In this document: positions 1 through 64,000 of the stretch, piece after piece
How positions within the stretch are numbered: the stretch's first letter is position 1
How the letters are laid out: each line of letters starts with the position of its first letter
Source of the DNA: Pseudomonadota bacterium
GTDB lineage: Bacteria; Desulfobacterota; Binatia; UBA9968
DNA: 64,000 nt
NCBI GenBank assembly: GCA_021324155.1
Contig: JAJPJQ010000018.1
Span: 124,001-188,000 of the forward strand
Reading direction: 5' to 3'
Notes under the pieces: generated by a model
Database searches by the model: none
What the model saw: the letters and a program-made list of their open reading frames with translations, nothing else
Told to the model about the DNA's origin: nothing
Made by a program: the position numbers and the translations under genes

Positions 1-54
1 GACAAAATCGGCTTCATGGAAAAGTGGAGCCGCGAGGTGATAGCCAAGATTTAA
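1..54 (+). CDS. C-terminal end of an unidentified protein (partial)
   Basis: Frame 1 is open from the window edge and ends with TAA at 52-54, giving 17 residues that finish in SREVIAKI. The tail is followed after 10 bases by the ComD-like start, with a Shine-Dalgarno-like AAGGCGG at 54-60, so it probably belongs to the same operon. The fragment is too short to assign a family. Confidence 0.5.
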   Translation, partial: DKIGFMEKWSREVIAKI

Positions 55-64
55 AGGCGGTGTG

Positions 65-571
65 ATGGAAGCAGAACTGGCCAAAAGACTCGTCGGCGGC
101 CTCGGCGACGCGGGCATCGATTTCATGAGCTATCTCCCCGAAAGTCGCCTCAGCCAAATTTTGCCGCTCATGCGGAGCGATCCGCGCTTTCGCCTCGCGC
201 CTGCCGCGAGCGAGACCGACGCGGTGTCGATTGCCGTCGGAGCGACGCTCGGCGGCAAGCAGTCCGCCTGTTACATGGAGAGCACCGGAATTTTCGTCTC
301 GTCGTATCAGCTCGTGGTCGTGGCGCTGCATCTCCGCGTCCCCGTTCTGCTGCTGGTCGGACACCTCGGCGGCTTCGACGACCAGCGCAACAGCTTTCTT
401 TATTCGCTGCCGGGCCGGCTTTTGCTTCCGACGCTCGACGCGCTCCACATCGAGCACACCGTGGTCAAGAACGGAGATGAGATCGAGGGCGACATCAAAA
501 CGGCAGTGCGCACGATGAACGCGTTGCGCGAGCCGGTGGCGCTCGTCTTCACGGGAGACTTCACGATATGA
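65..571 (+). CDS. Thiamine-diphosphate decarboxylase, alpha (PYR) subunit, sulfopyruvate/phosphonopyruvate decarboxylase type
   Basis: This 168-residue protein matches the N-terminal pyrimidine-binding half of ThDP-dependent decarboxylases, as in the split sulfopyruvate decarboxylase ComD. The activating glutamate is visible as E50 in the motif ASETDAVSIAVG, followed by the substrate-loop region YMESTGIF. In this family the PYR half pairs with a PP half, which here is the next gene, overlapping by ATGA at 568-571. ATG 65 lies 4 to 7 bases after AAGGCGG; a GTG at 62 is an alternative start. Family-level function is decarboxylation of a 2-oxo acid carrying an acidic tail. The actual substrate is unknown, because no coenzyme M genes lie nearby and a role in aromatic or organic-acid catabolism is equally possible. 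Confidence 0.82.
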   Translation: MEAELAKRLVGGLGDAGIDFMSYLPESRLSQILPLMRSDPRFRLAPAASETDAVSIAVGATLGGKQSACYMESTGIFVSSYQLVVVALHLRVPVLLLVGHLGGFDDQRNSFLYSLPGRLLLPTLDALHIEHTVVKNGDEIEGDIKTAVRTMNALREPVALVFTGDFTI

Positions 572-1170
572 AGCGTTACGATTGTCTGGAATATCTCGTG
601 CCGCTCATCACCGATCACTTGATCGTGACGAGCCAGAGCGGCCAGCGCATCGAATGGGGCCATCTCTCGAAGCATGACGGCAATCTGTTGCTCGGCGAGA
701 TGGGCGCCGCGCTTGCCGTTGCTGCCGGCATCGCCGCCGCGCTGCCGCACCGGCGCGTCATCGCGCTCGAATCCGACGGCAGCGTACTATTGACCCTCAG
801 CAGCCTTGCGACCGTGGCGAATCTCGGCATCGACAATCTTTCTGTCTTTGTCTTCGACAACGGAGCGTACAGCGGCACGCGCATCAGCGAGCCGACCGCG
901 ACAAGCGGCCGTACCGATCTAGCGGAGGTCGCGCTCGGCGCGGGCATCGAGCGTTCCGTCACGGTCCACGATCTCGAGGCCTTCAAACGGCAGGCGAAAG
1001 CGGCGCTCGGCGGAAAGGGGCTGAATTTCATCGTCTGCAAAGTCGAAGAGAGCCTGCTCCATCGCGACATCCCACGGCCCGACGTCGATCTTCAAGAGAA
1101 CAAATATAAGTTTGTGCGCTATATACAGGCGACGGAAGGCAAACTGCCGCCGTTTATCGGCCGCGGTTGA
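568..1170 (+). CDS. Thiamine-diphosphate decarboxylase, beta (PP) subunit, ComE type
   Basis: This 200-residue protein is the diphosphate-binding partner of the upstream PYR subunit. The ThDP/Mg motif is seen as ESDGS near residues 68-72, followed about 27 residues later by FVFDN, the spacing of the classical GDG-N motif, although the first Gly is Ser here. The preceding GEMGAALAVAAG segment is also typical. It is translationally coupled to the alpha gene by a 4-base overlap and runs directly into the amidase gene. The two subunits would form a heteromeric cytoplasmic decarboxylase. Confidence in the fold and pairing is high; confidence in substrate is low. Confidence 0.82.
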   Translation: MKRYDCLEYLVPLITDHLIVTSQSGQRIEWGHLSKHDGNLLLGEMGAALAVAAGIAAALPHRRVIALESDGSVLLTLSSLATVANLGIDNLSVFVFDNGAYSGTRISEPTATSGRTDLAEVALGAGIERSVTVHDLEAFKRQAKAALGGKGLNFIVCKVEESLLHRDIPRPDVDLQENKYKFVRYIQATEGKLPPFIGRG

Positions 1171-1184
1171 AGCGAGAGGTCAAT

Positions 1185-1931
1185 ATGGCGATTTGGGACG
1201 ACGCGACGACTCCGCGCGACAAACAGGTGCTCGACGCTTGCGGCTACGGCCGCGTGCGCGGACTCGGAAAACGGCCCGCGCTGCTCATCGTCGATATGAA
1301 TTACAACTGGGTCGGCGATCGCCGCGAGCCGGTGCTCGAATCGATCAAGCGCATCCGTCACAGCTGCGGCGAGGAAGCCTGGGACGCGGTCGATACCGTG
1401 CGCACTCTCCTCGGCAAGGCGCGGCGGAAAAAAATCCCGGTCGTCTACACGACCGGCTACGGTCCCGAGAAGCACTACGAGTCGAATCGCCGCGCGTGGA
1501 AGAACCATCGCCATGACGAGGACGAGACCATGGACTACTCCTCGCGGATGAAGATTGTGGCCGAGATCGCGCCTGCGCCTTCGGAGATCATTATTCAGAA
1601 AGCCAAGCCTTCGGGTTTCTTCGGGACGCCGCTCCACGGCGTGCTCAACGATTACGCCGTCGACACGTTGCTCGTGACCGGCGGCTCGACGAGCGGCTGC
1701 ATTCGCGCGACGGTCGTCGACGCTTTTTCCTACAATTACTTCGTCGCCGTCGTCGAGGAGGGTACGTTCGACCGCATACAGTTATCGCACAAGGCGAGCC
1801 TGCTCGACATGAACATGAAGTATGCCGATGTGATGAAAGCCGAAAGCGTCGCCGCATATCTCGATGGTTTGCCGCAAGACCTCTACCAATGGAATTCCGA
1901 GCCGTCGGCGCGAACGCCGCGTAGTGCGTGA
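1185..1931 (+). CDS. Isochorismatase-like cysteine hydrolase (N-carbamoylsarcosine amidase/maleamate amidase type)
   Basis: A 248-residue cytoplasmic hydrolase of the isochorismatase-like superfamily. The Asp-Lys-Cys triad is visible: Asp in LLIVDMNYNW, Lys in QKAKPSGFFGT and Cys in GSTSGCIRATVVDA. With Cys present the expected reaction is amide or carbamoyl hydrolysis rather than isochorismate cleavage. ATG 1185 is preceded by GAGAGG at 1174-1179 and is preferred to an overlapping TTG at 1167. The gene follows the ThDP decarboxylase pair and precedes a binding protein. Release of ammonia from an amide or ureido intermediate is an inference. Confidence 0.85.
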   Translation: MAIWDDATTPRDKQVLDACGYGRVRGLGKRPALLIVDMNYNWVGDRREPVLESIKRIRHSCGEEAWDAVDTVRTLLGKARRKKIPVVYTTGYGPEKHYESNRRAWKNHRHDEDETMDYSSRMKIVAEIAPAPSEIIIQKAKPSGFFGTPLHGVLNDYAVDTLLVTGGSTSGCIRATVVDAFSYNYFVAVVEEGTFDRIQLSHKASLLDMNMKYADVMKAESVAAYLDGLPQDLYQWNSEPSARTPRSA

Positions 1932-1932
1932 C

Positions 1933-2925
1933 ATGAATCCTTTCGCCAGCGGAGTGGCAATCGCGTGTTTCGCCTTGTCGGCGCTGATGGTGCCGGCCAG
2001 CTCCGTTCACGCGCAGGCGGTGCGCATCGGCTCGCTCGGCTTGAGCGGCCCGCTGCTGCCGCTCTGGCTGGCGCAAGATAAGGGACTATTCGCAAAACAG
2101 GGACTCGCGACCGAGCTGATCACGTTTCAAGGCGGCACGCCGACGGTTCAGGCGCTGCTCTCCGGCGGCATTTCGTTCGCCGCGACAAGCACCGACACCG
2201 GCGCGAACGCGCGCGTGCGCGGCGGTAACGTGGTCGGGATTGCGGAATGGGTCAACAGTTTTCCGTACATGCTCGTTACCAGCAAAGAGATCGACCGCGG
2301 CGAGAGGCTCAAAGGAAAGAAAATCGCGATCAGCCGCTTTGGCGGCGCGGCGCATTACGCGGCGCGCTTGTCGCTTGGAAAGCTCGGACTCGACGCGGAA
2401 AAGGATGCGCAGATGCTCCAGATCGGCGACGAGTCCGTGCGTCTCACCGCGCTCCGCCAGGGATTCGTCGACGCCACCGTGCTCACGCCGCCGACCAATC
2501 TCACGGCGAGAAATCTGGGCTTTAACGTCCTCGTCTCGCTCGTCGACGCCGGGGTCAAGTACTCCTTCGATACCATCTTTACCACGCGCGACTACGTCGC
2601 GCGCAATCGCGATACAACGCTTCGGTTTCTTCGCGGCTTCTTGAGCGGCGTCGCGTATATGAAGAAAAATCCCGCCGAGAGTATCGAGACATTGAAGAAG
2701 TGGACGCGCTCGAGCGACCGGGCCGCGCTGGAGGAGACCTATCGCATCTTCGGCAGCATTATACCCGCTAAACCTTACGGCACGGAGGAGGGTTGGAAGA
2801 ATCTTCTCGAGGTGCTGAGCGCGGCGGACCCCAAGGCGCGGCAATTGGAAACCAAAGACATGTTCGACTACACCTTTTTGAGCGAAATCGATAAGAGTGG
2901 ATTCATCGACGCGCTCTATAAATGA
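1933..2925 (+). CDS. ABC transporter substrate-binding protein, NMT1/SsuA/ThiY family
   Basis: A 330-residue exported binding protein. A signal peptide covers residues 1 to about 27, ending at VHAQ. The mature part begins with the family pattern for sulfonate/pyrimidine binding proteins (LWLAQDKGLFAKQGL) and has the inter-lobe signature LKGKKIAISRFGG. ATG 1933 is chosen because it starts the signal peptide and lies one base after the upstream TGA; longer in-frame extensions lack a leader. The family delivers ligand to an SsuBC-like permease and ATPase, but no such pair is present in the window. Confidence 0.85.
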   Translation: MNPFASGVAIACFALSALMVPASSVHAQAVRIGSLGLSGPLLPLWLAQDKGLFAKQGLATELITFQGGTPTVQALLSGGISFAATSTDTGANARVRGGNVVGIAEWVNSFPYMLVTSKEIDRGERLKGKKIAISRFGGAAHYAARLSLGKLGLDAEKDAQMLQIGDESVRLTALRQGFVDATVLTPPTNLTARNLGFNVLVSLVDAGVKYSFDTIFTTRDYVARNRDTTLRFLRGFLSGVAYMKKNPAESIETLKKWTRSSDRAALEETYRIFGSIIPAKPYGTEEGWKNLLEVLSAADPKARQLETKDMFDYTFLSEIDKSGFIDALYK

Positions 2926-2935
2926 GGCACTGAAC

Positions 2936-4009
2936 GTGTTCGAGCCGAAGCCGTATACGGGAAAGACCGCCTTCGAGCAGTGGGCGGAGTACGAGGGTGC
3001 GCCGCTGATCCGAGATTTTATCGTGCCGGATTTACGCAAGATCACGCTTGCGCCGTGGGACCGCCTCGGCGCGTCCGGCACGTGGCTCGTGCTCGGCGCG
3101 CCGGAGGACCAGCTCTCGATGGCGGCCTACGTCTGTGAGATCCCCGCGGGAAAATCGCTCAAACCGCAGCGCCATCTTTATGAAGAACTGATTTTCATCT
3201 TACGAGGCAGCGGCGCGACAACGGTGTCGAGCGAAGGCGGAAAAACCTTCACCTTCGAGTGGAAGACCGGCAGCCTCTTCTCGCCGCCGCTCAATTCCCG
3301 CCACCAGCATTTCAACGGCTCGGGGGCAGAGCCCGTCCGTTATGTTTCCCTTACGAATGCGCCGGCTGTGTTCAACATGTTTCACAGCTACGAATTCATC
3401 ATGAACAATCCACATCGTTTCATTGAGCGCTTCAACGAGGAAGAGGATTATTTTTCAGGAAAAGGCCAAGCCCATACGGGCGACGTTTGGGAGAGCAATT
3501 TCATTCCGGACATCGTGGACCTGCCGTTCTACGAGTTCTCAACCAAGGGACCGGGGATGAAGCATGTCGAGATCGAGCTCTCCAGCAATACGCTATCCGG
3601 TCATATCAGCGAATCGCCCGTCGGCGTCTACAAGAAGGCACACCGGCACGGACCGGGCGCGAATATCATCGTGCTGAAAGGACACGGCTACTCGCTCATG
3701 TGGAAAGAAGGGCAGAAGTGGCAGCGCTTCGACTGGGGTCCCATGAGTATGATGTCGCCGCCGAACCGCTGGTTCCATCAGCATTTCAACCTCGGGCGCG
3801 AGCCGATCCGGCAGCTCGCGCTCAAGGGCTGGGGACAGAAATATCCGATCGGCGGCTGGAACGAGATGTTCAAGAGCACGGAAGAAGGCGGCGACATGAT
3901 CGAGTTCGAAGACGAGGATCCGGCGGTCCGTGCGATGTACGTCGAGGAGCTGAAAAAGGAAGGCATCGAGTTGAGGAACCCACCGGTGTCTTATAGAAAG
4001 CGCGTATGA
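2936..4009 (+). CDS. Double-cupin domain protein
   Basis: This 357-residue protein has two beta-barrel cupin domains. The first (about residues 55-140) shows the metal-binding type motif RHLYEELIFILRGSG; the second (about 220-310) shows AHRHGPGANIIVLKGHG and later FHQHFN. Two-domain cupins of this type are usually iron or manganese oxygenases or isomerases, but I recognise no characterised enzyme. The likely start is GTG 2936 with GAGG at 2924-2927. The tail ELKKEGIELRNPP is highly charged. A close paralogue, frameshifted, lies at 15210-16303 on the other strand. It overlaps the next binding-protein gene by ATGA at 4006-4009, so they are coupled. Confidence 0.78.
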   Translation: MFEPKPYTGKTAFEQWAEYEGAPLIRDFIVPDLRKITLAPWDRLGASGTWLVLGAPEDQLSMAAYVCEIPAGKSLKPQRHLYEELIFILRGSGATTVSSEGGKTFTFEWKTGSLFSPPLNSRHQHFNGSGAEPVRYVSLTNAPAVFNMFHSYEFIMNNPHRFIERFNEEEDYFSGKGQAHTGDVWESNFIPDIVDLPFYEFSTKGPGMKHVEIELSSNTLSGHISESPVGVYKKAHRHGPGANIIVLKGHGYSLMWKEGQKWQRFDWGPMSMMSPPNRWFHQHFNLGREPIRQLALKGWGQKYPIGGWNEMFKSTEEGGDMIEFEDEDPAVRAMYVEELKKEGIELRNPPVSYRKRV

Positions 4010-4977
4010 TTTTATTCTTGAAAAGAGCAACTCTCGTGTTGTTTCTCGCTGTAAGTCTCTCGCTTGGTGACAATGAAAAGGCTGCGGGTGAAGAAAAAAT
4101 CTCCATCTCTTATCCTTCCATTGCTTCGACCGGCGGTATAGTCCCGTGGATCGCGAAGGAGCGCGGCTTCTTCGCCGCGGCCGGCATCGAGCCCGAATTG
4201 ATCTACACCTCCGGCGCGCTTTCGATGCAGGCGCTTATCGGCGGCAGCGTAGACCTCGTTCTCGGCAGCATCTTCGACCCGCTCAGCGCAATCGCGGGCG
4301 GCGCCGACATCGTCATCCTCGGCTCGTTCAACAATTCGCCGCCGTACGTCATGGCGGCGCGGCCCGAGGTACGCGACGTCAAAGACTTGCGGGGAAAAAA
4401 GATCGGCGTGCGCTCGCTCACGGGTCCGGCGACGGCGATGACGCAGTTTCTGCTCGAAGAGCAAGGATGGGATTCCAAGCGCGATGTTCAGGTCCTGCGC
4501 GTCGGCGGCACCGCCGAGCGGCTCGCCGCGCTGAAAGAAGGATTAGTCGATGCAGCGCTGATCGACGAGGCGGTCGCGCATCGCGCGAAAGAGGCCGGTC
4601 TTAACATCATTCCGCTCAAGGGCGTGCCGCACATTCACACCGGCGCTTACGCGCGGCGCGCCAGCGTGGCGCAGCGGCAGGGAGCACTGACCGGCTCGCT
4701 GCGCGCGATGCGCGAAGCGGCTGTCTATTTGAAAAATAACCGAGCCGGATCGGTCCAGGTGATTCAAAAGGTGATGAAAGTATCGAATCCTAAAGTCGCC
4801 GAGACCTCTTACGATATATTGAAAGACGAGGTCGTTACCGACCCGCGCGTCCCTAATGACGTCGTGCAGCAGAGTATCAAGCTCGCGGTTCGGAGCGATC
4901 CGCGCGTGAAAAACATCGACCTCGCCAAGGCGCTCGATTTACGGCTGGCGGCTCAGGTAATGCAGGCAGCGAAGTAA
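4006..4977 (+). CDS. ABC transporter substrate-binding protein, NMT1/SsuA family
   Basis: A 323-residue binding protein. The hydrophobic leader is LVLFLAVSLSLG at residues 10-21, so export is expected though no clean AxA cleavage site is seen. The mature part carries GIVPWIAKERGFFAAAGIE and, between lobes, LRGKKIGVRSLTG. The start overlaps the stop of the cupin gene (ATGA). It is followed after 13 bases by another binding protein of the same family with clearly different sequence, so the two probably recognise different ligands or have split roles. No permease is linked. Confidence 0.82.
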   Translation: MILFLKRATLVLFLAVSLSLGDNEKAAGEEKISISYPSIASTGGIVPWIAKERGFFAAAGIEPELIYTSGALSMQALIGGSVDLVLGSIFDPLSAIAGGADIVILGSFNNSPPYVMAARPEVRDVKDLRGKKIGVRSLTGPATAMTQFLLEEQGWDSKRDVQVLRVGGTAERLAALKEGLVDAALIDEAVAHRAKEAGLNIIPLKGVPHIHTGAYARRASVAQRQGALTGSLRAMREAAVYLKNNRAGSVQVIQKVMKVSNPKVAETSYDILKDEVVTDPRVPNDVVQQSIKLAVRSDPRVKNIDLAKALDLRLAAQVMQAAK

Positions 4978-4990
4978 TTCAGAAGAATTT

Positions 4991-5968
4991 ATGCTGACGA
5001 TCCAAAGAACGTTTTTGGTGCTCGCGCTTATGATCGTCGTTTTTGCGCCTCACGCCTCGGCGGCGACACTCGAAGAGATTCTCGTCGCCCACCCGGCGCT
5101 GACCTTCGGCGATATCCCGTATTTCATCGCGCGGGAAAACGGCTTTTATCGGGACGAAGGCATGCAAGTGAAGGACATCATGATTCGCGGCGGTGTCACC
5201 GCTTCGCAGGCGCTGCAGGCGAGCTCCGTCCAGTTTACGCTTGCGCTCGGCACCGGCGCCCGCGCTGCGCTTTCGGGCATGACGATCAAGGCGATCATGG
5301 TGTTCTGCGACAAGCCGTATCATTTCCTGTACGCCCGACCCGATCTCGGCGTGCGCAGCGCGAAGGACTTAAAGGGAAAGCGGATCGCCGTGACCGGCCT
5401 GGGGTCGACGACTTACTATGCGGCACGGAAAGTTGCGCAACATGTAGGGCTCGATCCCGACCGCGACGTCTCGATCCTGTCGGTAGGCGACATCTGGCCG
5501 GCGCTCGCCGGCGGCTCGGTAGAGTCGGGCCTGATCCGCCCGCCGTTTACCAACATGGCGGACAAGATGGGCATGGTGCGCATCGCCTTTGTCGGCGATG
5601 CCTTGCAGATTCCGATGTCCGGCGTCGTTACGTCGGAGAAGATGATCCGCGAGCGCCCGGAGCTCGTGCGCAACTTCATCCGCGCGACTTATAGAGGTCT
5701 CAAGTTTTTTCTCGACAATCGAAGCGAGAGCATCCAGATGCTGAACCGAGTGACCCCGATGGAGCCGGAGATCGCGCAGACGACCTACGATTTCTACAAG
5801 ACAATTATGACGCGGGAAGGCATTCCTTCCGAGCGCGCGCTGTCTGACGATTTCGAGATCACGCGCCAGATGCTCAAAAAAGAGAGCCAGAATCTAACCC
5901 GCGCTCAGGCCGAGCAGAAGATGTACGATTTTACGTTTCTGAAACAAGTGTCGAAAGCGGCGCACTAG
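4991..5968 (+). CDS. ABC transporter substrate-binding protein, NMT1/SsuA family
   Basis: A 325-residue binding protein with a good signal peptide (LVLALMIVVFAPHASAA, cleavage near residue 25). Family motifs are YFIARENGFYRDEGM in the first lobe and LKGKRIAVTGLGS at the inter-lobe region. It ends with YDFTFLKQVSKAAH, a conserved tail type among these proteins, and is followed after 7 bases by the first UbiD gene. Direct coupling of a periplasmic binding protein to UbiD decarboxylases suggests that it captures the carboxylic acid handled by them; this is inference from position only. Confidence 0.83.
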   Translation: MLTIQRTFLVLALMIVVFAPHASAATLEEILVAHPALTFGDIPYFIARENGFYRDEGMQVKDIMIRGGVTASQALQASSVQFTLALGTGARAALSGMTIKAIMVFCDKPYHFLYARPDLGVRSAKDLKGKRIAVTGLGSTTYYAARKVAQHVGLDPDRDVSILSVGDIWPALAGGSVESGLIRPPFTNMADKMGMVRIAFVGDALQIPMSGVVTSEKMIRERPELVRNFIRATYRGLKFFLDNRSESIQMLNRVTPMEPEIAQTTYDFYKTIMTREGIPSERALSDDFEITRQMLKKESQNLTRAQAEQKMYDFTFLKQVSKAAH

Positions 5969-5975
5969 GATCGAT

Positions 5976-7406
5976 ATGCCGGAACTGAGAGAATTTTTGC
6001 GGCGTGTAGACGAGCTTGGCGAGCTCAAGACCGTGCGTAACGCGGACTGGAATCTCGAGATCGGGGCGATTACCGAGATCTCCGCCGCCGATCCGAACGC
6101 GCCCGCGTTGATCTTCGACGATATCAAAGGCTATCCGAAAGGCTTCCGCCTGCTCACGAATATGTTCCACACGCAGGCTCGCACCGCCGTCGCGCTCGGC
6201 ATGACGCCCGAGCTGCGCGGCGTCGAGCTGGTTCGCGCTGTCAAAGAATTGCTCAGCACGACGAAGCGCGTACCCGCGGTTTCGGTCGGCGAAGGACCGC
6301 TGCTTGAAAATGTCTTCACCGGCGCCGAGGCGGGCGTTCTCAGATTTCCCGCTCCCAAGCTGCACCGCGAGGACGGCGGGCGATATCTCGGCACGGCGGA
6401 CGCGGTGATCACGCGCGATCCCGAGGACGATTGGGTCAACCTCGGCACGGCGCGCGTGCAGATTCTCGACGATAAAAAAGTTTGTCTGTATGTCTCACCG
6501 GGTAAGCAAACGCGTCTCATCGCGCAGAAATATTGGGACAAGGGCAAAAATTGTCCGGTTGCCGTCGTCTGCGGCATCGATCCGGTGCTCTTCGCCGTCG
6601 CCGGGCTCGGGCTTCCGTGGGGATTCTCGGAGTACGACTTCGCCGGGCACATACAGCATGCGCCGGCGCAGGTTGTAAAAGGAAAAATTACCGGCCTGCC
6701 ACTGCCGGCGTCGGCGGAGATCGTTTTCGAGGGCGAGATTCCTCCGCCCGAAATCGAAGCGCAAATGGAAGGGCCGTTCGGCGAATGGACGGGCTACTAC
6801 GCTTCCGGCACGCGCCCGTCCCCGGTGATTCGCATTCAGGCTACGTATCACCGCAACGATCCGATCCTCACCGTGCTTCCCGACTTCAAGACCTATCCGC
6901 TCTCAAGCTACCTGTTCCTGATCTTTTGCGCCGCGGGTCTGTGGAACGAGATCGAGCAGGCGGGCGTCACCGACATCCGCGGCGTTTGGCAGGCGGAGTG
7001 GGGGGCACGCTTCTTTACGGTCATCTCGCTCAAGCAGCGCTACGGGGGACACGCCCGCCAAGCGGCGCACATCGCACTCGGCGCGCGCGAAGGCGGCTAT
7101 CTCGGACGCTTCGTCGTGCTGGTGGACGACGACATCGACCCATCCAACATGCAGGACGTTCTCTGGGCGATGTCGACACGATGCGATCCGCAGACCTCGA
7201 TCGAGATCGCATCCGGCTGCTGGAGCAGCCCCATCGACCCGCGCATCCCGCCGGCGCAGCGGGCGGCCGGAGATTTCACCAACTCGCGCGCGATCATCGA
7301 CGCCTGCCGACCGTTCGCCTGGCGCGATAAATTTCCGAAGGTTCATTCGATCGATCCGGCTTATCAGAACGAGATCAAGAGTAAGTGGAAAGAGATCTTC
7401 AAGTAA
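5976..7406 (+). CDS. UbiD family prenylated-FMN-dependent decarboxylase
   Basis: A 476-residue protein covering the full UbiD/Fdc length. Recognisable elements are the N-terminal RVDELGELKTV segment, NLGTARVQILDDKKVCLYVSPGKQ in the cofactor-binding region, and EGPFGEWTGYY at about residues 265-275, which holds the two conserved active-site glutamates. UbiD enzymes reversibly decarboxylate aromatic, cinnamic or heteroaromatic acids using prenylated FMN made by UbiX. No ubiX gene lies in the window, so the cofactor must come from elsewhere. A second, divergent UbiD follows after 23 bases. Substrate is unknown; the adjacent crotonase resembling feruloyl-CoA hydratase-lyase makes phenylpropanoid acids an idea worth holding. 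Confidence 0.9.
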   Translation: MPELREFLRRVDELGELKTVRNADWNLEIGAITEISAADPNAPALIFDDIKGYPKGFRLLTNMFHTQARTAVALGMTPELRGVELVRAVKELLSTTKRVPAVSVGEGPLLENVFTGAEAGVLRFPAPKLHREDGGRYLGTADAVITRDPEDDWVNLGTARVQILDDKKVCLYVSPGKQTRLIAQKYWDKGKNCPVAVVCGIDPVLFAVAGLGLPWGFSEYDFAGHIQHAPAQVVKGKITGLPLPASAEIVFEGEIPPPEIEAQMEGPFGEWTGYYASGTRPSPVIRIQATYHRNDPILTVLPDFKTYPLSSYLFLIFCAAGLWNEIEQAGVTDIRGVWQAEWGARFFTVISLKQRYGGHARQAAHIALGAREGGYLGRFVVLVDDDIDPSNMQDVLWAMSTRCDPQTSIEIASGCWSSPIDPRIPPAQRAAGDFTNSRAIIDACRPFAWRDKFPKVHSIDPAYQNEIKSKWKEIFK

Positions 7407-7429
7407 TTCTTCAAAGATAGGAGCGAATG

Positions 7430-8815
7430 ATGCCATTTTCCGACCTGCGACAATACCTAAACAGGCTTGAAAAGCTGGGCGATCTCGCCCGCGTGAAAAA
7501 AGAAGTCGATCCGAAATACGAGATCGGCGCGATCTGCAAGACCGCGCACGATCGGGGACGAAAAGCGCTCTTCTTCGAGCGCGTGCGCGGCTGCAGCATG
7601 CCTGTGATCGTCGATCTGCTCGCGACCTTCAACCGCATCGCGACGGCGATCGAGACGCAGGAGACCGACCTCTTCAAGGAAGTCGTCGAGCGAACCAAAG
7701 AAGGCGTCGAGCCCAGGATCGTGAAGAGCGGACCGTGCAAAGATATCATCATCAGAGGCAAGGACGTCGATCTCACGACGCTCCCCTGGATCACCTGGAA
7801 CAAGACCGAAAAATCGCCCTATATCACGGCGGGCATGGTGATCGTCAAAGATCCCGAATACGGCCGGAACATGGGCGTTTACCGCATGATGTATGCCGAC
7901 AAGAACCACACGTTCCTTCGTCTCAGCCCCGGGCACCACGGCTACGAATATTATAAAGCCGCCGAGCTCCGCGGCGAAAAGCGCTTCGAGGTCGCCGTCG
8001 CACTCGGCGCCGACCCGACGGTCTTTCTGGCGTCGCAGTTCGTGCCCGGCATCGACGTCGACGAGTTCACGATTGCCGGCGCGCTCCGACGCGAGCCGGT
8101 GGAACTCGTAAAATGCGAGACCGTCAACATCGAAGTGCCGGCGACGGCCGAGATCGTCCTGGAAGGTCATCTCGACATCCCTGCGGACGTCGGCGACGAG
8201 GGGCCGTACGGCGAGTTCTGCGGCTACTCGGTCGGGACGGTGATCCGCGAGAGGCTTTGGACGATCGACTGCATCACGATGCGACGCGATCCCATCTACC
8301 ACGGCTTTTACCTCTGTAAAGGCATCAACGAGGAGGGCGTGATCAAGAGCCTCACGACCTCGGTGCAGATCTACAATGAAATGAAGCCCGGCCATCCGGC
8401 GATCAAGCGCGTTCACTGCAGCGAAGCCGGCATCGGAATTTTCCATTGCTACATCCAGATCGACGAGCGCATGAAGCGGCCGGGGATGGTGAACAACATC
8501 CTGGCGTCGTCGGTCGGCGTCAAGGGAAGCCGCGTCAAGCACGTCTTCGTCTTCGACGACGACATCGATATCACGAATCCCGAGGAGGTCGAGTGGGCCT
8601 TCGCCACGCGCGTGCAGGCGGACAAGGACATCTTCGTGATCCCGAATTCGTTCGGCCTGCGCCTCGATCCGTCGGCGACTTCCGAGGGCGTCACCGCGAA
8701 GCTCTTCGTCGACGCGACCAAGGGCAAAAACTTCCGCTCCGAAGGATTAGCGCTGCCGCCTGACGACGTGTGGCAGAAGGTAAAGCAGAACTGGGACAGC
8801 TACTTCGTCGGGTAG
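7430..8815 (+). CDS. UbiD family prenylated-FMN-dependent decarboxylase (second copy)
   Basis: A 461-residue UbiD paralogue. It starts with FSDLRQYLNRLEKLGDLARV, carries MGVYRMMYADKNHTFLRLSP in the cofactor region and EGPYGEFCGY at about residues 257-266 with both conserved glutamates. It differs strongly from the first copy, so the two are not a recent duplication and may act on different substrates or form a mixed complex. Of two adjacent ATGs (7427 and 7430), 7430 is better spaced (6 bases) from TAGGAG at 7418-7423. It lies in the same operon as the binding proteins on both sides. Confidence 0.9.
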   Translation: MPFSDLRQYLNRLEKLGDLARVKKEVDPKYEIGAICKTAHDRGRKALFFERVRGCSMPVIVDLLATFNRIATAIETQETDLFKEVVERTKEGVEPRIVKSGPCKDIIIRGKDVDLTTLPWITWNKTEKSPYITAGMVIVKDPEYGRNMGVYRMMYADKNHTFLRLSPGHHGYEYYKAAELRGEKRFEVAVALGADPTVFLASQFVPGIDVDEFTIAGALRREPVELVKCETVNIEVPATAEIVLEGHLDIPADVGDEGPYGEFCGYSVGTVIRERLWTIDCITMRRDPIYHGFYLCKGINEEGVIKSLTTSVQIYNEMKPGHPAIKRVHCSEAGIGIFHCYIQIDERMKRPGMVNNILASSVGVKGSRVKHVFVFDDDIDITNPEEVEWAFATRVQADKDIFVIPNSFGLRLDPSATSEGVTAKLFVDATKGKNFRSEGLALPPDDVWQKVKQNWDSYFVG

Positions 8816-8826
8816 ATCAGCCGGAA

Positions 8827-9834
8827 ATGACCTATTCGCTACGCACCGGCCGCACCCGCATCGCGCTCGCGCTGGCCGTCGCGATTCTATTCGTTGTGCC
8901 GAGCGGTCTGTTCGCCGAGGAACCGCGCATTCGCGCGGCGTATTCGGCGATGAGCGGCTCGATGGCGTGGGTATGGGCGGCGAAGGAGGGCGGCTACTTC
9001 GAGAAGCATAAGCTCAACGTCGATCTCATCTACGTCGGCGGCACTGCACAGCTCTTTCAGTCGATGCTCGCCGGTGAGATAGGTTTCGGCGTCGGCGGCG
9101 GCCCGTCGATCCTCTATGCGAACGCGCAGCGGCGCTCGATCGTCGCCGTCGCGGGCACGATGAACCGCATGGTGATGAAAATCATGGGCTCGCCGCAGAT
9201 CAAGAGCGCCGCCGATCTCCGCGGCAAGCGCATCGCCGTCACGCGCTACGGCACGAGCACCGATTTTTCGGCGCGGCTATTTCTGAAAAGCTGGGGGCTC
9301 GCGCCCGACAAAGATACGGCGATCCTTCAGATGGGCAGCGTCCCGAGCGTGCTCGCGGCTTTGCAGAACCGCGCTACCGAAGCCGGAGCGCTTTCTCCGC
9401 CGGCTCATCTGCAAGCGGAAAAAGCGGGATTCGTGGAGTTGATGGATTTGTCGAAGGGCGACATTTACTATCCGTATACTTACGTGACCGCGACGCCGGG
9501 GTTTCTCGAGCAGAACCGCGCCGTCGTCGCGCCGTTTCTCGCGGCCTGCATCGAAGGCATCCATCGCTTCAAGACGGACAAGCCGTTCGCGAAAAAGCTC
9601 ACGGCGAAATATCTGCGCATCCAGGACGACAAAGTGCTGGAGGATACGCACCAGCTTTTCGCCGAGCTGTTCGAGCGCGCGCCGTATGTGAAACGCGAAG
9701 GTCTCGCGAGCCTGGTGCAGATCCTGGCGGAGAAAGAACCGAAGATCGAAAGCATCAAGACCGATTCGCTCGTCGACGACCGCTTCGTGCGCGAGCTGGA
9801 AACGAGCGGCTTCATCAAGAATCTTTATCGATAA
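8827..9834 (+). CDS. ABC transporter substrate-binding protein, NMT1/SsuA family
   Basis: A 335-residue binding protein with a signal peptide ending near GLFAEE (residue 27 or so). Family features are WVWAAKEGGYFEKHKLNV, LRGKRIAVTRYGTSTDFSA and a conserved tail VRELETSGFIKNLYR. ATG 8827 is selected because it begins the leader; upstream in-frame codons belong to the end of the UbiD gene. It sits between the second UbiD and the crotonase, in the same direction, and no permease is nearby. Confidence 0.83.
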   Translation: MTYSLRTGRTRIALALAVAILFVVPSGLFAEEPRIRAAYSAMSGSMAWVWAAKEGGYFEKHKLNVDLIYVGGTAQLFQSMLAGEIGFGVGGGPSILYANAQRRSIVAVAGTMNRMVMKIMGSPQIKSAADLRGKRIAVTRYGTSTDFSARLFLKSWGLAPDKDTAILQMGSVPSVLAALQNRATEAGALSPPAHLQAEKAGFVELMDLSKGDIYYPYTYVTATPGFLEQNRAVVAPFLAACIEGIHRFKTDKPFAKKLTAKYLRIQDDKVLEDTHQLFAELFERAPYVKREGLASLVQILAEKEPKIESIKTDSLVDDRFVRELETSGFIKNLYR

Positions 9835-9847
9835 AGCGAGGAAAAGG

Positions 9848-10660
9848 ATGGAATATAAGGCGATCGAGCTGCGGCGCCAGGACGGCGTCACCTGGCTCAA
9901 CTTCAATCGGCCGGAAAAAAAGAACGCGATGAATCCGACGCTGCACCGGGAGATGCATCACGCGCTGTCGGAGCTCGACGCCGACGACGAGACGCGCGTG
10001 CTCATCATCACCGGCAAGGGCGACAGCTTCTGCGCTGGCGAGGACCTGAAGGAATATTTTTACGATTTGAAAGACAAGCCCGGTGAGGCGGAGCGCATCC
10101 GCAAGATTTCTTACGAGTGGCGCGGCAAAATGCTCAGGCTTTTTACGCGGCCGACGATCGCCGTCGTCAACGGCTACTGCTTCGGCGGCGCTTTCGCCGT
10201 GGTCGGCAACTGCGATCTCGCGATCGCGGCGGAAGAGGCGAAGTTCGGTTTATCGGAAATTAACTTCGGCAACTTCCCCGGAGGCTTGGTCCCCCGCGCG
10301 ATCATGGACCTGTTGCGCTGGCGCGAGCTCATGTACTACTCGCTCACCGGCGAGCCGTTCGACGGCAAGCGCGCCGCGGAGATCGGCCTAGTGAATTATG
10401 CCGTGCCGAAGGCGAATCTCGAAGAAGCGGCGGCGAAGCTTGCCGCCAAGCTGATCGAGAAAGATCCGATCGCCTTGAAGGAGACCAAGGAAGTGTTGCG
10501 CGTTGGCCGCCACATGAACGACGAGGAGACCTGGTACTGGGCGCAGGCCAAGACGCACGAGACGACGCAGCTCCAAAAGGGCGGCTGGTTAGACAAAGGC
10601 ATCAAGCAGTTCACCGACAAGCAGTACCGTCCCGGATTCGGGGCGTTCAAAAAAGATTAA
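9848..10660 (+). CDS. Enoyl-CoA hydratase/isomerase family, resembles hydroxycinnamoyl-CoA (feruloyl-CoA) hydratase-lyase
   Basis: A 270-residue crotonase-fold protein with a strong GAGGAAAAGG site before ATG 9848. It has NRPEKKNAMNP, the oxyanion region CAGEDLKEYF, and VVNGYCFGGAFAVVGNCDLA. The catalytic-type glutamate is E137 in GLSEINFG. Compared from memory with bacterial feruloyl-CoA hydratase-lyases, it shares LKEYF, RPTIAVVNGYCFGG, LSEINFGNFPGG and a C-terminal DKGIKQFTDKQYRPGF. Tyr70 and Tyr230 fall near the two active-site tyrosines of that enzyme. If correct it would convert a hydroxycinnamoyl-CoA to an aromatic aldehyde and acetyl-CoA. The CoA ligase and aldehyde dehydrogenase expected for that pathway are absent from this window, so a different hydratase role remains possible. 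Confidence 0.8.
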   Translation: MEYKAIELRRQDGVTWLNFNRPEKKNAMNPTLHREMHHALSELDADDETRVLIITGKGDSFCAGEDLKEYFYDLKDKPGEAERIRKISYEWRGKMLRLFTRPTIAVVNGYCFGGAFAVVGNCDLAIAAEEAKFGLSEINFGNFPGGLVPRAIMDLLRWRELMYYSLTGEPFDGKRAAEIGLVNYAVPKANLEEAAAKLAAKLIEKDPIALKETKEVLRVGRHMNDEETWYWAQAKTHETTQLQKGGWLDKGIKQFTDKQYRPGFGAFKKD

Positions 10661-10677
10661 CGGAGCGGAGCGCGACC

Positions 10678-11955
10678 ATGGGAAACAACAGAACCTATGA
10701 CAATCTTATCGCGTCGATCGACGCCGACCGGCAGGATCTCGTCGATCTCTGCCTCGACCTAGGCAACACCCCGAGCCCATACGGCAAGGAGATCAAGGTC
10801 GGTCAAAAAGTATTGGCTTGGCTCGCCGCCTGCGGCATCCATGGCGAGCTCCAGCACATCACCGAGATGAGCGTCAATGCGGTGGCGACGCTCAAGGGGA
10901 GCGGCGGCGGCGCGAGCCTCATCTGGAACGCGCATATGGATGTTGGCCCCGAATTGAGTGCCGAGGCATCGGAAGCCGAGAAAAAGATCGAGAGCGCCTG
11001 GACGGAAGGCGAGCTGATCTTCGGCAAAGGCGTCATCAACGACAAGGCGCAGCTCTGTGCGTTCATGGTCGCTGCGCGCGCGCTCAGGCGCGGCGGAATC
11101 AAATTGAAGGGTGATCTGACCATCACGGGCGTCGCCTCGGAGACCGGCGGCCCATCGGTCGACGAGTTCCAAGGCATCGATAATCCGGGCGAGGGCTTCG
11201 GCAGCAAATGGGTGGTCGACCGCGGCGTCACCGCGGACTATGCGCTTGTCGGGGAGACCTCGGGTTTCGGCATCATACGCGCCGAGTGCGGCGCCGTCTG
11301 GCTCAAGGTCCGCGTCAAGGGCCGCGAGGTCTACACGCCGCGCTACGAGCGCGGCGCGTCGATCCACGAGAACCCCAACGCCTTCGCGAAGGGCGCGCAT
11401 GCGATCCTCGCGCTCGAGGAATGGGCTGCCCAGTACCAGAAGAGAGAAACGCTGCGGTTCGAAGGCGGCGTGATCGAGCCCAAGGCGCAGATCATGAACG
11501 TGCGCGGGAAGGGCGGCACCAGCGGCGCGAGCCAGGCGAGCCCCTACTGCGACATTTACATGGACATCCGCATCGTGCCGGGCAAGAAGCCCGAGGCGGT
11601 GAAGAAAGAGGTCGAAGCGGTCGTGCGCGGGCTCGGCTTCGACTGCGAGGTCGCGCCGTTCCAGTATTCGCGCGGCTACGTCGCGCAGAACGCCGATGGG
11701 CTCATCCAGGGAATCGAAGCCGCCCACAGATATATCTTCGGGAGCGCGCCGCCGCTGCCGCCCTCGGCGGAGGTCAGCATGTGGCGCGACGTCAACGTCT
11801 TCAACGAGGTCGGCATTCCGTCGGTGTGCTACGGCCCGCCGCGCCAAAAAGACCCCTACAGCGGCGCGGGCAACCGGGCGATGAAAATCGGCGATCTTCT
11901 CACCGCCGTCAAGGTCTACGCGCTGACAGCGCTTGAAGTGTGCGGCGTCGAATAA
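10678..11955 (+). CDS. M20 family metallopeptidase/deacylase (ArgE/DapE/CPG2 type)
   Basis: A 425-residue zinc-hydrolase. The metal and catalytic motifs are visible: WNAHMDVGPE (His and Asp), GKGVINDKAQLC, the SETGGPS segment with the general-base region, and a C-terminal PPSAEVSMWRDVN. M20 enzymes remove acyl or aminoacyl groups from amide-linked substrates. It is the last gene of the first plus-strand block and is convergent with the binding protein at 11970, with only 14 bases between stops and no clear terminator hairpin. Natural substrate unknown. Confidence 0.85.
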   Translation: MGNNRTYDNLIASIDADRQDLVDLCLDLGNTPSPYGKEIKVGQKVLAWLAACGIHGELQHITEMSVNAVATLKGSGGGASLIWNAHMDVGPELSAEASEAEKKIESAWTEGELIFGKGVINDKAQLCAFMVAARALRRGGIKLKGDLTITGVASETGGPSVDEFQGIDNPGEGFGSKWVVDRGVTADYALVGETSGFGIIRAECGAVWLKVRVKGREVYTPRYERGASIHENPNAFAKGAHAILALEEWAAQYQKRETLRFEGGVIEPKAQIMNVRGKGGTSGASQASPYCDIYMDIRIVPGKKPEAVKKEVEAVVRGLGFDCEVAPFQYSRGYVAQNADGLIQGIEAAHRYIFGSAPPLPPSAEVSMWRDVNVFNEVGIPSVCYGPPRQKDPYSGAGNRAMKIGDLLTAVKVYALTALEVCGVE

Positions 11956-11969
11956 CGAACGCGCCGTAG

Positions 11970-12929
11970 TTACAAGCCGAGCTCTTTAGCAGCCTGCTTG
12001 ACGAATGAAAAGTCGACCAGGTCGGCAACGCGACTCGTGTTCTTACTCTTCGTTTGCTCGGCGATCCGCTTGAGCTCGGATTGCACTTCCTGATCCGTCA
12101 GCGACAGCGTAGGATTCAGGGTTTCCATCGCGGCATCGTACGCTTCCTCCGCGATTGCTAGCTCCAGCTTATACTGACGGGAAATGAACCGGATCATGTC
12201 CGGTCTGCGACTCACCGCGAACTGCACCGCGCGCAGCATCGCTCTGGCGGCGCGCCGCACATTATCGGGATTTCGCTCCAGCTTCTCTCGCGAGGCCACA
12301 AGTCCCGTCGTCGGCCACGCGCCGAGGAGATTCGCCGCGCGGGCGAGCTCTCTAAACCCTAGCCGCTTCGCCATGACGCTGTAAGGCGGCGTCAGCGCGA
12401 CGGCGCTGAGGCCGCCCTGCTGAAGCGTAAGGAAACCGTTGGCGACGTCGCCGGTCGAGACGATCTGCACGTCTTTCTCCAGACCGTAGTGCTTGAGCAT
12501 GTCGTAGACCATGTAGAATTGTGTGCCCTGATTCCCGCCGACGCCGACGATCTTTCCTTTGAGATCTTCGATGCGCCGCAGATCCTTCTGGCCTATGATC
12601 CAGAGGTCGGCCTTGTTGTTCGTGTTGGCCACCATCTTGAGCGGCGCGCCGTTGACCGCGGCGCGGAGCGCGGACCCGCCGGCGGTCGTGTAGTCGACGC
12701 TGCCCGTGGTCAGCGCGAGGATGCCGACATTGGTGCGCATGACGATGATCTCGACGTCCAGACCTTCGCGCGCGAAGAAGCCCTCTTTCGCCGCCAGATG
12801 AATCGGCCACGCGGAAAGTCCGGGGGAGGAGGGCGCGATGCGCGTTTTCTCGGCCGATACGTCGGAGCACAACGCGGAGAGCAGGAGAAGACCGGCGAGA
12901 ACAGAGCCGCCGACGCGGCTAGAGTCCAT
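11970..12929 (-). CDS. ABC transporter substrate-binding protein, NMT1/SsuA family
   Basis: A 319-residue binding protein on the minus strand. The signal peptide is SVLAGLLLLSALCSDVSA, about residues 9-26. Family motifs are WPIHLAAKEGFFAREGLDV and LKGKIVGVGGNQGTQF. It is the last gene of the minus-strand block and overlaps the end of the amidohydrolase gene by 11 bases (12919-12929), so translation is coupled. As elsewhere here, there is no cognate permease or ATPase, and the partner may be encoded outside the window. Confidence 0.83.
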   Translation of the reverse strand: MDSSRVGGSVLAGLLLLSALCSDVSAEKTRIAPSSPGLSAWPIHLAAKEGFFAREGLDVEIIVMRTNVGILALTTGSVDYTTAGGSALRAAVNGAPLKMVANTNNKADLWIIGQKDLRRIEDLKGKIVGVGGNQGTQFYMVYDMLKHYGLEKDVQIVSTGDVANGFLTLQQGGLSAVALTPPYSVMAKRLGFRELARAANLLGAWPTTGLVASREKLERNPDNVRRAARAMLRAVQFAVSRRPDMIRFISRQYKLELAIAEEAYDAAMETLNPTLSLTDQEVQSELKRIAEQTKSKNTSRVADLVDFSFVKQAAKELGL

Positions 12930-13935
12930 ACAGCGCTTTGGAATTGTCGTAGAGAATCTTGTCGATGACGCGGCCGTCCACCTCGCCTTTGTCCTTCAGA
13001 TTGCGCAGGGCGTCGATTTCGGCCGCCGAGTCGACGTGGCTGTAGTCGGAGCCGATGACGATGTTGTCTTCACCGGAATATTTCAGGATGTAGGGCAGGT
13101 CGTCGTCGGTCTGACAGGTTACGTAAAGGCGATTCGCGCGCATCAGATCGGGGCCGACCGGACGGTTGAGCTTTAAGAAGCGCTTGCGCAAATCGATCAT
13201 GAGATACGGAATCCATTGCGCCCTAATCTCGATGAACGCGAATCTCAGCCGCGGAAATTTATCCGGCACGCCTTCGTAAACCAGGGAGTGGAAGGCGGAG
13301 AGGACCGGCAGCTTGAATTTCGAGAAGCCGCCTTCGTCGCTGAAGAGGTCGACCCAGTCGAAATTTCCCGTCGAGGCGTGAACGCAGATCGGCAGGTCCA
13401 GCTTCTCGGCTTCTGCATAGAGCGGGAAAAAATAGGGATCGCTGAGTCTCTTGTCTTCAACCAAACCGCGGGTGAATAGACCGCAGCCGCCGTTCTCTTT
13501 CGCGAAGCGCGCCTCCGCGATCGCCGCGTCGATGCTCGTCATCGGCATCACGGCGACCCAGGGAAGGCGCCGCTCGCCTTTTCTCCAGATGTCCGCAAGC
13601 CAGCGATTGTAACTCTTTGAAATGGCGCGGTCGACTTCGGCGCGGGCCGTGAGCGGCCGTAAAAAAATCGACGGGTAAAGCACCTGAATATCGATGCCGA
13701 GCTCGTCCATGTGCCTGAGCCGTAGCTCGATGTCTTTCATCTCGCGCGAGGCTTCGGGAATTTTGCGGTTGACGTTGCCGCCGCGCGAATAAATTTTACC
13801 GTCGATCAGCCAGTCTTTCTTACCGTCGACGCTCGGCGACGCCAGCACCGGCCTGAACTCGGCGTCGCCGCTGTCCATGTAGTCCCACGTGCGCTCGGTT
13901 TCGATGACGTGCGCATCGGCATCGATGGTCGGCAT
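12919..13935 (-). CDS. Amidohydrolase-2 family metal-dependent hydrolase/decarboxylase
   Basis: A 338-residue TIM-barrel protein of the amidohydrolase-related family (PF04909 type), which includes ACMSD, LigW-type decarboxylases and LigJ hydratases. The first metal site is DADAHVIE with Asp in place of the first His; further motifs are ICVHASTGN and the catalytic Asp in VIGSDYSHVDS. ATG 13935 begins MPTIDADAH and is preceded by GGAGGATCC; longer upstream frames only read back through the neighbour. A paralogue lies immediately upstream with 11 bases between, so this is a tandem duplication. Hydrolysis or decarboxylation of an aromatic or amino-carboxylate is possible. Confidence 0.85.
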   Translation of the reverse strand: MPTIDADAHVIETERTWDYMDSGDAEFRPVLASPSVDGKKDWLIDGKIYSRGGNVNRKIPEASREMKDIELRLRHMDELGIDIQVLYPSIFLRPLTARAEVDRAISKSYNRWLADIWRKGERRLPWVAVMPMTSIDAAIAEARFAKENGGCGLFTRGLVEDKRLSDPYFFPLYAEAEKLDLPICVHASTGNFDWVDLFSDEGGFSKFKLPVLSAFHSLVYEGVPDKFPRLRFAFIEIRAQWIPYLMIDLRKRFLKLNRPVGPDLMRANRLYVTCQTDDDLPYILKYSGEDNIVIGSDYSHVDSAAEIDALRNLKDKGEVDGRVIDKILYDNSKALYGL

Positions 13936-13946
13936 ATCGGATCCTC

Positions 13947-14987
13947 CTATAGCCCGTAAAGCGCCGCCGCGTTGTGCCCTAAGATCTTGTCGATTGACGC
14001 GCCAGGAATTTTCCCGTCCGATTTGAGCTTTCTGAGCGCGTTGATCTCCGATGCCGTATCGTTGTGGCCATAGTCGGTGCCGATGACCAAGTTGTCGTCG
14101 CCGACGTGTTCGAGGACGTATGGCAGGTCGTCGCTCGTCTGGCAGGCGACGTAAATGCGGTTGTCCTTCAGGAGTGCCGTGCCCGGCCATTCTTTGCCTT
14201 GGCGCCGGTAGCCGATCTCCACGTGATTCATGACATAGGGCAGCCATTCGGCGCTGACCTCCACGAACGCCCAGCGGAGATCGGGAAATCTCTGCGGCAG
14301 GCGGCTCGTGATGAGTGTGCCGAAGAGATTGATCGGGCCGAACTTGAACTGGCCTAGGCTCGCGCCGCGCCCAAGAACGTCGAACATGTCGAGGTTGCCT
14401 TGCGATGCGTGCACGCAGATCGGCATGTTCAGCCGGCTCGCTTCCTCATAAATCGGAAAGAAGTACGGATCCGTCGGCAGCTTGTCACCCTCGACCCCGC
14501 GGATAAAGACGCCGCAAGCGCCATTGTCTTTGCCGAAATTGAGCTCTTCGATTGCTTTGTCGATGTAGTGTAGCGGCGGAATCACGACCCATCGTAGTCG
14601 TCCTCCGCCGGCTTTCCAAATCTCCGCAAGCCACCGATTGTAGCTGCGACAGAGCGCTGTATCGACATGGGGCAGCGGAGTCAGCATACGCAGAAACAGG
14701 CTCGGGTAAAGCACCTGCTTATCGACGCCGAGCTCGTCCATGTGCGCGAGACGCGCATGGATGTCCTCCGCCTCGCGTCTTTCTCTGGCGATGTCGTGGC
14801 CGATGTTGGCGTCCTTAGCGAAAACCCGGCCGCCGATCATCCAGTATTCGTTCGCCCGCTCAGGCGGCTTGCGCGTCTTATCTTTAAACACCATCACGTA
14901 CGGCGCGAAGGCGCGCTCGGCCTCGTCCATGTAGTCCCAAGTCTTTTCCCACTCTACGACGTGGGCGTCGGCATCGATAACCGCCAT
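13947..14987 (-). CDS. Amidohydrolase-2 family metal-dependent hydrolase/decarboxylase (tandem paralogue)
   Basis: A 346-residue paralogue of the downstream gene, sharing IDADAHV, EKTWDYM, MDELG, QVLYPSLFLR and the tail DKILGHNAAALYGL. Metal and catalytic residues appear intact: DADAH, ICVHASQGN and IGTDYGHNDTAS. It is the first gene after a 222-base gap on the minus strand, which holds a perfect TATAAT at 15016-15011 and a motif shared with another promoter region. The two paralogues might form a heteromer or process related compounds. Confidence 0.85.
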   Translation of the reverse strand: MAVIDADAHVVEWEKTWDYMDEAERAFAPYVMVFKDKTRKPPERANEYWMIGGRVFAKDANIGHDIARERREAEDIHARLAHMDELGVDKQVLYPSLFLRMLTPLPHVDTALCRSYNRWLAEIWKAGGGRLRWVVIPPLHYIDKAIEELNFGKDNGACGVFIRGVEGDKLPTDPYFFPIYEEASRLNMPICVHASQGNLDMFDVLGRGASLGQFKFGPINLFGTLITSRLPQRFPDLRWAFVEVSAEWLPYVMNHVEIGYRRQGKEWPGTALLKDNRIYVACQTSDDLPYVLEHVGDDNLVIGTDYGHNDTASEINALRKLKSDGKIPGASIDKILGHNAAALYGL

Positions 14988-15010
14988 CGGTTCAGTCCTT
15001 CTTTCCCGAC

Positions 15011-15016
15011 ATTATA
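15011..15016 (-). promoter_or_regulatory. Candidate -10 box for the tandem amidohydrolase genes
   Basis: Read on the minus strand this is a perfect TATAAT, about 24 bases upstream of ATG 14987, with an AAGGA-like ribosome site between. The surrounding 15011-15050 stretch is AT-rich compared with its neighbours. No good -35 box is seen at 16-18 bases, which fits an activator-dependent promoter. Confidence 0.4.
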
Positions 15017-15065
15017 TTTTGCAATGTATATGCATGCTTTTCGTCATTTCACTAACGGTTCCTTC

Positions 15066-15100
15066 AGTTTTGCCACGCCTGGGGCGGCAACATGTTGACC
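15066..15100. promoter_or_regulatory. Putative operator, copy B of a motif shared with 17211-17244
   Basis: The segment starts AGTTTTGCCACGCCT and ends GTTGACC. The same two blocks, 14 of 15 and 7 of 7 identical and separated by about the same distance, occur at 17211-17244. Inside copy B is an inverted repeat TTGCC (15070-15074) and GGCAA (15086-15090). It lies 80-113 bases upstream of the tandem amidohydrolases, a suitable place for an activator site. Confidence 0.4.
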
Positions 15101-15209
15101 TTCTCTAATATCGTCCGACGGAGTTTGCCCGTGCGATGGACGTCGATGCCCAAAAAACGCTCAGCGCAATGAGTGTTTTCAACGCACGCGCGCGCATGAC
15201 AATACTTGC

Positions 15210-16303
15210 CTAACGATTCGTACAAAACGGATGATAGGCCATTTGACATTTTGCTCCGGCTTTTCTCAGCCGTTCTTCGAATTCCTCATGGATGTTAGGG
15301 TCTTCGTCCTCGTACTCGATCTGATCGCCGCCTTCTTTGACGCTCTTGTAAATGTACGCCTTGCCGCCCGCCTTGGGCTTATCGCTTCCCCAGCCGATGG
15401 CGAGGAAGAAAACCGGCTCGGCACTGCCGTTGAAATGTTGATGGAACCACATCTCCGGCGGAACAAAGACGCTTCCCGGACCCCATTCGACGCGTTCCAT
15501 GGCTTTGCCTTCCTGCCACATGAGCGAGTAGCCGTGCCCGCGGATTATCAAAACATGGATGCCGGGTCCGTGGCGATGCGCCTTTTTATAAGCGCCGACG
15601 CCCCAGAGCGAGACGTGCGATTTGACGGTGTTGTTGACCATGCGGAAGACAGTGCTCTTCGCGCCGCCGCCGCGGTCGAATCCGCCGGAGTACGTCTGGC
15701 ATACGCGAACATCGGCGACGAAGTTAGTCGACCATTGCTGCGCCGAAGCCTTTTCTTTGAAATAGCCCTCCTCGGCGTTGTACCGATCGCGGAAGATGAA
15801 CGGATTTTCGAAGACGAATTCATGATTATTGAACGTGTCGATCACGCGCGGGCGCTCGTCATCGCGATATAGCGCGCCGGATCGAGACCGGAGACGTTGT
15901 GATGCTCGTGCCAGGCATTCATCGGGATCGAGAAATAGCTGCCTTCCTGCCACTCGAAAGTCTCCTTGCGTGCGGGATCGATCCAGACAGACGTGGCTCC
16001 TTGGCCTTTGAGAATATAAATCGTCTCTTCGAAAAGGTGACGGTGCGGCTTGAGCGACTTGCCCGGCGGAATCTCGGCCACATACGCGTCGTTGAATCCA
16101 CCGGTGCCTTCGAGATTGACAAACGTCGCCAGTCCTTCGCCGCTCGAGCGCCACGGTGTAAGCTCGACGTCGTAGAGATTCTTGACGAACAATCCGCGCA
16201 GCGTCGGCAGACCCTCCGATTCCTTCCACTGTTCGTAAGGCGACTTGTAGGCGATGCGCTCTTTGACTCCGTCTTCGGCGGTTTTTCCTGCTGCTTCAGG
16301 CAT
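15210..16303 (-). pseudogene. Double-cupin protein gene with a one-base frameshift
   Basis: Read from ATG 16303 the protein starts MPEAAGKTAEDG and gives a first cupin domain (HRHLFEETIYILKGQG) up to a TGA at 15844-15842. The following frame continues RVIDTFNNHEFVFENP and a second cupin (AHRHGPGIHVLIIRGHG, FHQHFN) to a TAG at 15210. The intact paralogue at 2936-4009 aligns across the whole length. Adding one base in the G run at 15850-15852 (a C in the coding strand) restores TSAPRVIDTF, matching TNAPAVFNMF of the paralogue with no gap. So this is either a recent single-base lesion or a sequencing error. It is the second gene of the minus-strand block after the TenA-like gene. Confidence 0.8.
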
Positions 16304-16328
16304 GACTTACTCCATTCCGTTCCGGAGT

Positions 16329-17009
16329 TTACTCGACATCGGCGATCGCATTCGCGAGCGCGCCGCGGAAGGCGCGATCAATCACGAGGCAATCGCGCGT
16401 CGCCGCCACAACCGCCGCGGCCGCGGCCGTGCCGTCGATATAACGCGCGAAGATCGGCTCGAAGAGATCCGAGTGCTCTTCGTCGGCGACGGCATGAACC
16501 TCGGTCTGGAAATCCTTCGCGGCTTCTTTGATACCGAGCTCCGTTTGCTGTTTTCGCTTCCAGCGCTCCGACAGCCCGCCGCCTTTGACGACAGCGTTAT
16601 TGTTGCGACGCTCGAGAATATGGGAATACACGAGGCCTTCGAGCCACGGTTTTTCGCGAGCGCAGTAAAGCCACGCGTAGAAGGCCGCCTTCGCGCCGGG
16701 AACAAGCAGCGACTCGTCGCGCTCCCGCAGGTCCTCCTCCCTAACATGGGCGCGCCCCATGCGTGGGTCGTGAATCAATTCGTCTTTTTCGTGTTCCCAG
16801 ATAGCGCGTTTCACCTCGAGCGGCGCCTTTCCGGAAACGAATGCCCAGCAATCGCGCCGGTTCGCACCGTAATAGGTCATGTGATGACGGTAGACCCGCA
16901 CGCGCTCGGGCGTAAGCGGTACGGCGAGGAGTTTTTTGAACTCCGGGCTGTCGAACTGCTGGTTGACCATCTCATCAATCCGCGGACGGATCTCAAGCCA
17001 TTGTGACAT
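16329..17009 (-). CDS. TenA/PqqC-fold (haem-oxygenase-like) protein, possible diiron or cofactor-free oxygenase
   Basis: A 226-residue, mostly helical protein starting MSQWLEIRPRID. It has the helical-bundle features of the haem-oxygenase-like fold used by TenA, PqqC and CADD-type diiron proteins. Candidate metal ligands include the Glu and His residues in WEHEKDELIHDP, EGLVYSHILERR and HAVADEEHSDLF; the last resembles the ExxxH-type C-terminal motif of that superfamily. ATG 17009 has GAGGAACGC immediately upstream and is preferred to longer starts. It lies 25 bases upstream of the frameshifted cupin. The exact reaction is unknown. Confidence 0.65.
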   Translation of the reverse strand: MSQWLEIRPRIDEMVNQQFDSPEFKKLLAVPLTPERVRVYRHHMTYYGANRRDCWAFVSGKAPLEVKRAIWEHEKDELIHDPRMGRAHVREEDLRERDESLLVPGAKAAFYAWLYCAREKPWLEGLVYSHILERRNNNAVVKGGGLSERWKRKQQTELGIKEAAKDFQTEVHAVADEEHSDLFEPIFARYIDGTAAAAAVVAATRDCLVIDRAFRGALANAIADVE

Positions 17010-17296
17010 GCGTTCCTCGCTTTCCGTTGGTTCAATTCGACGTGATTCGATAAAGTTTCGCCGCGTTCGTCCGGAGGATCTTGTGGCGGTCGCTCGCGCG
17101 ACTCCGTCGAAGCTTTCCGCCACCGCCTCCCGCCTCCTCCCGCGTGCGCGATTCTCGCGAACGCTGAAAGCCGGAAACTCTTGCGCGAAATATATATATT
17201 CAAGGCGACTAGTTTTGCCAAGCCTAAGAGAGCCAAGGTTGACCCGCTCATGGGGTTGGGATAAACGCATCTATCGAACGAAAGGAGAACGATTGC
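17010..17296. other. Divergent intergenic region with regulatory motifs
   Basis: This 287-base gap separates the minus-strand TenA-like gene from the plus-strand NMT1-like gene. It contains an AT-rich TATATATATT at 17191-17200, copy A of the shared motif at 17211-17244, and a TTGACC -35-like box at 17239-17244 followed by ATAAAC. I see no ORF with a ribosome site. The plus-strand gene has AAAGGAG at 17280-17286. Confidence 0.45.
17211..17244. promoter_or_regulatory. Putative operator, copy A of a motif shared with 15066-15100
   Basis: AGTTTTGCCAAGCCT is followed after 12 bases by GTTGACC. The TTGACC end (17239-17244) could act as the -35 box for the gene at 17297, with a weak AT-rich -10 (GATAAA, TAAACG) 15 to 17 bases on. 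Two direct GCCAAG elements lie inside (17217-17222 and 17232-17237). The arrangement suggests a regulator that works on both minus-strand promoters and the plus-strand gene. Confidence 0.4.
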
Positions 17297-18223
17297 ATGG
17301 CGCAGCGCAAACTTAAAATCAGCGGCGTTTACCGCTCGGCCAGCCATCTGCCGATGTGGGAGGTTCTGCAAGAGGCGGATATTTGGGGACAGGCCGGCTT
17401 GGAACTGACGAATTTCGAGTACTGCGCGATGCCCCCAGACGCCGAGGCAGCGCTGTTCAAAGGCGAGATTGACTTCATCTCAGGAGACCACCTGACCCCC
17501 TACGGTCTCGTCGTCAAAGGAAAGCCGATCGTCAGCCTGGCATCGCCGGTTAACGGGCAGAACGCCTGCGTCGCATCGCACGAGCCGCTCAATTCCATTC
17601 AGGATCTCCGCGGCAAGCGGATCGCGGACACCGCGATGGAGGGTAGAGACGGGGGATTTCATCACGGCCGCGGAAACCACATGATGTATTTGATCCGCAA
17701 CGGCATCGCCATCGATCAGGTGAAATGGATTGAAGACGAAGACTCCGACGCGCAGCTCGCCGCGTTCAAGTCCGGCAAAGCGGATGCCCGCTTTATCTCT
17801 GCCAATGCTACCGAGCGCTATAAAGACATGGGCTTTCACGTGCTGCCGCTCGGCCCGCTGCCGATGATCAACGGCCCGACGCTCACGACCTCGTATACGG
17901 TGTTGCACAAGAAAAAGGACCTGGGCGAGCGCTTGGTCAAGGCGTTAGTACTGGGAATTCATTACGCCAAGACGAAAAAAGCGAAGACGGAAAAAATCCT
18001 GCAGAACCTGAGCAAGAAGAAGGGTGAAACGTATCACTATCGATTCTTCGACCGCGTGCCGAAGAAGCCCTATCCCGACCCGCAAGGCGTCATCAACGCG
18101 TACGAGCTGGGCTGCATCAAGTCGCCCGAGGCGAAGCAGCTGAGCCCACTCGCTTTGTGGGATCTGCACTATCTGCGGGAGATCGACAACTCCGGATACA
18201 TCGATAAACTGTATCGGAATTAA
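17297..18223 (+). CDS. NMT1/THI5-like substrate-binding-fold protein without signal peptide
   Basis: A 308-residue protein with the two-lobe NMT1 fold pattern (PMWEVLQEADIWGQAGLEL, DLRGKRIADTAMEG, tail REIDNSGYIDKLYRN). Unlike the other family members in this window it starts directly with MAQRKLKISGVYRS and has no hydrophobic leader, and AAAGGAG upstream of ATG 17297 supports that start. A cytoplasmic location is therefore expected. A His-rich stretch GFHHGRGNHMMY at about residues 117-128 is unusual. Candidate roles are an enzyme (as THI5 and 4,5-dihydroxyphthalate decarboxylase in this fold) or a ligand sensor. It leads into the peptide ABC operon. Confidence 0.72.
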   Translation: MAQRKLKISGVYRSASHLPMWEVLQEADIWGQAGLELTNFEYCAMPPDAEAALFKGEIDFISGDHLTPYGLVVKGKPIVSLASPVNGQNACVASHEPLNSIQDLRGKRIADTAMEGRDGGFHHGRGNHMMYLIRNGIAIDQVKWIEDEDSDAQLAAFKSGKADARFISANATERYKDMGFHVLPLGPLPMINGPTLTTSYTVLHKKKDLGERLVKALVLGIHYAKTKKAKTEKILQNLSKKKGETYHYRFFDRVPKKPYPDPQGVINAYELGCIKSPEAKQLSPLALWDLHYLREIDNSGYIDKLYRN

Positions 18224-18285
18224 AGGCGCGAATGGACTCGTATGATCATGATAGCTGCAATTCGGTGTTCGGTCGGAGGCTCACC

Positions 18286-19833
18286 ATGAAGCGTCTGCTA
18301 GTTCTCATCTTACTTTTAATCCCATTTTTTTGGGAGCGATTAGGCGAAGGCGCCTCCAATCAGCCGAAGCGCGGCGGCACTCTCACGCTCGCGGTTAGCA
18401 AAGAGCTGGCGCTGATGAATCCCCTGGTCAACACGAGCTCGACCGAATCGAGAATTCGCGAGCTGATGTTCGAGCCGCTGCTCGGCAAAGACGCGAGGGG
18501 AGCAATCAAGCCGCGTCTGGCGGAGTCCTGGGAGATAAGCAAGGACGGCAAGGTTTATACGTTTCGCCTGCGCAAAGGCGTCAAGTTCCACGATGGCAGG
18601 GAGATGACCGCCGACGACGTCAAGTTCGCCATCGACTACACGCTCAATCCCAAAAACGGGGCCTACGGATTTGCCGACATGGAGGCGGTCGACAAAGCCG
18701 AAGTGGCCGACAAGTACACGCTTAAAGTTTCCCTTAAGAAAATCAATCCGTTGTTCCTGACCTTGTTGACTGACATCCGCGCTTTCTCGGTCGTGCCCAA
18801 AGAATCGCTGCCGGAGGGCATGAGAAAACCCGCCAGCTTTCCTCCGGGGACCGGTCCCTTCAAGTTCGTTGAATGGAAGCCGGGCCAGCGCGTCGTCTTC
18901 GAGCGCTTCGCCGATTATTGGGGCGAAAAGGCTTTCGTGGACCGCGTCGTCATGCGCGAGATCGCGGACGCGACCGTGCGCTTCACAGCCTTGCAAGCCG
19001 GCGACGTCGACATCATCGAACGCACCCCCTACGAGTGGGTGCAGCAGATCGTGCAGGGAAAAATCAAAGATATCGGCTACGCCACAGCCAAGCAGGCGGG
19101 CGCACGCAACCTCGAGTTCAACGTCGCCGATCCGCCGTTCAATAACAAAAAGCTTCGCCTGGCGATCGCCCACGCCATCGATAGAAAAGAGATTATACAG
19201 GCCGCATATTTCGGCCTTGCGGAGACGAGTGATCAGAGATTCCCCAAGGACAGCATCTGGTACTTCGACGTCCCCGCCCCGAAGTATGACCTGAACAAGG
19301 CGAAGGCTTATCTGAAAGAAGCCGGATACAAAGGTGAGACCTTGGAGCTCATGGGCAATCGAGGGGAAGTCGCCGAAGTGGAAGGCGCCATCATTCAGGC
19401 CCAGCTCAAAAAAGTCGGAGTCAAAGTCGAGCTAAAGATCCTGGAGCGAGCCTCGGCGCTCGAAGCCCGTCGGCAGGGGAAATATATGTTCAAGTTAGCC
19501 GGCGGGAGCGACTATCCGGACCCTCTGCCCGCCTACTCGGAATATTCGTGCGAGCCCGATCCCAAAGATCGCCATCTCAACGAGACGGCTTACTGCGACA
19601 AGGAGTACGACGCCTTGATGAAGAGAGCCGAGCTCGAAGTCGACCTGGAGAAGCGCAAGGCGCTCTTCAAGCAGGTCGTGGCCAAAGTCCTGGACGATTC
19701 GCCGGTTGTCGCGATCGGCTTCACGCCGCGCTTTTTTACCTTCCGCAGCTACGTTAAGGGATTCGCGACCAATTCGGCGGGAGATTTCCAACCTTTTATC
19801 GGGGGCTTGAGCCGGGCTTGGATCGATAAGTAG
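18286..19833 (+). CDS. Dipeptide/oligopeptide-type ABC transporter substrate-binding protein
   Basis: A 515-residue SBP_bac_5 protein. The signal peptide is KRLLVLILLLIPFFWERLGEG near residues 2-22. Family features include LAESWEISKDGKVYTFRLRKG, KFHDGREMTADDVKFA, and EVDLEKRKALFKQVV near the end. ATG 18286 has CGGAGG at 18274-18279 and begins the leader; upstream codons are not part of it. It is the first gene of a complete five-gene importer (binding protein, two permeases, two ATPases). Such systems carry peptides but also opines, nickel or glutathione, so the ligand is open. Confidence 0.88.
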   Translation: MKRLLVLILLLIPFFWERLGEGASNQPKRGGTLTLAVSKELALMNPLVNTSSTESRIRELMFEPLLGKDARGAIKPRLAESWEISKDGKVYTFRLRKGVKFHDGREMTADDVKFAIDYTLNPKNGAYGFADMEAVDKAEVADKYTLKVSLKKINPLFLTLLTDIRAFSVVPKESLPEGMRKPASFPPGTGPFKFVEWKPGQRVVFERFADYWGEKAFVDRVVMREIADATVRFTALQAGDVDIIERTPYEWVQQIVQGKIKDIGYATAKQAGARNLEFNVADPPFNNKKLRLAIAHAIDRKEIIQAAYFGLAETSDQRFPKDSIWYFDVPAPKYDLNKAKAYLKEAGYKGETLELMGNRGEVAEVEGAIIQAQLKKVGVKVELKILERASALEARRQGKYMFKLAGGSDYPDPLPAYSEYSCEPDPKDRHLNETAYCDKEYDALMKRAELEVDLEKRKALFKQVVAKVLDDSPVVAIGFTPRFFTFRSYVKGFATNSAGDFQPFIGGLSRAWIDK

Positions 19834-19843
19834 CGAGCGCCTC

Positions 19844-20809
19844 ATGCTTGCGCGTTATGTCGTTCGCCGCATTTTGCAGCTCATCCCTGTTCTTGTTTTA
19901 GTAAGTCTGGCGGTATTTCTTCTCGTTCGCGTCATCCCCGGCGATCCGGTGCTCGTTATGATGGGCATCGATCAGGACGAGCGCGCGCGCATCACCCCCG
20001 AGCAATATCGAGTGCTGCAACACCAGATCGGCCTCGACAGACCGATCTACGTTCAATATCTCAACTGGGCCGATAAAATCGTTCATGGCGATTTCGGTCT
20101 CTCGCTGGCGACGCGCCGGCCGATCGTCGAAATCATCTTCGAGCGTTATCCAGCGACGCTTTATCTTGCCGCGACCGCATTACTCGTCGGGCTTGCGATC
20201 GCTATCCCCGCCGGCGTGATCGCGGCGGTCAAACAGAATACCAAGATAGACTACGCCGCGATGGGCTTTGCGCTGTGGGGCGTCGCCATGCCGGATTTCT
20301 GGCTTGCGCTCATGCTGATCGTTCTTTTCAGTTTGAAATTAGGGTGGCTGCCTTCCATCGGGTACGCCAGTCCCTTTGACAACGCGGGTCTTTTTTTACA
20401 GCACGCCTGTCTGCCGGCGATCGTAATGGGCACTGAGCTCGCTGCGCCGCTGACGCGCTACGTCCGCGCGGAGATGCTCGACCAGCTCAGGCAGGATTAC
20501 GTGCGCACGGCATGGGCGAAAGGCTTGCCGTCGCGCATGGTGATCGTGAAACACGCGCTGAGAAACTCGCTGATCGCGGCGGTCACCGTCGTGGGCTTGC
20601 AGACGGCGCGGTTGCTGGGCGGCGCGACGATCATCGAGACGATATTCTCCTGGCCCGGCGTCGGACGGCTCCTAATCGACGGCATCTACCAGCGCGACTA
20701 TCCGATCGTGCAGGGCGCTGTATTACTGATTGCCGTGACGTATGTCTTCATTAATCTGATCGTCGACATTTTCTACAAGTGGCTCGATCCACGCATCAAG
20801 CTCGAATAG
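19844..20809 (+). CDS. ABC transporter permease, DppB type
   Basis: A 321-residue inner-membrane protein with six expected helices. It starts with the DppB-typical MLARYVVRRILQLIPVLVLVS followed by VIPGDPVLVMMG, and contains the EAA-type cytoplasmic loop TAWAKGLPSRMVIVKHALRN that docks on the ATPase. It lies 10 bases after the binding-protein stop and precedes the DppC-type permease in the same operon. Confidence 0.9.
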   Translation: MLARYVVRRILQLIPVLVLVSLAVFLLVRVIPGDPVLVMMGIDQDERARITPEQYRVLQHQIGLDRPIYVQYLNWADKIVHGDFGLSLATRRPIVEIIFERYPATLYLAATALLVGLAIAIPAGVIAAVKQNTKIDYAAMGFALWGVAMPDFWLALMLIVLFSLKLGWLPSIGYASPFDNAGLFLQHACLPAIVMGTELAAPLTRYVRAEMLDQLRQDYVRTAWAKGLPSRMVIVKHALRNSLIAAVTVVGLQTARLLGGATIIETIFSWPGVGRLLIDGIYQRDYPIVQGAVLLIAVTYVFINLIVDIFYKWLDPRIKLE

Positions 20810-20819
20810 GAAACAACGC

Positions 20820-21719
20820 GTGAGCCAAGAGACCTTAACGCCCGCAGTATTGACGGTGACCGAGAAAGGGGTATCGACTTCGCGATTTGTCGACGCCTTG
20901 CGAGTCATCGCTCGCAACCGCCTCGCGCTGCTCGGACTATTCATCGTCTCGGTTGGAATTTTCGCGGCGATTCTCGCGCCGTGGATCTCCACGCACGATC
21001 CCTATGAGATCAACATCGCCGGTCGCCTCCAGGCGCCGAGCGCGCAGCATTGGCTTGGTACCGACTTCCTCGGCCGCGATACCTACAGCCGCATTGTTTT
21101 CGGCGCACGCACGGCGTTCATCATTGCCGCGGGCGCCGTCTTTTTGGGAGCTCTCTTCGGTGTTCCGCTCGGCGCGATCGCGGGATTTCGCGGGCGGTGG
21201 ATCGATTCGACGATCATGCGCTTCATGGACGCTATCATGGCGTTTCCCGGACGGCTCCTCGCCATCGCGCTGGTTGCGTCAGCGGGGGGCGGCTTTACGT
21301 CGCTTTTCATTGCGCTGGGTCTCGGCGCCATCCCGTCGAACGCCCGTATCGTCCGTAGCGCCGTGCTCGCGCAAAAGGAAAGGGAGTACGTCGAGGCTGC
21401 GCGGATGTCCGGAGAATCCGATTTCGGCATCCTTTTCTTGCAGGTGTTACCGAACTGCCTCTCGCCGCTGCTCGTGCGCTTGAGCCTGGAATTCGCCCAC
21501 GCGATTCTCGCGGAATCTTCTCTTAGCTTTCTGGGGCTCGGGCTTCCGCCGCCGACGCCCAGCTGGGGATTGATGCTCAAGGAAGTCACACCGTTCTTAC
21601 AGCTCCAGCCGCTCGCGGCGTTTTTTCCAGGCTTGACGATCTCGCTGATTATCCTTGGCTTCAATCTTCTGGGCGACGGTCTGAGAGATATTTTCGACCC
21701 GCGGCAGTACGAGCGGTGA
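20820..21719 (+). CDS. ABC transporter permease, DppC type
   Basis: A 299-residue permease that starts with GTG 20820. The N-terminal tail, the ARNRLALLGLFIVSVGIFAAILAP helix region, HWLGTDFLGRDTYSRIVFGA and the EAA-like loop EYVEAARMSGESDFGILF are diagnostic for DppC/OppC. Its stop overlaps the possible GTG start of the next ATPase (GTGA at 21716-21719). It would pair with the DppB-type permease in the membrane. Confidence 0.9.
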   Translation: MSQETLTPAVLTVTEKGVSTSRFVDALRVIARNRLALLGLFIVSVGIFAAILAPWISTHDPYEINIAGRLQAPSAQHWLGTDFLGRDTYSRIVFGARTAFIIAAGAVFLGALFGVPLGAIAGFRGRWIDSTIMRFMDAIMAFPGRLLAIALVASAGGGFTSLFIALGLGAIPSNARIVRSAVLAQKEREYVEAARMSGESDFGILFLQVLPNCLSPLLVRLSLEFAHAILAESSLSFLGLGLPPPTPSWGLMLKEVTPFLQLQPLAAFFPGLTISLIILGFNLLGDGLRDIFDPRQYER

Positions 21720-21721
21720 CC

Positions 21722-22693
21722 ATGGACGCGCCTTTGCTCGAGGTGAAGAACCTCACGATTCGCTTTCATCTCCAACGCGGCGTTTTGAGCGCCGTTCAGA
21801 ATGTCTCCTTTTCATTACGCGCAGGAGAGACGCTCGGCATCGTCGGCGAGACCGGCTGCGGCAAGACGGTCACGTCGCTGTCGATTTTGCGTCTGATTCC
21901 TTGCCCTCCCGGCAACATCGCCGGCGGAGAAATCTTGTTCCACGGCGAGGACCTGCTAAAAAAAAGTGAACGTGAGATTGAGAAGATCCGCGGCAGGAAG
22001 ATCTCGATGATCTTTCAGGAGCCGATGACGTCACTAAACCCGTCGCTTACGGTGGGCGAGCAGATCAGCGAGTGCTACCGCGTCCATATGGGCCACTCCG
22101 GCAAAGTAGCGCGGGAATTCACCGAACATGCCTTGTCTCTGGTGCAGTTGCCTTCGCCGCAGACCGTCGCCGGCCGCTATCCGCATGAGCTTGCCGGTGG
22201 CATGCGCCAGCGGGTGATGATCGCGATGGCGCTCGCCTGTCAGCCCGAAATCCTGATCGCGGACGAGCCGACGACAGCGCTCGACGTCACGATTCAGGCG
22301 CAAATCCTGGAGCTCTTAAAAGAGCTGCAGACGAAAATGAAAATGGCTTTGATATTTATTTCTCACAATCTCGGCGTCGTGGCGCGTCTGTGCGACCGGA
22401 TCGGTGTCATGTACGCAGGATCGCTGGTGGAGCTGTCGGACAAGAAATCATTGTTCACGCATCCTCTGCACCCATATACGCAGGCGCTACTCAACGCGAT
22501 TCCGCGACCGGATCTCCGCGACGAAACGCTCAAGGCGATTCCCGGCTCGGTTTGCAACCTTTTCGATCCGCCACCCGGATGCAAGTTTCATCCGCGCTGC
22601 GCGAAGGCGAAAGAACTCTGCAAAACGGAGATGCCGCGATTGGAAGCCAAGAGCGGCGAAAATCTCGCCGCGTGTTATTTCCCCGGTGCATGA
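21722..22693 (+). CDS. ABC transporter ATP-binding protein, DppD type
   Basis: A 323-residue ATPase. Walker A GETGCGKTV, signature AGGMRQRVMIA, Walker B ILIADEPTTALD and the switch region FISHNLGVVARLCD are present. The C-terminal oligo/dipeptide extension holds HPYTQALLNAIP and a Cys set (SVCNLFDPPPGC, HPRCAKAKELC) found in this family, which can bind an iron-sulphur cluster. ATG 21722 is favoured over GTG 21716. It overlaps the next ATPase by ATGA at 22690-22693. Confidence 0.9.
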   Translation: MDAPLLEVKNLTIRFHLQRGVLSAVQNVSFSLRAGETLGIVGETGCGKTVTSLSILRLIPCPPGNIAGGEILFHGEDLLKKSEREIEKIRGRKISMIFQEPMTSLNPSLTVGEQISECYRVHMGHSGKVAREFTEHALSLVQLPSPQTVAGRYPHELAGGMRQRVMIAMALACQPEILIADEPTTALDVTIQAQILELLKELQTKMKMALIFISHNLGVVARLCDRIGVMYAGSLVELSDKKSLFTHPLHPYTQALLNAIPRPDLRDETLKAIPGSVCNLFDPPPGCKFHPRCAKAKELCKTEMPRLEAKSGENLAACYFPGA

Positions 22694-23655
22694 TGCTCGA
22701 AGTCAAAAACCTCACCAAGTATTACGATATCAGCGGCGGTCTTATGAGCCGTCTCTCGGCGGGGCTCAAGCTTCTCAAGGCGGTCGATCATATCGGTTTC
22801 TCCGTGCCGGAGGGAAAGACTTTCGGTCTGGTCGGCGAGAGCGGTTGCGGGAAATCGACGACGGCGCGGCTCATCACTCGTCTCATCCCCGCGACCGAGG
22901 GGGAAGTTTTCTTTCAGGGACGGGATATCCTGCGCCTTCCCAAGCGTGAGATGCGGGAGCTTCGCAGGCACGTCCAGATGATTTTTCAGGATCCTTACGC
23001 CTCGCTCAATCCGCGCATGAGAATTATTGAAGTTGTCGGACGTCCTTTGAGCCATTTTCAGGGACTCAAGGGGCGCAAACGGCGCGACCGCGCGGCGGAG
23101 CTGCTCGACCTCGTCGGCCTGCGCCCGGAACAGCTGGACCGCTATCCGCATGAGTTCAGCGGCGGCCAGCGGCAGCGCATCGGCATCGCCCGTGCGCTCG
23201 CGGCCGGGCCCAAGCTTATCATCGCCGACGAGCCGGTCTCCTCGCTCGACGTTTCCGTTCAGGCGCAGGTACTGAACCTCCTCAAGAAGCTTCAGCGCGA
23301 ACTCAAGCTGAGCTTAATCTTCATATCCCATGATTTGAATGTCGTTGGATATTTGGCGGATATCGTGGCTGTCATGTACGCGGGGAAGATCATGGAGATC
23401 GCTCCGGTCGCGCAGATCTTCAACGCGCCTTTGAATCCTTATACCAAAGCGCTTTTAGCTTCGAATCCGACGGTCGGCTCCTACATGGAAACCGTTCGAT
23501 CGCCGCTCAAGGGAGAAGTTCCGCTGCCGGTCAATCCGCCTTCCGGGTGCCGTTTGGAGCCGCGCTGTCCGATTCGCGTCGATAGGTGCAAGACGATCGA
23601 GCCCATGTTGGAAGAAAAGAGAACACTGCATCGCGTGGCCTGCCACGAGGTGTGA
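22690..23655 (+). CDS. ABC transporter ATP-binding protein, DppF type
   Basis: A 321-residue ATPase. It has Walker A GESGCGKSTTA, signature FSGGQRQRIGIA, Walker B LIIADEPVSSLD and a C-terminal LNPYTKALLASNP with Cys residues (GCRLEPRCPIRVDRC). The start overlaps the DppD-type stop. It forms the heterodimeric motor with the upstream ATPase. This is the only DppDF pair in the window and could also serve the second importer at 44920-48630, which lacks ATPases. Confidence 0.9.
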   Translation: MMLEVKNLTKYYDISGGLMSRLSAGLKLLKAVDHIGFSVPEGKTFGLVGESGCGKSTTARLITRLIPATEGEVFFQGRDILRLPKREMRELRRHVQMIFQDPYASLNPRMRIIEVVGRPLSHFQGLKGRKRRDRAAELLDLVGLRPEQLDRYPHEFSGGQRQRIGIARALAAGPKLIIADEPVSSLDVSVQAQVLNLLKKLQRELKLSLIFISHDLNVVGYLADIVAVMYAGKIMEIAPVAQIFNAPLNPYTKALLASNPTVGSYMETVRSPLKGEVPLPVNPPSGCRLEPRCPIRVDRCKTIEPMLEEKRTLHRVACHEV

Positions 23656-23752
23656 GAAGAGGGAAGCAGGGAATTAATATCATAGTGGTTAATGATTTCC
23701 TTAACCTCACTCGGCTCTTGCCGCGCCGCGATATCCTGGGTATGTTCGCGTC

Positions 23753-24925
23753 ATGGAAATAAAATTTGGCCTCATCAGCGCGGACTCGCACGCGGCCTTC
23801 CATCGCGACGACTTTACCTCGCGTATGTCAGCGCGAAAGTGGGGCGACCGCATCCCGCATGTCTCGCGGAAAAAAGATGAGAGCAAGGCCGTCGACGGCT
23901 GGAGCATCTACGGCCAGCCGCCGCGCGGCGATGTATGCAATTGCCCTGCGGTGATGGGCGATCCGTTTCCGACCTGGCCCAAAGTTTGGGAGGAAGTGCC
24001 GGCGCTAGCGTTCGATCCGAAAGAGCGACTCAAGGCGCTTGACGTCGACGGCGTCGATGCCGAGGTGCTTTTCCCCAATCCTCCCGGCGGCTCGTATTAT
24101 GAATACGGCGATGCCGAATTCGAGCTCGCCTGCGTGCGGACCTATAACGACATACTCGCCGAATGGCGCCGCGCGAGTGACCGGTATTTGCCGCTCGTCG
24201 CTCTGCCGCTTTTGAGCGAGCCGCAAGCTGTTGCCGCTGAAATCGAGCGCGCGGTCACGAACGGTCACCGCGGTGTGAACGTGCCGGGTAAGATGCCGAA
24301 GGCGCTCCCGCACATCGCCGCTCCGCACTGGTATCCTGTATGGGAGGTTTGCGAAAAGCTCAACGTGCCGATTCACTTTCACGGCTCGGCGAATCTGGAT
24401 ACCGCCGCATCGGCGAAAAAGTGGAGCGGCTACTCCGTCCGCCAGGCGCATTCCGCGGCCACCAGCACCTCGGCGGTTACTCCGGCGCAGATCATCCCGC
24501 ATTTTGTTTTCTCCGGCATCACCGAGCGCTTTCCGCGGCTTAAAATTGTTTTCGCCGAGGCCGGCATCGGCGGCCTCAACTATGTCATCGCCGCGTGCGA
24601 TCACGAGTGGGAGACGCGGCGTCTGTGGACGCACGGCCTGGCAACGCGGCCGAGCGAGGCGGTTCGCCGTCAGATGTTCGTCAACTTCTGGTTCGAGGCT
24701 GAAGGCATCAAGCTGCGCGATGATATCGGCGTTGATAATATCATGTGGGAATCGGATTTCCCGCACGTGGCCTCCTACTACCCGCGTTCGTGGCACGAGG
24801 TCGAGCGCGTTCTCGACGGCGTCTCGGCCGCCGATCGACGTAAGCTTCTCTACGAGAACGCAATGAAAGTCTACGACATTGAAGCAACTGTCAGAATCAG
24901 CGAGACTCCTTCGGCAGCCGTTTAG
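23753..24925 (+). CDS. Amidohydrolase-2 family metal-dependent hydrolase/decarboxylase
   Basis: A 390-residue TIM-barrel protein starting MEIKFGLISADSH. The metal-site motif is ADSH (Asp-x-His variant), then IHFHGSANLD and the catalytic Asp in MWESDFPHVASYYP. An insert near residues 60-75 includes DVCNCPAVMG. It is the first gene of block 4 after a 97-base gap and is followed 11 bases later by a related amidohydrolase. Sequence similarity to the pair at 12919-14987 is low, indicating a separate subfamily. Confidence 0.84.
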   Translation: MEIKFGLISADSHAAFHRDDFTSRMSARKWGDRIPHVSRKKDESKAVDGWSIYGQPPRGDVCNCPAVMGDPFPTWPKVWEEVPALAFDPKERLKALDVDGVDAEVLFPNPPGGSYYEYGDAEFELACVRTYNDILAEWRRASDRYLPLVALPLLSEPQAVAAEIERAVTNGHRGVNVPGKMPKALPHIAAPHWYPVWEVCEKLNVPIHFHGSANLDTAASAKKWSGYSVRQAHSAATSTSAVTPAQIIPHFVFSGITERFPRLKIVFAEAGIGGLNYVIAACDHEWETRRLWTHGLATRPSEAVRRQMFVNFWFEAEGIKLRDDIGVDNIMWESDFPHVASYYPRSWHEVERVLDGVSAADRRKLLYENAMKVYDIEATVRISETPSAAV

Positions 24926-24936
24926 TCGGGTCAATA

Positions 24937-26061
24937 ATGCAGCTGCAAAAAGGTTTCATCAGCGTCGACGATCATGTCCAGGAGCCGCCGGATCTTTGGA
25001 CGACACGGCTGTCGAAAAGCCGCTGGGGCGAGCGCATCCCACATATCGAGCGTACCAACGGCGCGGAGCGTTGGATTGTTGACGGCGTAGTGCTGCTCGA
25101 CGGTGCCCCGGCAAGGGTCGCGGGTCTTATGGAGGATCGCAACCACGAGCCGAAGCGCTGGGAAGAAGTTCCGCCGGCCGCTTATCGCCCGAGCGAACGG
25201 CTTAACGCCATGGATGCGGTCGGCGTTGATTATTCGGTGCTCTATCCGACGGTCGCCGGATCTGCGGGACAGAACTTCGCCCGCCTCAAAGATCCGGATC
25301 TCGAGCTCGCGTGCGTGCAGGCGTACAATGACTGGATCATCGAGGAATGGCGAGCAGCCAGCGACCGCTTCATTCCGCAATGCATCGTGCCGATCTGGCC
25401 GCCGAAGGCTGCGGTGGCGGAAATCGAGCGCGCCGTCGCGAAAGGCCATCGCGGGGTTATTTTCCCGGCTGTCCCCATGGACCTCCGCGACGTACCGCAT
25501 GTCGCCGAATCAGAATACGATCCTATCTGGGCCGCCTGCGAGCGCTTGGGCGTTCCGCTCTGCCTGCACGCGGGTCCATCGCCGAAACTCCAGTACGCTC
25601 CGTATTCGGGTCTCGCGCCTGAGCTGACGCAAGCCCTCGAAGCAGTGACGAAGCCGGTCTCAAGCGTGTTTATTCTTGGGCTATATATTTTCTCGCGTGT
25701 GCTGCTGCGCCATCCCAAGCTGCGCGTTGTGCTCGCCGAAAGCGCGCTCAGCTGGGGCATGCTCTATCTTGAATGGGCCGATCACCAGTTCGATCACGAC
25801 GGCCTTATCCGCGAAGGATACGAACTCACGCCGTCGCAGATGTTTCGGCGGCAATGCTACCTGAACGCGTGGTACGACGAGATCGCTCCGTTCGAGCCGT
25901 ACATCGGCGCCGAGCACATCCTGTGGTCGACGAATTTTCCCGCGGCGACGTCGACTTGGCCGAATACGCGCGAAACCATCGCGCGCTGCTTCCGCGGCGT
26001 CGCGCCTGAAAAGCGCGAGCTTGTGCTCTGGAAAAACGCCGCGAGCCTATATGCGTTGTGA
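24937..26061 (+). CDS. Amidohydrolase-2 family protein with altered active site
   Basis: A 374-residue homologue of the upstream gene starting MQLQKGFISVDDHVQEPPD, with LCLHAGPSP in the barrel. At the usual catalytic strand the family pattern Trp-x-Ser/Thr-Asp-Phe/Tyr-Pro-His reads WSTNFPAATSTW here, so the conserved Asp is Asn333 and the His is Ala336. The rest of the fold looks intact. It may be a non-catalytic partner of the neighbour, or have shifted chemistry. It is the second gene of an amidohydrolase pair. Confidence 0.82.
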   Translation: MQLQKGFISVDDHVQEPPDLWTTRLSKSRWGERIPHIERTNGAERWIVDGVVLLDGAPARVAGLMEDRNHEPKRWEEVPPAAYRPSERLNAMDAVGVDYSVLYPTVAGSAGQNFARLKDPDLELACVQAYNDWIIEEWRAASDRFIPQCIVPIWPPKAAVAEIERAVAKGHRGVIFPAVPMDLRDVPHVAESEYDPIWAACERLGVPLCLHAGPSPKLQYAPYSGLAPELTQALEAVTKPVSSVFILGLYIFSRVLLRHPKLRVVLAESALSWGMLYLEWADHQFDHDGLIREGYELTPSQMFRRQCYLNAWYDEIAPFEPYIGAEHILWSTNFPAATSTWPNTRETIARCFRGVAPEKRELVLWKNAASLYAL

Positions 26062-26112
26062 AGAGTTATCGAACCTATTCGTTTGCTTTTAAATTCGTTG
26101 TACGGAAGGCGC

Positions 26113-26142
26113 TTGATGGATGGAAGGGCTTTGCCGTATAAG
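26113..26142 (+). promoter_or_regulatory. Candidate sigma-70 promoter for the bicupin and aldolase genes
   Basis: TTGATG at 26113-26118 and TATAAG at 26137-26142 are separated by 18 bases. The first gene, at 26166, follows with AAGGAGAACGGCG directly in front of ATG. The 104-base gap before it lacks other features. Confidence 0.35.
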
Positions 26143-26165
26143 ATAGCTGGACAAGGAGAACGGCG

Positions 26166-27224
26166 ATGAGCCACCAAGTCGATGCGACCGATCCACGGGT
26201 AGAAGCTCTGCACCGTCGAATGGCGGAGCATTCGCTCGGTGGACATTGGCAGACGCGCGCCCGCGCGCCGAAGCTCGAGGCCCATATGTGGCCATGGTCG
26301 GCGATCTATTCCTGTCTTATGGAGTCCGGCGAGGTCATCCAGCTTGGCGGCATCGACGATGCCGCCAAGCGGCGGACGGTGCAGCTCGTGAATCCCGCCT
26401 TGACGGAACAAAAATCCACCAGCCGGACGCTTCAGATGTCGATCCAGCTTGTCAAGTCGGGCGAGCGCGCGGAATGCCATCGTCATACCGCCGCCGCGCT
26501 CCGCTTCGTCGTCGAAGGCGACGGAACGGCGTACACGAATGTCGAAGGCGAGCAGATGTTGATGGAGCCGGGGGATCTCGTGCTCACGCCCAACTGGACC
26601 TGGCACGATCACTACAATCCCGGCAAAAATTCTATCGTCTGGCTGGACGTCCTCGATGTTCATCTGACCACGTATCTGGACGCGACATTCCATGAGAATT
26701 ACGGCGAGGGGCCGGCCCAGCCTATCGTGAAGCCCGACGGCTACTGCCGTCAGCGCCTCGGCGTGGTCCGTCCGCGTACGACGACCGTCGCCGGCCAGAC
26801 CTTGCCTTACTCGTATAAATGGACCGACACGCTCGCGGCACTGAAAGAGATCGCGGCGGCGGACCGCAGGGACCCGCACGACGGCGTCCTGCTCGAATAC
26901 GCGAATCCTATCACGGGCGGCCCGACGATGCCGACGATCGGCTGTTGGATACAATGGCTTGCCCCCGGGGAAACGACCAAAGGTCACCGGCACACGAGCA
27001 GCACGATTTATCATGTCGTCGAAGGGCAGGGCGTTACGACCGTCGGCGGCAGCAAGGGCGTCGGCGAAGGATTGACCTGGGGGCCGAGAGACTGCTTCTT
27101 CGTCCCGGGATGGAAATGGCATCACTTTAGAAACACATCGAAGAAAGAGCCGGCGATCATCTTTTCGGTGACCGATCGTCCGGTCCTGGAGAGTCTAGGG
27201 CTTTATCGCGAGGAAGCAGAGTAG
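26166..27224 (+). CDS. Gentisate 1,2-dioxygenase-like bicupin
   Basis: A 352-residue two-cupin protein. The first domain has QLVNPALTEQKS, ECHRHTAAALRFVVEGDG and WTWHDHYNPG, which match the iron-site motif (His-x-His and later His) of gentisate and 1-hydroxy-2-naphthoate dioxygenases. The second domain also keeps GHRHTSSTIYHVVEGQG and WKWHHF. Family reaction is ring cleavage of gentisate-type dihydroxy acids between carboxyl and hydroxyl-bearing carbons. The neighbours are decarboxylase-type amidohydrolases and an aldolase, which would fit a ring-cleavage route. The ring substrate is inferred only at family level. Confidence 0.82.
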   Translation: MSHQVDATDPRVEALHRRMAEHSLGGHWQTRARAPKLEAHMWPWSAIYSCLMESGEVIQLGGIDDAAKRRTVQLVNPALTEQKSTSRTLQMSIQLVKSGERAECHRHTAAALRFVVEGDGTAYTNVEGEQMLMEPGDLVLTPNWTWHDHYNPGKNSIVWLDVLDVHLTTYLDATFHENYGEGPAQPIVKPDGYCRQRLGVVRPRTTTVAGQTLPYSYKWTDTLAALKEIAAADRRDPHDGVLLEYANPITGGPTMPTIGCWIQWLAPGETTKGHRHTSSTIYHVVEGQGVTTVGGSKGVGEGLTWGPRDCFFVPGWKWHHFRNTSKKEPAIIFSVTDRPVLESLGLYREEAE

Positions 27225-27292
27225 GAGAATTCGAATCACGAAATTTTGGCGGCTTCATAGAGGAGAAACCATCAAGCAAAGGAGGCATGAAA

Positions 27293-28255
27293 ATGGCCGG
27301 ACTGAATGAGTTGCGCAAGACAGTGAGGGGATTGATAGCGCCGATCCCGGCGGTCTTCGACGGCAAGGGCGAACCGGACCTGCCGATGATGGAAAAATTG
27401 ACGGACTGGTACCTGGATGCGGGCATCCATGCTTTCTTCATCCTGGGTTCCCAAGGTCAGGGTCCGGCCTGCCGCATCGATCAGCGGAAGGCCATCGCCG
27501 AGACGGTGGTGCGCCGCGCGAATAAGCGGGTTCCGTGCATCGTGCAAGTCGGCGCCGTCGAGCCGTACACGAGCATCGAACTGGGACTGCATGCGAAACA
27601 AATCGGTGCCGATGCGATCGGCGTCGTCGGCCCGTATTATTACAGCGACCGCAACGAATGGGAGCTGCTCGAGAATTATAAAATGGTCGACAAGGCGGTC
27701 GATCTGCCGATGCTCCTCTACAACAACCCGGAGTATTCCGGCTATCCGATTCCGCCGGCGATGATGGCGAAAATTCGCGAAGCCGTGCCGAACGTCTTCG
27801 CCGCAAAGCTCGCGATGGGCAGCGTCGATCAGGCGGTCAATTACCTGCGCACCATGTCGCGCGAGTTCAACATCTTCATCCCGATCACGCAGATGATCCC
27901 CGGCATGCAGGTCGGCGTCGCCGGCAGCATCGCGGCCGGAGTGCCCGTGACGGTGCCGGAGAGCGGCGTCGCGCTGATCGAAGCGATCTGGGCGAAGGAC
28001 TTCGAGCGCGCGCAGAAGATCCAGGTGCTGCTGCTCGAGCACGGCGAGCGCATGGCGCCGATGAAGCAGTACGGTCGAGGCGTTACTACTCAAGGCCTGC
28101 GCATCCGAGGCCTCAACGTGAAGGAATATCCTCGTTGGCCGACCAAGCCGATGAGTGCCGAGCACATCAAGCTCTACGAGGAAAACATGAAGCGCATCCT
28201 CGACGAGCTCGCCGCTTTAACGCCGGCCGCCGACAAAAAGCGCAAAGCCGTTTAA
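27293..28255 (+). CDS. Dihydrodipicolinate synthase family aldolase
   Basis: A 320-residue TIM-barrel class I aldolase. GSQGQGPA replaces the usual GTTGE motif, the Tyr region is LLYNNPEYSG and the Schiff-base Lys lies in VFAAKLAMGS. The GGAGG at 27281-27285 gives ideal spacing to ATG 27293; an ATG at 27287 is too close. Members act on many 2-oxo acids and aldehydes, for example trans-o-hydroxybenzylidenepyruvate hydratase-aldolase in naphthalene catabolism, so it may split a ring-cleavage product. DHDPS itself is unlikely because the gene sits in an accessory context. Confidence 0.82.
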   Translation: MAGLNELRKTVRGLIAPIPAVFDGKGEPDLPMMEKLTDWYLDAGIHAFFILGSQGQGPACRIDQRKAIAETVVRRANKRVPCIVQVGAVEPYTSIELGLHAKQIGADAIGVVGPYYYSDRNEWELLENYKMVDKAVDLPMLLYNNPEYSGYPIPPAMMAKIREAVPNVFAAKLAMGSVDQAVNYLRTMSREFNIFIPITQMIPGMQVGVAGSIAAGVPVTVPESGVALIEAIWAKDFERAQKIQVLLLEHGERMAPMKQYGRGVTTQGLRIRGLNVKEYPRWPTKPMSAEHIKLYEENMKRILDELAALTPAADKKRKAV

Positions 28256-28268
28256 CACACCCGCGACT

Positions 28269-28299
28269 CGCGCCCTCCTCTCATATGGGGGAGGGCGCG
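28269..28299. repeat. Hairpin with 10-bp perfect GC stem
   Basis: CGCGCCCTCC at 28269-28278 pairs perfectly with GGAGGGCGCG at 28290-28299 around an 11-base loop. There is no T-run, so a classic terminator is unlikely, and the CCCTCC/GGAGGG pattern resembles dispersed REP-type palindromes. It lies between the aldolase and the next amidohydrolase, where it could end or attenuate the message. Confidence 0.5.
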
Positions 28300-28340
28300 G
28301 GAAGCTTTGATCGACACCACGGAGTAAGAAGGTCTACATC

Positions 28341-29492
28341 ATGGCGCGTCAGTACAAAGTCATCTCCGGGGACGGACACATCGATCTCAACCCCGACGTT
28401 TGGCGCAACCGCGTCGCGGCCAAATGGCGCGACCGCGCGCCGAAACGTGTGAAAATGCCGAACGGCTCGGACGCCGTTGTTCTCGACGGCGGCGAGCCCA
28501 ACACGATCGGCATCACGCGCAGCGTGCGGGTGGCGCACAGCGATCTCGCTAAACAAGTTCCGACGTTCGAAAACAGCGCCGGAACTGGGTCTCCCGAGAA
28601 ACGCGTGCGCGAGCAGGATCAGGACGGAATCGACGCCGAGATTCTCTACTCGCAGATTTCTTTCGTTCTGCGGCAGGCGAGGGAAGACGATTTCTATTGC
28701 GAATTGGTTCGCGCCTACAACGAATTCCTCGCGGAAGAATACATGGCGGCAGCGCCGGACCGACTGATTCCGATGGGCATCATCCCCATATCGGGAGTCA
28801 AAGACGCGGTGCGGGAGATGGAGCACTGTGCAAAAATCGGTCTTAAAGGCGTCAAGCTCGATAGATTCCCCAGCGGCAAGTCGTATCCGACGCCGGAAGA
28901 CGATGTCTTTTGGAAGGCGGCGATAGAGCTGCGCATGCCGCTGACGAATCACAATACCGGCAGGTTCGGCACGGGCCGCGAGCCGTGCCTCAAGTACGAC
29001 AAAGAGCCCGGTCCGGACGTGCACCAGCGCGAGCCGTTGAACTACTTTTTCCGTTTCACCAACGACGCGATGGCCGGCGCGATCCAGATGGCCTTCGCCG
29101 GAGTCTGGGACCGCTTCCCGACGCTCGAGATGTACTGGGCCGAGACGATGATCGGCTGGCTCGAATACGGACTGTGGCAGATCGACGATCACTACCGGCG
29201 GTATATGCCGATGATCCACGAGAACTGGGGCCTTAAGTATCTGGAGCGCCAGCCGAGTGAATATCTCAAGGACCGGAACTACTGGGGCTTCCTGCACGAC
29301 CCGGTCGGCGTGCGCACACGCGACTGCATCGGCGTCGATAAGCTCATCTGGGGTACCGATTTCGCGCACGCCGCGAGCGAGTGGCCCAACTCGATTCCCA
29401 TCATGGAAAAGGATTTTTCCGGCGTGCCACAAAACGAAAAGCACGCGATGCTGGTTGGCAACGTCGTGCGATACTTCCGCCTCGATTCCTGA
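28341..29492 (+). CDS. Amidohydrolase-2 family metal-dependent hydrolase/decarboxylase
   Basis: A 383-residue TIM-barrel protein starting MARQYKVISGDGHIDL. GDGH is the Asp-x-His first metal motif, TNHNTGRFG holds the next His region, and the catalytic Asp is in LIWGTDFAHAASEWP. It is longer than the others, with NYFFRFTNDAMAGAI and a WLEYGLWQIDDHYRR segment typical of a subfamily of this group. The gene is followed 12 bases later by a bicupin and then by a dihydroxyphthalate-decarboxylase-like gene. Confidence 0.84.
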   Translation: MARQYKVISGDGHIDLNPDVWRNRVAAKWRDRAPKRVKMPNGSDAVVLDGGEPNTIGITRSVRVAHSDLAKQVPTFENSAGTGSPEKRVREQDQDGIDAEILYSQISFVLRQAREDDFYCELVRAYNEFLAEEYMAAAPDRLIPMGIIPISGVKDAVREMEHCAKIGLKGVKLDRFPSGKSYPTPEDDVFWKAAIELRMPLTNHNTGRFGTGREPCLKYDKEPGPDVHQREPLNYFFRFTNDAMAGAIQMAFAGVWDRFPTLEMYWAETMIGWLEYGLWQIDDHYRRYMPMIHENWGLKYLERQPSEYLKDRNYWGFLHDPVGVRTRDCIGVDKLIWGTDFAHAASEWPNSIPIMEKDFSGVPQNEKHAMLVGNVVRYFRLDS

Positions 29493-29504
29493 GGAAGCGA
29501 CGCC

Positions 29505-30527
29505 GTGCGCGATGTAGGCACAACGCACGAAGACCTCGAACAGTTTCTCGCCGGGCACCACCTCGTCGGCGCGGGGCTCAGGCGCGAGGGGCGCGCGACG
29601 CCGCGCGAAGGCAATACCGCCGCGCATTGGTCCTGGGAGGGAATTTATAAAGGGCTGATGCAGTCGGGAAAAATCGTGACCATCGGCCCGAACGGTATGA
29701 CCGGCATGCGCTCGGTGGTCGGCATCGAGGCGCGGCGGTTCCCGATCTGGATGAACGCGCAGATCCTCATGCCGGGCGAGCGGACGCAAGCGCACCGCAA
29801 TCTCAGAAGCGAAACACGACTCGTCTGCCAGGCGCCGAAAGAAGCGGTCTTCGTCTGCGAGAACCAAACCTATCCGATGGAGCGCGGCGATGTCGTGACG
29901 AACCCTGCTTGGACGTTCCACGACCACTGGAACAAGGGCGATACGCCCGCGATCTGGGTCGACGGCTACGACAACGGCTACAATCCGAACGTCAACGTCG
30001 ATGAGCGTCTGCCGAAAGACGCGCCGTATCAGGCTATTAAAAGCCACGCCGGCGAGGGACCGATCGCCGTCGGCGATTTCCGCGCTCTGCCGGACGATCC
30101 GGTTTTTCCGATTCCGCCTATGCGCTATCCGTGGGCCGCGACACACGGGGCGCTCTCGGCGTTGCGCGCGTCCGGAACGGCCGACCCATACGACGGCTTC
30201 ATGACGATGCTTGCGAATCCCATCGACGGTGGCCCGACGCTGCCGACGATCGCCTGGCACGCTCAGCTGCTCGAGGGGAAGCAGCGAACGTTGCCGCACC
30301 GGCACAACAGCACGACCTTTTACTTCGGCTTCGAAGGAGAAGGCGCGCTCGTCATCGAAGGCGAACGGCTCAATTGGAACCAAGGCGATATCTTCGCCGT
30401 AGCCGCGTGGAAGTGGCATCACCACGAGATCACCGGCGGCGGCGACGCGATACTTTTCTCGATCGACGACTGGCCGGCGATGAAGAAGCTCGGCTTCTAT
30501 TTGAAGGAAGAAGCCAGGGGATTTTAG
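29505..30527 (+). CDS. Gentisate dioxygenase-like bicupin with altered N-terminal metal site
   Basis: A 340-residue bicupin that starts with GTG 29505, preceded by GAGGAAGCG at 29491-29499. The second cupin keeps the metal motif LPHRHNSTTFYF and WKWHHHE. The first cupin, which carries the iron in gentisate dioxygenases, reads QAHRNLRSETRLV, so the second His of the HxH pair is Asn99, while FHDHWN keeps the later His. Its role may be carried by the C-terminal site or depend on a different metal set. It sits next to the Pht5-type decarboxylase. Confidence 0.8.
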   Translation: MRDVGTTHEDLEQFLAGHHLVGAGLRREGRATPREGNTAAHWSWEGIYKGLMQSGKIVTIGPNGMTGMRSVVGIEARRFPIWMNAQILMPGERTQAHRNLRSETRLVCQAPKEAVFVCENQTYPMERGDVVTNPAWTFHDHWNKGDTPAIWVDGYDNGYNPNVNVDERLPKDAPYQAIKSHAGEGPIAVGDFRALPDDPVFPIPPMRYPWAATHGALSALRASGTADPYDGFMTMLANPIDGGPTLPTIAWHAQLLEGKQRTLPHRHNSTTFYFGFEGEGALVIEGERLNWNQGDIFAVAAWKWHHHEITGGGDAILFSIDDWPAMKKLGFYLKEEARGF

Positions 30528-30558
30528 CCCGGCTTCTAGATTCATTCGCGAGGAGATC

Positions 30559-31509
30559 ATGGCGAATCCCAAGCTCCGCTTTTATTTTCGCGAGCCGACG
30601 ATCGACACTAATATCGCGATCACCGACGGCACCGTCAAAGCCGACGGATTCGATTTTGAGTTCGTTCCTACAGAAGACGAGGCCGACGCCTGGGACTGCG
30701 GCTTCGCCGCACGCGTCCGCGCATACGCCAAGGGCCTGCCGCATATTTCCATACCGGCGTTCCCCAACCGCAAATTTCGCCTCGCTTATATCTTCGTCAA
30801 CAGCCAGGCGGGCGTCGATTCGCCCAAGGATTTGGAAGGCAAGCGCGTCGGCATCATGCAATGGGACAACACCGCCGGTGTGTGGGCGCGCGGCGCGTTG
30901 CAGCATTATTACGGCGTCGATCTTACCCGTATTCGGTGGCTCGCCGTGAAGGCGAAGAAAGAGGGCGTCGCCGAAGGCATTCGCCAGGAGCAGATCGAGG
31001 GCCGCGGCGATCCCGATGCCATCCTGGACAAGCTCCTCGTAGAGGGCGGGATCGATGCGGTCATCGGGCCGAACATCCTGCCCTCGATCACAAACCGCGA
31101 TCCGCGCACGCGCCGTCTCTTCCGCGACTACCGCGCGGAGGAGCAGAAATATTTTAAAGAGACCCGCATCTTTCCTACGAGCCACGTCGTCACGTTTAAG
31201 GAAGACTTCGTAAAGCGTCATCCAAACGCGCCGATCGCTTTGCTTAAAGCATTTCGCCGCTCGCGCGACGAGGCGTTCAACCGCCTGGAAGGACCCGACC
31301 CGAGTATCATCATCTATTCGTGGGCCGCCGCCGCGGTCGGTGAGCAGCGCGCGCTCATGGGCGACAATTACTGGGCCTACGACATCGAGCATAATCGAAC
31401 CACGCTCGAAGCGATGACACAGTTCGCGTATGATCAAGGATTGTCCCCGAATCGGATCGATTACCGGACATTCTTCCATCCAGAGGCGTTCGCGTTCCTA
31501 GGGTCATAG
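30559..31509 (+). CDS. 4,5-dihydroxyphthalate decarboxylase-like protein (binding-protein fold, no signal peptide)
   Basis: A 316-residue protein whose fold is that of periplasmic binding proteins but which has no signal peptide. It shows the pattern of the Pht5-type family: GLPHISIPAFPNRKFRLAY, DLEGKRVGIMQWDNTAGVWARG and HYYGVDLTRIRW. Characterised relatives remove a carboxyl group from 4,5-dihydroxyphthalate to give protocatechuate in the cytoplasm. The gene follows a bicupin dioxygenase relative and an amidohydrolase, supporting a catabolic enzyme role. It ends 14 bases before the iron-type ABC ATPase. I am confident of the family, less of the substrate. Confidence 0.78.
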   Translation: MANPKLRFYFREPTIDTNIAITDGTVKADGFDFEFVPTEDEADAWDCGFAARVRAYAKGLPHISIPAFPNRKFRLAYIFVNSQAGVDSPKDLEGKRVGIMQWDNTAGVWARGALQHYYGVDLTRIRWLAVKAKKEGVAEGIRQEQIEGRGDPDAILDKLLVEGGIDAVIGPNILPSITNRDPRTRRLFRDYRAEEQKYFKETRIFPTSHVVTFKEDFVKRHPNAPIALLKAFRRSRDEAFNRLEGPDPSIIIYSWAAAAVGEQRALMGDNYWAYDIEHNRTTLEAMTQFAYDQGLSPNRIDYRTFFHPEAFAFLGS

Positions 31510-31523
31510 CCTCCCGATCTCAC

Positions 31524-32726
31524 GTGCAGAATTTAAGCCGGAAGACGGACGATACGCGGCGATCGGACGCCACGGCGGCCCTCGACGCGCAAGCCGCCGT
31601 GCGGCTCAGGGGTCTTTATAAAACCTATACGGGCAACGCGCAGCCCGCGGTAAAAGACCTATCCCTCGACGTGTGTGACGGGGAAATAGTAACGCTTCTC
31701 GGCCCCAGCGGCTGTGGCAAGACCACGACACTGCGAATGGTCGCTGGCCTGGAGGTCCCCGACGCGGGCGAGATTTATTTCGGCACGCGCACGGTCGCCC
31801 TGAGCTCGCGCCGGATATTCATTCCGCCCGAGAAGCGCAATGTCGGCATGGTCTTCCAGTCCTATGCGATCTGGCCACATATGACCGTGGCAGAGAACGT
31901 GGCGTTCCCGCTCAAGTCGCACAAATTCCCTCGCAGGGAAATCAAAGATCGCGTGCGTAAGGCGCTCGAATTGGTGGGAATGGCCGGATACGAAGACCGA
32001 CCGGGGCCGCTTTTGAGCGGCGGGCAGCAGCAGCGCGTCGCGTTCGCGCGCGCGCTGGTGACGGAGCCGCAGGTCTTGCTGCTCGACGAGCCGTTCAGCA
32101 ACTTGGACGCAAAGCTGCGCGAGCAGATGCGCATCGAGGTGAAGCTCTTACAGAAGCGCCTCAAGATCGCCGTGCTCTTCGTCACGCATGACCAGATCGA
32201 GGCGCTGAGCCTCTCGAACCGCATCGCGCTCATGAACGCCGGCGTCGTGCAGCAGCAAGGCCCGCCGCGGCTGCTCTACGAACAGCCGGCCAATGAATTT
32301 GTGCGCGACTTCGTCGGCCGGACGATACTGTTCAAGGGCAGGGTGCAGAGCGGCAATCCGGCAGGACAGATGGCGATCGCGCTGGACGGCGCGCCGGACT
32401 GCGTCGTCTTCGGGCGTACGTATAATTCGAACGGTGTAAAAAGCGGCGGATCGGTCTATATCGCGATCCGGCCGGAAGACGTCGAAATTCTTCCCGCATT
32501 GTCAAATCAAGTTCCCTCGGGAATGATCGCCGGCACCGCGAGGGCGACGCTTTTCGTCGGCGAGCGCATCGAATATCAGGTCGAGGTCGATGGGCAGCGC
32601 GACTTCGTCATCTACGGCGAGCGGCACAGTCCGGTGGAAGAAGGCAGCAAAGTTTGGCTCAAGCTCAGACCGGACGGCCATAGCGCTTGGTCGTCCGATT
32701 GGCTCAGCGACGGGGCACAGAGATAG
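31524..32726 (+). CDS. ABC transporter ATP-binding protein, ferric iron/spermidine (FbpC/PotA) type
   Basis: A 400-residue ATPase starting with GTG 31524. It has Walker A GPSGCGKTTTLRM, Q-loop MVFQSYAIWPHM, signature LSGGQQQRVAFA, Walker B VLLLDEPFSNLD and VTHDQIEAL, followed by a C-terminal TOBE-type regulatory domain (IAIRPEDVEILP). The N-terminal 40 residues are an extension. It probably drives the permease at 33953 and, since no other ATPase of this class is seen, possibly the one at 35768 as well. Confidence 0.9.
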   Translation: MQNLSRKTDDTRRSDATAALDAQAAVRLRGLYKTYTGNAQPAVKDLSLDVCDGEIVTLLGPSGCGKTTTLRMVAGLEVPDAGEIYFGTRTVALSSRRIFIPPEKRNVGMVFQSYAIWPHMTVAENVAFPLKSHKFPRREIKDRVRKALELVGMAGYEDRPGPLLSGGQQQRVAFARALVTEPQVLLLDEPFSNLDAKLREQMRIEVKLLQKRLKIAVLFVTHDQIEALSLSNRIALMNAGVVQQQGPPRLLYEQPANEFVRDFVGRTILFKGRVQSGNPAGQMAIALDGAPDCVVFGRTYNSNGVKSGGSVYIAIRPEDVEILPALSNQVPSGMIAGTARATLFVGERIEYQVEVDGQRDFVIYGERHSPVEEGSKVWLKLRPDGHSAWSSDWLSDGAQR

Positions 32727-32743
32727 ATATTGGAGGCGTCATC

Positions 32744-33910
32744 ATGTTCGCGATGCTAGTTGTAGGTTTCCTCGCGGCGATTGGGATTTCATTCATTCCG
32801 AATACCATGGTCGCGTTGGCTGCGGAGAAGCCTTCGGCTGCGCGCTTCGAAGAGGAATGGCCCAAGCTTATCGCAGCCGCTAAGAAGGAAGGCAGCGTGA
32901 TGATCGCCTCCGGCGGCGCGCCGTCGCGGCAATATCGCCCCGTCGTCGACGTCTTCTCGAAAAAATACGGCATCACCGTAGAGGTCTCTACGGGAAGCGC
33001 GACGGACACCGTCAACCGGGTTCTCGCGGAGCGCAAAGCCGGAAAATACACCATTGACGTCACATTGATCAGCGTGCGCGAGGCGCAGCAGAGGCTGCTT
33101 CCCGCAGGCGCGCTCATACCGTTCACTCCGCTGCTCATCCATCCCGAAGTCCTCGACAAGTCCGCGTGGTTCCAGGGCCGCCACTGGTACGGCGACAAAT
33201 CTTCGAACACGATCTTCATCTACCACGTGTCGAAAGAGGACAAGTACGAGTTCTGGTACAACACCGAAAAACTCAAAGACGCCGATATCGCGGCGCTTAA
33301 AAAGCAGACGGACTTCTTCGACGCGCGTTGGAAGGGCAAGCTCATGGGACAGGGGATGGGCGACCCGTCCGGCATCCGGCAGATGATCGACAGTTACTTC
33401 GAGCCCGACCGCGGCCCCGAGTGGGTCAAGACGTATCTCCTCGATGCTGGATTGACGTTTTCGGACGATCGCAGAATTCTGGAGACTTGGCTCGTGGGCG
33501 GCCGATTCCCGCTTCAGCCCGTCGTCACCGGCAGCGAAGATCTGATAACGCTTTCTAAAAAAGGACTGCCGATCAAGCAGGGTTTTCTTCCGAAACAGGT
33601 CGCGCTTGTGCGAGCGGGAGGCTCTGGATGCTGCATCGCGGCATTCGCCAACGCGCCGCATCCGAACGCGGCGAAGCTGTTCGCGAACTGGTTCCTCACA
33701 AAAGAGGCACAGACTCTGACGCATACAATGGTGCCTAACCTCGACCGCTCGTCGCTGCGCAACGACATCCCGTTTGGCGAGGTGCCTCCCGACCAGCGAA
33801 GAGTGGCAGGCGTTGATTACGGCTTCCCCGACGCCGATCCGAAATTCGGCGCGCGGCAAGAAGAAGCGCAGAAATGGATTTACAAGCTCTGGGAGTCGCG
33901 GCAGAAATAA
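32744..33910 (+). CDS. ABC transporter substrate-binding protein, ferric-iron/SBP_bac_1-like type
   Basis: A 388-residue binding protein with a signal peptide ending near MVALAAEKP at residue 24 or so. ATG 32744 has TGGAGG at 32730-32735. It carries the SBP_bac_1-type pattern (GSVMIASGGAPSRQYRPVV, VFSKKYGITVEVSTGSATD) also found in organic-acid and iron binding proteins. It is followed by a fused permease. Given the surroundings, an organic ligand is as likely as iron. Confidence 0.82.
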   Translation: MFAMLVVGFLAAIGISFIPNTMVALAAEKPSAARFEEEWPKLIAAAKKEGSVMIASGGAPSRQYRPVVDVFSKKYGITVEVSTGSATDTVNRVLAERKAGKYTIDVTLISVREAQQRLLPAGALIPFTPLLIHPEVLDKSAWFQGRHWYGDKSSNTIFIYHVSKEDKYEFWYNTEKLKDADIAALKKQTDFFDARWKGKLMGQGMGDPSGIRQMIDSYFEPDRGPEWVKTYLLDAGLTFSDDRRILETWLVGGRFPLQPVVTGSEDLITLSKKGLPIKQGFLPKQVALVRAGGSGCCIAAFANAPHPNAAKLFANWFLTKEAQTLTHTMVPNLDRSSLRNDIPFGEVPPDQRRVAGVDYGFPDADPKFGARQEEAQKWIYKLWESRQK

Positions 33911-33952
33911 GTCCCTTTCGAATTCAGCGCTAAGCAGCGCGAGCCGTAAACA

Positions 33953-35755
33953 ATGGATCGGTCCCAGACGATAGACGAGCTGCGCGGCGCGCGAAATATT
34001 CCCGCTTTCCATCTCACCGCCGGTCACGTCGTCATGGCGGCGGTGCTGCTCGTCCTGGGCTATTTCCTCGTCTGGCCCGTCCTGCTCCTTTTAATCAACA
34101 GTTTCAACGCGGCGAGCGACTGGTTCGTCGAGCCACGTGTGTGGGGAGTGCGTCACTGGCAGAACGCTTTTCAGCGGCCGGGTCTGCTGAAATCGCTCGG
34201 CAACACGTTGTTGATATGGTCTTTGACCGTTTCGTTCAGCTTTCCGATCGGCGTCACGATCGCATGGCTGCTCGCGCGTACGCGGGTTCCGTTCAGCCAT
34301 TCGCTGGAATTCATGTTCTGGATCTCCTACATGGTGCCGACGCTGCCGACGACGATCGCCTGGATCAGCCTGCTGGACCCGGATCTCGGCTTCATCAATG
34401 TCGCGCTCACCAAGCTCGGGTTGTTCGCGCAAGGGCCTTTCAACATCTTCAGCGTCCCGGGAATTGTTTGGGCGAACCTGATGGGCCATGGCATCGCGAT
34501 CAAGGTCATGCTGCTGACGCCAGCCTTTCGCAACATGGACTCGACGCTGGAGGAGGCTGCGCGGGTAGGCGGCGCCGGCAACCTGCGCACTTTGTTTAGA
34601 GTTACGATGCCGCTGATGCTGCCGCCGATGGCGCTGGTTTTCGCGCTGCAGCTGCTGCGCATCTTTCAATCTTTCGAGACCGAGTACCTGCTCGGCGTGC
34701 CGTTCGGCTTCTATGTCTATTCGACGAAGATCTACGCGCTGATCCGCGACCCGGTGCCGAATTACGGCGAAGCGACCGTCTTGGCCAGCATGACGCTGCT
34801 CGTGATCGCGCTGATCATTCCATTGCAGCGCTGGATTCTCGATCGGCGCCGTTACACGACGATCACCGGCAGCTTCAAGCCCGGACTGATCGACCTCGGG
34901 CGATGGAATTACGTCGCTTTTGCTCTGATCGCAACGCTTCTTTTCCTGCTGACGATCGGGCCTCTTTGCATTCTCGTTCTGGGAAGCTTTATGACGCGCA
35001 TCGGCTACTTCATGCTCGGCTTCACGCTCGATCATTGGCGGCTGGTACTGAGTGATCCGGTGTTTACCAAAGCGCTCCGCACGACGCTGCTTCTCGGCAC
35101 CAGCGCCGCCGTGTTGAGCCCTCTGCTGTTTTCGGTCGTTGCCTACATCATCGTGCGAACGCGCTTGCCGGGTCGGCGCGCGCTCGATCTCATGGTCTGG
35201 TGCGCGGGGGCGATCCCCGGCATTCTCGCCGGCCTCGGACTTCTATGGCTGTTCATTGACACGCCGGGACTGAACGTCCTGTTCGGAACGATTTGGGCGT
35301 TGATCATCGTAGTGGTGGTCCAGGGAAAGACCACCGGCGTTAATGTGATGAAAGGAGTCTTCGTCCAGGTCGGAGCCGACATGGAGGAAGCCGCGCGGGT
35401 CTCCGGCGCGGGATGGCTCAGAACTTACTTCCGCATCTGGCTGCCGCTGCTGAGTCCGACGTTGATTCTCGTTGCCGTCATGAATTTCGTGAGCGCAGCC
35501 GGCGCGACGGGCAGCATCATCCTGCTCGCGTCGCGCGACACCATGACCCTCTCGCTCATGGCCCTGGAGCTGTCATCTATCGCCGTGAGCAATCGGGAAG
35601 CGGCGAGCATTATCAGCATCTTCATTATCGCGATGACGGTGGCGGGCGCTGTCATCGTGAGAGCGATAGGCTCTCGCGTCGGCGTGCGCGCACTGGCGAG
35701 AACCTCTCCCATTGTTGAAAATGTTGCGCCCCTTGCCGGAGTCCAGCGACCGTAA
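33953..35755 (+). CDS. ABC transporter permease, fused two-domain (FbpB/AfuB) type
   Basis: A 600-residue membrane protein made of two BPD-type permease halves, each with about six helices (roughly residues 20-290 and 310-580). The coupling loops are visible as EEAARVGGAGNLRTLFRV and EEAARVSGAGWLRTYFRI. It completes the ATPase and binding protein just upstream. The stop at 35755 is 12 bases from the stop of the convergent permease on the other strand, without an obvious terminator between. Confidence 0.9.
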   Translation: MDRSQTIDELRGARNIPAFHLTAGHVVMAAVLLVLGYFLVWPVLLLLINSFNAASDWFVEPRVWGVRHWQNAFQRPGLLKSLGNTLLIWSLTVSFSFPIGVTIAWLLARTRVPFSHSLEFMFWISYMVPTLPTTIAWISLLDPDLGFINVALTKLGLFAQGPFNIFSVPGIVWANLMGHGIAIKVMLLTPAFRNMDSTLEEAARVGGAGNLRTLFRVTMPLMLPPMALVFALQLLRIFQSFETEYLLGVPFGFYVYSTKIYALIRDPVPNYGEATVLASMTLLVIALIIPLQRWILDRRRYTTITGSFKPGLIDLGRWNYVAFALIATLLFLLTIGPLCILVLGSFMTRIGYFMLGFTLDHWRLVLSDPVFTKALRTTLLLGTSAAVLSPLLFSVVAYIIVRTRLPGRRALDLMVWCAGAIPGILAGLGLLWLFIDTPGLNVLFGTIWALIIVVVVQGKTTGVNVMKGVFVQVGADMEEAARVSGAGWLRTYFRIWLPLLSPTLILVAVMNFVSAAGATGSIILLASRDTMTLSLMALELSSIAVSNREAASIISIFIIAMTVAGAVIVRAIGSRVGVRALARTSPIVENVAPLAGVQRP

Positions 35756-35767
35756 TCGCGGCGGATC

Positions 35768-37471
35768 TTATATTTGCTCCTGAACGCCGAATCGCTTTCC
35801 CGCCGCCTGTCCCAGCAGCACGAGGACAATCAGTAGGCCGAAAATGATGACGCCAAAGGCGCTCAGCTGGGGAAAAGACCCATTGTCCCACAGGTCGAAA
35901 ATCACAACGGCGGCGGTGCGGTTCTGCGACCGCGCGAGCAGGAGCGCGATCGTCAATTCGCGGTACGCGTGCACCATGACCCAGAACCAGCCCGCCATGA
36001 GGCCCGGGCGCAGCAGCGGCAGGTAGACGCGGCGGAAGTTCGTCAGCCAGCGGCCGCCGGCGACGATCGCCGCCTCCTCCAATTCGGAATGGATTTGCAG
36101 CATCGAAGTCGAAACGAAGCGGAGCGCCACCGCCATATATCGCGTGACGTACGCGAGGCCGATAATGATTAACGTACCGAGGATCGGCACGGGCACTAAC
36201 AGATAAAACCAAAGGAATGCGGTGCCCAGAACGACACTCGGCACCGCGATAGGCGCAAAGCCGAGAAAGTCGATCAGCTTGCGCCCTGGCACGCGCGTCT
36301 TGTTGATGAAGTAGCTCATCGTCGAAACGAGCAGCATCACGACCGTTGCTGTTCCGACTCCCACGAGCGTGCTGTTCCACAGCGAATGCAGAGAGTAGGA
36401 CGCGTCGTTGAGTATCTCGCGGTAATTGTCGAGAGTCATCGTCTCCAGCGCCTGCACAGAGGGAGACTGGTAGCGCGCGAGAAACGACGCGTAAAATACG
36501 ACGAGAAACGGCAGCCCGGTAATAACGAAAACGAGCAACAGCGCGATCCCGCAGGTGACATATCGCCAAGCCCCGAGGTCGATGCGCCGCGGGCGGAAAT
36601 CTTTGCCGGTTACGGTCTGATATCTTTCATTATGGCGCACGAGCCGGAAGTACCCGGCCAAAAGCGCGATCGATAAGAGCAGGATCGCCATCGAATACGC
36701 GCCTGACAATCCCCAATCGGTGGGCGTGCGCGCTGTATTATAAAAGATCTCCGTCGTATACAGGCGGACGTGGGCGCGCCCGCCGAGCAGCAGCGGCACC
36801 TCGAAATTCTCGATCGCGTATACGAGCAGGAGAAGAACCGCCGCGCCGACCGCCGGCAACACGAGCGGAACAGCGATGCGGATCAGCGTCGTCCAATTGC
36901 CCGCGCCCGCTACGGCGGAGGCCTCTTCCAGGCGTGGATCCATGGATTGCAGTGCGGCGGCGAGCAGCAGATAGGCGAGCGGCGTCATCTCGAGCGCGTG
37001 GACCCACACCATGCCCCAGAAAGAATAGACGTTGAAGAAACCGCGGATGCCGATCATCGCATTCAGGATCCCGATGCTCGGGCTCGCGAGAAATATCCAC
37101 GATACCGTGATGAGGATTCCGGGAATGATAATGCGCCCCAGCGTGATAACATTGATCAGCCGCGCGAGCGGCGTGTTGGTGCGGTTGACGACCCAAGCGA
37201 GGAATACGCCGAGCGTGAAGGAAACGAGACTCGACGCGAGCGCGAAATAAAGCGTATTCCATGTCGCGCTCCAAAAATCGGCGCTACCGAAAGCGCGAGC
37301 GTAATTGGCGAGCGAGAAGGTGAGATCGAAGAACCCCGGTTCGCCTGGACGGACCACTTTGAGGCTCGTCCAGACGATCATCAGGAGCGGAACAACGACC
37401 TGATAAATCAGGATGGCGACGATGAGCGCCAGAGCGATGCCGCCGCTGTCGAGCCCGAGTCGCCGTCTCAT
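35768..37471 (-). CDS. ABC transporter permease, fused two-domain (FbpB/AfuB) type
   Basis: A 567-residue fused permease on the opposite strand, with loops EEASAVAGAGNWTTLIRI and EEAAIVAGGRWLTNFRRV for ATPase contact. It is preceded on its strand by a binding protein with 24 bases between. It is the mirror image of the plus-strand pair, but has no ATPase of its own nearby, so it may borrow the one at 31524. The tail GQAAGKRFGVQEQI is hydrophilic. Confidence 0.88.
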   Translation of the reverse strand: MRRRLGLDSGGIALALIVAILIYQVVVPLLMIVWTSLKVVRPGEPGFFDLTFSLANYARAFGSADFWSATWNTLYFALASSLVSFTLGVFLAWVVNRTNTPLARLINVITLGRIIIPGILITVSWIFLASPSIGILNAMIGIRGFFNVYSFWGMVWVHALEMTPLAYLLLAAALQSMDPRLEEASAVAGAGNWTTLIRIAVPLVLPAVGAAVLLLLVYAIENFEVPLLLGGRAHVRLYTTEIFYNTARTPTDWGLSGAYSMAILLLSIALLAGYFRLVRHNERYQTVTGKDFRPRRIDLGAWRYVTCGIALLLVFVITGLPFLVVFYASFLARYQSPSVQALETMTLDNYREILNDASYSLHSLWNSTLVGVGTATVVMLLVSTMSYFINKTRVPGRKLIDFLGFAPIAVPSVVLGTAFLWFYLLVPVPILGTLIIIGLAYVTRYMAVALRFVSTSMLQIHSELEEAAIVAGGRWLTNFRRVYLPLLRPGLMAGWFWVMVHAYRELTIALLLARSQNRTAAVVIFDLWDNGSFPQLSAFGVIIFGLLIVLVLLGQAAGKRFGVQEQI

Positions 37472-37495
37472 TGCCGTCGCGTAAAGCGAGCGAGT

Positions 37496-38584
37496 CTATT
37501 TCTTCTTACCGATGTATTGATTCCAGTAGCCGTGGAGCCGCTCGACGATGTCGTCGCTTACATAGCCGAACGGCACGATCTTGGCGTCTTCCGGCAGATA
37601 GGGATGCTTCCCAATCAGCGGGCCGCGAAATTCGTCGGCCGTGTATTTCTGGCTTTCGTCCGAGAGCGTCCAGTCGCTGAAGAGCGCCGAAGCGTGCGGA
37701 TGCTGTGTGTTGGCGTTGATGATCATCGACCCGGCGTAGGCGAGGATCGGCGCCGTATAGACGATCGCGAAAGCGGTCTTCGGATCTTTCTTCTTGGCGA
37801 GCGCGCCTTCATAGAGAAAATTGTCGCCCTGGATCGCGTGATCGCCGGCCAGCATGAGGTTCATCCTCTGCGTGTGGCCGCGCTGGATGATCGGCTGGTT
37901 CTCGCCCATACATTTCAACCATTGCTTGAACTTTTCCTCGCCCATTAGTGTATACAGGCCGACCATGAAGCGCGTTTCCGGCGGATCGAAGGAGACCTGA
38001 CCCTTGTAAGCCGGATTGCAAAGGTCCATCCAATCCTTCGGCGCCTTGTCCGGCGGAATGAGGCTCGTGTTGTACGAGATGCCGTGCTCGCTCCAGTACC
38101 ACGGCATCCAGCGGTTTTCCTTGTCAATGAAACCCTGAAATTTTTTCGGGATGCGGGCCGTCGCCGGCGTCGGATAATTGGCGATCAAGTCCTGCTTGAG
38201 GATCACGGGCAAATCGGGTACCGCGAGGCTGATCGCGTCGGTCAGATGGCGCTTGGCGGTCTCTTCGGCGATCAGCCGCTCGGCGGCGTCCTGCGAGCCC
38301 ATGTCGGTGAGCTCGACTTTCACGAACGGATAGCGTTTCTCGAACAGCCGCACCTGGTCGCGCGCCAGCTTGCCGCGGAAGGTATGGATGAAAGTAAGCT
38401 TGCCCTCCTTGCGCGCGCCTTCTTCCAGGCGCTTGCTGCGCTCTGCGGCATTGAGCTTCGCCAATTCGGCGTACAGCTTCTCGGCGGCCGACGGAGCGGC
38501 GGCCGCATTCAGGACCGCCGGTGCGATCATCAGCGAAACCGACAGGCAGATACTCGGATAAAGGATGCGCAGGAGATTCTTCAT
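37496..38584 (-). CDS. ABC transporter substrate-binding protein, ferric-iron-like type
   Basis: A 362-residue binding protein with a leader ending near SLMIAPAVLNAAAAP. It shows GKLTFIHTFRGKLARDQVRLFEKRYPFVKVEL and the central segment MPWYWSEHGISYNTSLIPP, as seen in iron and organic-anion binding proteins. The start has GGGAG in front. Its promoter region (38585-38697) is shared with the deacetylase on the other strand and carries a palindrome. It differs from the protein at 32744, so it likely has another ligand. Confidence 0.85.
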   Translation of the reverse strand: MKNLLRILYPSICLSVSLMIAPAVLNAAAAPSAAEKLYAELAKLNAAERSKRLEEGARKEGKLTFIHTFRGKLARDQVRLFEKRYPFVKVELTDMGSQDAAERLIAEETAKRHLTDAISLAVPDLPVILKQDLIANYPTPATARIPKKFQGFIDKENRWMPWYWSEHGISYNTSLIPPDKAPKDWMDLCNPAYKGQVSFDPPETRFMVGLYTLMGEEKFKQWLKCMGENQPIIQRGHTQRMNLMLAGDHAIQGDNFLYEGALAKKKDPKTAFAIVYTAPILAYAGSMIINANTQHPHASALFSDWTLSDESQKYTADEFRGPLIGKHPYLPEDAKIVPFGYVSDDIVERLHGYWNQYIGKKK

Positions 38585-38608
38585 AATCCGCTCCCTTATA
38601 ATATTGCG

Positions 38609-38670
38609 AGACTATGGGCAACCGAACGGGGTGTCAACAAGGTTGACGCATCGGCGGATTTGGATGTAAT
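38609..38670. promoter_or_regulatory. Overlapping divergent promoters with central palindrome
   Basis: A perfect inverted repeat GTCAAC-AAG-GTTGAC lies at 38633-38647. On the minus strand its left arm supplies TTGACA (38637-38632) with TAGTCT at 38614-38609, 17 bases away, for the binding protein. On the plus strand its right arm gives TTGACG (38643-38648) and TGTAAT (38665-38670), 16 bases away, for the deacetylase. A single dimeric regulator bound here would block both -35 boxes. Confidence 0.5.
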
Positions 38671-38697
38671 CGATGTTAGTCGAACAGCGGAGGTAAC

Positions 38698-39555
38698 ATG
38701 CGGCGAACCATCACGTGGCCCGACGGCAAGCTCATCTGCGCGACGTTCACCGTCGCGTTCGAGGCGTTCACCAGAGGCGGCCACTTTAAGAAGAAATCGG
38801 ATCTCAAAGTGAACCTCGCCTCGGTGTCGCACGCCAACTACGGCGGTAACGTCGGCATCTGGCGCATCATGGAGATCTGCGAGCGCGCCGGAGTGCGCGC
38901 GACGATCGATACGAACGGACTCGCGGTGACACGCTGGCCGGAGGCCGTCAAGGCGCTGCACGACGCCGGTCACGAGATCGCCGGCCACGGCACAACCAAT
39001 GACATTGTCATGACCGATTTGAGTCCAGAGCAGCAGCGGGCTGAAATCCGCGAATGCAATCGCATCATCAAGGAAGTCACCGGCAGCCAGCCGGTCGGCT
39101 GGGTCGGCCCCGGAGGGCTGCACACCCCGGAAACGATCGGCATCCTTGCCGACGAAGGCTACACATGGTGCGGCGACCAATGCGACGACGATCTGCCGTA
39201 CGTCGTCAAAGCCGCAGGCAAGCCTATCACAATCATCCCGAAGCACTGGTACTTCAACGACTGGCGCGCGTGGGGCGGGGGGCAATCCAACGGCGAGATC
39301 GCCTTCGAGGGCTTCAAAGCGGCGTTCGACTTCATGCGCGAAGAAGCGCAGCGCGGCCGGCCCGGGCGCATCGACGCCTTGGTCCATGCCGAGCTCGGCG
39401 GCCGGCCGTACATGGCCTTCGCGTTCGAGAAGATGATCCGCTATTTGAAAGAGTTCGAGGATATCGTCTGGTTCACTCACCGCCGCGACATCGCCGAATA
39501 CTGCATCGAGCGGACGAACAATCCGCCGGAATACCGGCCGATGGGAGACTACTGA
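38698..39555 (+). CDS. Polysaccharide deacetylase family protein (PuuE-like)
   Basis: A 285-residue protein with the NodB-type barrel of carbohydrate esterase 4, but of the group that includes ureidoglycolate/allantoin-acting PuuE proteins. The usual metal Asp-Asp motif is replaced by ATFTVAFEAFT, the second motif is GHEIAGHGTTND, and EYCIERTNN occurs near the end. It lacks a signal peptide, so it is cytoplasmic, consistent with a small-molecule amidohydrolase rather than a cell-wall enzyme. ATG 38698 follows GGAGG at 38689-38693. It leads an operon with two SDRs. Confidence 0.82.
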   Translation: MRRTITWPDGKLICATFTVAFEAFTRGGHFKKKSDLKVNLASVSHANYGGNVGIWRIMEICERAGVRATIDTNGLAVTRWPEAVKALHDAGHEIAGHGTTNDIVMTDLSPEQQRAEIRECNRIIKEVTGSQPVGWVGPGGLHTPETIGILADEGYTWCGDQCDDDLPYVVKAAGKPITIIPKHWYFNDWRAWGGGQSNGEIAFEGFKAAFDFMREEAQRGRPGRIDALVHAELGGRPYMAFAFEKMIRYLKEFEDIVWFTHRRDIAEYCIERTNNPPEYRPMGDY

Positions 39556-39563
39556 GCCGCGTA

Positions 39564-40334
<771 letters not shown>

Positions 40335-40337
40335 ACA

Positions 40338-41061
40338 ATGGCAACGGCGTTCATCACCGGCGCGGCGAGTCTGATGGGCGAAGGCATCGCGCGCGCTCGC
40401 CATGCGCGGCTGGGATCTCGTGTTGACGGATATCAACGAAGCCGGCGCGCGCAGCGTGGCCGATAAGATGCCTCAAAATACCCGCGTCGAGACCGCGCGC
40501 ATGGACGTGACCGATCGCGGCAGTGTTCGCGCGATCGTGCAGGACACGGCGAAGCGCCGGGGCGCAATCGATGCGCTGGTGAATTGCGCGGGCGGTTTGC
40601 GCGGCCTCGGCCTCACGCCGAAGCCGCTCGCGGAGATGCCGCCTGACGAATGGCGCAAGGTGATCGACGTCAACCTGAAAGGCGTGCTCAACGTCGTCCA
40701 TGCCGTTCTGCCCGTGATGAAGGCGCAGCGGCGCGGCGCCATCGTCTCGATCGCGGCGAGTCGCGGGCTCCGCGGCGGGAAAAATGCCGCGCATTATTCC
40801 GCCGCGAAGGCGGGCATCATCGTCTTCACACAGACGATGGTGCTCGAATGCGCCGAGTACGGCGTGCGCATCAATTCCATCGCGCCGGGCAACGCCGACG
40901 CGCGCTGGAAGCATAGCGACGATGGATCGACTGCCGCGCCGCTCGGCCGCGCGACTTCGGCCGAGGACATCGGCAAGGCGGTCGCGTGGCTCGTCTCCGA
41001 CGAAGCGGCGCATGTGACCGGCGCGTGCATCGATGTATCGGGTGGCACGACGCTGCATTGA
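40338..41061 (+). pseudogene. Short-chain dehydrogenase/reductase gene with a frameshift
   Basis: ATG 40338 opens MATAFITGAASLMGEGIAR, an intact nucleotide-binding start, then the frame fails after the run CGCGCGCGC at 40388-40396. The rest reads from about 40400 in another frame: MRGWDLVLTDINEAG, the catalytic YSAAK and the tail ACIDVSGGTTLH. Adding two bases (GC) in the run gives GIARALAMRGW and one continuous SDR. Without the shift, only a product from ATG 40402 that lacks the cofactor site could be made. The lesion is at a dinucleotide repeat, so slippage or a sequence error is likely. Confidence 0.78.
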
Positions 41062-41125
41062 AAACAAGCAAGGTTGCGCTGCTTCGCTCGGCGAAGTAAA
41101 TAAGAGCAAAGCAAAGGAGAAACGC

Positions 41126-42304
41126 ATGGCGAACGAAGCGGTGAACCGTTATCTCGAAGGCATCAACGGCAAAAATTATCTCGTCGGCGTCGATTGGGAG
41201 CAGTGGCTGAAGATCGATCCGCCGTATCCCGAGGTCGGATTCAACGTCAAAGAAGTCACCGCGCGATTTCACCGCAACGGCTACGATTGGGACATTCACG
41301 GCAGGCTCTACACGCCGGAGAAAGAAGTCGATCCTTCGCTCGCGATCACCGTCACGCACGGCGGCGCCGGCTCCGAGCGCATTATGGACGAGACGCCGGA
41401 CGGCAGACCAGGGATGTCGCGTCGTTTAGCAGCGCAAGGATTCAAAGTCCTCGCGATGACCTACCCCGGCCACTACCCGCCTGGCGGCACCTGGACCGAA
41501 TCGGTCGAGGAGCGTATGCCGCATTACCTCCTGGACAAAGAGCTGCCGTTGAAAGAGGTTCTCGACCGAAACCTAAAGTGTACCTTTAATGTCAATTGTC
41601 AGGGCTTCGCAGCGCTCATCGACGCGAATCTCGCGGGCCGGAAAATTCTCGGCTGGGGACACTCGACCTCGGGGCCGATGCAGGCGCATATGCACCGTTT
41701 CATTAAAAAAGCAGAATACATCGGCCTGCTCGGCTTCGGCACCGGCGGGCCCGACGGCTGGCGTCTCGAGTGGCGCGAGAAGACCGGCGCGGAAAAAACG
41801 AAAGTCTACGAGATCGACAAGATCGCGCGCAGGAACCCGAAATTCTTCAAGGCCGCCGGCTACGAAGATCCTGAAGACTTATGTCCTTGGGGCGGCGCGG
41901 AAGAATACCTCGCCTGGGCCGGCAAGGTGCGGTCGCAAATGAAGACCTCGCTCTGCGACAACCAGCACCTGGTCAACAAAGAAATTATGGAGGAATATCC
42001 CAAGCGCACGGGACTGCCGCGCGAGGAATATTTCGATCACCTGCAGGAGCCGCGCGCCGACTGGCTCAAGAACATCAGCGTGCTATTCGTCGTCGGCGAG
42101 AACGACAAGGGCCACTGGAAGGAAGGCGATCCAATCGAGAACAAGCGCGAGCCCTACATGTGCAACCGGTATCGCCAGGCGGGCGTGAAGCGCTCGCACG
42201 TCGTGCTGATCCCGCGCTACGGGCATGTCGGCTACGCGGAGCTGCATAACGAGAAGATCGCCTATCTCTGGCTCTGGGCGTTCAAGAACGGCTACTTCGC
42301 ATAA
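41126..42304 (+). CDS. Alpha/beta hydrolase
   Basis: A 392-residue alpha/beta hydrolase. The nucleophile motif is GWGHSTSGP (Ser), the acid is probably Asp in VVGENDKGHW and the His is in PRYGHVGYAE. The front part (ITVTHGGAGSE) supplies the oxyanion region. ATG 41126 follows AAAGGAGAAACGC; upstream in-frame codons are unlikely. The gene ends the plus-strand deacetylase-SDR group and converges with the second deacetylase at 42308, only 3 bases apart. No specific substrate can be assigned. Confidence 0.85.
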   Translation: MANEAVNRYLEGINGKNYLVGVDWEQWLKIDPPYPEVGFNVKEVTARFHRNGYDWDIHGRLYTPEKEVDPSLAITVTHGGAGSERIMDETPDGRPGMSRRLAAQGFKVLAMTYPGHYPPGGTWTESVEERMPHYLLDKELPLKEVLDRNLKCTFNVNCQGFAALIDANLAGRKILGWGHSTSGPMQAHMHRFIKKAEYIGLLGFGTGGPDGWRLEWREKTGAEKTKVYEIDKIARRNPKFFKAAGYEDPEDLCPWGGAEEYLAWAGKVRSQMKTSLCDNQHLVNKEIMEEYPKRTGLPREEYFDHLQEPRADWLKNISVLFVVGENDKGHWKEGDPIENKREPYMCNRYRQAGVKRSHVVLIPRYGHVGYAELHNEKIAYLWLWAFKNGYFA

Positions 42305-42307
42305 AGT

Positions 42308-43153
42308 TCACTCGCTGTAGTATTTTCTCGCCCATGCCGCGACGTCGCCGCGGCGCGCGAACCACACCTCTTCGCGGCTTTTCGCGTAGGCGACGATCTG
42401 CTCGAAGGTGTCGATCATCGGGATGCGTGAGCTGATATATCCGTGCGTGATGACGTTCATCATCGTGGGATTCTCGCGACCGATCTTGTAGCGGTAATCG
42501 AACTCGTCTTTGAATTTTTCGAAGAAGTCGTGTCGCGACATGCCGTGCATCGTGCGATTGTCGTTGATCGTGTATTGGTGGGGAAACTCGATCAATACTT
42601 GCCCGTTCACGTGAAGCGGGTAGGGCATCTCCTCGTCATGGAAGTCGCAGTGGTATTGCAGCCCGGCTTCGAGAATTAATTCCGGTGTGTTGTCCGTCGA
42701 GCGCACGCCCGGCGACGACCAGCCGGTCGGCTTCTCGCCCGTCGTCTTCGTAATCGCCTCGACCGTCTTGAGAATGTTCTCGCGCTCCTGCTCGCGCGTG
42801 AGCATGTAGAGAAATTCCCCCTGGTCCCAGCCGTGCGCGACCATCTCGTGGCCGCGCCCGTGCGCGTATTTTATGAGTTCCGGATAATAGACGCAGGTGA
42901 GGCCGTTCACGGGCATGCTGACCTTCACGCCGTATTTGTCGCAGATATCCAGCATCCTTCGGATGCCGACCTTGGGTCCGAACTCGCGAAATGTCTCGGT
43001 CGACCAGTCGCGCTTCCACAGCGCGTTCGCCGGCAGCGGCGACTGCAGCGCGCCGCCGCGCGTCGGCTTTTCGCGGTCCCATGCCTCGAAGGCTATGCCG
43101 ACGACGAACGCGACCCGCGCATTGCCGGGCCAGGCGAAAGGCTCACGCGCCAT
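42308..43153 (-). CDS. Polysaccharide deacetylase family protein (PuuE-like), second copy
   Basis: A 281-residue homologue of the protein at 38698. It has VGIAFEAWDREKP at the usual first metal site, GHEMVAHGWDQG, and FPHQYTINDNRTM. No signal peptide is present. It is divergent from the amidohydrolase at 43237 with 83 bases between. Both deacetylase homologues flank the SDR and hydrolase genes, so they may work on the same amide- or lactam-type compound. Confidence 0.82.
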   Translation of the reverse strand: MAREPFAWPGNARVAFVVGIAFEAWDREKPTRGGALQSPLPANALWKRDWSTETFREFGPKVGIRRMLDICDKYGVKVSMPVNGLTCVYYPELIKYAHGRGHEMVAHGWDQGEFLYMLTREQERENILKTVEAITKTTGEKPTGWSSPGVRSTDNTPELILEAGLQYHCDFHDEEMPYPLHVNGQVLIEFPHQYTINDNRTMHGMSRHDFFEKFKDEFDYRYKIGRENPTMMNVITHGYISSRIPMIDTFEQIVAYAKSREEVWFARRGDVAAWARKYYSE

Positions 43154-43175
43154 GACGAAATTCCTCCTCGGGCCG

Positions 43176-43205
43176 TTGACAGTCGATCAAGAACCGACCT
43201 ATAGC
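43176..43205 (+). promoter_or_regulatory. Candidate sigma-70 promoter for the amidohydrolase-3 gene
   Basis: TTGACA (43176-43181) and TATAGC (43200-43205) are 18 bases apart. The gene starts at 43237 and has AAGGAGG at 43225-43231, five bases from ATG. The -35 is a perfect match to consensus. Confidence 0.45.
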
Positions 43206-43236
43206 GTAACTGTTCCACCGCAGCAAGGAGGCGGCA

Positions 43237-44880
43237 ATGAAACGCAGAAATTCCATGCACCCCGATTTAATTTTGTACAACGGCAAGATTCGCAGCTTCG
43301 CGGCGAACGGCTCGACCTTCGAGGCGCTGGCGTCCGCCGGCGGGCGCATCGTCGCGACCGGCGCGTCGGACGAAATTCGGCGTCTCGCAGGGCGGGATAC
43401 GGAGCAGATTGATCTCGAAGGGCGCACGGCGATTCCCGGTCTCACGGACACGCACGTGCATCTCGCCGAGAAGGGCACCGCCGAGATGGAGTTCGTCGAC
43501 TGCCGGGATTTTTACACCGAGACTTACTCGATCGGCGACATTCTCCAGACGCTCGCGAAGCGCGCCGCCGAGACGCCGAAAGGCTCGTGGATCGTCGCGC
43601 ACGGGAGCCCGATGCAGGACTTCCGCCTGAAGGAGAAGCACTTTCCAGACCGGCACGATCTCGACCGCGCGATTCCCGATCATCCCGTCTCGATCTCCTT
43701 CGGCGCGCACATCACGATTGCCAATACGCTGGCGCTCAAATTGGCGAAGATCACAAAGGACAGCGCCGACCCTGCGGGCGGCGCGATCCGCAAGGACCCG
43801 CAGACCGGCGAGCCGACCGGCGAGCTGCACGAGCGCGCACAGCTCCTTCTCAGAAAAGCCGCGCCGGTATTTAGCTACCTGCAATTAAAAGACGGCATCG
43901 TCTATGCGCTCAACCAATGCCTCGAGCGCGGCGTTACGACGGTGCACGACATCGTGCGCTCGGGCGAGCCTGTGCGCGCGTACCAGGAAATTTTCAAGGA
44001 AGGGAAGCTCCCCGCGCGCGTGAGCCTGCTCCCGCGGGTGATCGAGTCATTCATCGAATCGAAGAGCCTGATCGAGCTGGGCTTGATCACGGGCTTCGGC
44101 AACGAATGGCTGCGCGTCGGCGGCGTCAAGATGAGCATCGACGGCGGCATCACCGGCCGCAACGCCTGCTTCTACGATCCCTACGAGGACGACGAGCATA
44201 ACTGCGGCATCATCCGCATCGAGCAGGACGAGCTCAACGAGACCGTCCTGCGCTGCCACACGGCGGGGCTGCGCTGCTGCGTGCACGCGATCGGCGACCG
44301 CGCGTTCGACATGGCGCTCGGCGCGTACGAGAATGCGATCGAGAAGTCGCCGCGCAAGGATCACCGCCACCGCATCGAGCACATGGGCAATTGGCTCGCG
44401 TCGCCCGAGCGCATGCAGCGCATGGTGCGCTCCGGCATCATCGCGATCCCGAACATCGCCATCGGCTACTACGTCGGCGACGCGATTCTCGACTGCGTCG
44501 GCGAGAAGCGCCTCACCAAGGCGTTCCCGTTCCGCACGCTGCTCAAGAACGGCGTCATCATCGCCGGCGGCTCGGACTCGCCGGGTTACTGGCCGGTCGA
44601 TCCGCTGCGCGACATCGCCGCTTGCGTGTCGCGGCGAATGCGCTGGGGCGATGTGTGGATTCCGGAAGAGCGAATCTCGCTGCAAGAGGCGTTCGCGATG
44701 CACACGACGACGGCTGCCTACGTCGGCTTCGAGGAGAACGACAAGGGCACGCTGGAAGTCGGCAAACTCGCCGACATCGCCGTCTGCGCCGAGGATCCGT
44801 TCGTGATTCAGCCGGAAAAGATCAAAGACCTTAAAGTAGAGATGACCATTGTAGGCGGGGAGGTGGGCTATAGAGCCTAA
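43237..44880 (+). CDS. Amidohydrolase-3 family metal-dependent hydrolase (N-substituted formamide deformylase/YtcJ type)
   Basis: A 547-residue protein with the composite barrel of the amidohydrolase-3 group. First metal site TDTHVHLAEKG, later HAIGDRAFDMA and HRIEHMGNW (His), and AGGSDSPGYWPVDP (Asp) are all present. These enzymes hydrolyse N-acyl or formamide bonds, and members are often named AepA or YtcJ. The strong Shine-Dalgarno supports ATG 43237 over ATG 43255. No signal peptide, so cytoplasmic. It stands alone between two divergent or opposing genes. Confidence 0.87.
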   Translation: MKRRNSMHPDLILYNGKIRSFAANGSTFEALASAGGRIVATGASDEIRRLAGRDTEQIDLEGRTAIPGLTDTHVHLAEKGTAEMEFVDCRDFYTETYSIGDILQTLAKRAAETPKGSWIVAHGSPMQDFRLKEKHFPDRHDLDRAIPDHPVSISFGAHITIANTLALKLAKITKDSADPAGGAIRKDPQTGEPTGELHERAQLLLRKAAPVFSYLQLKDGIVYALNQCLERGVTTVHDIVRSGEPVRAYQEIFKEGKLPARVSLLPRVIESFIESKSLIELGLITGFGNEWLRVGGVKMSIDGGITGRNACFYDPYEDDEHNCGIIRIEQDELNETVLRCHTAGLRCCVHAIGDRAFDMALGAYENAIEKSPRKDHRHRIEHMGNWLASPERMQRMVRSGIIAIPNIAIGYYVGDAILDCVGEKRLTKAFPFRTLLKNGVIIAGGSDSPGYWPVDPLRDIAACVSRRMRWGDVWIPEERISLQEAFAMHTTTAAYVGFEENDKGTLEVGKLADIAVCAEDPFVIQPEKIKDLKVEMTIVGGEVGYRA

Positions 44881-44919
44881 TGTAGGTTTAACTTCTAATC
44901 AATTGCCTTACCCGTAGGA

Positions 44920-45153
44920 CTATTGCTTCTTGACCAAATCGTAACCACGGACGTGCATGCAGCGTAAATACATATTCTGCATATCCATGTTTGCCCCTAC
45001 TGTTGCCGGTCCACCTGGGAATGCGTATCGCGCATCGCGTTCGCATTCGTAGCTCTCTCGCTGAAAATCTACCTGCGTTTTTCCCAGCGGGATAGTCCAC
45101 TCAAGCTGTCCGCAGCTGGCGAGCAGGATGAGCGATAGCAGCATCCGTCTCAT
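44920..45153 (-). CDS. Small lipoprotein of unknown function
   Basis: A 77-residue protein starting MRRMLLSLILLASCGQLE. LLASC fits a lipobox with Cys14 as the lipidated residue, so the mature part of about 63 residues is probably anchored to a membrane. The mature part has four more or less conserved features: KTQVDFQRESYECERDA, and further Cys in YLRCMHVRGYDL. Small lipoproteins of this shape are widespread but uncharacterised. GAGCAAAGG is just upstream of ATG 45153, and a second ATG at 45144 is possible. It follows the second peptide-type binding protein by 85 bases. Confidence 0.6.
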   Translation of the reverse strand: MRRMLLSLILLASCGQLEWTIPLGKTQVDFQRESYECERDARYAFPGGPATVGANMDMQNMYLRCMHVRGYDLVKKQ

Positions 45154-45238
45154 CCTTTGCTCCTTTGGTTCACGAGCCACATCGGAATTCTGCCGTAGAG
45201 GCAGGCAGCACGGCCCTTGCTTCTTCAACGAAGCCTCA

Positions 45239-46777
45239 TCACTTCACCGCCATATCCCAGGTCAGCACTTTCTCGTCCGGCCTAATCTTCCAGTTCACGT
45301 TCTTCGCCATGGCGTAAATATCCGCCAGGTTGTAGAGCGGGATGTAAGGCACCTCGTCCATGAGGATCTTCCCCGCCTGCTGCAGGAATGCCGTGCGTTT
45401 TTTCATGTCCGGTGTCTTCTGCTCCTCCTCGACCAGCTTGTCGAACTCGGGATTGCTGTAGTTTGTTCGCTTGGTCGTGCCGGTGCGGAAATATTGATCG
45501 TAGAGCGTATCGGCGTCCGTCAGCGAGCCCCGGCCAATATAATAGAAGGGGAGCTTGCCGCCGTTGACGCCCGTCGTCTCCCAGAAGGTCGCCCATTCCT
45601 GCGATACCACATCGACGCGGAATCCCCCTTTCGCCATCTGGGCGGCGACGACCTGACAGACCTCGGTGTCTTTCGGATAGCGGCCAGCCGAGTAATAGAG
45701 CTTGATGTCGCAGCCGTTCGGGTAGCCTGCGGCGGCGAGCAACTCCTGGGATTTTTTTGGATCGTAGGGGTAGCGCTTGAGCTTGGGATCGGCGCCGACG
45801 ACGTTGGAGCCCACCGGCCCATGGTTGGCGTAGCCAATGCCTTCGAAGATGTTCTTGACGATGGAATCGGCGTCGACGGCGTAATTCGCCGCCTGACGCA
45901 CGAGCTTGTTGTCGAATGGCTTGTACGCGACGTTGAAGGCGAGGAGGAACATGCGCAGCCCTTCGACTTTGTCGACCTTAACGCGCGGATGTTTTTCCAG
46001 ACGCGCGACCTCGTGCACGGGGACGTTGTTGATGAAGTCGCACTGGCCCGATTCGAGCGCGGCGAGGCGCGCGGCGTCCTCGGTGACCTTCTTGAATACG
46101 GCTTCTTTGACGTTCGCCTTTCCGCCCCAATAATCGTCGTTGCGCGTGAAGACGAAATTGCCGCCGCGCTGGTAGCTCACGAAGCGATACGCGCCGGTTC
46201 CGATCGGGTGCTGCTCCCACTCGGCGCCGTATTTCTCGACCGCAGCTTTGTTGATGATGAAGCGGTTTTCCAGCCGGTCGAGGAAGATCGCGAGCGGCTG
46301 CTTGGTGATGAAGATCGCGGTAAGATCGTCGGGCGTCTGGATCTCGGTGACGTCCTTGAAGTTCGAGCCCTGCAGGCTGCCGCTCTTCTCGTCCTTCATG
46401 CGCTCGATCGAGAACGCGACGTCCTTGGCCGTGAGCGGCGCGCCGTTGTGAAACTTAATCCCTTTCTTGAGCTTTATGACCCAGCGTTTACCGTCGAATT
46501 GCCACGAGTCGGCGAGGATGCCGTCGTAGTCCTTCTTCTTGTAGTTGTATTCGACGAGCGGCTCGAAGACATGCTGCCACTGTCCGTAGATCGGGCTCGA
46601 GCTGTGCTTATACGGATTCATGTTATCGGCGACGCTGGAATGATAAATCGTCACGCGGTCGCGCGTAGCGGCGAAGGCATCGCGCACGAACGCGGGCGCG
46701 ACGGCGGCGCCGATCGCGGCCGCGGCGCTGTTTTTGAGAAACTGTCTGCGGCTCATGCCGCGGGTCGATTTGTTCAT
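45239..46777 (-). CDS. Dipeptide-type ABC transporter substrate-binding protein with Tat signal
   Basis: A 512-residue SBP_bac_5 protein. The leader has a twin-arginine motif SRRQFLKNSAAAAIG at residues 9-23, indicating Tat export and cleavage near DAFAA. Domain motifs are FEPLVEYNYKKKDYDGILADSW, KFHNGAPLTAKDVAFSIE and the C-terminal DEVPYIPLYNLADIYAM. GAGGAGACAGT precedes the ATG. It is downstream of the two permeases on the minus strand. Its ligand may be a peptide or another organic compound. Confidence 0.88.
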   Translation of the reverse strand: MNKSTRGMSRRQFLKNSAAAAIGAAVAPAFVRDAFAATRDRVTIYHSSVADNMNPYKHSSSPIYGQWQHVFEPLVEYNYKKKDYDGILADSWQFDGKRWVIKLKKGIKFHNGAPLTAKDVAFSIERMKDEKSGSLQGSNFKDVTEIQTPDDLTAIFITKQPLAIFLDRLENRFIINKAAVEKYGAEWEQHPIGTGAYRFVSYQRGGNFVFTRNDDYWGGKANVKEAVFKKVTEDAARLAALESGQCDFINNVPVHEVARLEKHPRVKVDKVEGLRMFLLAFNVAYKPFDNKLVRQAANYAVDADSIVKNIFEGIGYANHGPVGSNVVGADPKLKRYPYDPKKSQELLAAAGYPNGCDIKLYYSAGRYPKDTEVCQVVAAQMAKGGFRVDVVSQEWATFWETTGVNGGKLPFYYIGRGSLTDADTLYDQYFRTGTTKRTNYSNPEFDKLVEEEQKTPDMKKRTAFLQQAGKILMDEVPYIPLYNLADIYAMAKNVNWKIRPDEKVLTWDMAVK

Positions 46778-46801
46778 ACTGTCTCCTCGCTGCCGCTTCT
46801 T

Positions 46802-47638
46802 TTATTGTCTTTGCAGTTTGGGGTCAAACAGGTCCCTGAGGCCGTCTCCCAGGAGGTTTATACCGAAAACGGTGATGAAAATCGCTAGGCCGGGGAAGAT
46901 CGTGAGCCATGGCGCGCGCGTCATGTAGCTGCGCCCTTCGCTCAGCATCGAGCCCCAGGTCGGTATGTAAGCCGGCACGCCGAGCCCCAGAAAGCTGAGG
47001 CTCGCCTCGGAGATGATGACAATCGCCATCGCGAAGGTCGCGACCACGGTCACGCTCGGCAGCGTATTCGGCGCGATGTGTCGCAGTAGAATGTAGAAGT
47101 CCTTGGCGCCGAGAGCGCGCGCGGCGGTGATGAAATCCCGCTCTTTTAGAGACAAGACCTCGCCGCGCACCACGCGGCAATACTGCACCCAGCGGCTCAT
47201 CATCAAGGCCAGGATGATATTCACCACGCCTTGACCGAGGAAAGCCATCAATGCGATCGCGAGAAGGAGAAAAGGGAAGGCGAGGAATATCTCAGTCACT
47301 TTGCTCACGAGTTCATCGACGCCTTTCCCGAAGTAGCCCGCGACGCCGCCGAGAATACAGCCCAGGAGTCCCGCGAGAATAACCGTTGTCGCACCGACGA
47401 GGAGGGAGATGCGCGAGCCGTAGATGATCCGGCTCAGGATGTCGCGGCCGAGATTATCCGTTCCGAGCCAGTATCTCGCCGCCGCGCCGCCGGCCCATGC
47501 CGGCGGCTGCAGGCGCGCTTCGAGCCGCTGCTCCTGCGGATCGTAGGGCGCGATCATCGGCGCCGCGACGCCGCAGACGATCAGCCCTACGAGAATCATC
47601 CCACCGGCGAAAACTTTGAAATAGCGAAAGCGCCGCAT
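46802..47638 (-). CDS. ABC transporter permease, DppC type
   Basis: A 278-residue permease starting MRRFRYFKVFAGGMILVGL. It has YWLGTDNLGRDILSRIIYGSR and the EAA-type loop ITAARALGAKDFYILLRH. ATG 47638 overlaps the stop of the DppB-type gene (TAATG), so the two are coupled. With the upstream permease it would form the membrane part of the second peptide-type importer, which has no ATPase gene here. Confidence 0.9.
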   Translation of the reverse strand: MRRFRYFKVFAGGMILVGLIVCGVAAPMIAPYDPQEQRLEARLQPPAWAGGAAARYWLGTDNLGRDILSRIIYGSRISLLVGATTVILAGLLGCILGGVAGYFGKGVDELVSKVTEIFLAFPFLLLAIALMAFLGQGVVNIILALMMSRWVQYCRVVRGEVLSLKERDFITAARALGAKDFYILLRHIAPNTLPSVTVVATFAMAIVIISEASLSFLGLGVPAYIPTWGSMLSEGRSYMTRAPWLTIFPGLAIFITVFGINLLGDGLRDLFDPKLQRQ

Positions 47639-48630
47639 TAAAGTTTGATCCTCGGATCGATGAACGTATACACGACGTCGACCAGAAGATTGACGGCGAA
47701 GTAAATGACGCCGAAGAATAGGATCAGCACCTGCGTCAGCCGGTAATCGCGGGCGGAGATCGACTGGATCAGGAGATCGCCGATTCCGGGATAGGAGAAA
47801 ACCGTCTCGGTGATGACCGAGCCGTTCAGCAGCGCGCCGAGCTGAAGGCCGAGGATCGTTACGACCGTGATGAGCGCGTTGCGCAGAATATGGCGCCAGA
47901 TGACGGCGCGCTCGCTGAGGCCCTTGGCGCGCGCCGTCATGACGTAATCCTGGCGCATCATTTCGAGAACGCTCGACCGCGTGATGCGCGTCACGATCGC
48001 CGCGAGCGCCGTACCGAGTGTAATCGCGGGCATCAGCAGATGCTTCACCGCGCTCCAGAACGCGGCCATGTTTCCCATAAGCAGGCTGTCCAATAAATAA
48101 AATCCGGTTATCGCTTGAACCTCGAGGCCGTACTCGATCCGGCCCGCGACAGGAAGCAGGTTCCACCGGCCGCCGAGAAAATAGATCAGCATGATGCCGA
48201 GCCAGAAGTTCGGCAGCGAGACGCCGATCAGCGCCATGCTCGTCCCGGCATGATCGACGAGCGTGTCGCGCTTGACGGCCGAGTACACGCCGATGGGGAT
48301 CGAAATCAAAATCGCGACGATGAGGCTGATCGTGGCGAGTTCGATTGTCGCGGGCAGCCGCTCGAGGACGAGCTTCATCACGGGCTCGCCGAACTTAAGC
48401 GAGCGCCCGAAATCGCCGACCATCGCGCGCGAGATGAACTGCCAGTACTGCATCGCGAGCGGCTCGTCGAGCCCCCATTCGTGGCGAACGCGCGCGACAT
48501 CCTCCGGCGTCGCGTTTTCGCCCAGAAGCAAGTAGACCGGATCGCCCGGCGCGAGGTGCATCAGCAGAAAGACGATGAAGGAAATGCCGAGAAGAACCGG
48601 TATCGCTCCGATGAGGCGCCGTCCGATCAT
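47638..48630 (-). CDS. ABC transporter permease, DppB type
   Basis: A 330-residue permease with the family start MIGRRLIGAIPVLLGISFIVF, HLAPGDPVYLLLG, and the coupling loop TARAKGLSERAVIWRHILRN. It lies 12 bases after the aminotransferase on the minus strand. The order aminotransferase, DppB, DppC, binding protein suggests one operon for uptake and amine conversion of the same nitrogenous substrate. Confidence 0.9.
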   Translation of the reverse strand: MIGRRLIGAIPVLLGISFIVFLLMHLAPGDPVYLLLGENATPEDVARVRHEWGLDEPLAMQYWQFISRAMVGDFGRSLKFGEPVMKLVLERLPATIELATISLIVAILISIPIGVYSAVKRDTLVDHAGTSMALIGVSLPNFWLGIMLIYFLGGRWNLLPVAGRIEYGLEVQAITGFYLLDSLLMGNMAAFWSAVKHLLMPAITLGTALAAIVTRITRSSVLEMMRQDYVMTARAKGLSERAVIWRHILRNALITVVTILGLQLGALLNGSVITETVFSYPGIGDLLIQSISARDYRLTQVLILFFGVIYFAVNLLVDVVYTFIDPRIKL

Positions 48631-48642
48631 GGGAGGCGAGTG

Positions 48643-49926
<1,284 letters not shown>

Positions 49927-49932
49927 CTTGCC

Positions 49933-50787
49933 TCAGTGGCGGCGTAGAAAGTCGAGAATGGGTGGGTGGCCTTTCTCGGGCATCTCTCGCAGATAGCCGT
50001 GCTTGCCGCCTTCGACGAGCACCAGCTCGGCGCCCGCGATTTTCTTTACCAGGGCGCGGGACGATTCCACGTGGCTCCCGGTGCCGCCTTCGTGCGTGTC
50101 TTTGCTGCCGACGATCACAAGCGTCGGAGCTTTGATATTTTGTACAATGTCGGTCGTCTCGTGGCATTGGCGCGCGACGACGTGACGCAGATAGCATTTG
50201 AGCGGCGGCACCTCGTCGACGATGAGATCCTGGAACTGCTTTACGACTTCCGGATGGCCCTTCATGAACTCGTCGCTGAACATGAAACCCGGACCCCAGT
50301 GGTCGTGCTGGTATTTTTCATAGCCTTTGCTGATCATCTCGTAGGCGGCGTCGAGCGGCACGCCGCGAGGATAATCCGTGAGCGTGTCGCTGTACTTGCC
50401 CGAGCCGGTCCCGGACAAGACGAGACTTCGGACCTTCTCCGGATGATCGAGCGCGATCCATTGCGCGACGCGCCCGCCCATCGAGTGGCCCATGATGTGC
50501 GCGCGTTTGATATCGAGAGCGTCCATGAGCGCGGCGCAATCCTGGGCGAATAATCGAGTCGAGTAGGCGACGTCGGGCTTATCGCTGCGGCCGAGGCCGC
50601 GGTGGTCGTAGATGAGTACCTGATAATATTTCGAGAACTCCGGCACCTGGAAGACGCGCCAGGGCGCGAGGCTGATGCCCGTGCCGGCGACGAGCACGAG
50701 CGGGTCGCCTTTGCCGTAGAGCTCGTAGTACAGGTTGACGCCGTTGACGTTGACTTTGCCGCTTTTGACCGGCTTGGGGCCTTCCAT
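49933..50787 (-). CDS. Alpha/beta hydrolase
   Basis: A 284-residue hydrolase with the oxyanion region LVAGTGISLAPW, the nucleophile motif GHSMGGRVAQ and the catalytic His near EGGKHGYLREMPEKGH. This family includes ring-cleavage-product C-C hydrolases, esterases and 3-oxoadipate enol-lactonases, and the sequence looks most like the enol-lactonase/meta-cleavage hydrolase group, though not firmly. It has GGAGGAACG before ATG 50787. It is the first gene of the minus-strand group ending at 44920. Confidence 0.82.
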   Translation of the reverse strand: MEGPKPVKSGKVNVNGVNLYYELYGKGDPLVLVAGTGISLAPWRVFQVPEFSKYYQVLIYDHRGLGRSDKPDVAYSTRLFAQDCAALMDALDIKRAHIMGHSMGGRVAQWIALDHPEKVRSLVLSGTGSGKYSDTLTDYPRGVPLDAAYEMISKGYEKYQHDHWGPGFMFSDEFMKGHPEVVKQFQDLIVDEVPPLKCYLRHVVARQCHETTDIVQNIKAPTLVIVGSKDTHEGGTGSHVESSRALVKKIAGAELVLVEGGKHGYLREMPEKGHPPILDFLRRH

Positions 50788-50811
50788 CGTTCCTCCGGAA
50801 TGATGAGAAAA

Positions 50812-50840
50812 ACGCTATCGAATCCGAAATTCACTGTCAA
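50812..50840 (-). promoter_or_regulatory. Candidate sigma-70 promoter for the hydrolase-aminotransferase-importer operon
   Basis: On the minus strand TTGACA (50840-50835) is followed 17 bases on by TAGCGT (50817-50812), 25 bases upstream of ATG 50787. The -35 is perfect while the -10 is weak. It lies in the 71-base gap after the RND outer-membrane gene. Confidence 0.35.
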
Positions 50841-50858
50841 TGAGCGTGCGCGGAATTG

Positions 50859-52322
50859 TTACTGGGCCGTCGCCCATTCGGCATCGGCGAGTTTCCACCC
50901 GCCGCCCAACGCGCGGTAAAGCTGGACAATGACGACCAGCTGCTGGAGCTGGGTCTGCGCGAGGGCGTTTTCCGCGGGGAAGAGTTGTTGCTGGGCTTCG
51001 AGTACTTCGAAGTAACTCGACAACCCCGCGATGTAGCGCTGGGTTGAGACGCTGACCGATTCTTGCAGATCGGCCACGGCGCGGGCCTGCTGGGCGCGCA
51101 CCTCGGTCAGTTTCTGCCGCGAGACGAGTGCGTTGGATACCTCATGGAATGCGTTCAGAGCCGTCTGCTCGTAGCGGATGCGAGATTCTTCCCACTCGGA
51201 CTTGAATTGCTGGTATTGCCCGACCAGGCGGCCGCCTTGAAAAAGCGGCCCCGCAAGCGATGCAGCGGCCGACCAGACTCTGTTTTTGCCGGAAGTAATC
51301 GCGGACAGCTGCGGACTTGCGAAGCCGAATAGGCCGGTGAGGTCCAGGCGCGGAAAGAAGTCCGCAATCGCTACGCCGATGCGCGCGTTGGCGGAAACGA
51401 TCTGCTGCTCGGCCTGGCGGATATCCGGCCGGCGCTCGAGAAGATCGGAGGGGATGCCCGCGGGCACCTCCGGCGGCAGCCGCTGCGCCGTCAACGCCGC
51501 GCCGCGCGTTACCGGCGCCGGCGGACGGCCGATCAGGAGGTTGATCTGATTCTCCTTGAGCACGATGAGCCGCTCGAGGTTCGGCACCTCGGCAGCGGTT
51601 TGAGCGAGCGATGCGGAAGCGCGCGCCGTCTCCAGCCGCGACGCAACGCCGCCCTCGAGCCGGCGACGGAAGATATCGAGGCTGTCGCGAAAGCTCTCGG
51701 TCGTGCGTAGCGCGATCTCGCGCTGGAGATCGAGCTCGAGCAGCTCGAAATAGGCCTGGGCGACGTCGCTGACGAGAGAGAGCATCACGCCGCGGCGCGC
51801 CTCCTCGTTGACGAGGATCTGCGCGCGCGCGGCTTCGTCGGCGCGGCGAATGCGGCCCCAGAGATCTATCTCCCAGGAGGCGTTCAAGAGACCGGCGAAT
51901 GCATTGACCGTCAGGCCGGCGGTCGATGCGACGCGGCCGTTGACGGCGTTTTTGCCGCGACCGGTGTCGCCTTCGTAGCCGACCTGCGGGAAGAGCTCCG
52001 AGCGGACCTGCACGGCAACGGCGCGCGCCTGCTCGATGCGCTGCACCGCGAGGAGCAAATCGTAATTATTAGCAAGCGCGTCTTTGATCAAAGATGCGAG
52101 CGCGGGGTCGTTGAAGACTTCCCACCAGGGCAGGTCGGCGATCGACGCCTGTTCGGCGGCACCCTCTTGGCCGCGAAACCCCTGAGGAGCGGCGACTTGC
52201 GGACGCTTATAGTTCGGACCGAGGGCGCAGGCGTATAGGACGACCATTGCCGTGATGGCGGCCAAAGCGGGCGTGATCCGATGCGTTCTAACCCTCCTCA
52301 CCACGTCGACTCCGCAATTCAT
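50859..52322 (-). CDS. RND efflux outer-membrane lipoprotein (NodT/OprM type)
   Basis: A 487-residue outer-membrane channel protein with a lipoprotein signal: [12 protein letters not shown] contains the lipobox and the conserved GPxYxRP sequence of this family. The following repeats (coiled-coil helices with [23 protein letters not shown]) are the TolC-type alpha-hairpins. Its ATG overlaps the inner-membrane pump stop (ATGA at 52322-52319), so all three pump parts come from one message. It forms the exit duct. Confidence 0.9.
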
Positions 52323-55300
52323 TCGGCCTGGGGCGTCGCAGCGGCTGGCGCATGCGCTTCTTTACGACGGCTGAGCCGCTCGACGACATAGAACGAGACT
52401 GGGATCAGAAAACTCGCGAGGATCGTGTCCGCCAGCATGCCCATGATGACGACCGTTCCGAGCGTGCGCCGCGCCGCGCTGCCGGCGCCAGCGGCCGTCC
52501 ACAGAGGCGCGCAGCCGAGGATGAAAGCGATCGACGTCATGAACAGGGGACGGCGGCGCAGTCGCATGCCCTCCAAAGCGGCTTCCATCAGGCCGCGCCC
52601 CTTCTCGAATTCCAGTTTGGCGAACTCGACGATCAGGATCGCGTTCTTCGCCGCGAGACCGATGAGCACGATAAGGCCGATCTGCGCGTAGACATCGAGC
52701 GAGAAATGGCGCATCCAAAGACCGAAGAACGCGCCGATCACCGCGATCGGCACCGTCAGCAGCACCGAAAACGGCAGCGACCAGCTTTCGTAAAGCGCCG
52801 CCTGAATGAGAAAAACGAACAGCAGCGAGAAGCCGAACACGACGCTCACGGGCGCGCTTTCCGCCGCCACTTTCTCCTGAAACGACATACCGGCGTAATC
52901 GTAGCCCATCTCGCGCGGCATCGTCTGGGCGAAGACTTCTTCCAACGCGGCCATCGCCTGCCCGGAGCTGTAGCCGGGCGCGACGCTCGCGTTGATCTGC
53001 GCGGCGCGATAGCCGTTGAAGCGGACAGTGAATTCCGGTCCGTACGTGTTGCGCATATTGATGAAACTCGAAAGCTGAACCGCCTGGCCGTCGGCGTTGC
53101 GCACGCGGAAGAGCCCCACGTTGTTCGCATCGGTGCGAAAATCGCCCTCGGCCTCGACGTAGACCTGCCACACGCGGCCGAAGCGATTAAAGAAGTTGAC
53201 GAAGACTCCGCCCATGAAAGCCTGCAAGGTGCGGTAAACGGTGGCGAGATCGACGCCTTGCTTGAGGACCTTGTCGCGGTCGACGTCGGCCAAGACCTGC
53301 GGCGCGCTCGGAACGAGCGTCGAAGAAAGAGTGGTGAACTCGGGACGCTTGCGCGCGGCTTCGAGGAAGCGGTCGGTGTTCTGCGCGAGAAAATTGATGT
53401 CCTGGCCGGAGCGGTCTTCGAGCATGAAGGTCGCGCCGCCCGAAGTTCCTATGCCGGGGATCGCCGGTGGCGCGAAGCCGAAGGCCTGCGCTTCGGGAAG
53501 CCCCGCAAGGCGCTGATTGAGATTATGGATGATATCGGCGGCTGTTAGTCCGGGGCGCTCGCCCCACGGTTTTAACGTGACAAAGAAAAACGCGTTGTAA
53601 GTCGTGTTCACGAAGCTCAACAGGCTGAAGCCGACCACAGTGTTGTAGCTTTGCACGCCGGGCGTATCCTTGAGGATCGCTTCGATACGCTTGGAGACCG
53701 CGTCGGTGCGCTGAAGCGACGACGAGACGGGAAGCTGAACGTTGACGAAGAAATAGCCCTGGTCCTCCTCCGGCAAAAACGATCGGGGTAGCACCGAGCC
53801 GAACAGACCTGCGCCGGCGGCGATGACGATCAACAGTATGACCGAGAAGATCGCCTTGTGCAGCAGCGCTTCGCTGCCGACGAGATAGCCGTGCATGACT
53901 CTCTCGAATCCGCGGTTGAACCACGCAAAAAACCGCCCGAGGATGCCGCGCGATGACTGTCGAGGGCGGAGCAGCATGGCCGAGAGCGCGGGCGATAGCG
54001 TGAGGGCGTTGAAGGCCGAGATTAGTGTAGAGATCGCGATCGTCACCGCAAACTGGTTGTTAAGCCGCCCTTGAATGCCGCCGACAAACGCGACCGGCAG
54101 AAACACTGACGCGAGAATCAACGCGATGGCGACCACCGGCCGCGAGACCTGCTCCATCGCCCGCAACGTCGCGTCGCGCGGCGAAAGGCCGCGCTCGATG
54201 TGCTGCTCGACGGCCTCGACGACGACGATCGCGTCGTCGACGACGAGCCCGATCGCGAGGACAAGCCCGAAGAGCGAGAGCGTATTGATGGAGAATCCCA
54301 GCAGCGGAAAGACCGCGAAGGTGCCGATCAGCGACACCGGGACGGCGAGCAACGGAATCAGGGTGGCGCGCCAGTTTTGCAGGAATAGAAAGACGACGAG
54401 GATGACGAGGATCAGTGCCTCGACGAGCGTCGTCACGATCTCCTTGATGCCCTCGCTCACCGCCAACGTGGTATTCAGGGAGACGGCGTAGTCGAGGTCG
54501 GAGGGAAAGCGCTGCTTGAGCTCGTCCATGAGCGCGCGCGCGCGGTCCATCGTATCGAGCGCGTTCAAGCCGGGCAGCTGATAGACGGCGATGATTGCCG
54601 AGGGCGCGCCGTTCACGCGGCCGATCTGATTGTAGATCTGCGCGCCGAGCTCGACGCGCGCGACGTCCCTTACGCGCACGATGCCGCCGTCGATGTCAGC
54701 GCGGAGCACGATCTCGCCGAATTCCTCGGCGGTAAGAAGGCGGCCCTGGGCGCGAACGGTATAGGTGAATTCCTGGCCTTTCGGCACCGGCTCGGCGCCG
54801 ATCTGCCCGGCTGGGTTGACGTTATTCTGATTCGTGATGGCGACGATGATATCGTTGACGGTAATACCCTTGCTGGCCAGCGTATCGGGCCGGACCCACA
54901 AGCGCATCGCGTACTGTCCTGCCCCAAAGATAGACACCTGTCCGATGCCGGGCACGCGGCTCATCGGATCGTTGATGTTGATGTAGGCGTAGTTGGCGAG
55001 AAACGTTGCATCGTAGGTCCCTTTCGGCGAATAGAGCGAGAAAAGCGCTAGCGGACTCGTCGCCGACTTGCGAATCGTCACTCCCTGGTTGCGCACGTCG
55101 AGCGGCAGCTGCGACTCCGCCTGCAGGTAGCGCATCTGCGTGAGAATCTGGTCCGTGTTCGGGTCCGTGCTGACGTCGAAATCGACCCGCAGCCGCATGA
55201 GGCCGCTGGCGGAGTTGACCGACTGCATGTAGAGCATGTTATCTACGCCCTGCATCTGCTGCTCGATCGGCGTTGCGACCGATTGCTCGACAGTGATCGC

Positions 55301-55459
55301 GTCCGCGCCGACATAGGTGGCCTGGAGGAAGATCTCCGGCGGGGCGACGTTAGGAAGCTGCGCGATGGGAAGACGGACTAGCGAGACCAGACCGACGATC
55401 ACCGTGATGATCGAAATGACGATCGCAATGATCGGATGATAGACGAAGAATCGCGGCAT
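52319..55459 (-). CDS. RND efflux transporter inner-membrane pump (HAE1/AcrB type)
   Basis: A 1046-residue pump with 12 predicted helices and two large periplasmic loops. It starts [19 protein letters not shown], keeps the proton-relay Asp-Asp in [20 protein letters not shown] and the Lys in [15 protein letters not shown], and has the drug-binding loop signature of HAE1. It exports hydrophobic or amphiphilic compounds using the proton gradient. It lies 3 bases downstream of the periplasmic adaptor gene. Given the aromatic theme, self-protection against hydrophobic substrates would make sense, but that is inference. Confidence 0.94.
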
Positions 55460-55462
55460 GGT

Positions 55463-56638
55463 CTACTTCGTCTGCGCCTGCGCGGCGCCGGTCGGCGCGG
55501 CGGCGCTTGCCGTCCGCGTGAAAGGCTGAGGATTAACGGCCATGCCTTCTTTAACTTTTTGCGTTCCTTCGGCAACGACGCGCTCGCCGGGCTTAAGGCC
55601 TGATTCGATGATCCACTGCGAGCCGACGCGATCGCCGACTTTGACCGGCCGGACGTGCACGTGATTGTCGGAACCGACAACCGCGACTTGATACGATCCT
55701 TGCAGCTCGGTTACGGCGCGCTGCGGGACCAGCAGCGCTCCGAGGGCGGTCTTCGGTGCCGCCTTCACGCGGACGAATTGCCCTGGGCGTAGCGCATTGC
55801 CGGGATTGGGAAAAACGCCCTGGATTCTCAGCGCGCCGGTCTTGACGTCGACCTGACGGTCGGCGAACGAAAACCTTCCCGTGTGCGGGTAAAGGCTGCC
55901 GTCGGCGAGAATCATCTGGAGCCGGATATTCTGCTCGCGCTCTGCGCGCTTCTCGGGATCGGGATTCATGCGCAGCCAGTTGATATGTTCCTGCTCGCTG
56001 ACCGAAAAGAAGACCTTGATCGGGTCGACCGTCGAGATCGATGTGAGCGGCACGTTCGCCGCTACGAGATCGCCGACCTGCGCCTGCGCGATGCCGGCGA
56101 TGCCGTCGATCGGCGAAGTCACCTTCGTCCAGTCCAGATTGAGCCGCGCTTGCGCAACCTGCGCTTTCGCGGCGGCGACCGCGGCCTCATTGCCGAGATT
56201 CGCCTGGACAGCGTTGTCGAGCTCCTGTTGGCTGACGACTTGGTCCTTCGCAAGCGGCGTTAAACGTTTGACGTCTATCTGGGTTTTCCCGAGCGCCGCT
56301 TCGGCTTGTTTTAATTGTCCTAGCGCCTGCTCGAGCGCGGCCTGGTAAGTACGCGGATCGATCTCGAACAGAAGCTGGCCGCTCTTGACGTACGATCCCT
56401 CTTTATAGTCCTGCCGCAGCAAGTAGCCGGTCACGCGCGGCTGGATCTGCGCGTTGACATAGCCGTCAAGCGTGCCGACCCATACGGAATAAATCGGCAC
56501 GTCTTTCTGTTCGACGGCCACGACCTCGACGTCGGTCGGCTTTGCCTCCGCCTTCGGCGGCTGCTTACAGCCGGCGAAGGAGACGACGATTACCAGAGCA
56601 GCAACAATTTGCAGGAAGCTGTTCAGAATTCGAAGCAC
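55463..56638 (-). CDS. RND efflux periplasmic adaptor (AcrA/MexA type)
   Basis: A 391-residue membrane-fusion protein. The GTG start at 56638 leads a lipoprotein signal (VVSFAGCKQ, Cys near residue 24). Downstream are the lipoyl-like halves QIQPRVTGYLLRQDYKEGSYVKSG and TKVTSPIDGIAGIAQAQVGD, with a coiled coil between (roughly residues 85-160). It links the pump to the outer-membrane channel. It is the first gene of the efflux operon; AAGG upstream of the GTG is the likely ribosome site. Confidence 0.92.
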   Translation of the reverse strand: MLRILNSFLQIVAALVIVVSFAGCKQPPKAEAKPTDVEVVAVEQKDVPIYSVWVGTLDGYVNAQIQPRVTGYLLRQDYKEGSYVKSGQLLFEIDPRTYQAALEQALGQLKQAEAALGKTQIDVKRLTPLAKDQVVSQQELDNAVQANLGNEAAVAAAKAQVAQARLNLDWTKVTSPIDGIAGIAQAQVGDLVAANVPLTSISTVDPIKVFFSVSEQEHINWLRMNPDPEKRAEREQNIRLQMILADGSLYPHTGRFSFADRQVDVKTGALRIQGVFPNPGNALRPGQFVRVKAAPKTALGALLVPQRAVTELQGSYQVAVVGSDNHVHVRPVKVGDRVGSQWIIESGLKPGERVVAEGTQKVKEGMAVNPQPFTRTASAAAPTGAAQAQTK

Positions 56639-56778
56639 GGATAAGCCTTGCGCAAAAACCGGTGGCCTTCAATAAGGCGTTCCCGGAACTCATCCTCCCG
56701 CCCACAGCCGAACATTGTGTCGCGCCGGCCAACCTGCCAAAATGAGAATCTTCAGGCAGCGACTAGAGGTATCCTCCA

Positions 56779-57180
56779 ATGTGGGCACAAAAATATGTAT
56801 TTGCAACAGCTGCTTTGTTGATGCTGTTTTGTACTGCCACCGTGGCGTTCGCGGCGGGCCGGGAGGATACCGATCGAGCGGTCGATTATCTGATCGGCTA
56901 TGTAGCTCGCTCGGATTCCACTTTCATTCGTAACGGGCAGAGCTATGACCCGCAAAAGGCGGCCGCGCATCTGCGCTCGAAGTACGATTATTTCAGAACG
57001 CAGATTCAGACGCCTGAGGATTTTATTCGTTTGGCCGCCACGAAGAGCGAGCTTTCTGGAAAGCCGTATTTGGTTCAAACGCGCGGCGGGCGCGTTTTCA
57101 CGTCGGCAGAGTGGCTGACCCAGATTCTTGCCGATTACCGCGCAGGGCAGCAGCAGACCCTCGGGCAATTTCCGCCCTGA
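56779..57180 (+). CDS. DUF5329 (YfeK-like) secreted protein
   Basis: A 133-residue protein with a signal peptide (LLMLFCTATVAFAAG, cleavage near residue 24). The mature part has VDYLIGYVARSDSTFIRNG, DPQKAAAHLRSKYDYF, and TRGGRVFTSAEWLTQIL, which match the small periplasmic DUF5329 family as I remember it. Function is unknown. It is divergent from the efflux operon across 140 bases and is followed by a gene-poor stretch. GAGG lies nine bases upstream of the ATG. Confidence 0.75.
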   Translation: MWAQKYVFATAALLMLFCTATVAFAAGREDTDRAVDYLIGYVARSDSTFIRNGQSYDPQKAAAHLRSKYDYFRTQIQTPEDFIRLAATKSELSGKPYLVQTRGGRVFTSAEWLTQILADYRAGQQQTLGQFPP

Positions 57181-57386
57181 TGTTCACCCTGTAGACGGGC
57201 ACGAGTAGCCGCCGCTGCCCATTTATACGGTATGCCGGAATCGCTCAGGAGGCTCGATACAAACTACAAAAAAGCCGGCTGCAGTGGCATTCGTGGCGGG
57301 TTCCTTTCTGCCCGCCGGAGCCGGGGTTCGAAACGAACCGCCGGCTCCGTCCCCCCGGGCAGAACCGTGTGAAAAATTTACTTAAA
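57181..57386. other. Gene-poor stretch with a nested hairpin
   Basis: No supported ORF lies in these 206 bases. Two overlapping hairpins occupy 57295-57362 (see the separate repeat entry). AT-rich sequence at 57371-57390 (AAAAATTTACTTAAATTAG) follows, and AAAAAAGCCGGCTGC at 57268-57282 precedes it. Confidence 0.5.
57295..57362. repeat. Nested inverted repeats, possible structured RNA
   Basis: Outer arms CTGCCCG (57308-57314) and CGGGCAG (57356-57362) enclose inner arms GGAGCCGG (57317-57324) and CCGGCTCC (57341-57348), which enclose GGTTCG (57325-57330), AAA and CGAACC (57334-57339). Upstream GGCGGG (57295-57300) can instead pair with CCCGCC (57311-57316), which competes with the outer stem. 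It is not a tRNA despite the TTCGAAA centre. Confidence 0.55.
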
Positions 57387-57572
57387 TTAGTTGTGCTGAG
57401 ACGCTATGGCTTTTTCGTTTTTCTCCGACCCTCGCTCTTCGACGCGAAGATCGCGCAGCCGGCGCTGAAACCAAGTATTGTTGGGCCATTTCCATGGGTG
57501 GTGCGGCAATGCATCGCCAAGATACGGCGCGCCGTTCACTTTGCTCTGCTGAAAGATGCTTTGCCAATTCAT
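57387..57572 (-). CDS. Small Trp-rich hypothetical protein
   Basis: A 61-residue ORF starting MNWQSIFQQSKVNG with four Trp residues in the first half (NWQ, HHPWKWPNNTW) and a charged tail RRLRDLRVEERGSEKNEK. What makes it credible is a strong AAGGAGG six to eight bases upstream of ATG 57572, within 40 bases of the end of the nucleotidyltransferase gene on the same strand. I recognise no family. It would be a small cytoplasmic basic protein. Confidence 0.5.
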   Translation of the reverse strand: MNWQSIFQQSKVNGAPYLGDALPHHPWKWPNNTWFQRRLRDLRVEERGSEKNEKAIASQHN

Positions 57573-57610
57573 AGGCGACCCTCCTTTTCAATCCGCCTCC
57601 ACGGCGGTCC

Positions 57611-58666
57611 TCATCCCAACCTGAGTGTAGGCGCGTTTTTTGTTCTCGCCGTGCGCTTTCGCGAGCTCTCCCGGCTCGCCCAAAGCGCAAAGAGTTCACG
57701 CTCGGGGATATCGTTGACCCGCGCGAGATATCCGCTTCGCGTCAGCGCGCTTACCAGCGTTTGTGGAGACCGCCAATCGCTCCACAACACGCCTTCGACC
57801 GGCAGCGTCAGCAACGAGTCCGGCCTTTTTCCCGGCAACTGTTCAAGTAAATCGGCGGAGAAATCATACGATTCGATTGCCTTGTAAGCATCGGCTACGG
57901 CCTGTCGCTCCCGTTTGCCGCCAAGCGCGCGGCCGAGACTTTCGAACGTAGCGTGCAGCGAAGGCATAAGCCGCGCGATCAAATCGAATACTGTGAATGC
58001 CTTGAAAACGATCGCCATCGTGTTCCAAAGTGCGCCGCGCTCTAAAAGTTCGGACAAGGCGGCTTTCGAGGGATTTTCGACGAAAGACGCCACGCGCTCC
58101 ACCCCGAATCCGCGTAGCTTATCCGGCGCGCCGCCGGGGACGATATAGCCGTAGTCGGCTTCCGCCGCCTCGGGCTTAATGCCTAGTAGAAGGAGACTCG
58201 CGGGGCTTCGCTCCAACGTCCGGGACGCCAGGTAGAGATAGCTCACGAACCTGTTCTCCTCGGAGACGAAATGATCCGAGGGGAGAAGCACCACGGTCGC
58301 GAGCGGATCGCGGTGATAAATGTGCAGCAGCGGCAGCAATACCTCCGGCAGTGAGCCTTTGTCTTCCGGCTGTACGACGACCGTGCCGCGTGGTCGCCGG
58401 GCGATCTGCCGGCGTACTTCCGGCCGCTTCATTTGCTCGCGTCCGACGGAGACGAAGAGTCGCTCGGGCGCGATCAGTTTCTCGGCCCGGGCGATCGTAT
58501 GCTCCAGCATGGATCGTTTGCCGATAAAGCGGACAAAAGGCTTCGGCAAATCATCGCCGCGGAGCTTGCGAATGAACTGGGCCAAGCCCCGGTCGTCGCG
58601 CGCGGCGAGGACAACACCGTAAAGCAAAGATGGAGCGGCTTTTCCGTCGATGGGATGAGTCGGCAT
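57611..58666 (-). CDS. Sugar-1-phosphate nucleotidyltransferase, mannose-1-phosphate guanylyltransferase-like
   Basis: A 351-residue protein with a Rossmann-like nucleotidyltransferase domain. It has YGVVLAARDDRGLAQF near residue 16, PKPFVRFIGKRSMLEHTIARA, VVQPEDKGSLPEVLLPLLHI, and LLPSDHFVSEE (metal-site region), all resembling GDP-mannose pyrophosphorylases. In the usual GxGxRxxP loop the residues differ (AARDDRGLAQ), so activity may deviate. No sugar-pathway partners are next to it. The ATG lacks a visible ribosome site and a palindrome lies upstream at 58754-58768. Confidence 0.75.
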   Translation of the reverse strand: MPTHPIDGKAAPSLLYGVVLAARDDRGLAQFIRKLRGDDLPKPFVRFIGKRSMLEHTIARAEKLIAPERLFVSVGREQMKRPEVRRQIARRPRGTVVVQPEDKGSLPEVLLPLLHIYHRDPLATVVLLPSDHFVSEENRFVSYLYLASRTLERSPASLLLLGIKPEAAEADYGYIVPGGAPDKLRGFGVERVASFVENPSKAALSELLERGALWNTMAIVFKAFTVFDLIARLMPSLHATFESLGRALGGKRERQAVADAYKAIESYDFSADLLEQLPGKRPDSLLTLPVEGVLWSDWRSPQTLVSALTRSGYLARVNDIPERELFALWASRESSRKRTARTKNAPTLRLG

Positions 58667-58753
58667 GATCGATTTCGTCGCAACAATAAGTTGCTCGCCT
58701 AGATTACCCGCTGAAAGCGCTTTGACAAATAGGGCGCTTACCCTAATCGGCGG

Positions 58754-58768
58754 CCGGGAAATTCCCGG
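58754..58768. promoter_or_regulatory. 15-base palindrome upstream of the nucleotidyltransferase
   Basis: CCGGGAA, one A, then TTCCCGG forms a perfect inverted repeat in the 144-base gap between the membrane protein and the nucleotidyltransferase start. A TTGACA occurs on the plus strand nearby at about 58715-58720. A dimeric repressor site is possible. Confidence 0.35.
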
Positions 58769-58810
58769 TCACAAGGAGAGGCCCAATTAAGGAGGGGGAA
58801 AGTACCGGGA

Positions 58811-59152
58811 TTATAAGCTGGAGACCAAAAAACGCAGGATGAAGCTTACCACGCTGAGAACGATTGCGCCGAGCAGCGCAGGGCCGAAGCCCTGAACGGA
58901 AAAGCCGGGTACCAGCACGGCGGCCAACATCAGCATAAGCGCGTTAATGACTATGAGAAAGAGACCAAAACTCAAGATGGTGATCGGCAACGTCAAGATT
59001 TTGAGCACGAAGCCCAGTGTCGCGTTGACGAGACCGATCACGACCGCGGCGATCAAGGCGGTGCCGAAGCCGCGGACCGCGAAACCCGGCACGACGTGGG
59101 CGACGATGAGGATGCTGAGAGCGCTCAGGAGCCAGTGTACGATCAGTACCAT
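58811..59152 (-). CDS. Phage-holin-4-like (PF04020 type) small membrane protein
   Basis: A 113-residue integral membrane protein starting MVLIVHWLLSALSILIVAH. It shows four hydrophobic segments and the repeated VPGFxVxGFGxAL pattern (VPGFAVRGFGTAL and VPGFSVQGFGPAL), which is characteristic of the family. Function is unknown, and the holin label is only a family name. ATG 59152 is preceded by GGAGGATCGCACC. It lies directly before tRNA-Ser on the other strand. Confidence 0.85.
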   Translation of the reverse strand: MVLIVHWLLSALSILIVAHVVPGFAVRGFGTALIAAVVIGLVNATLGFVLKILTLPITILSFGLFLIVINALMLMLAAVLVPGFSVQGFGPALLGAIVLSVVSFILRFLVSSL

Positions 59153-59242
59153 GGTGCGATCCTCCGGCGGCATTCTAGCGCCGTTGGCCGCAGGTCGCAA
59201 ACTTTTTTCCGCTTCCTATGTATGTTATGAAAATGCAAGGCC

Positions 59243-59335
59243 GGAGAGGTGACCGAGCGGTTGAAGGTGCACGACTGGAAATCGTGTATGCCGTTAATAG
59301 CGGCATCGGGGGTTCGAATCCCCCCCTCTCCGCCA
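59243..59335 (+). tRNA. tRNA-Ser (GGA anticodon)
   Basis: A 93-base class II tRNA with CCA encoded. The acceptor arm is GGAGAGG (59243-59249) with CCTCTCC (59325-59331), the discriminator G and CCA at 59333-59335. The anticodon loop CTGGAAA (59275-59281) presents GGA at 59277-59279. A long variable arm, typical for serine, follows, and the T arm contains GGTTCGAATCC. Confidence 0.97.
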
Positions 59336-59465
59336 CTTCCGACTCCTTGAGTGCCGATTTTTTCTTGATTCTTCGCCAGGATCGTCGTACTCTTTTTTCA
59401 AGCTCACCGGAATTCCGCAGCTCGAAGCGAGCCGGAAAATCCGCTCCAGGAGCGCCGGATGTCGA

Positions 59466-59577
59466 TTGCTGATAGCCGGGCCCTGTGCAAGGCGGTCCCG
59501 CAAACCCCGTCAGGTCCGGAAGGAAGCAGCGGTAGCGGCTTTACCCCTGTGCCACAGGCAAACCCGGCTGTCAGCAA
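59466..59577 (+). ncRNA. ffs: Small signal recognition particle RNA (4.5S type)
   Basis: The segment contains the conserved SRP tip GTCCGGAAGGAAGCAGCG, with the GGAA tetraloop. The ends form a long helix: TTGCTGATAGCCGGG at 59466-59480 pairs with CCCGGCTGTCAGCAA at 59563-59577 with one G-T pair. The size is about 112 bases, as in small bacterial SRP RNAs. The RNA binds Ffh and helps send ribosomes to the membrane. Gene order tRNA-Ser, ffs, dnaX is conserved in several phyla. Confidence 0.95.
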
Positions 59578-59604
59578 TGGGCACCCGGACTCGCTTCACT
59601 CGGC

Positions 59605-59640
59605 ATCTCAGATGGCAAATCTCAGATTGCCATTTGAGAT
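59605..59640. repeat. 14-bp hairpin between the SRP RNA and dnaX
   Basis: ATCTCAGATGGCAA (59605-59618) pairs with TTGCCATTTGAGAT (59627-59640) with one G-T pair and an 8-base loop (ATCTCAGA). Additional copies of the AAATCTCA/TGAGATTT unit follow to about 59655. It may end the SRP transcript or be a dispersed palindrome of the TGAGATTTGAAATCTCA kind. Confidence 0.55.
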
Positions 59641-59666
59641 GTGAAATTTGAGATTCCATAGGGACT

Positions 59667-61361
59667 ATGTCTTATCTCGTTCTCGCGCGAAAATGGCGGC
59701 CGCAGACGTTCAAAGACATCGTCGGCCAGGGCCATGTCACGCAGGTCCTGCGCAATGCCATCGCTGCGGGCAGAATCGCGCACGCTTATCTTTTCACGGG
59801 TGTGAGAGGCGTCGGCAAGACGACGGCCGCGCGCGTGCTCGCCAAAGCGCTCAATTGCGAGCGCGGCCCGGCCGCCGATCCCTGCAATGAATGCTCGCAA
59901 TGCGTCGAGATTACCGAAGGCCGGTCCCTCGACGTGTACGAGATCGACGGCGCATCCAACCGCGGCATCGACGAAGTCCGGCAGATCATCGAGAATGTCA
60001 AGTATCAGCCGGCGCGCAGCCGCTTCAAAATCTACATCATCGACGAGGTTCATCAGGTCACGAAGGACGCCTTCAACGCGCTCTTGAAGACCCTCGAAGA
60101 GCCTCCTGAATTCGTCAAGTTTATCCTCGCGACCACCGAGCCGCACCGGCTGCCCGAGACGATTCTCTCGCGCTGTCAGCGCTTCGATTTTCGCCGCATT
60201 CAGACTCGTGAAGCGATCGAGCGGCTCAGCGAGATCGCCGGCAAGGAATCGCTGAAAATCTCCGCCGGCGCGCTGCTGCTGCTCGCGCGCGAAGCCGAAG
60301 GCAGCATGCGCGATGCTCAGTCTCTGCTGGAACAGATGCTCTCCTATGCGCCGCCGGAAAGCGGCGCGTCAATCGACGAGCGCCTGGTGGAAAGTATTCT
60401 CGGGGTCACCGACCGGCGCGTCCTCTACGACCTTTCCGCGGCGGTGCTGCAGGGTGACGCGAAAAAGGCGGTCGAGATCGTCGCGCAAGTCGTGGATCAG
60501 GGGAAGGATGTCACGCGGCTCTCGCGCGAGCTCGTCGAGCATTTCCGCAATCTGCTGGTGGCGCGGCTCTCTGCCGGCGTGAACGAGGCGCGGCCGGACG
60601 CCGATGCCCGCCGCCAGCTTTTGGACTTGCCCGACCAGGAGATCGATGAACTCGGGCGACAGGCCGCAGGTGTATCGGCCGATGCCTTGCTCGACTATTT
60701 TAAATTCATCGCCGCCGGTGATGAGGAAGTCGCGCGCTCGCCGTATCCGCGGTTCGCGCTCGAAGCCGCGCTCGTCCGCCTCGCGACGCTCTCGGCCGCC
60801 GTTCCGATCACCGAGCTGGTCGACCGCCTCGAAGGATTGGAAAAAAAGCTCTCCGGCGCAGATTCGAGACCGTCCTCGACGCGGCCGCTCGTTCGGCCGT
60901 CCGTCGATCCGGCGCCTGCGTCGTTCCGAGCCCCGAGTCCGGAGACGGCTCCGATGCCGGCGCCTCAAGCACCGCAAGTGACCGCGCCCGCTGGTTTGAC
61001 GGCGGCGGGAACCCCGTCCGAGCAGTGGCAGAAATTCGTCGCATTCGTCACGCAGCAGAAAAAGTTTCTCGCGACGCATCTGGCGAACGTCGAGCCGCTC
61101 GCCTTGCCGCCTGGACCGCTCCAGCTGGGGGTCGAGGGCCGCCATCATCTTACCTATCTCCAGGATCCTGAAAATCTCTCGGCGCTCAAGGAATTCGCGA
61201 AACGGTTTTTCTCGGCCGAGGTTTCCGTGTCGCTCTCGCTGCTACAGGAGAAGAGGGCGCAGACCGACGGCGCGGCTGCAAGCGGCGAGCCGAACGACGT
61301 CGTCAGGGACGCGCTCAGGATCTTCGGCGGATCTGTAAGGCAGGTTAAGCGGCCGGAGTAA
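59667..61361 (+). CDS. dnaX: DNA polymerase III subunit gamma/tau
   Basis: A 564-residue clamp-loader ATPase. Walker A GVRGVGKT lies at residues 45-52, the zinc-binding Cys are C64, C73, C76 and C79, Walker B is YIIDEVHQ, sensor 1 is LATTEPH and the SRC motif carries the arginine finger. A Pro-rich linker (about residues 395-450) precedes a C-terminal domain. A run A AAA AAG in the reading frame (60842-60848, residues 392-394) resembles the slippery site that makes gamma by frameshift in E. coli. It sits upstream of ybaB and recR. Confidence 0.95.
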   Translation: MSYLVLARKWRPQTFKDIVGQGHVTQVLRNAIAAGRIAHAYLFTGVRGVGKTTAARVLAKALNCERGPAADPCNECSQCVEITEGRSLDVYEIDGASNRGIDEVRQIIENVKYQPARSRFKIYIIDEVHQVTKDAFNALLKTLEEPPEFVKFILATTEPHRLPETILSRCQRFDFRRIQTREAIERLSEIAGKESLKISAGALLLLAREAEGSMRDAQSLLEQMLSYAPPESGASIDERLVESILGVTDRRVLYDLSAAVLQGDAKKAVEIVAQVVDQGKDVTRLSRELVEHFRNLLVARLSAGVNEARPDADARRQLLDLPDQEIDELGRQAAGVSADALLDYFKFIAAGDEEVARSPYPRFALEAALVRLATLSAAVPITELVDRLEGLEKKLSGADSRPSSTRPLVRPSVDPAPASFRAPSPETAPMPAPQAPQVTAPAGLTAAGTPSEQWQKFVAFVTQQKKFLATHLANVEPLALPPGPLQLGVEGRHHLTYLQDPENLSALKEFAKRFFSAEVSVSLSLLQEKRAQTDGAAASGEPNDVVRDALRIFGGSVRQVKRPE

Positions 61362-61376
61362 GGCGAAAGGATCTTT

Positions 61377-61700
61377 ATGGCCAAGGGTTTCGGCGGTATG
61401 GGAAATCTTTTCAAGCAGGCGCAGGAGATGCAGGCCAAGCTCGCCCGCGTTCAGGAAGAGCTCGCGCATAAGACCGTCGAGGCCTCCTCCGGAGGCGGTA
61501 TGGTGCGCGTCACGGTCACCGGGCAGCTCGGTTTGGCCTCCATCAAAATCGATCCCGCGGTCGTCAATTCCGACGAGCGCGAAATGCTCGAAGATCTCGT
61601 GCTCGCCGCCGTCAACGAAGGGCTGCGCCTGGCGCGTGAGATGGCCTCGGAAGAAATGAGTAAGATTACCGGCGGCATGAAAATTCCCGGGCTCAGTTAG
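61377..61700 (+). CDS. ybaB: YbaB/EbfC family nucleoid-associated protein
   Basis: A 107-residue protein. It begins FGGMGNLFKQAQEMQAKLARVQEELAHKTV, an N-terminal helix with heptad repeats, followed by VEASSGGGMVRVTVTGQLGL, the family core. It forms tweezer-shaped dimers that bind DNA. It is almost always found between dnaX and recR, as here. Confidence 0.93.
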   Translation: MAKGFGGMGNLFKQAQEMQAKLARVQEELAHKTVEASSGGGMVRVTVTGQLGLASIKIDPAVVNSDEREMLEDLVLAAVNEGLRLAREMASEEMSKITGGMKIPGLS

Positions 61701-61712
61701 GCAGTTTTGAGT

Positions 61713-62333
61713 ATGGCGAACTATCCCGCGCCGCTGACGCGCCTTATTAAAGAGTTATCGAAGCTCCCGGGCATCGGCGAAAAGACCGCCGGCCGTCTTG
61801 CGTTTCACCTGCTGAAGGAAAGCGCCGAGGAAGTCCAGGCCCTGGCCGAGAGCGTCGCGCGATTAAAGCGCGAGCTCGGGCTGTGCGCGACCTGTTTCGG
61901 TCTCAGCGAAGTTCAGCCCGGAAACGGCGATCAGCCGCAGTGCGGCATCTGCGGCGACCCGCGGCGCGAGCGTGAAAAGATTTGCGTGGTCGAAGAGCCA
62001 TCGGACTTGATGGCGGTAGAAAAGTCGCAGGAATATAGAGGCCTCTACCATGTGCTTCACGGCACGATCTCGCCGCTCGACGGCGTGGGCCCGGACGCAC
62101 TCAGGATCAAAGAGCTGTTGGGTCGCGTAACAGTCGAAGGCGTGCGCGAGATAATCGTGGCGACGAATCCCACCGTCGACGGCGAAGCGACGGCGCTCTA
62201 CTTGTCCAAGACGCTCAAACCGTTGGGCATCACGGTGACCCGCATCGCGCGCGGCTTGCCCATGGGCGGCGACCTCGAGTATACCGACGCCGTCACCCTG
62301 GGCAAGGCGTTCGAAGGCCGAAGAGAAATCTAG
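61713..62333 (+). CDS. recR: Recombination protein RecR
   Basis: A 206-residue DNA-binding protein. It has the helix-hairpin-helix at [18 protein letters not shown], a C4 zinc finger (CATCFG and CGICGD) and a Toprim domain with [15 protein letters not shown] and [13 protein letters not shown]. With RecF and RecO it loads RecA at gaps. ATG 61713 (MANYPAPL) is preferred over TTG 61707. It follows ybaB by 12 bases, so both likely share the dnaX transcript. Confidence 0.95.
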
Positions 62334-62373
62334 CAGGCGGCACTCAAGCGCCCGCGATTCACGTCCCGGTCGC

Positions 62374-62784
62374 ATGAAATCGCACACCGAATATCTCTGG
62401 TTCAACACCAAGCGCGAGCGCGAATTCGTCAATATCACGGACCAGGCCGCTGAGATTTTACGGAAAAGCGGCATTCGCGAGGGGATGATGCTTGTCTCTG
62501 CAATGCACATCACCGCCGGGGTCTACGTCAACGACGCCGAGGACGGCCTTATCCAGGACATCCAGGATTGGCTGGAGCGGCTGGCGCCGCGCGGCGACTA
62601 CCGCCATCACCTGACGGGCGAAACCAACGGCGACGCCCATTTGAAAAATCTTCTTATCGGGCATCAAGTCATCCTGCCCATCACTGCCGGTCGCTTCGAT
62701 CTCGGTCCCTGGCAGCAGCTCTATTACGCGGAGTTCGACGGCCGACGCCGCAAGCGCGTCATCGTCAAAATCATCGGTGAATAG
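62374..62784 (+). CDS. yjbQ: YjbQ family (UPF0047) protein
   Basis: A 136-residue single-domain protein. The family signature is visible as [39 protein letters not shown], and [23 protein letters not shown]. Members have thiamine-phosphate synthase-like activity in vitro, but their real role is unclear. It lies 40 bases after recR and converges with the phosphate transporter gene. Confidence 0.9.
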
Positions 62785-62793
62785 AGTTCAGCT

Positions 62794-63828
62794 TCAGCCG
62801 ATGACTTGTCTGATAAAATGAATCGCCGCCCAGGCGAGCATCGCGAGCCCGCCTGACGCGGGAATCGTGAGCACCCACGCCCAAACGATCCGTCCCGCCA
62901 GATTCCAGCGCACGGAGCGGACCCGACGCACCGAGCCGACACCCACGATCGCACCGGTGATCGTGTGCGTCGTCGAGACAGGAATGCCGAAGTGCGCCGC
63001 GCCGAAAAGGGTGAGCGCTCCCGCGGTCTCGGCCGCGAAACCGCCCATCGGCTGTAATTTCGTGATTCGCGAGCCCATCGTGCGCACGATGCGCCACCCG
63101 CCCGAGAGCGTCCCGAGCCCGATCGCCGCGTGCGCGAGCAGGACAATCCAAAAAGGGATAGCCAATTTACCGGTTGGATCCGAGACGAGATGCCGGTAGG
63201 CAGGTACCGTGAAAAGCACGCCGGCGATAATACCCATGGTTTTTTGCGCGTCGTTGGTTCCGTGCCCCAGGCTGTAAGCGGCCGCGGAGATGAGCTGGCC
63301 GCGTCGGAAAAGGTGATCGACGCGCGCCGGCGAAGCGCGGCGGAACAGATTTAGGATCAACACCATCATCGCCATGGCGACCGCCAGGCCGAGCAGCGGC
63401 GCGATCAATATGAAAACGAGCGTCCAGGTCCAGCCCGACGGAATGATAACGCCGAAACCGGCTTCGGCGATGGCCGCGCCTGCATAGCCGCCGATCAGCG
63501 CGTGCGAAGAACTGGTCGGCAGACCGGAATACCATGTGATCAGGTCCCAGGTGATCGCGCCGATCAGGCCCGCCAGAATCGCATAGGAATCGATCATATT
63601 GACGTCGAGCAAACCGCTGCCGACGGTTTTTGCGACGGCGGTCCCGAAGGTAAACGCGGCGATGAAGTTCCAGAACGCCGCCCATGCGACGCCCTGGAGG
63701 GGCGTCAGGACGCGCGTCGAGACCACGGTTGCGATCGAGTTCGCGGCGTCGTGAAAGCCGTTGACATAATCGAAAGCGAGAGCGACGGCGATGATGAATA
63801 CCGTCAGAAGGAAGGTCGGCTCAGCCAT
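62794..63828 (-). CDS. Inorganic phosphate transporter, PiT family
   Basis: A 344-residue membrane protein with about ten helices. The N-terminal PiT signature is DYVNGFHDAANSIATVVST and the C-terminal one is HGTNDAQKTMGIIAG. It probably imports phosphate, in some species as metal phosphate, using the proton or sodium gradient. Its ATG overlaps the end of the upstream DUF47 gene by 8 bases, so the two are co-expressed. Confidence 0.93.
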   Translation of the reverse strand: MAEPTFLLTVFIIAVALAFDYVNGFHDAANSIATVVSTRVLTPLQGVAWAAFWNFIAAFTFGTAVAKTVGSGLLDVNMIDSYAILAGLIGAITWDLITWYSGLPTSSSHALIGGYAGAAIAEAGFGVIIPSGWTWTLVFILIAPLLGLAVAMAMMVLILNLFRRASPARVDHLFRRGQLISAAAYSLGHGTNDAQKTMGIIAGVLFTVPAYRHLVSDPTGKLAIPFWIVLLAHAAIGLGTLSGGWRIVRTMGSRITKLQPMGGFAAETAGALTLFGAAHFGIPVSTTHTITGAIVGVGSVRRVRSVRWNLAGRIVWAWVLTIPASGGLAMLAWAAIHFIRQVIG

Positions 63829-64000
63829 TCTTGATGATCACGCGCTGTAGCACGTCCGCCACGTCTTCCATTCTATCGGTCGCTTCTTCGAGCAGCTCGT
63901 AGATTTCCTTCCAGCGGATCAGGTTGAATAGATCATCTTTATGGCTGACGATTTCCGTCAGCGCGTCACGGAGGACGCGGTCGCCGTTGTTTTCCAGCGT
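63821..64000 (-). CDS. DUF47 (PhoU-like) family protein, C-terminal part
   Basis: The window shows 59 residues of the C-terminal end, with WKEIYELLEEATDRMEDVADVLQ and VIIKNG before TGA at 63823-63821. This tail, with its acidic residues, is the standard end of DUF47 proteins, which are PhoU-like helical proteins usually placed directly before PiT transporters and thought to control them. The start lies outside the window. Confidence 0.88.
   Translation of the reverse strand, partial: TLENNGDRVLRDALTEIVSHKDDLFNLIRWKEIYELLEEATDRMEDVADVLQRVIIKNG

Follow-up and report, generated by a model that had tools for sequence, protein, structure and literature searches.

Leaderless NMT1-fold proteins of one bacterial order as candidate cytoplasmic enzymes of aromatic-acid breakdown

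One open reading frame of the window (the whole stretch of 64,000 nucleotides analyzed here) encodes an NMT1-fold protein without a leader and belongs to a family of 88 relatives, all apparently leaderless, from a single order-level bacterial clade. The missing leader, together with a fixed set of reactive-looking residues, suggests that the protein is probably an undescribed intracellular enzyme acting on aromatic compounds. The explanation that we prefer, at a probability of roughly one half, is that a binding protein was independently recruited as a cytoplasmic enzyme for the degradation of aromatic acids. It would most likely be a decarboxylase that needs no cofactor, or else a lyase that works by proton transfer in a similar way.

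Leader, start codon and range of the family

The frame (Table 1) matches the NMT1/THI5-like family PF09084 with 32.2 bits (E 1.3e-7) against a curated cut-off of 20.5 and is a member by that score; above the Pfam cut-off, the scan gave this single NMT1 domain and no DNA-binding or ATPase domain. The initial annotation had the protein beginning at the first strand, leaderless and behind a good ribosome site, and this was borne out: GGAG stands nine bases before the ATG, which is separated from the preceding stop by 18 open codons (pahgvginasierkendc). No strongly hydrophobic stretch was found in these codons, which therefore do not encode a signal peptide, and an upstream alternative start with a signal peptide, which the annotation had named as speaking against its claim, was looked for and not found. 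Leader calls were made with a hydrophobicity measure and the start codons, not with SignalP. On these measures, the protein lacks the export signal peptide of an ABC transporter substrate-binding protein, and the window's five remaining NMT1 proteins all carry a hydrophobic leader, as had been stated of them. Lacking a leader, the product is probably located in the cytoplasm.

Table 1. Features of the window around the leaderless NMT1-fold gene; counts compare the family with the other NMT1 proteins of the contrast set.
Feature	Position	Strand	Basis and remarks
NMT1 proteins with hydrophobic leader	1864-2925, 4006-4977, 4991-5968, 8770-9834	+	hydrophobicity measure
Two UbiD-like decarboxylase genes	5976-8815	+	similarity label
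NMT1 protein with hydrophobic leader	11970-12929	-	hydrophobicity measure
Two amidohydrolase_2 genes	12919-14987	-	Pfam
Two-cupin (gentisate-dioxygenase-like) gene	15210-16303	-	Pfam/NCBIfam; one frameshift near 15851, genuine or an assembly error
Divergent neighbor, grouped with Haem_oxygenas_2-like proteins	16329-17009	-	similarity; no Pfam or NCBIfam match of its own; relatives adjoin subclade C members
Ribosome binding site AAGGAG	17282-17287	+	read from sequence; ATG nine bases further on
Leaderless NMT1-fold protein	17297-18223	+	sequence, ORF list and Pfam; ATG start, 308 aa
Codon of His17	17345-17347	+	86/88 versus 1/77
Codon of His65	17489-17491	+	88/88 versus 0/75
Codon of Tyr69	17501-17503	+	87/88 versus 2/77
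Codon of His123	17663-17665	+	His 76/88, Cys 12/88 versus His 1/77
Codon of Asn127	17675-17677	+	85/88 versus 0/76
Codon of Thr195	17879-17881	+	88/88 versus 6/77
Codon of Trp288	18158-18160	+	88/88 versus 1/77
Codon of His291	18167-18169	+	86/88 versus 1/77
SBP_bac_5 (DppA/NikA-type) binding protein with leader	18286-19833	+	62 bases past the stop of 17297-18223; start picked by eye within ORF 18232-19833
Two permease-like and two ATPase ORFs, overlapping	19844-23655	+	ORF list and similarity labels; permeases read from sequence alone, one ATPase ORF labelled ABC by similarity
Two amidohydrolase_2 genes	23753-26061	+	Pfam

Searches for relatives and the loci fetched with them yielded 166 distinct NMT1-like proteins, of which 165 were aligned after one short match had been dropped. 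The family was cut at more than 200 bits against a profile built from 40 of its members (88 proteins), and proteins below 170 bits formed the contrast set (77 proteins, one of them, L013, belonging to the sister subfamily F described below). A Shine-Dalgarno-like sequence with a start codon no more than nine residues before model position 1 is present in 87 of the 88 members, and the open frame preceding the domain is 20 codons or shorter in 62. A hydrophobic 11-mer (mean of at least 1.5) lies upstream in 7/88 family members versus 73/77 of the other NMT1 proteins. The smallest tree split that contains all 88 members holds exactly these 88, but its support of 0.085 is very low and leaves a single origin unproven.

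As far as the order, class and phylum-sample searches reach, the family is confined to one bacterial order. It was present in 30 of 35 genomes at order level (E 1e-50), usually in several copies per genome; at class level (E 1e-40; a looser threshold that admits other NMT1 proteins), 35 of 148 genomes matched, every one in the same order. In the phylum sample (E 1e-30), matches came from 3 of 395 genomes: the window's own, one of the same taxonomic family, and G091 from a distant family of the phylum, where four of five proteins have a leader, the fifth is leaderless, and the signature is absent. A pattern scan across 84,980 species genomes, which detects close relatives only, returned two, both metagenome-assembled genomes labelled Deltaproteobacteria. 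Searches for plasmid relatives, started from the window protein and from a single member of each of the subclades B and C, gave weak NMT1 matches only. No description of such a family was found in the literature searched, mostly titles and abstract openings plus passages of PMC13040137, PMC6100217 and PMC10848271. A further apparently leaderless NMT1-like protein (L190 6275-7198; 307-codon open frame) does not have the signature residues of the family.

Fixed residues and fold

Pocket residues are normally variable among binding proteins. In the family, eight positions are almost invariant and nearly absent from the other NMT1 proteins (Table 1), and Arg13 is similarly distributed (76/88 versus 1/74); His222, Tyr259 and others are conserved as well but are found in binding proteins too. 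The His-rich stretch to which the initial annotation had drawn attention is indeed present, but most of it is not conserved: only His123, the second His of its HH, and Asn127 are kept throughout the family, and conservation of His122 and His128 is absent outside the window protein's own subclade.

The tree was divided into five groups by the motif around position 123, namely subclades A (20 members including the window protein; xHxRGN), B (28; HxGLN), C (25; HPGLN and PHxWLN), D (12; CxxGN) and E (3). In subclade D (L007, L145, L149, L151-L158 and L174), Cys takes the place of His123, and MFS genes lie near 4 of the 12 loci. The sister subfamily F, with 8 loci scoring 140 to 169 bits, is likewise leaderless and retains Tyr69, His123, Asn267, Trp288 and His291, with Arg at position 17 and a His one column off His65; including it, the family genes number at least 96. 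Of these 8 loci (L182 7396-8391; L183-L189), 7 adjoin class II aldolase genes and an NMT1 protein that has a leader, a cassette that often includes Rieske or UbiD genes.

An AlphaFold2 model of the window protein, built from 8 sequences, had a mean pLDDT of 87 and a pTM of 0.84; its weakest region, residues 116-122 immediately before His123, fell below a pLDDT of 50. His17, His65 and His123/Asn127 lie near helix starts after the predicted strands 6-12, 60-62 and 108-111, the loops of which we take to line the cleft of the NMT1 fold, and these residues would accordingly face it. Foldseek placed binding proteins and THI5 among the best matches of the model. VIA-align gave SsuA (3uif; Z 20.8, rmsd 3.6 over 282), THI5 (Z 19.0, 4.6 over 280), CmpBCD chain C (9u9z_C; Z 18.5, 3.8 over 291), 8wm7_C, a match to the NrtC/CmpC regulatory domain (Z 17.2), 4,5-dihydroxyphthalate decarboxylase (9jp7; Z 16.4, 4.1 over 257), DszB (Z 15.7, 4.3 over 282), MqnD (Z 15.2, 3.7 over 245) and MqnA (Z 13.3). 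The structure prediction and comparison that had been proposed as a check thus place THI5 and the decarboxylase among the fold matches, which supports the earlier suggestion that a catalytic role is plausible. However, since regulatory domains and binding proteins share the modeled fold with enzymes, a resemblance in fold does not by itself decide the matter.

In profile-profile comparison (hhalign), the family scored highest, at 427, against the NMT1 proteins of its own clade. DszB, THI5 and the relatives of 4,5-dihydroxyphthalate decarboxylase were all matched less well by the family (83.7, 75.7 and 77.9, respectively) than by those NMT1 proteins (107.4, 112.7 and 93.7). When the family profile was run against PDB sequences (E up to 1), neither the decarboxylase nor DszB was retrieved; the matches were mainly binding proteins, with THI5 weakly among them. 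As the family is nearest to its clade's own NMT1 proteins and the THI5 residues are missing, it appears to have been recruited separately from SsuA/NMT1 binding proteins and not to have branched off a known family of enzymes.

Gene neighbors across the family

In the window and the three nearest orthologous loci, a gentisate-type cupin gene lies close to the family gene (4/4). Neighbors were surveyed at 86 loci, with labels transferred by similarity from Pfam-scanned representatives. Subclade A (18 loci) has Rieske genes at 10, cupin genes at 11 and amidohydrolase genes at 10; subclade B (28 loci) has Rieske genes at 10 and class II aldolase genes at 11; subclade C (25 loci) has UbiD genes at 11 and haem-oxygenase-like genes at 13, with no Rieske gene; subclade D (12 loci) has Rieske genes at 2 and UbiD genes at 3; and none of these six types was found at the 3 loci of subclade E. 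At one locus, a MocA dehydrogenase, a Rieske oxygenase, a class II aldolase, the family gene, an amidase and an amidohydrolase stand together, an arrangement that in our judgment resembles a phthalate-type cluster.

Expected numbers were derived from genome-specific counts for 55 of the 86 loci, in 11 genomes, and loci from related genomes are not independent of one another. A Rieske gene within 8 kb was five to seven times more frequent than expected in subclade A, that of the window (7/12 loci versus 1.07), and in subclade B (8/19 versus 1.55); the corresponding values were 0/13 versus 0.72 in C, 2/8 versus 0.62 in D and 0/3 versus 0.10 in E. Class II aldolase genes were near 8/19 loci of subclade B (0.83 expected) and 1/12 of A (0.54), and near none of C, D and E. 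The window's own genome by itself shows little Rieske association, with 2 of its 8 family loci near a Rieske gene, the window's locus not among them, compared with 14 of 150 listed NMT1 places within 8 kb of one.

Proposed step and alternatives

According to the explanation that we prefer, an SsuA/NMT1-type binding protein would have lost its leader and gained the fixed set of reactive residues. The adjoining ABC transporter would import an aromatic acid, oxygenases would hydroxylate it, and the family protein would use proton transfer to split a group off the ring acid, CO2 being the likeliest, in a cofactor-free decarboxylation like that of 4,5-dihydroxyphthalate decarboxylase. We infer catalysis and the kind of reaction, as well as the residue roles and the substrate class; the leaving group, and with it decarboxylation by proton transfer, is a guess. 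The proton donor could be His123, or Cys in one subclade, with help from His65, His17 and Tyr69; this, too, is guessed, by analogy with DszB, which is described in passages of PMC6100217 as protonating an aromatic carbon with Cys27 as the proton donor. What favors an enzyme is that the family is leaderless throughout, that residues of reactive type are fixed across subclades despite their differing neighbors, and that subclades A and B are enriched in Rieske neighbors and B in class II aldolase neighbors. What speaks against it is that UbiD, amidohydrolase_2 and class II aldolase proteins of the same clusters could already decarboxylate, and that Rieske neighbors are lacking in subclades C and E and at most family loci of the window's own genome, the window's included; against a decarboxylase in particular, the family is no nearer to the known one than binding proteins are.

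With that enzyme (Pht5 type), the family shares an NMT1 match in Pfam, a similar fold, the lack of a leader (in the relatives fetched) and a neighborhood of Rieske, Gfo/Idh/MocA and amidohydrolase genes. However, the decarboxylase has fixed residues of its own, in FRH and PEY..T..VW motifs, which differ from those of the family. With the motifs differing, none retrieved by the profile, and the scores given above, membership of the 4,5-dihydroxyphthalate decarboxylase family was rejected.

A bolder version, which we put forward tentatively and would not yet call likely, is a new enzyme radiation on a binding-protein fold within one uncultured order: an SsuA/NMT1 protein would have become a cytoplasmic catalyst and then multiplied, all copies sharing one new reaction but each acting on an aromatic acid of its own, at a His/Tyr/Asn site that is possibly metal-bound.

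The main rival is a cytoplasmic ligand sensor or carrier that binds the imported aromatic acid and either relays a signal to the transporter or to some regulator, in the manner of the binding-protein-like regulatory domain of NrtC/CmpC, or passes the substrate to the oxygenase. The NrtC/CmpC regulatory domains match the model well, many family members adjoin binding-protein and transporter genes, and in subclade B, NtrC-like genes and histidine kinase genes are each near 7 of 28 loci. The product is nevertheless a single NMT1 domain, without the ABC ATPase fusion of NrtC/CmpC or a DNA-binding domain, and its His/Tyr/Asn/Trp set is fixed across subclades that have different neighbors, which makes this role rather unlikely. 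Of the earlier proposal of a cytoplasmic enzyme or sensor, the location thus holds as probable and the enzyme as plausible, with the sensor a less probable alternative.

Another proton-transfer lyase of the same fold, either a desulfinase like DszB, from which SO2 would leave, or a dehydratase like MqnA, is quite unlikely. DszB, MqnD and MqnA are all in the list of fold matches, and one subclade has a Cys at position 123, although elsewhere in the fold than the Cys proton donor of DszB (passages of PMC6100217), which is in the first loop. The family has no conserved Cys in that loop and is no nearer to DszB than binding proteins are, and DszB family membership was rejected on these grounds; dszA/dszC-like neighbors were absent among the scanned neighbor genes of selected representatives. 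The window protein gave no match to the VitK2_biosynth Pfam family of MqnA/MqnD at E up to 10.

A binding protein of the ordinary kind that leaves the cell in another way, or a decayed paralogue without function, would fit the fold and the nearest sequence relatives, which are the clade's own ABC binding proteins of SsuA/NMT1 type and also share a C-terminal pattern. Those proteins, however, mostly carry a hydrophobic leader and do not have the fixed residues, whereas the family has 88 leaderless members whose frames are open and whose residues show strong conservation; we regard this explanation as improbable. A THI5-like single-turnover thiamin pyrimidine synthase, the reaction on which the initial annotation had drawn, shares the fold and a first-loop His that aligns with His17 but is highly improbable and was rejected, as Lys62 (PLP imine) and His66 (substrate), with their roles taken from passages of PMC10848271, align with Gly63 and Thr and are not conserved, the genome has ThiC, and the several copies lie, many of them, within catabolic clusters, as does the window's.

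The family may supply a further step in the degradation of aromatics by uncultured bacteria and is a natural series for the transition from binding protein to enzyme. Annotation pipelines label such genes as ABC substrate-binding proteins, even relatives of the solved decarboxylase: those found on plasmids (L175, L177-L179) mostly carry this label and adjoin Rieske, Gfo/Idh/MocA or amidohydrolase genes. In genomes with more than 150 NMT1 matches, a leader test combined with the residue signature would tell genuine binding proteins from cytoplasmic enzymes hidden among them. The window's own genome has at least 151 in 4.8 Mb, which is unusual, and first-look counts of NMT1 candidates in genomes of the same taxonomic family reach 481.
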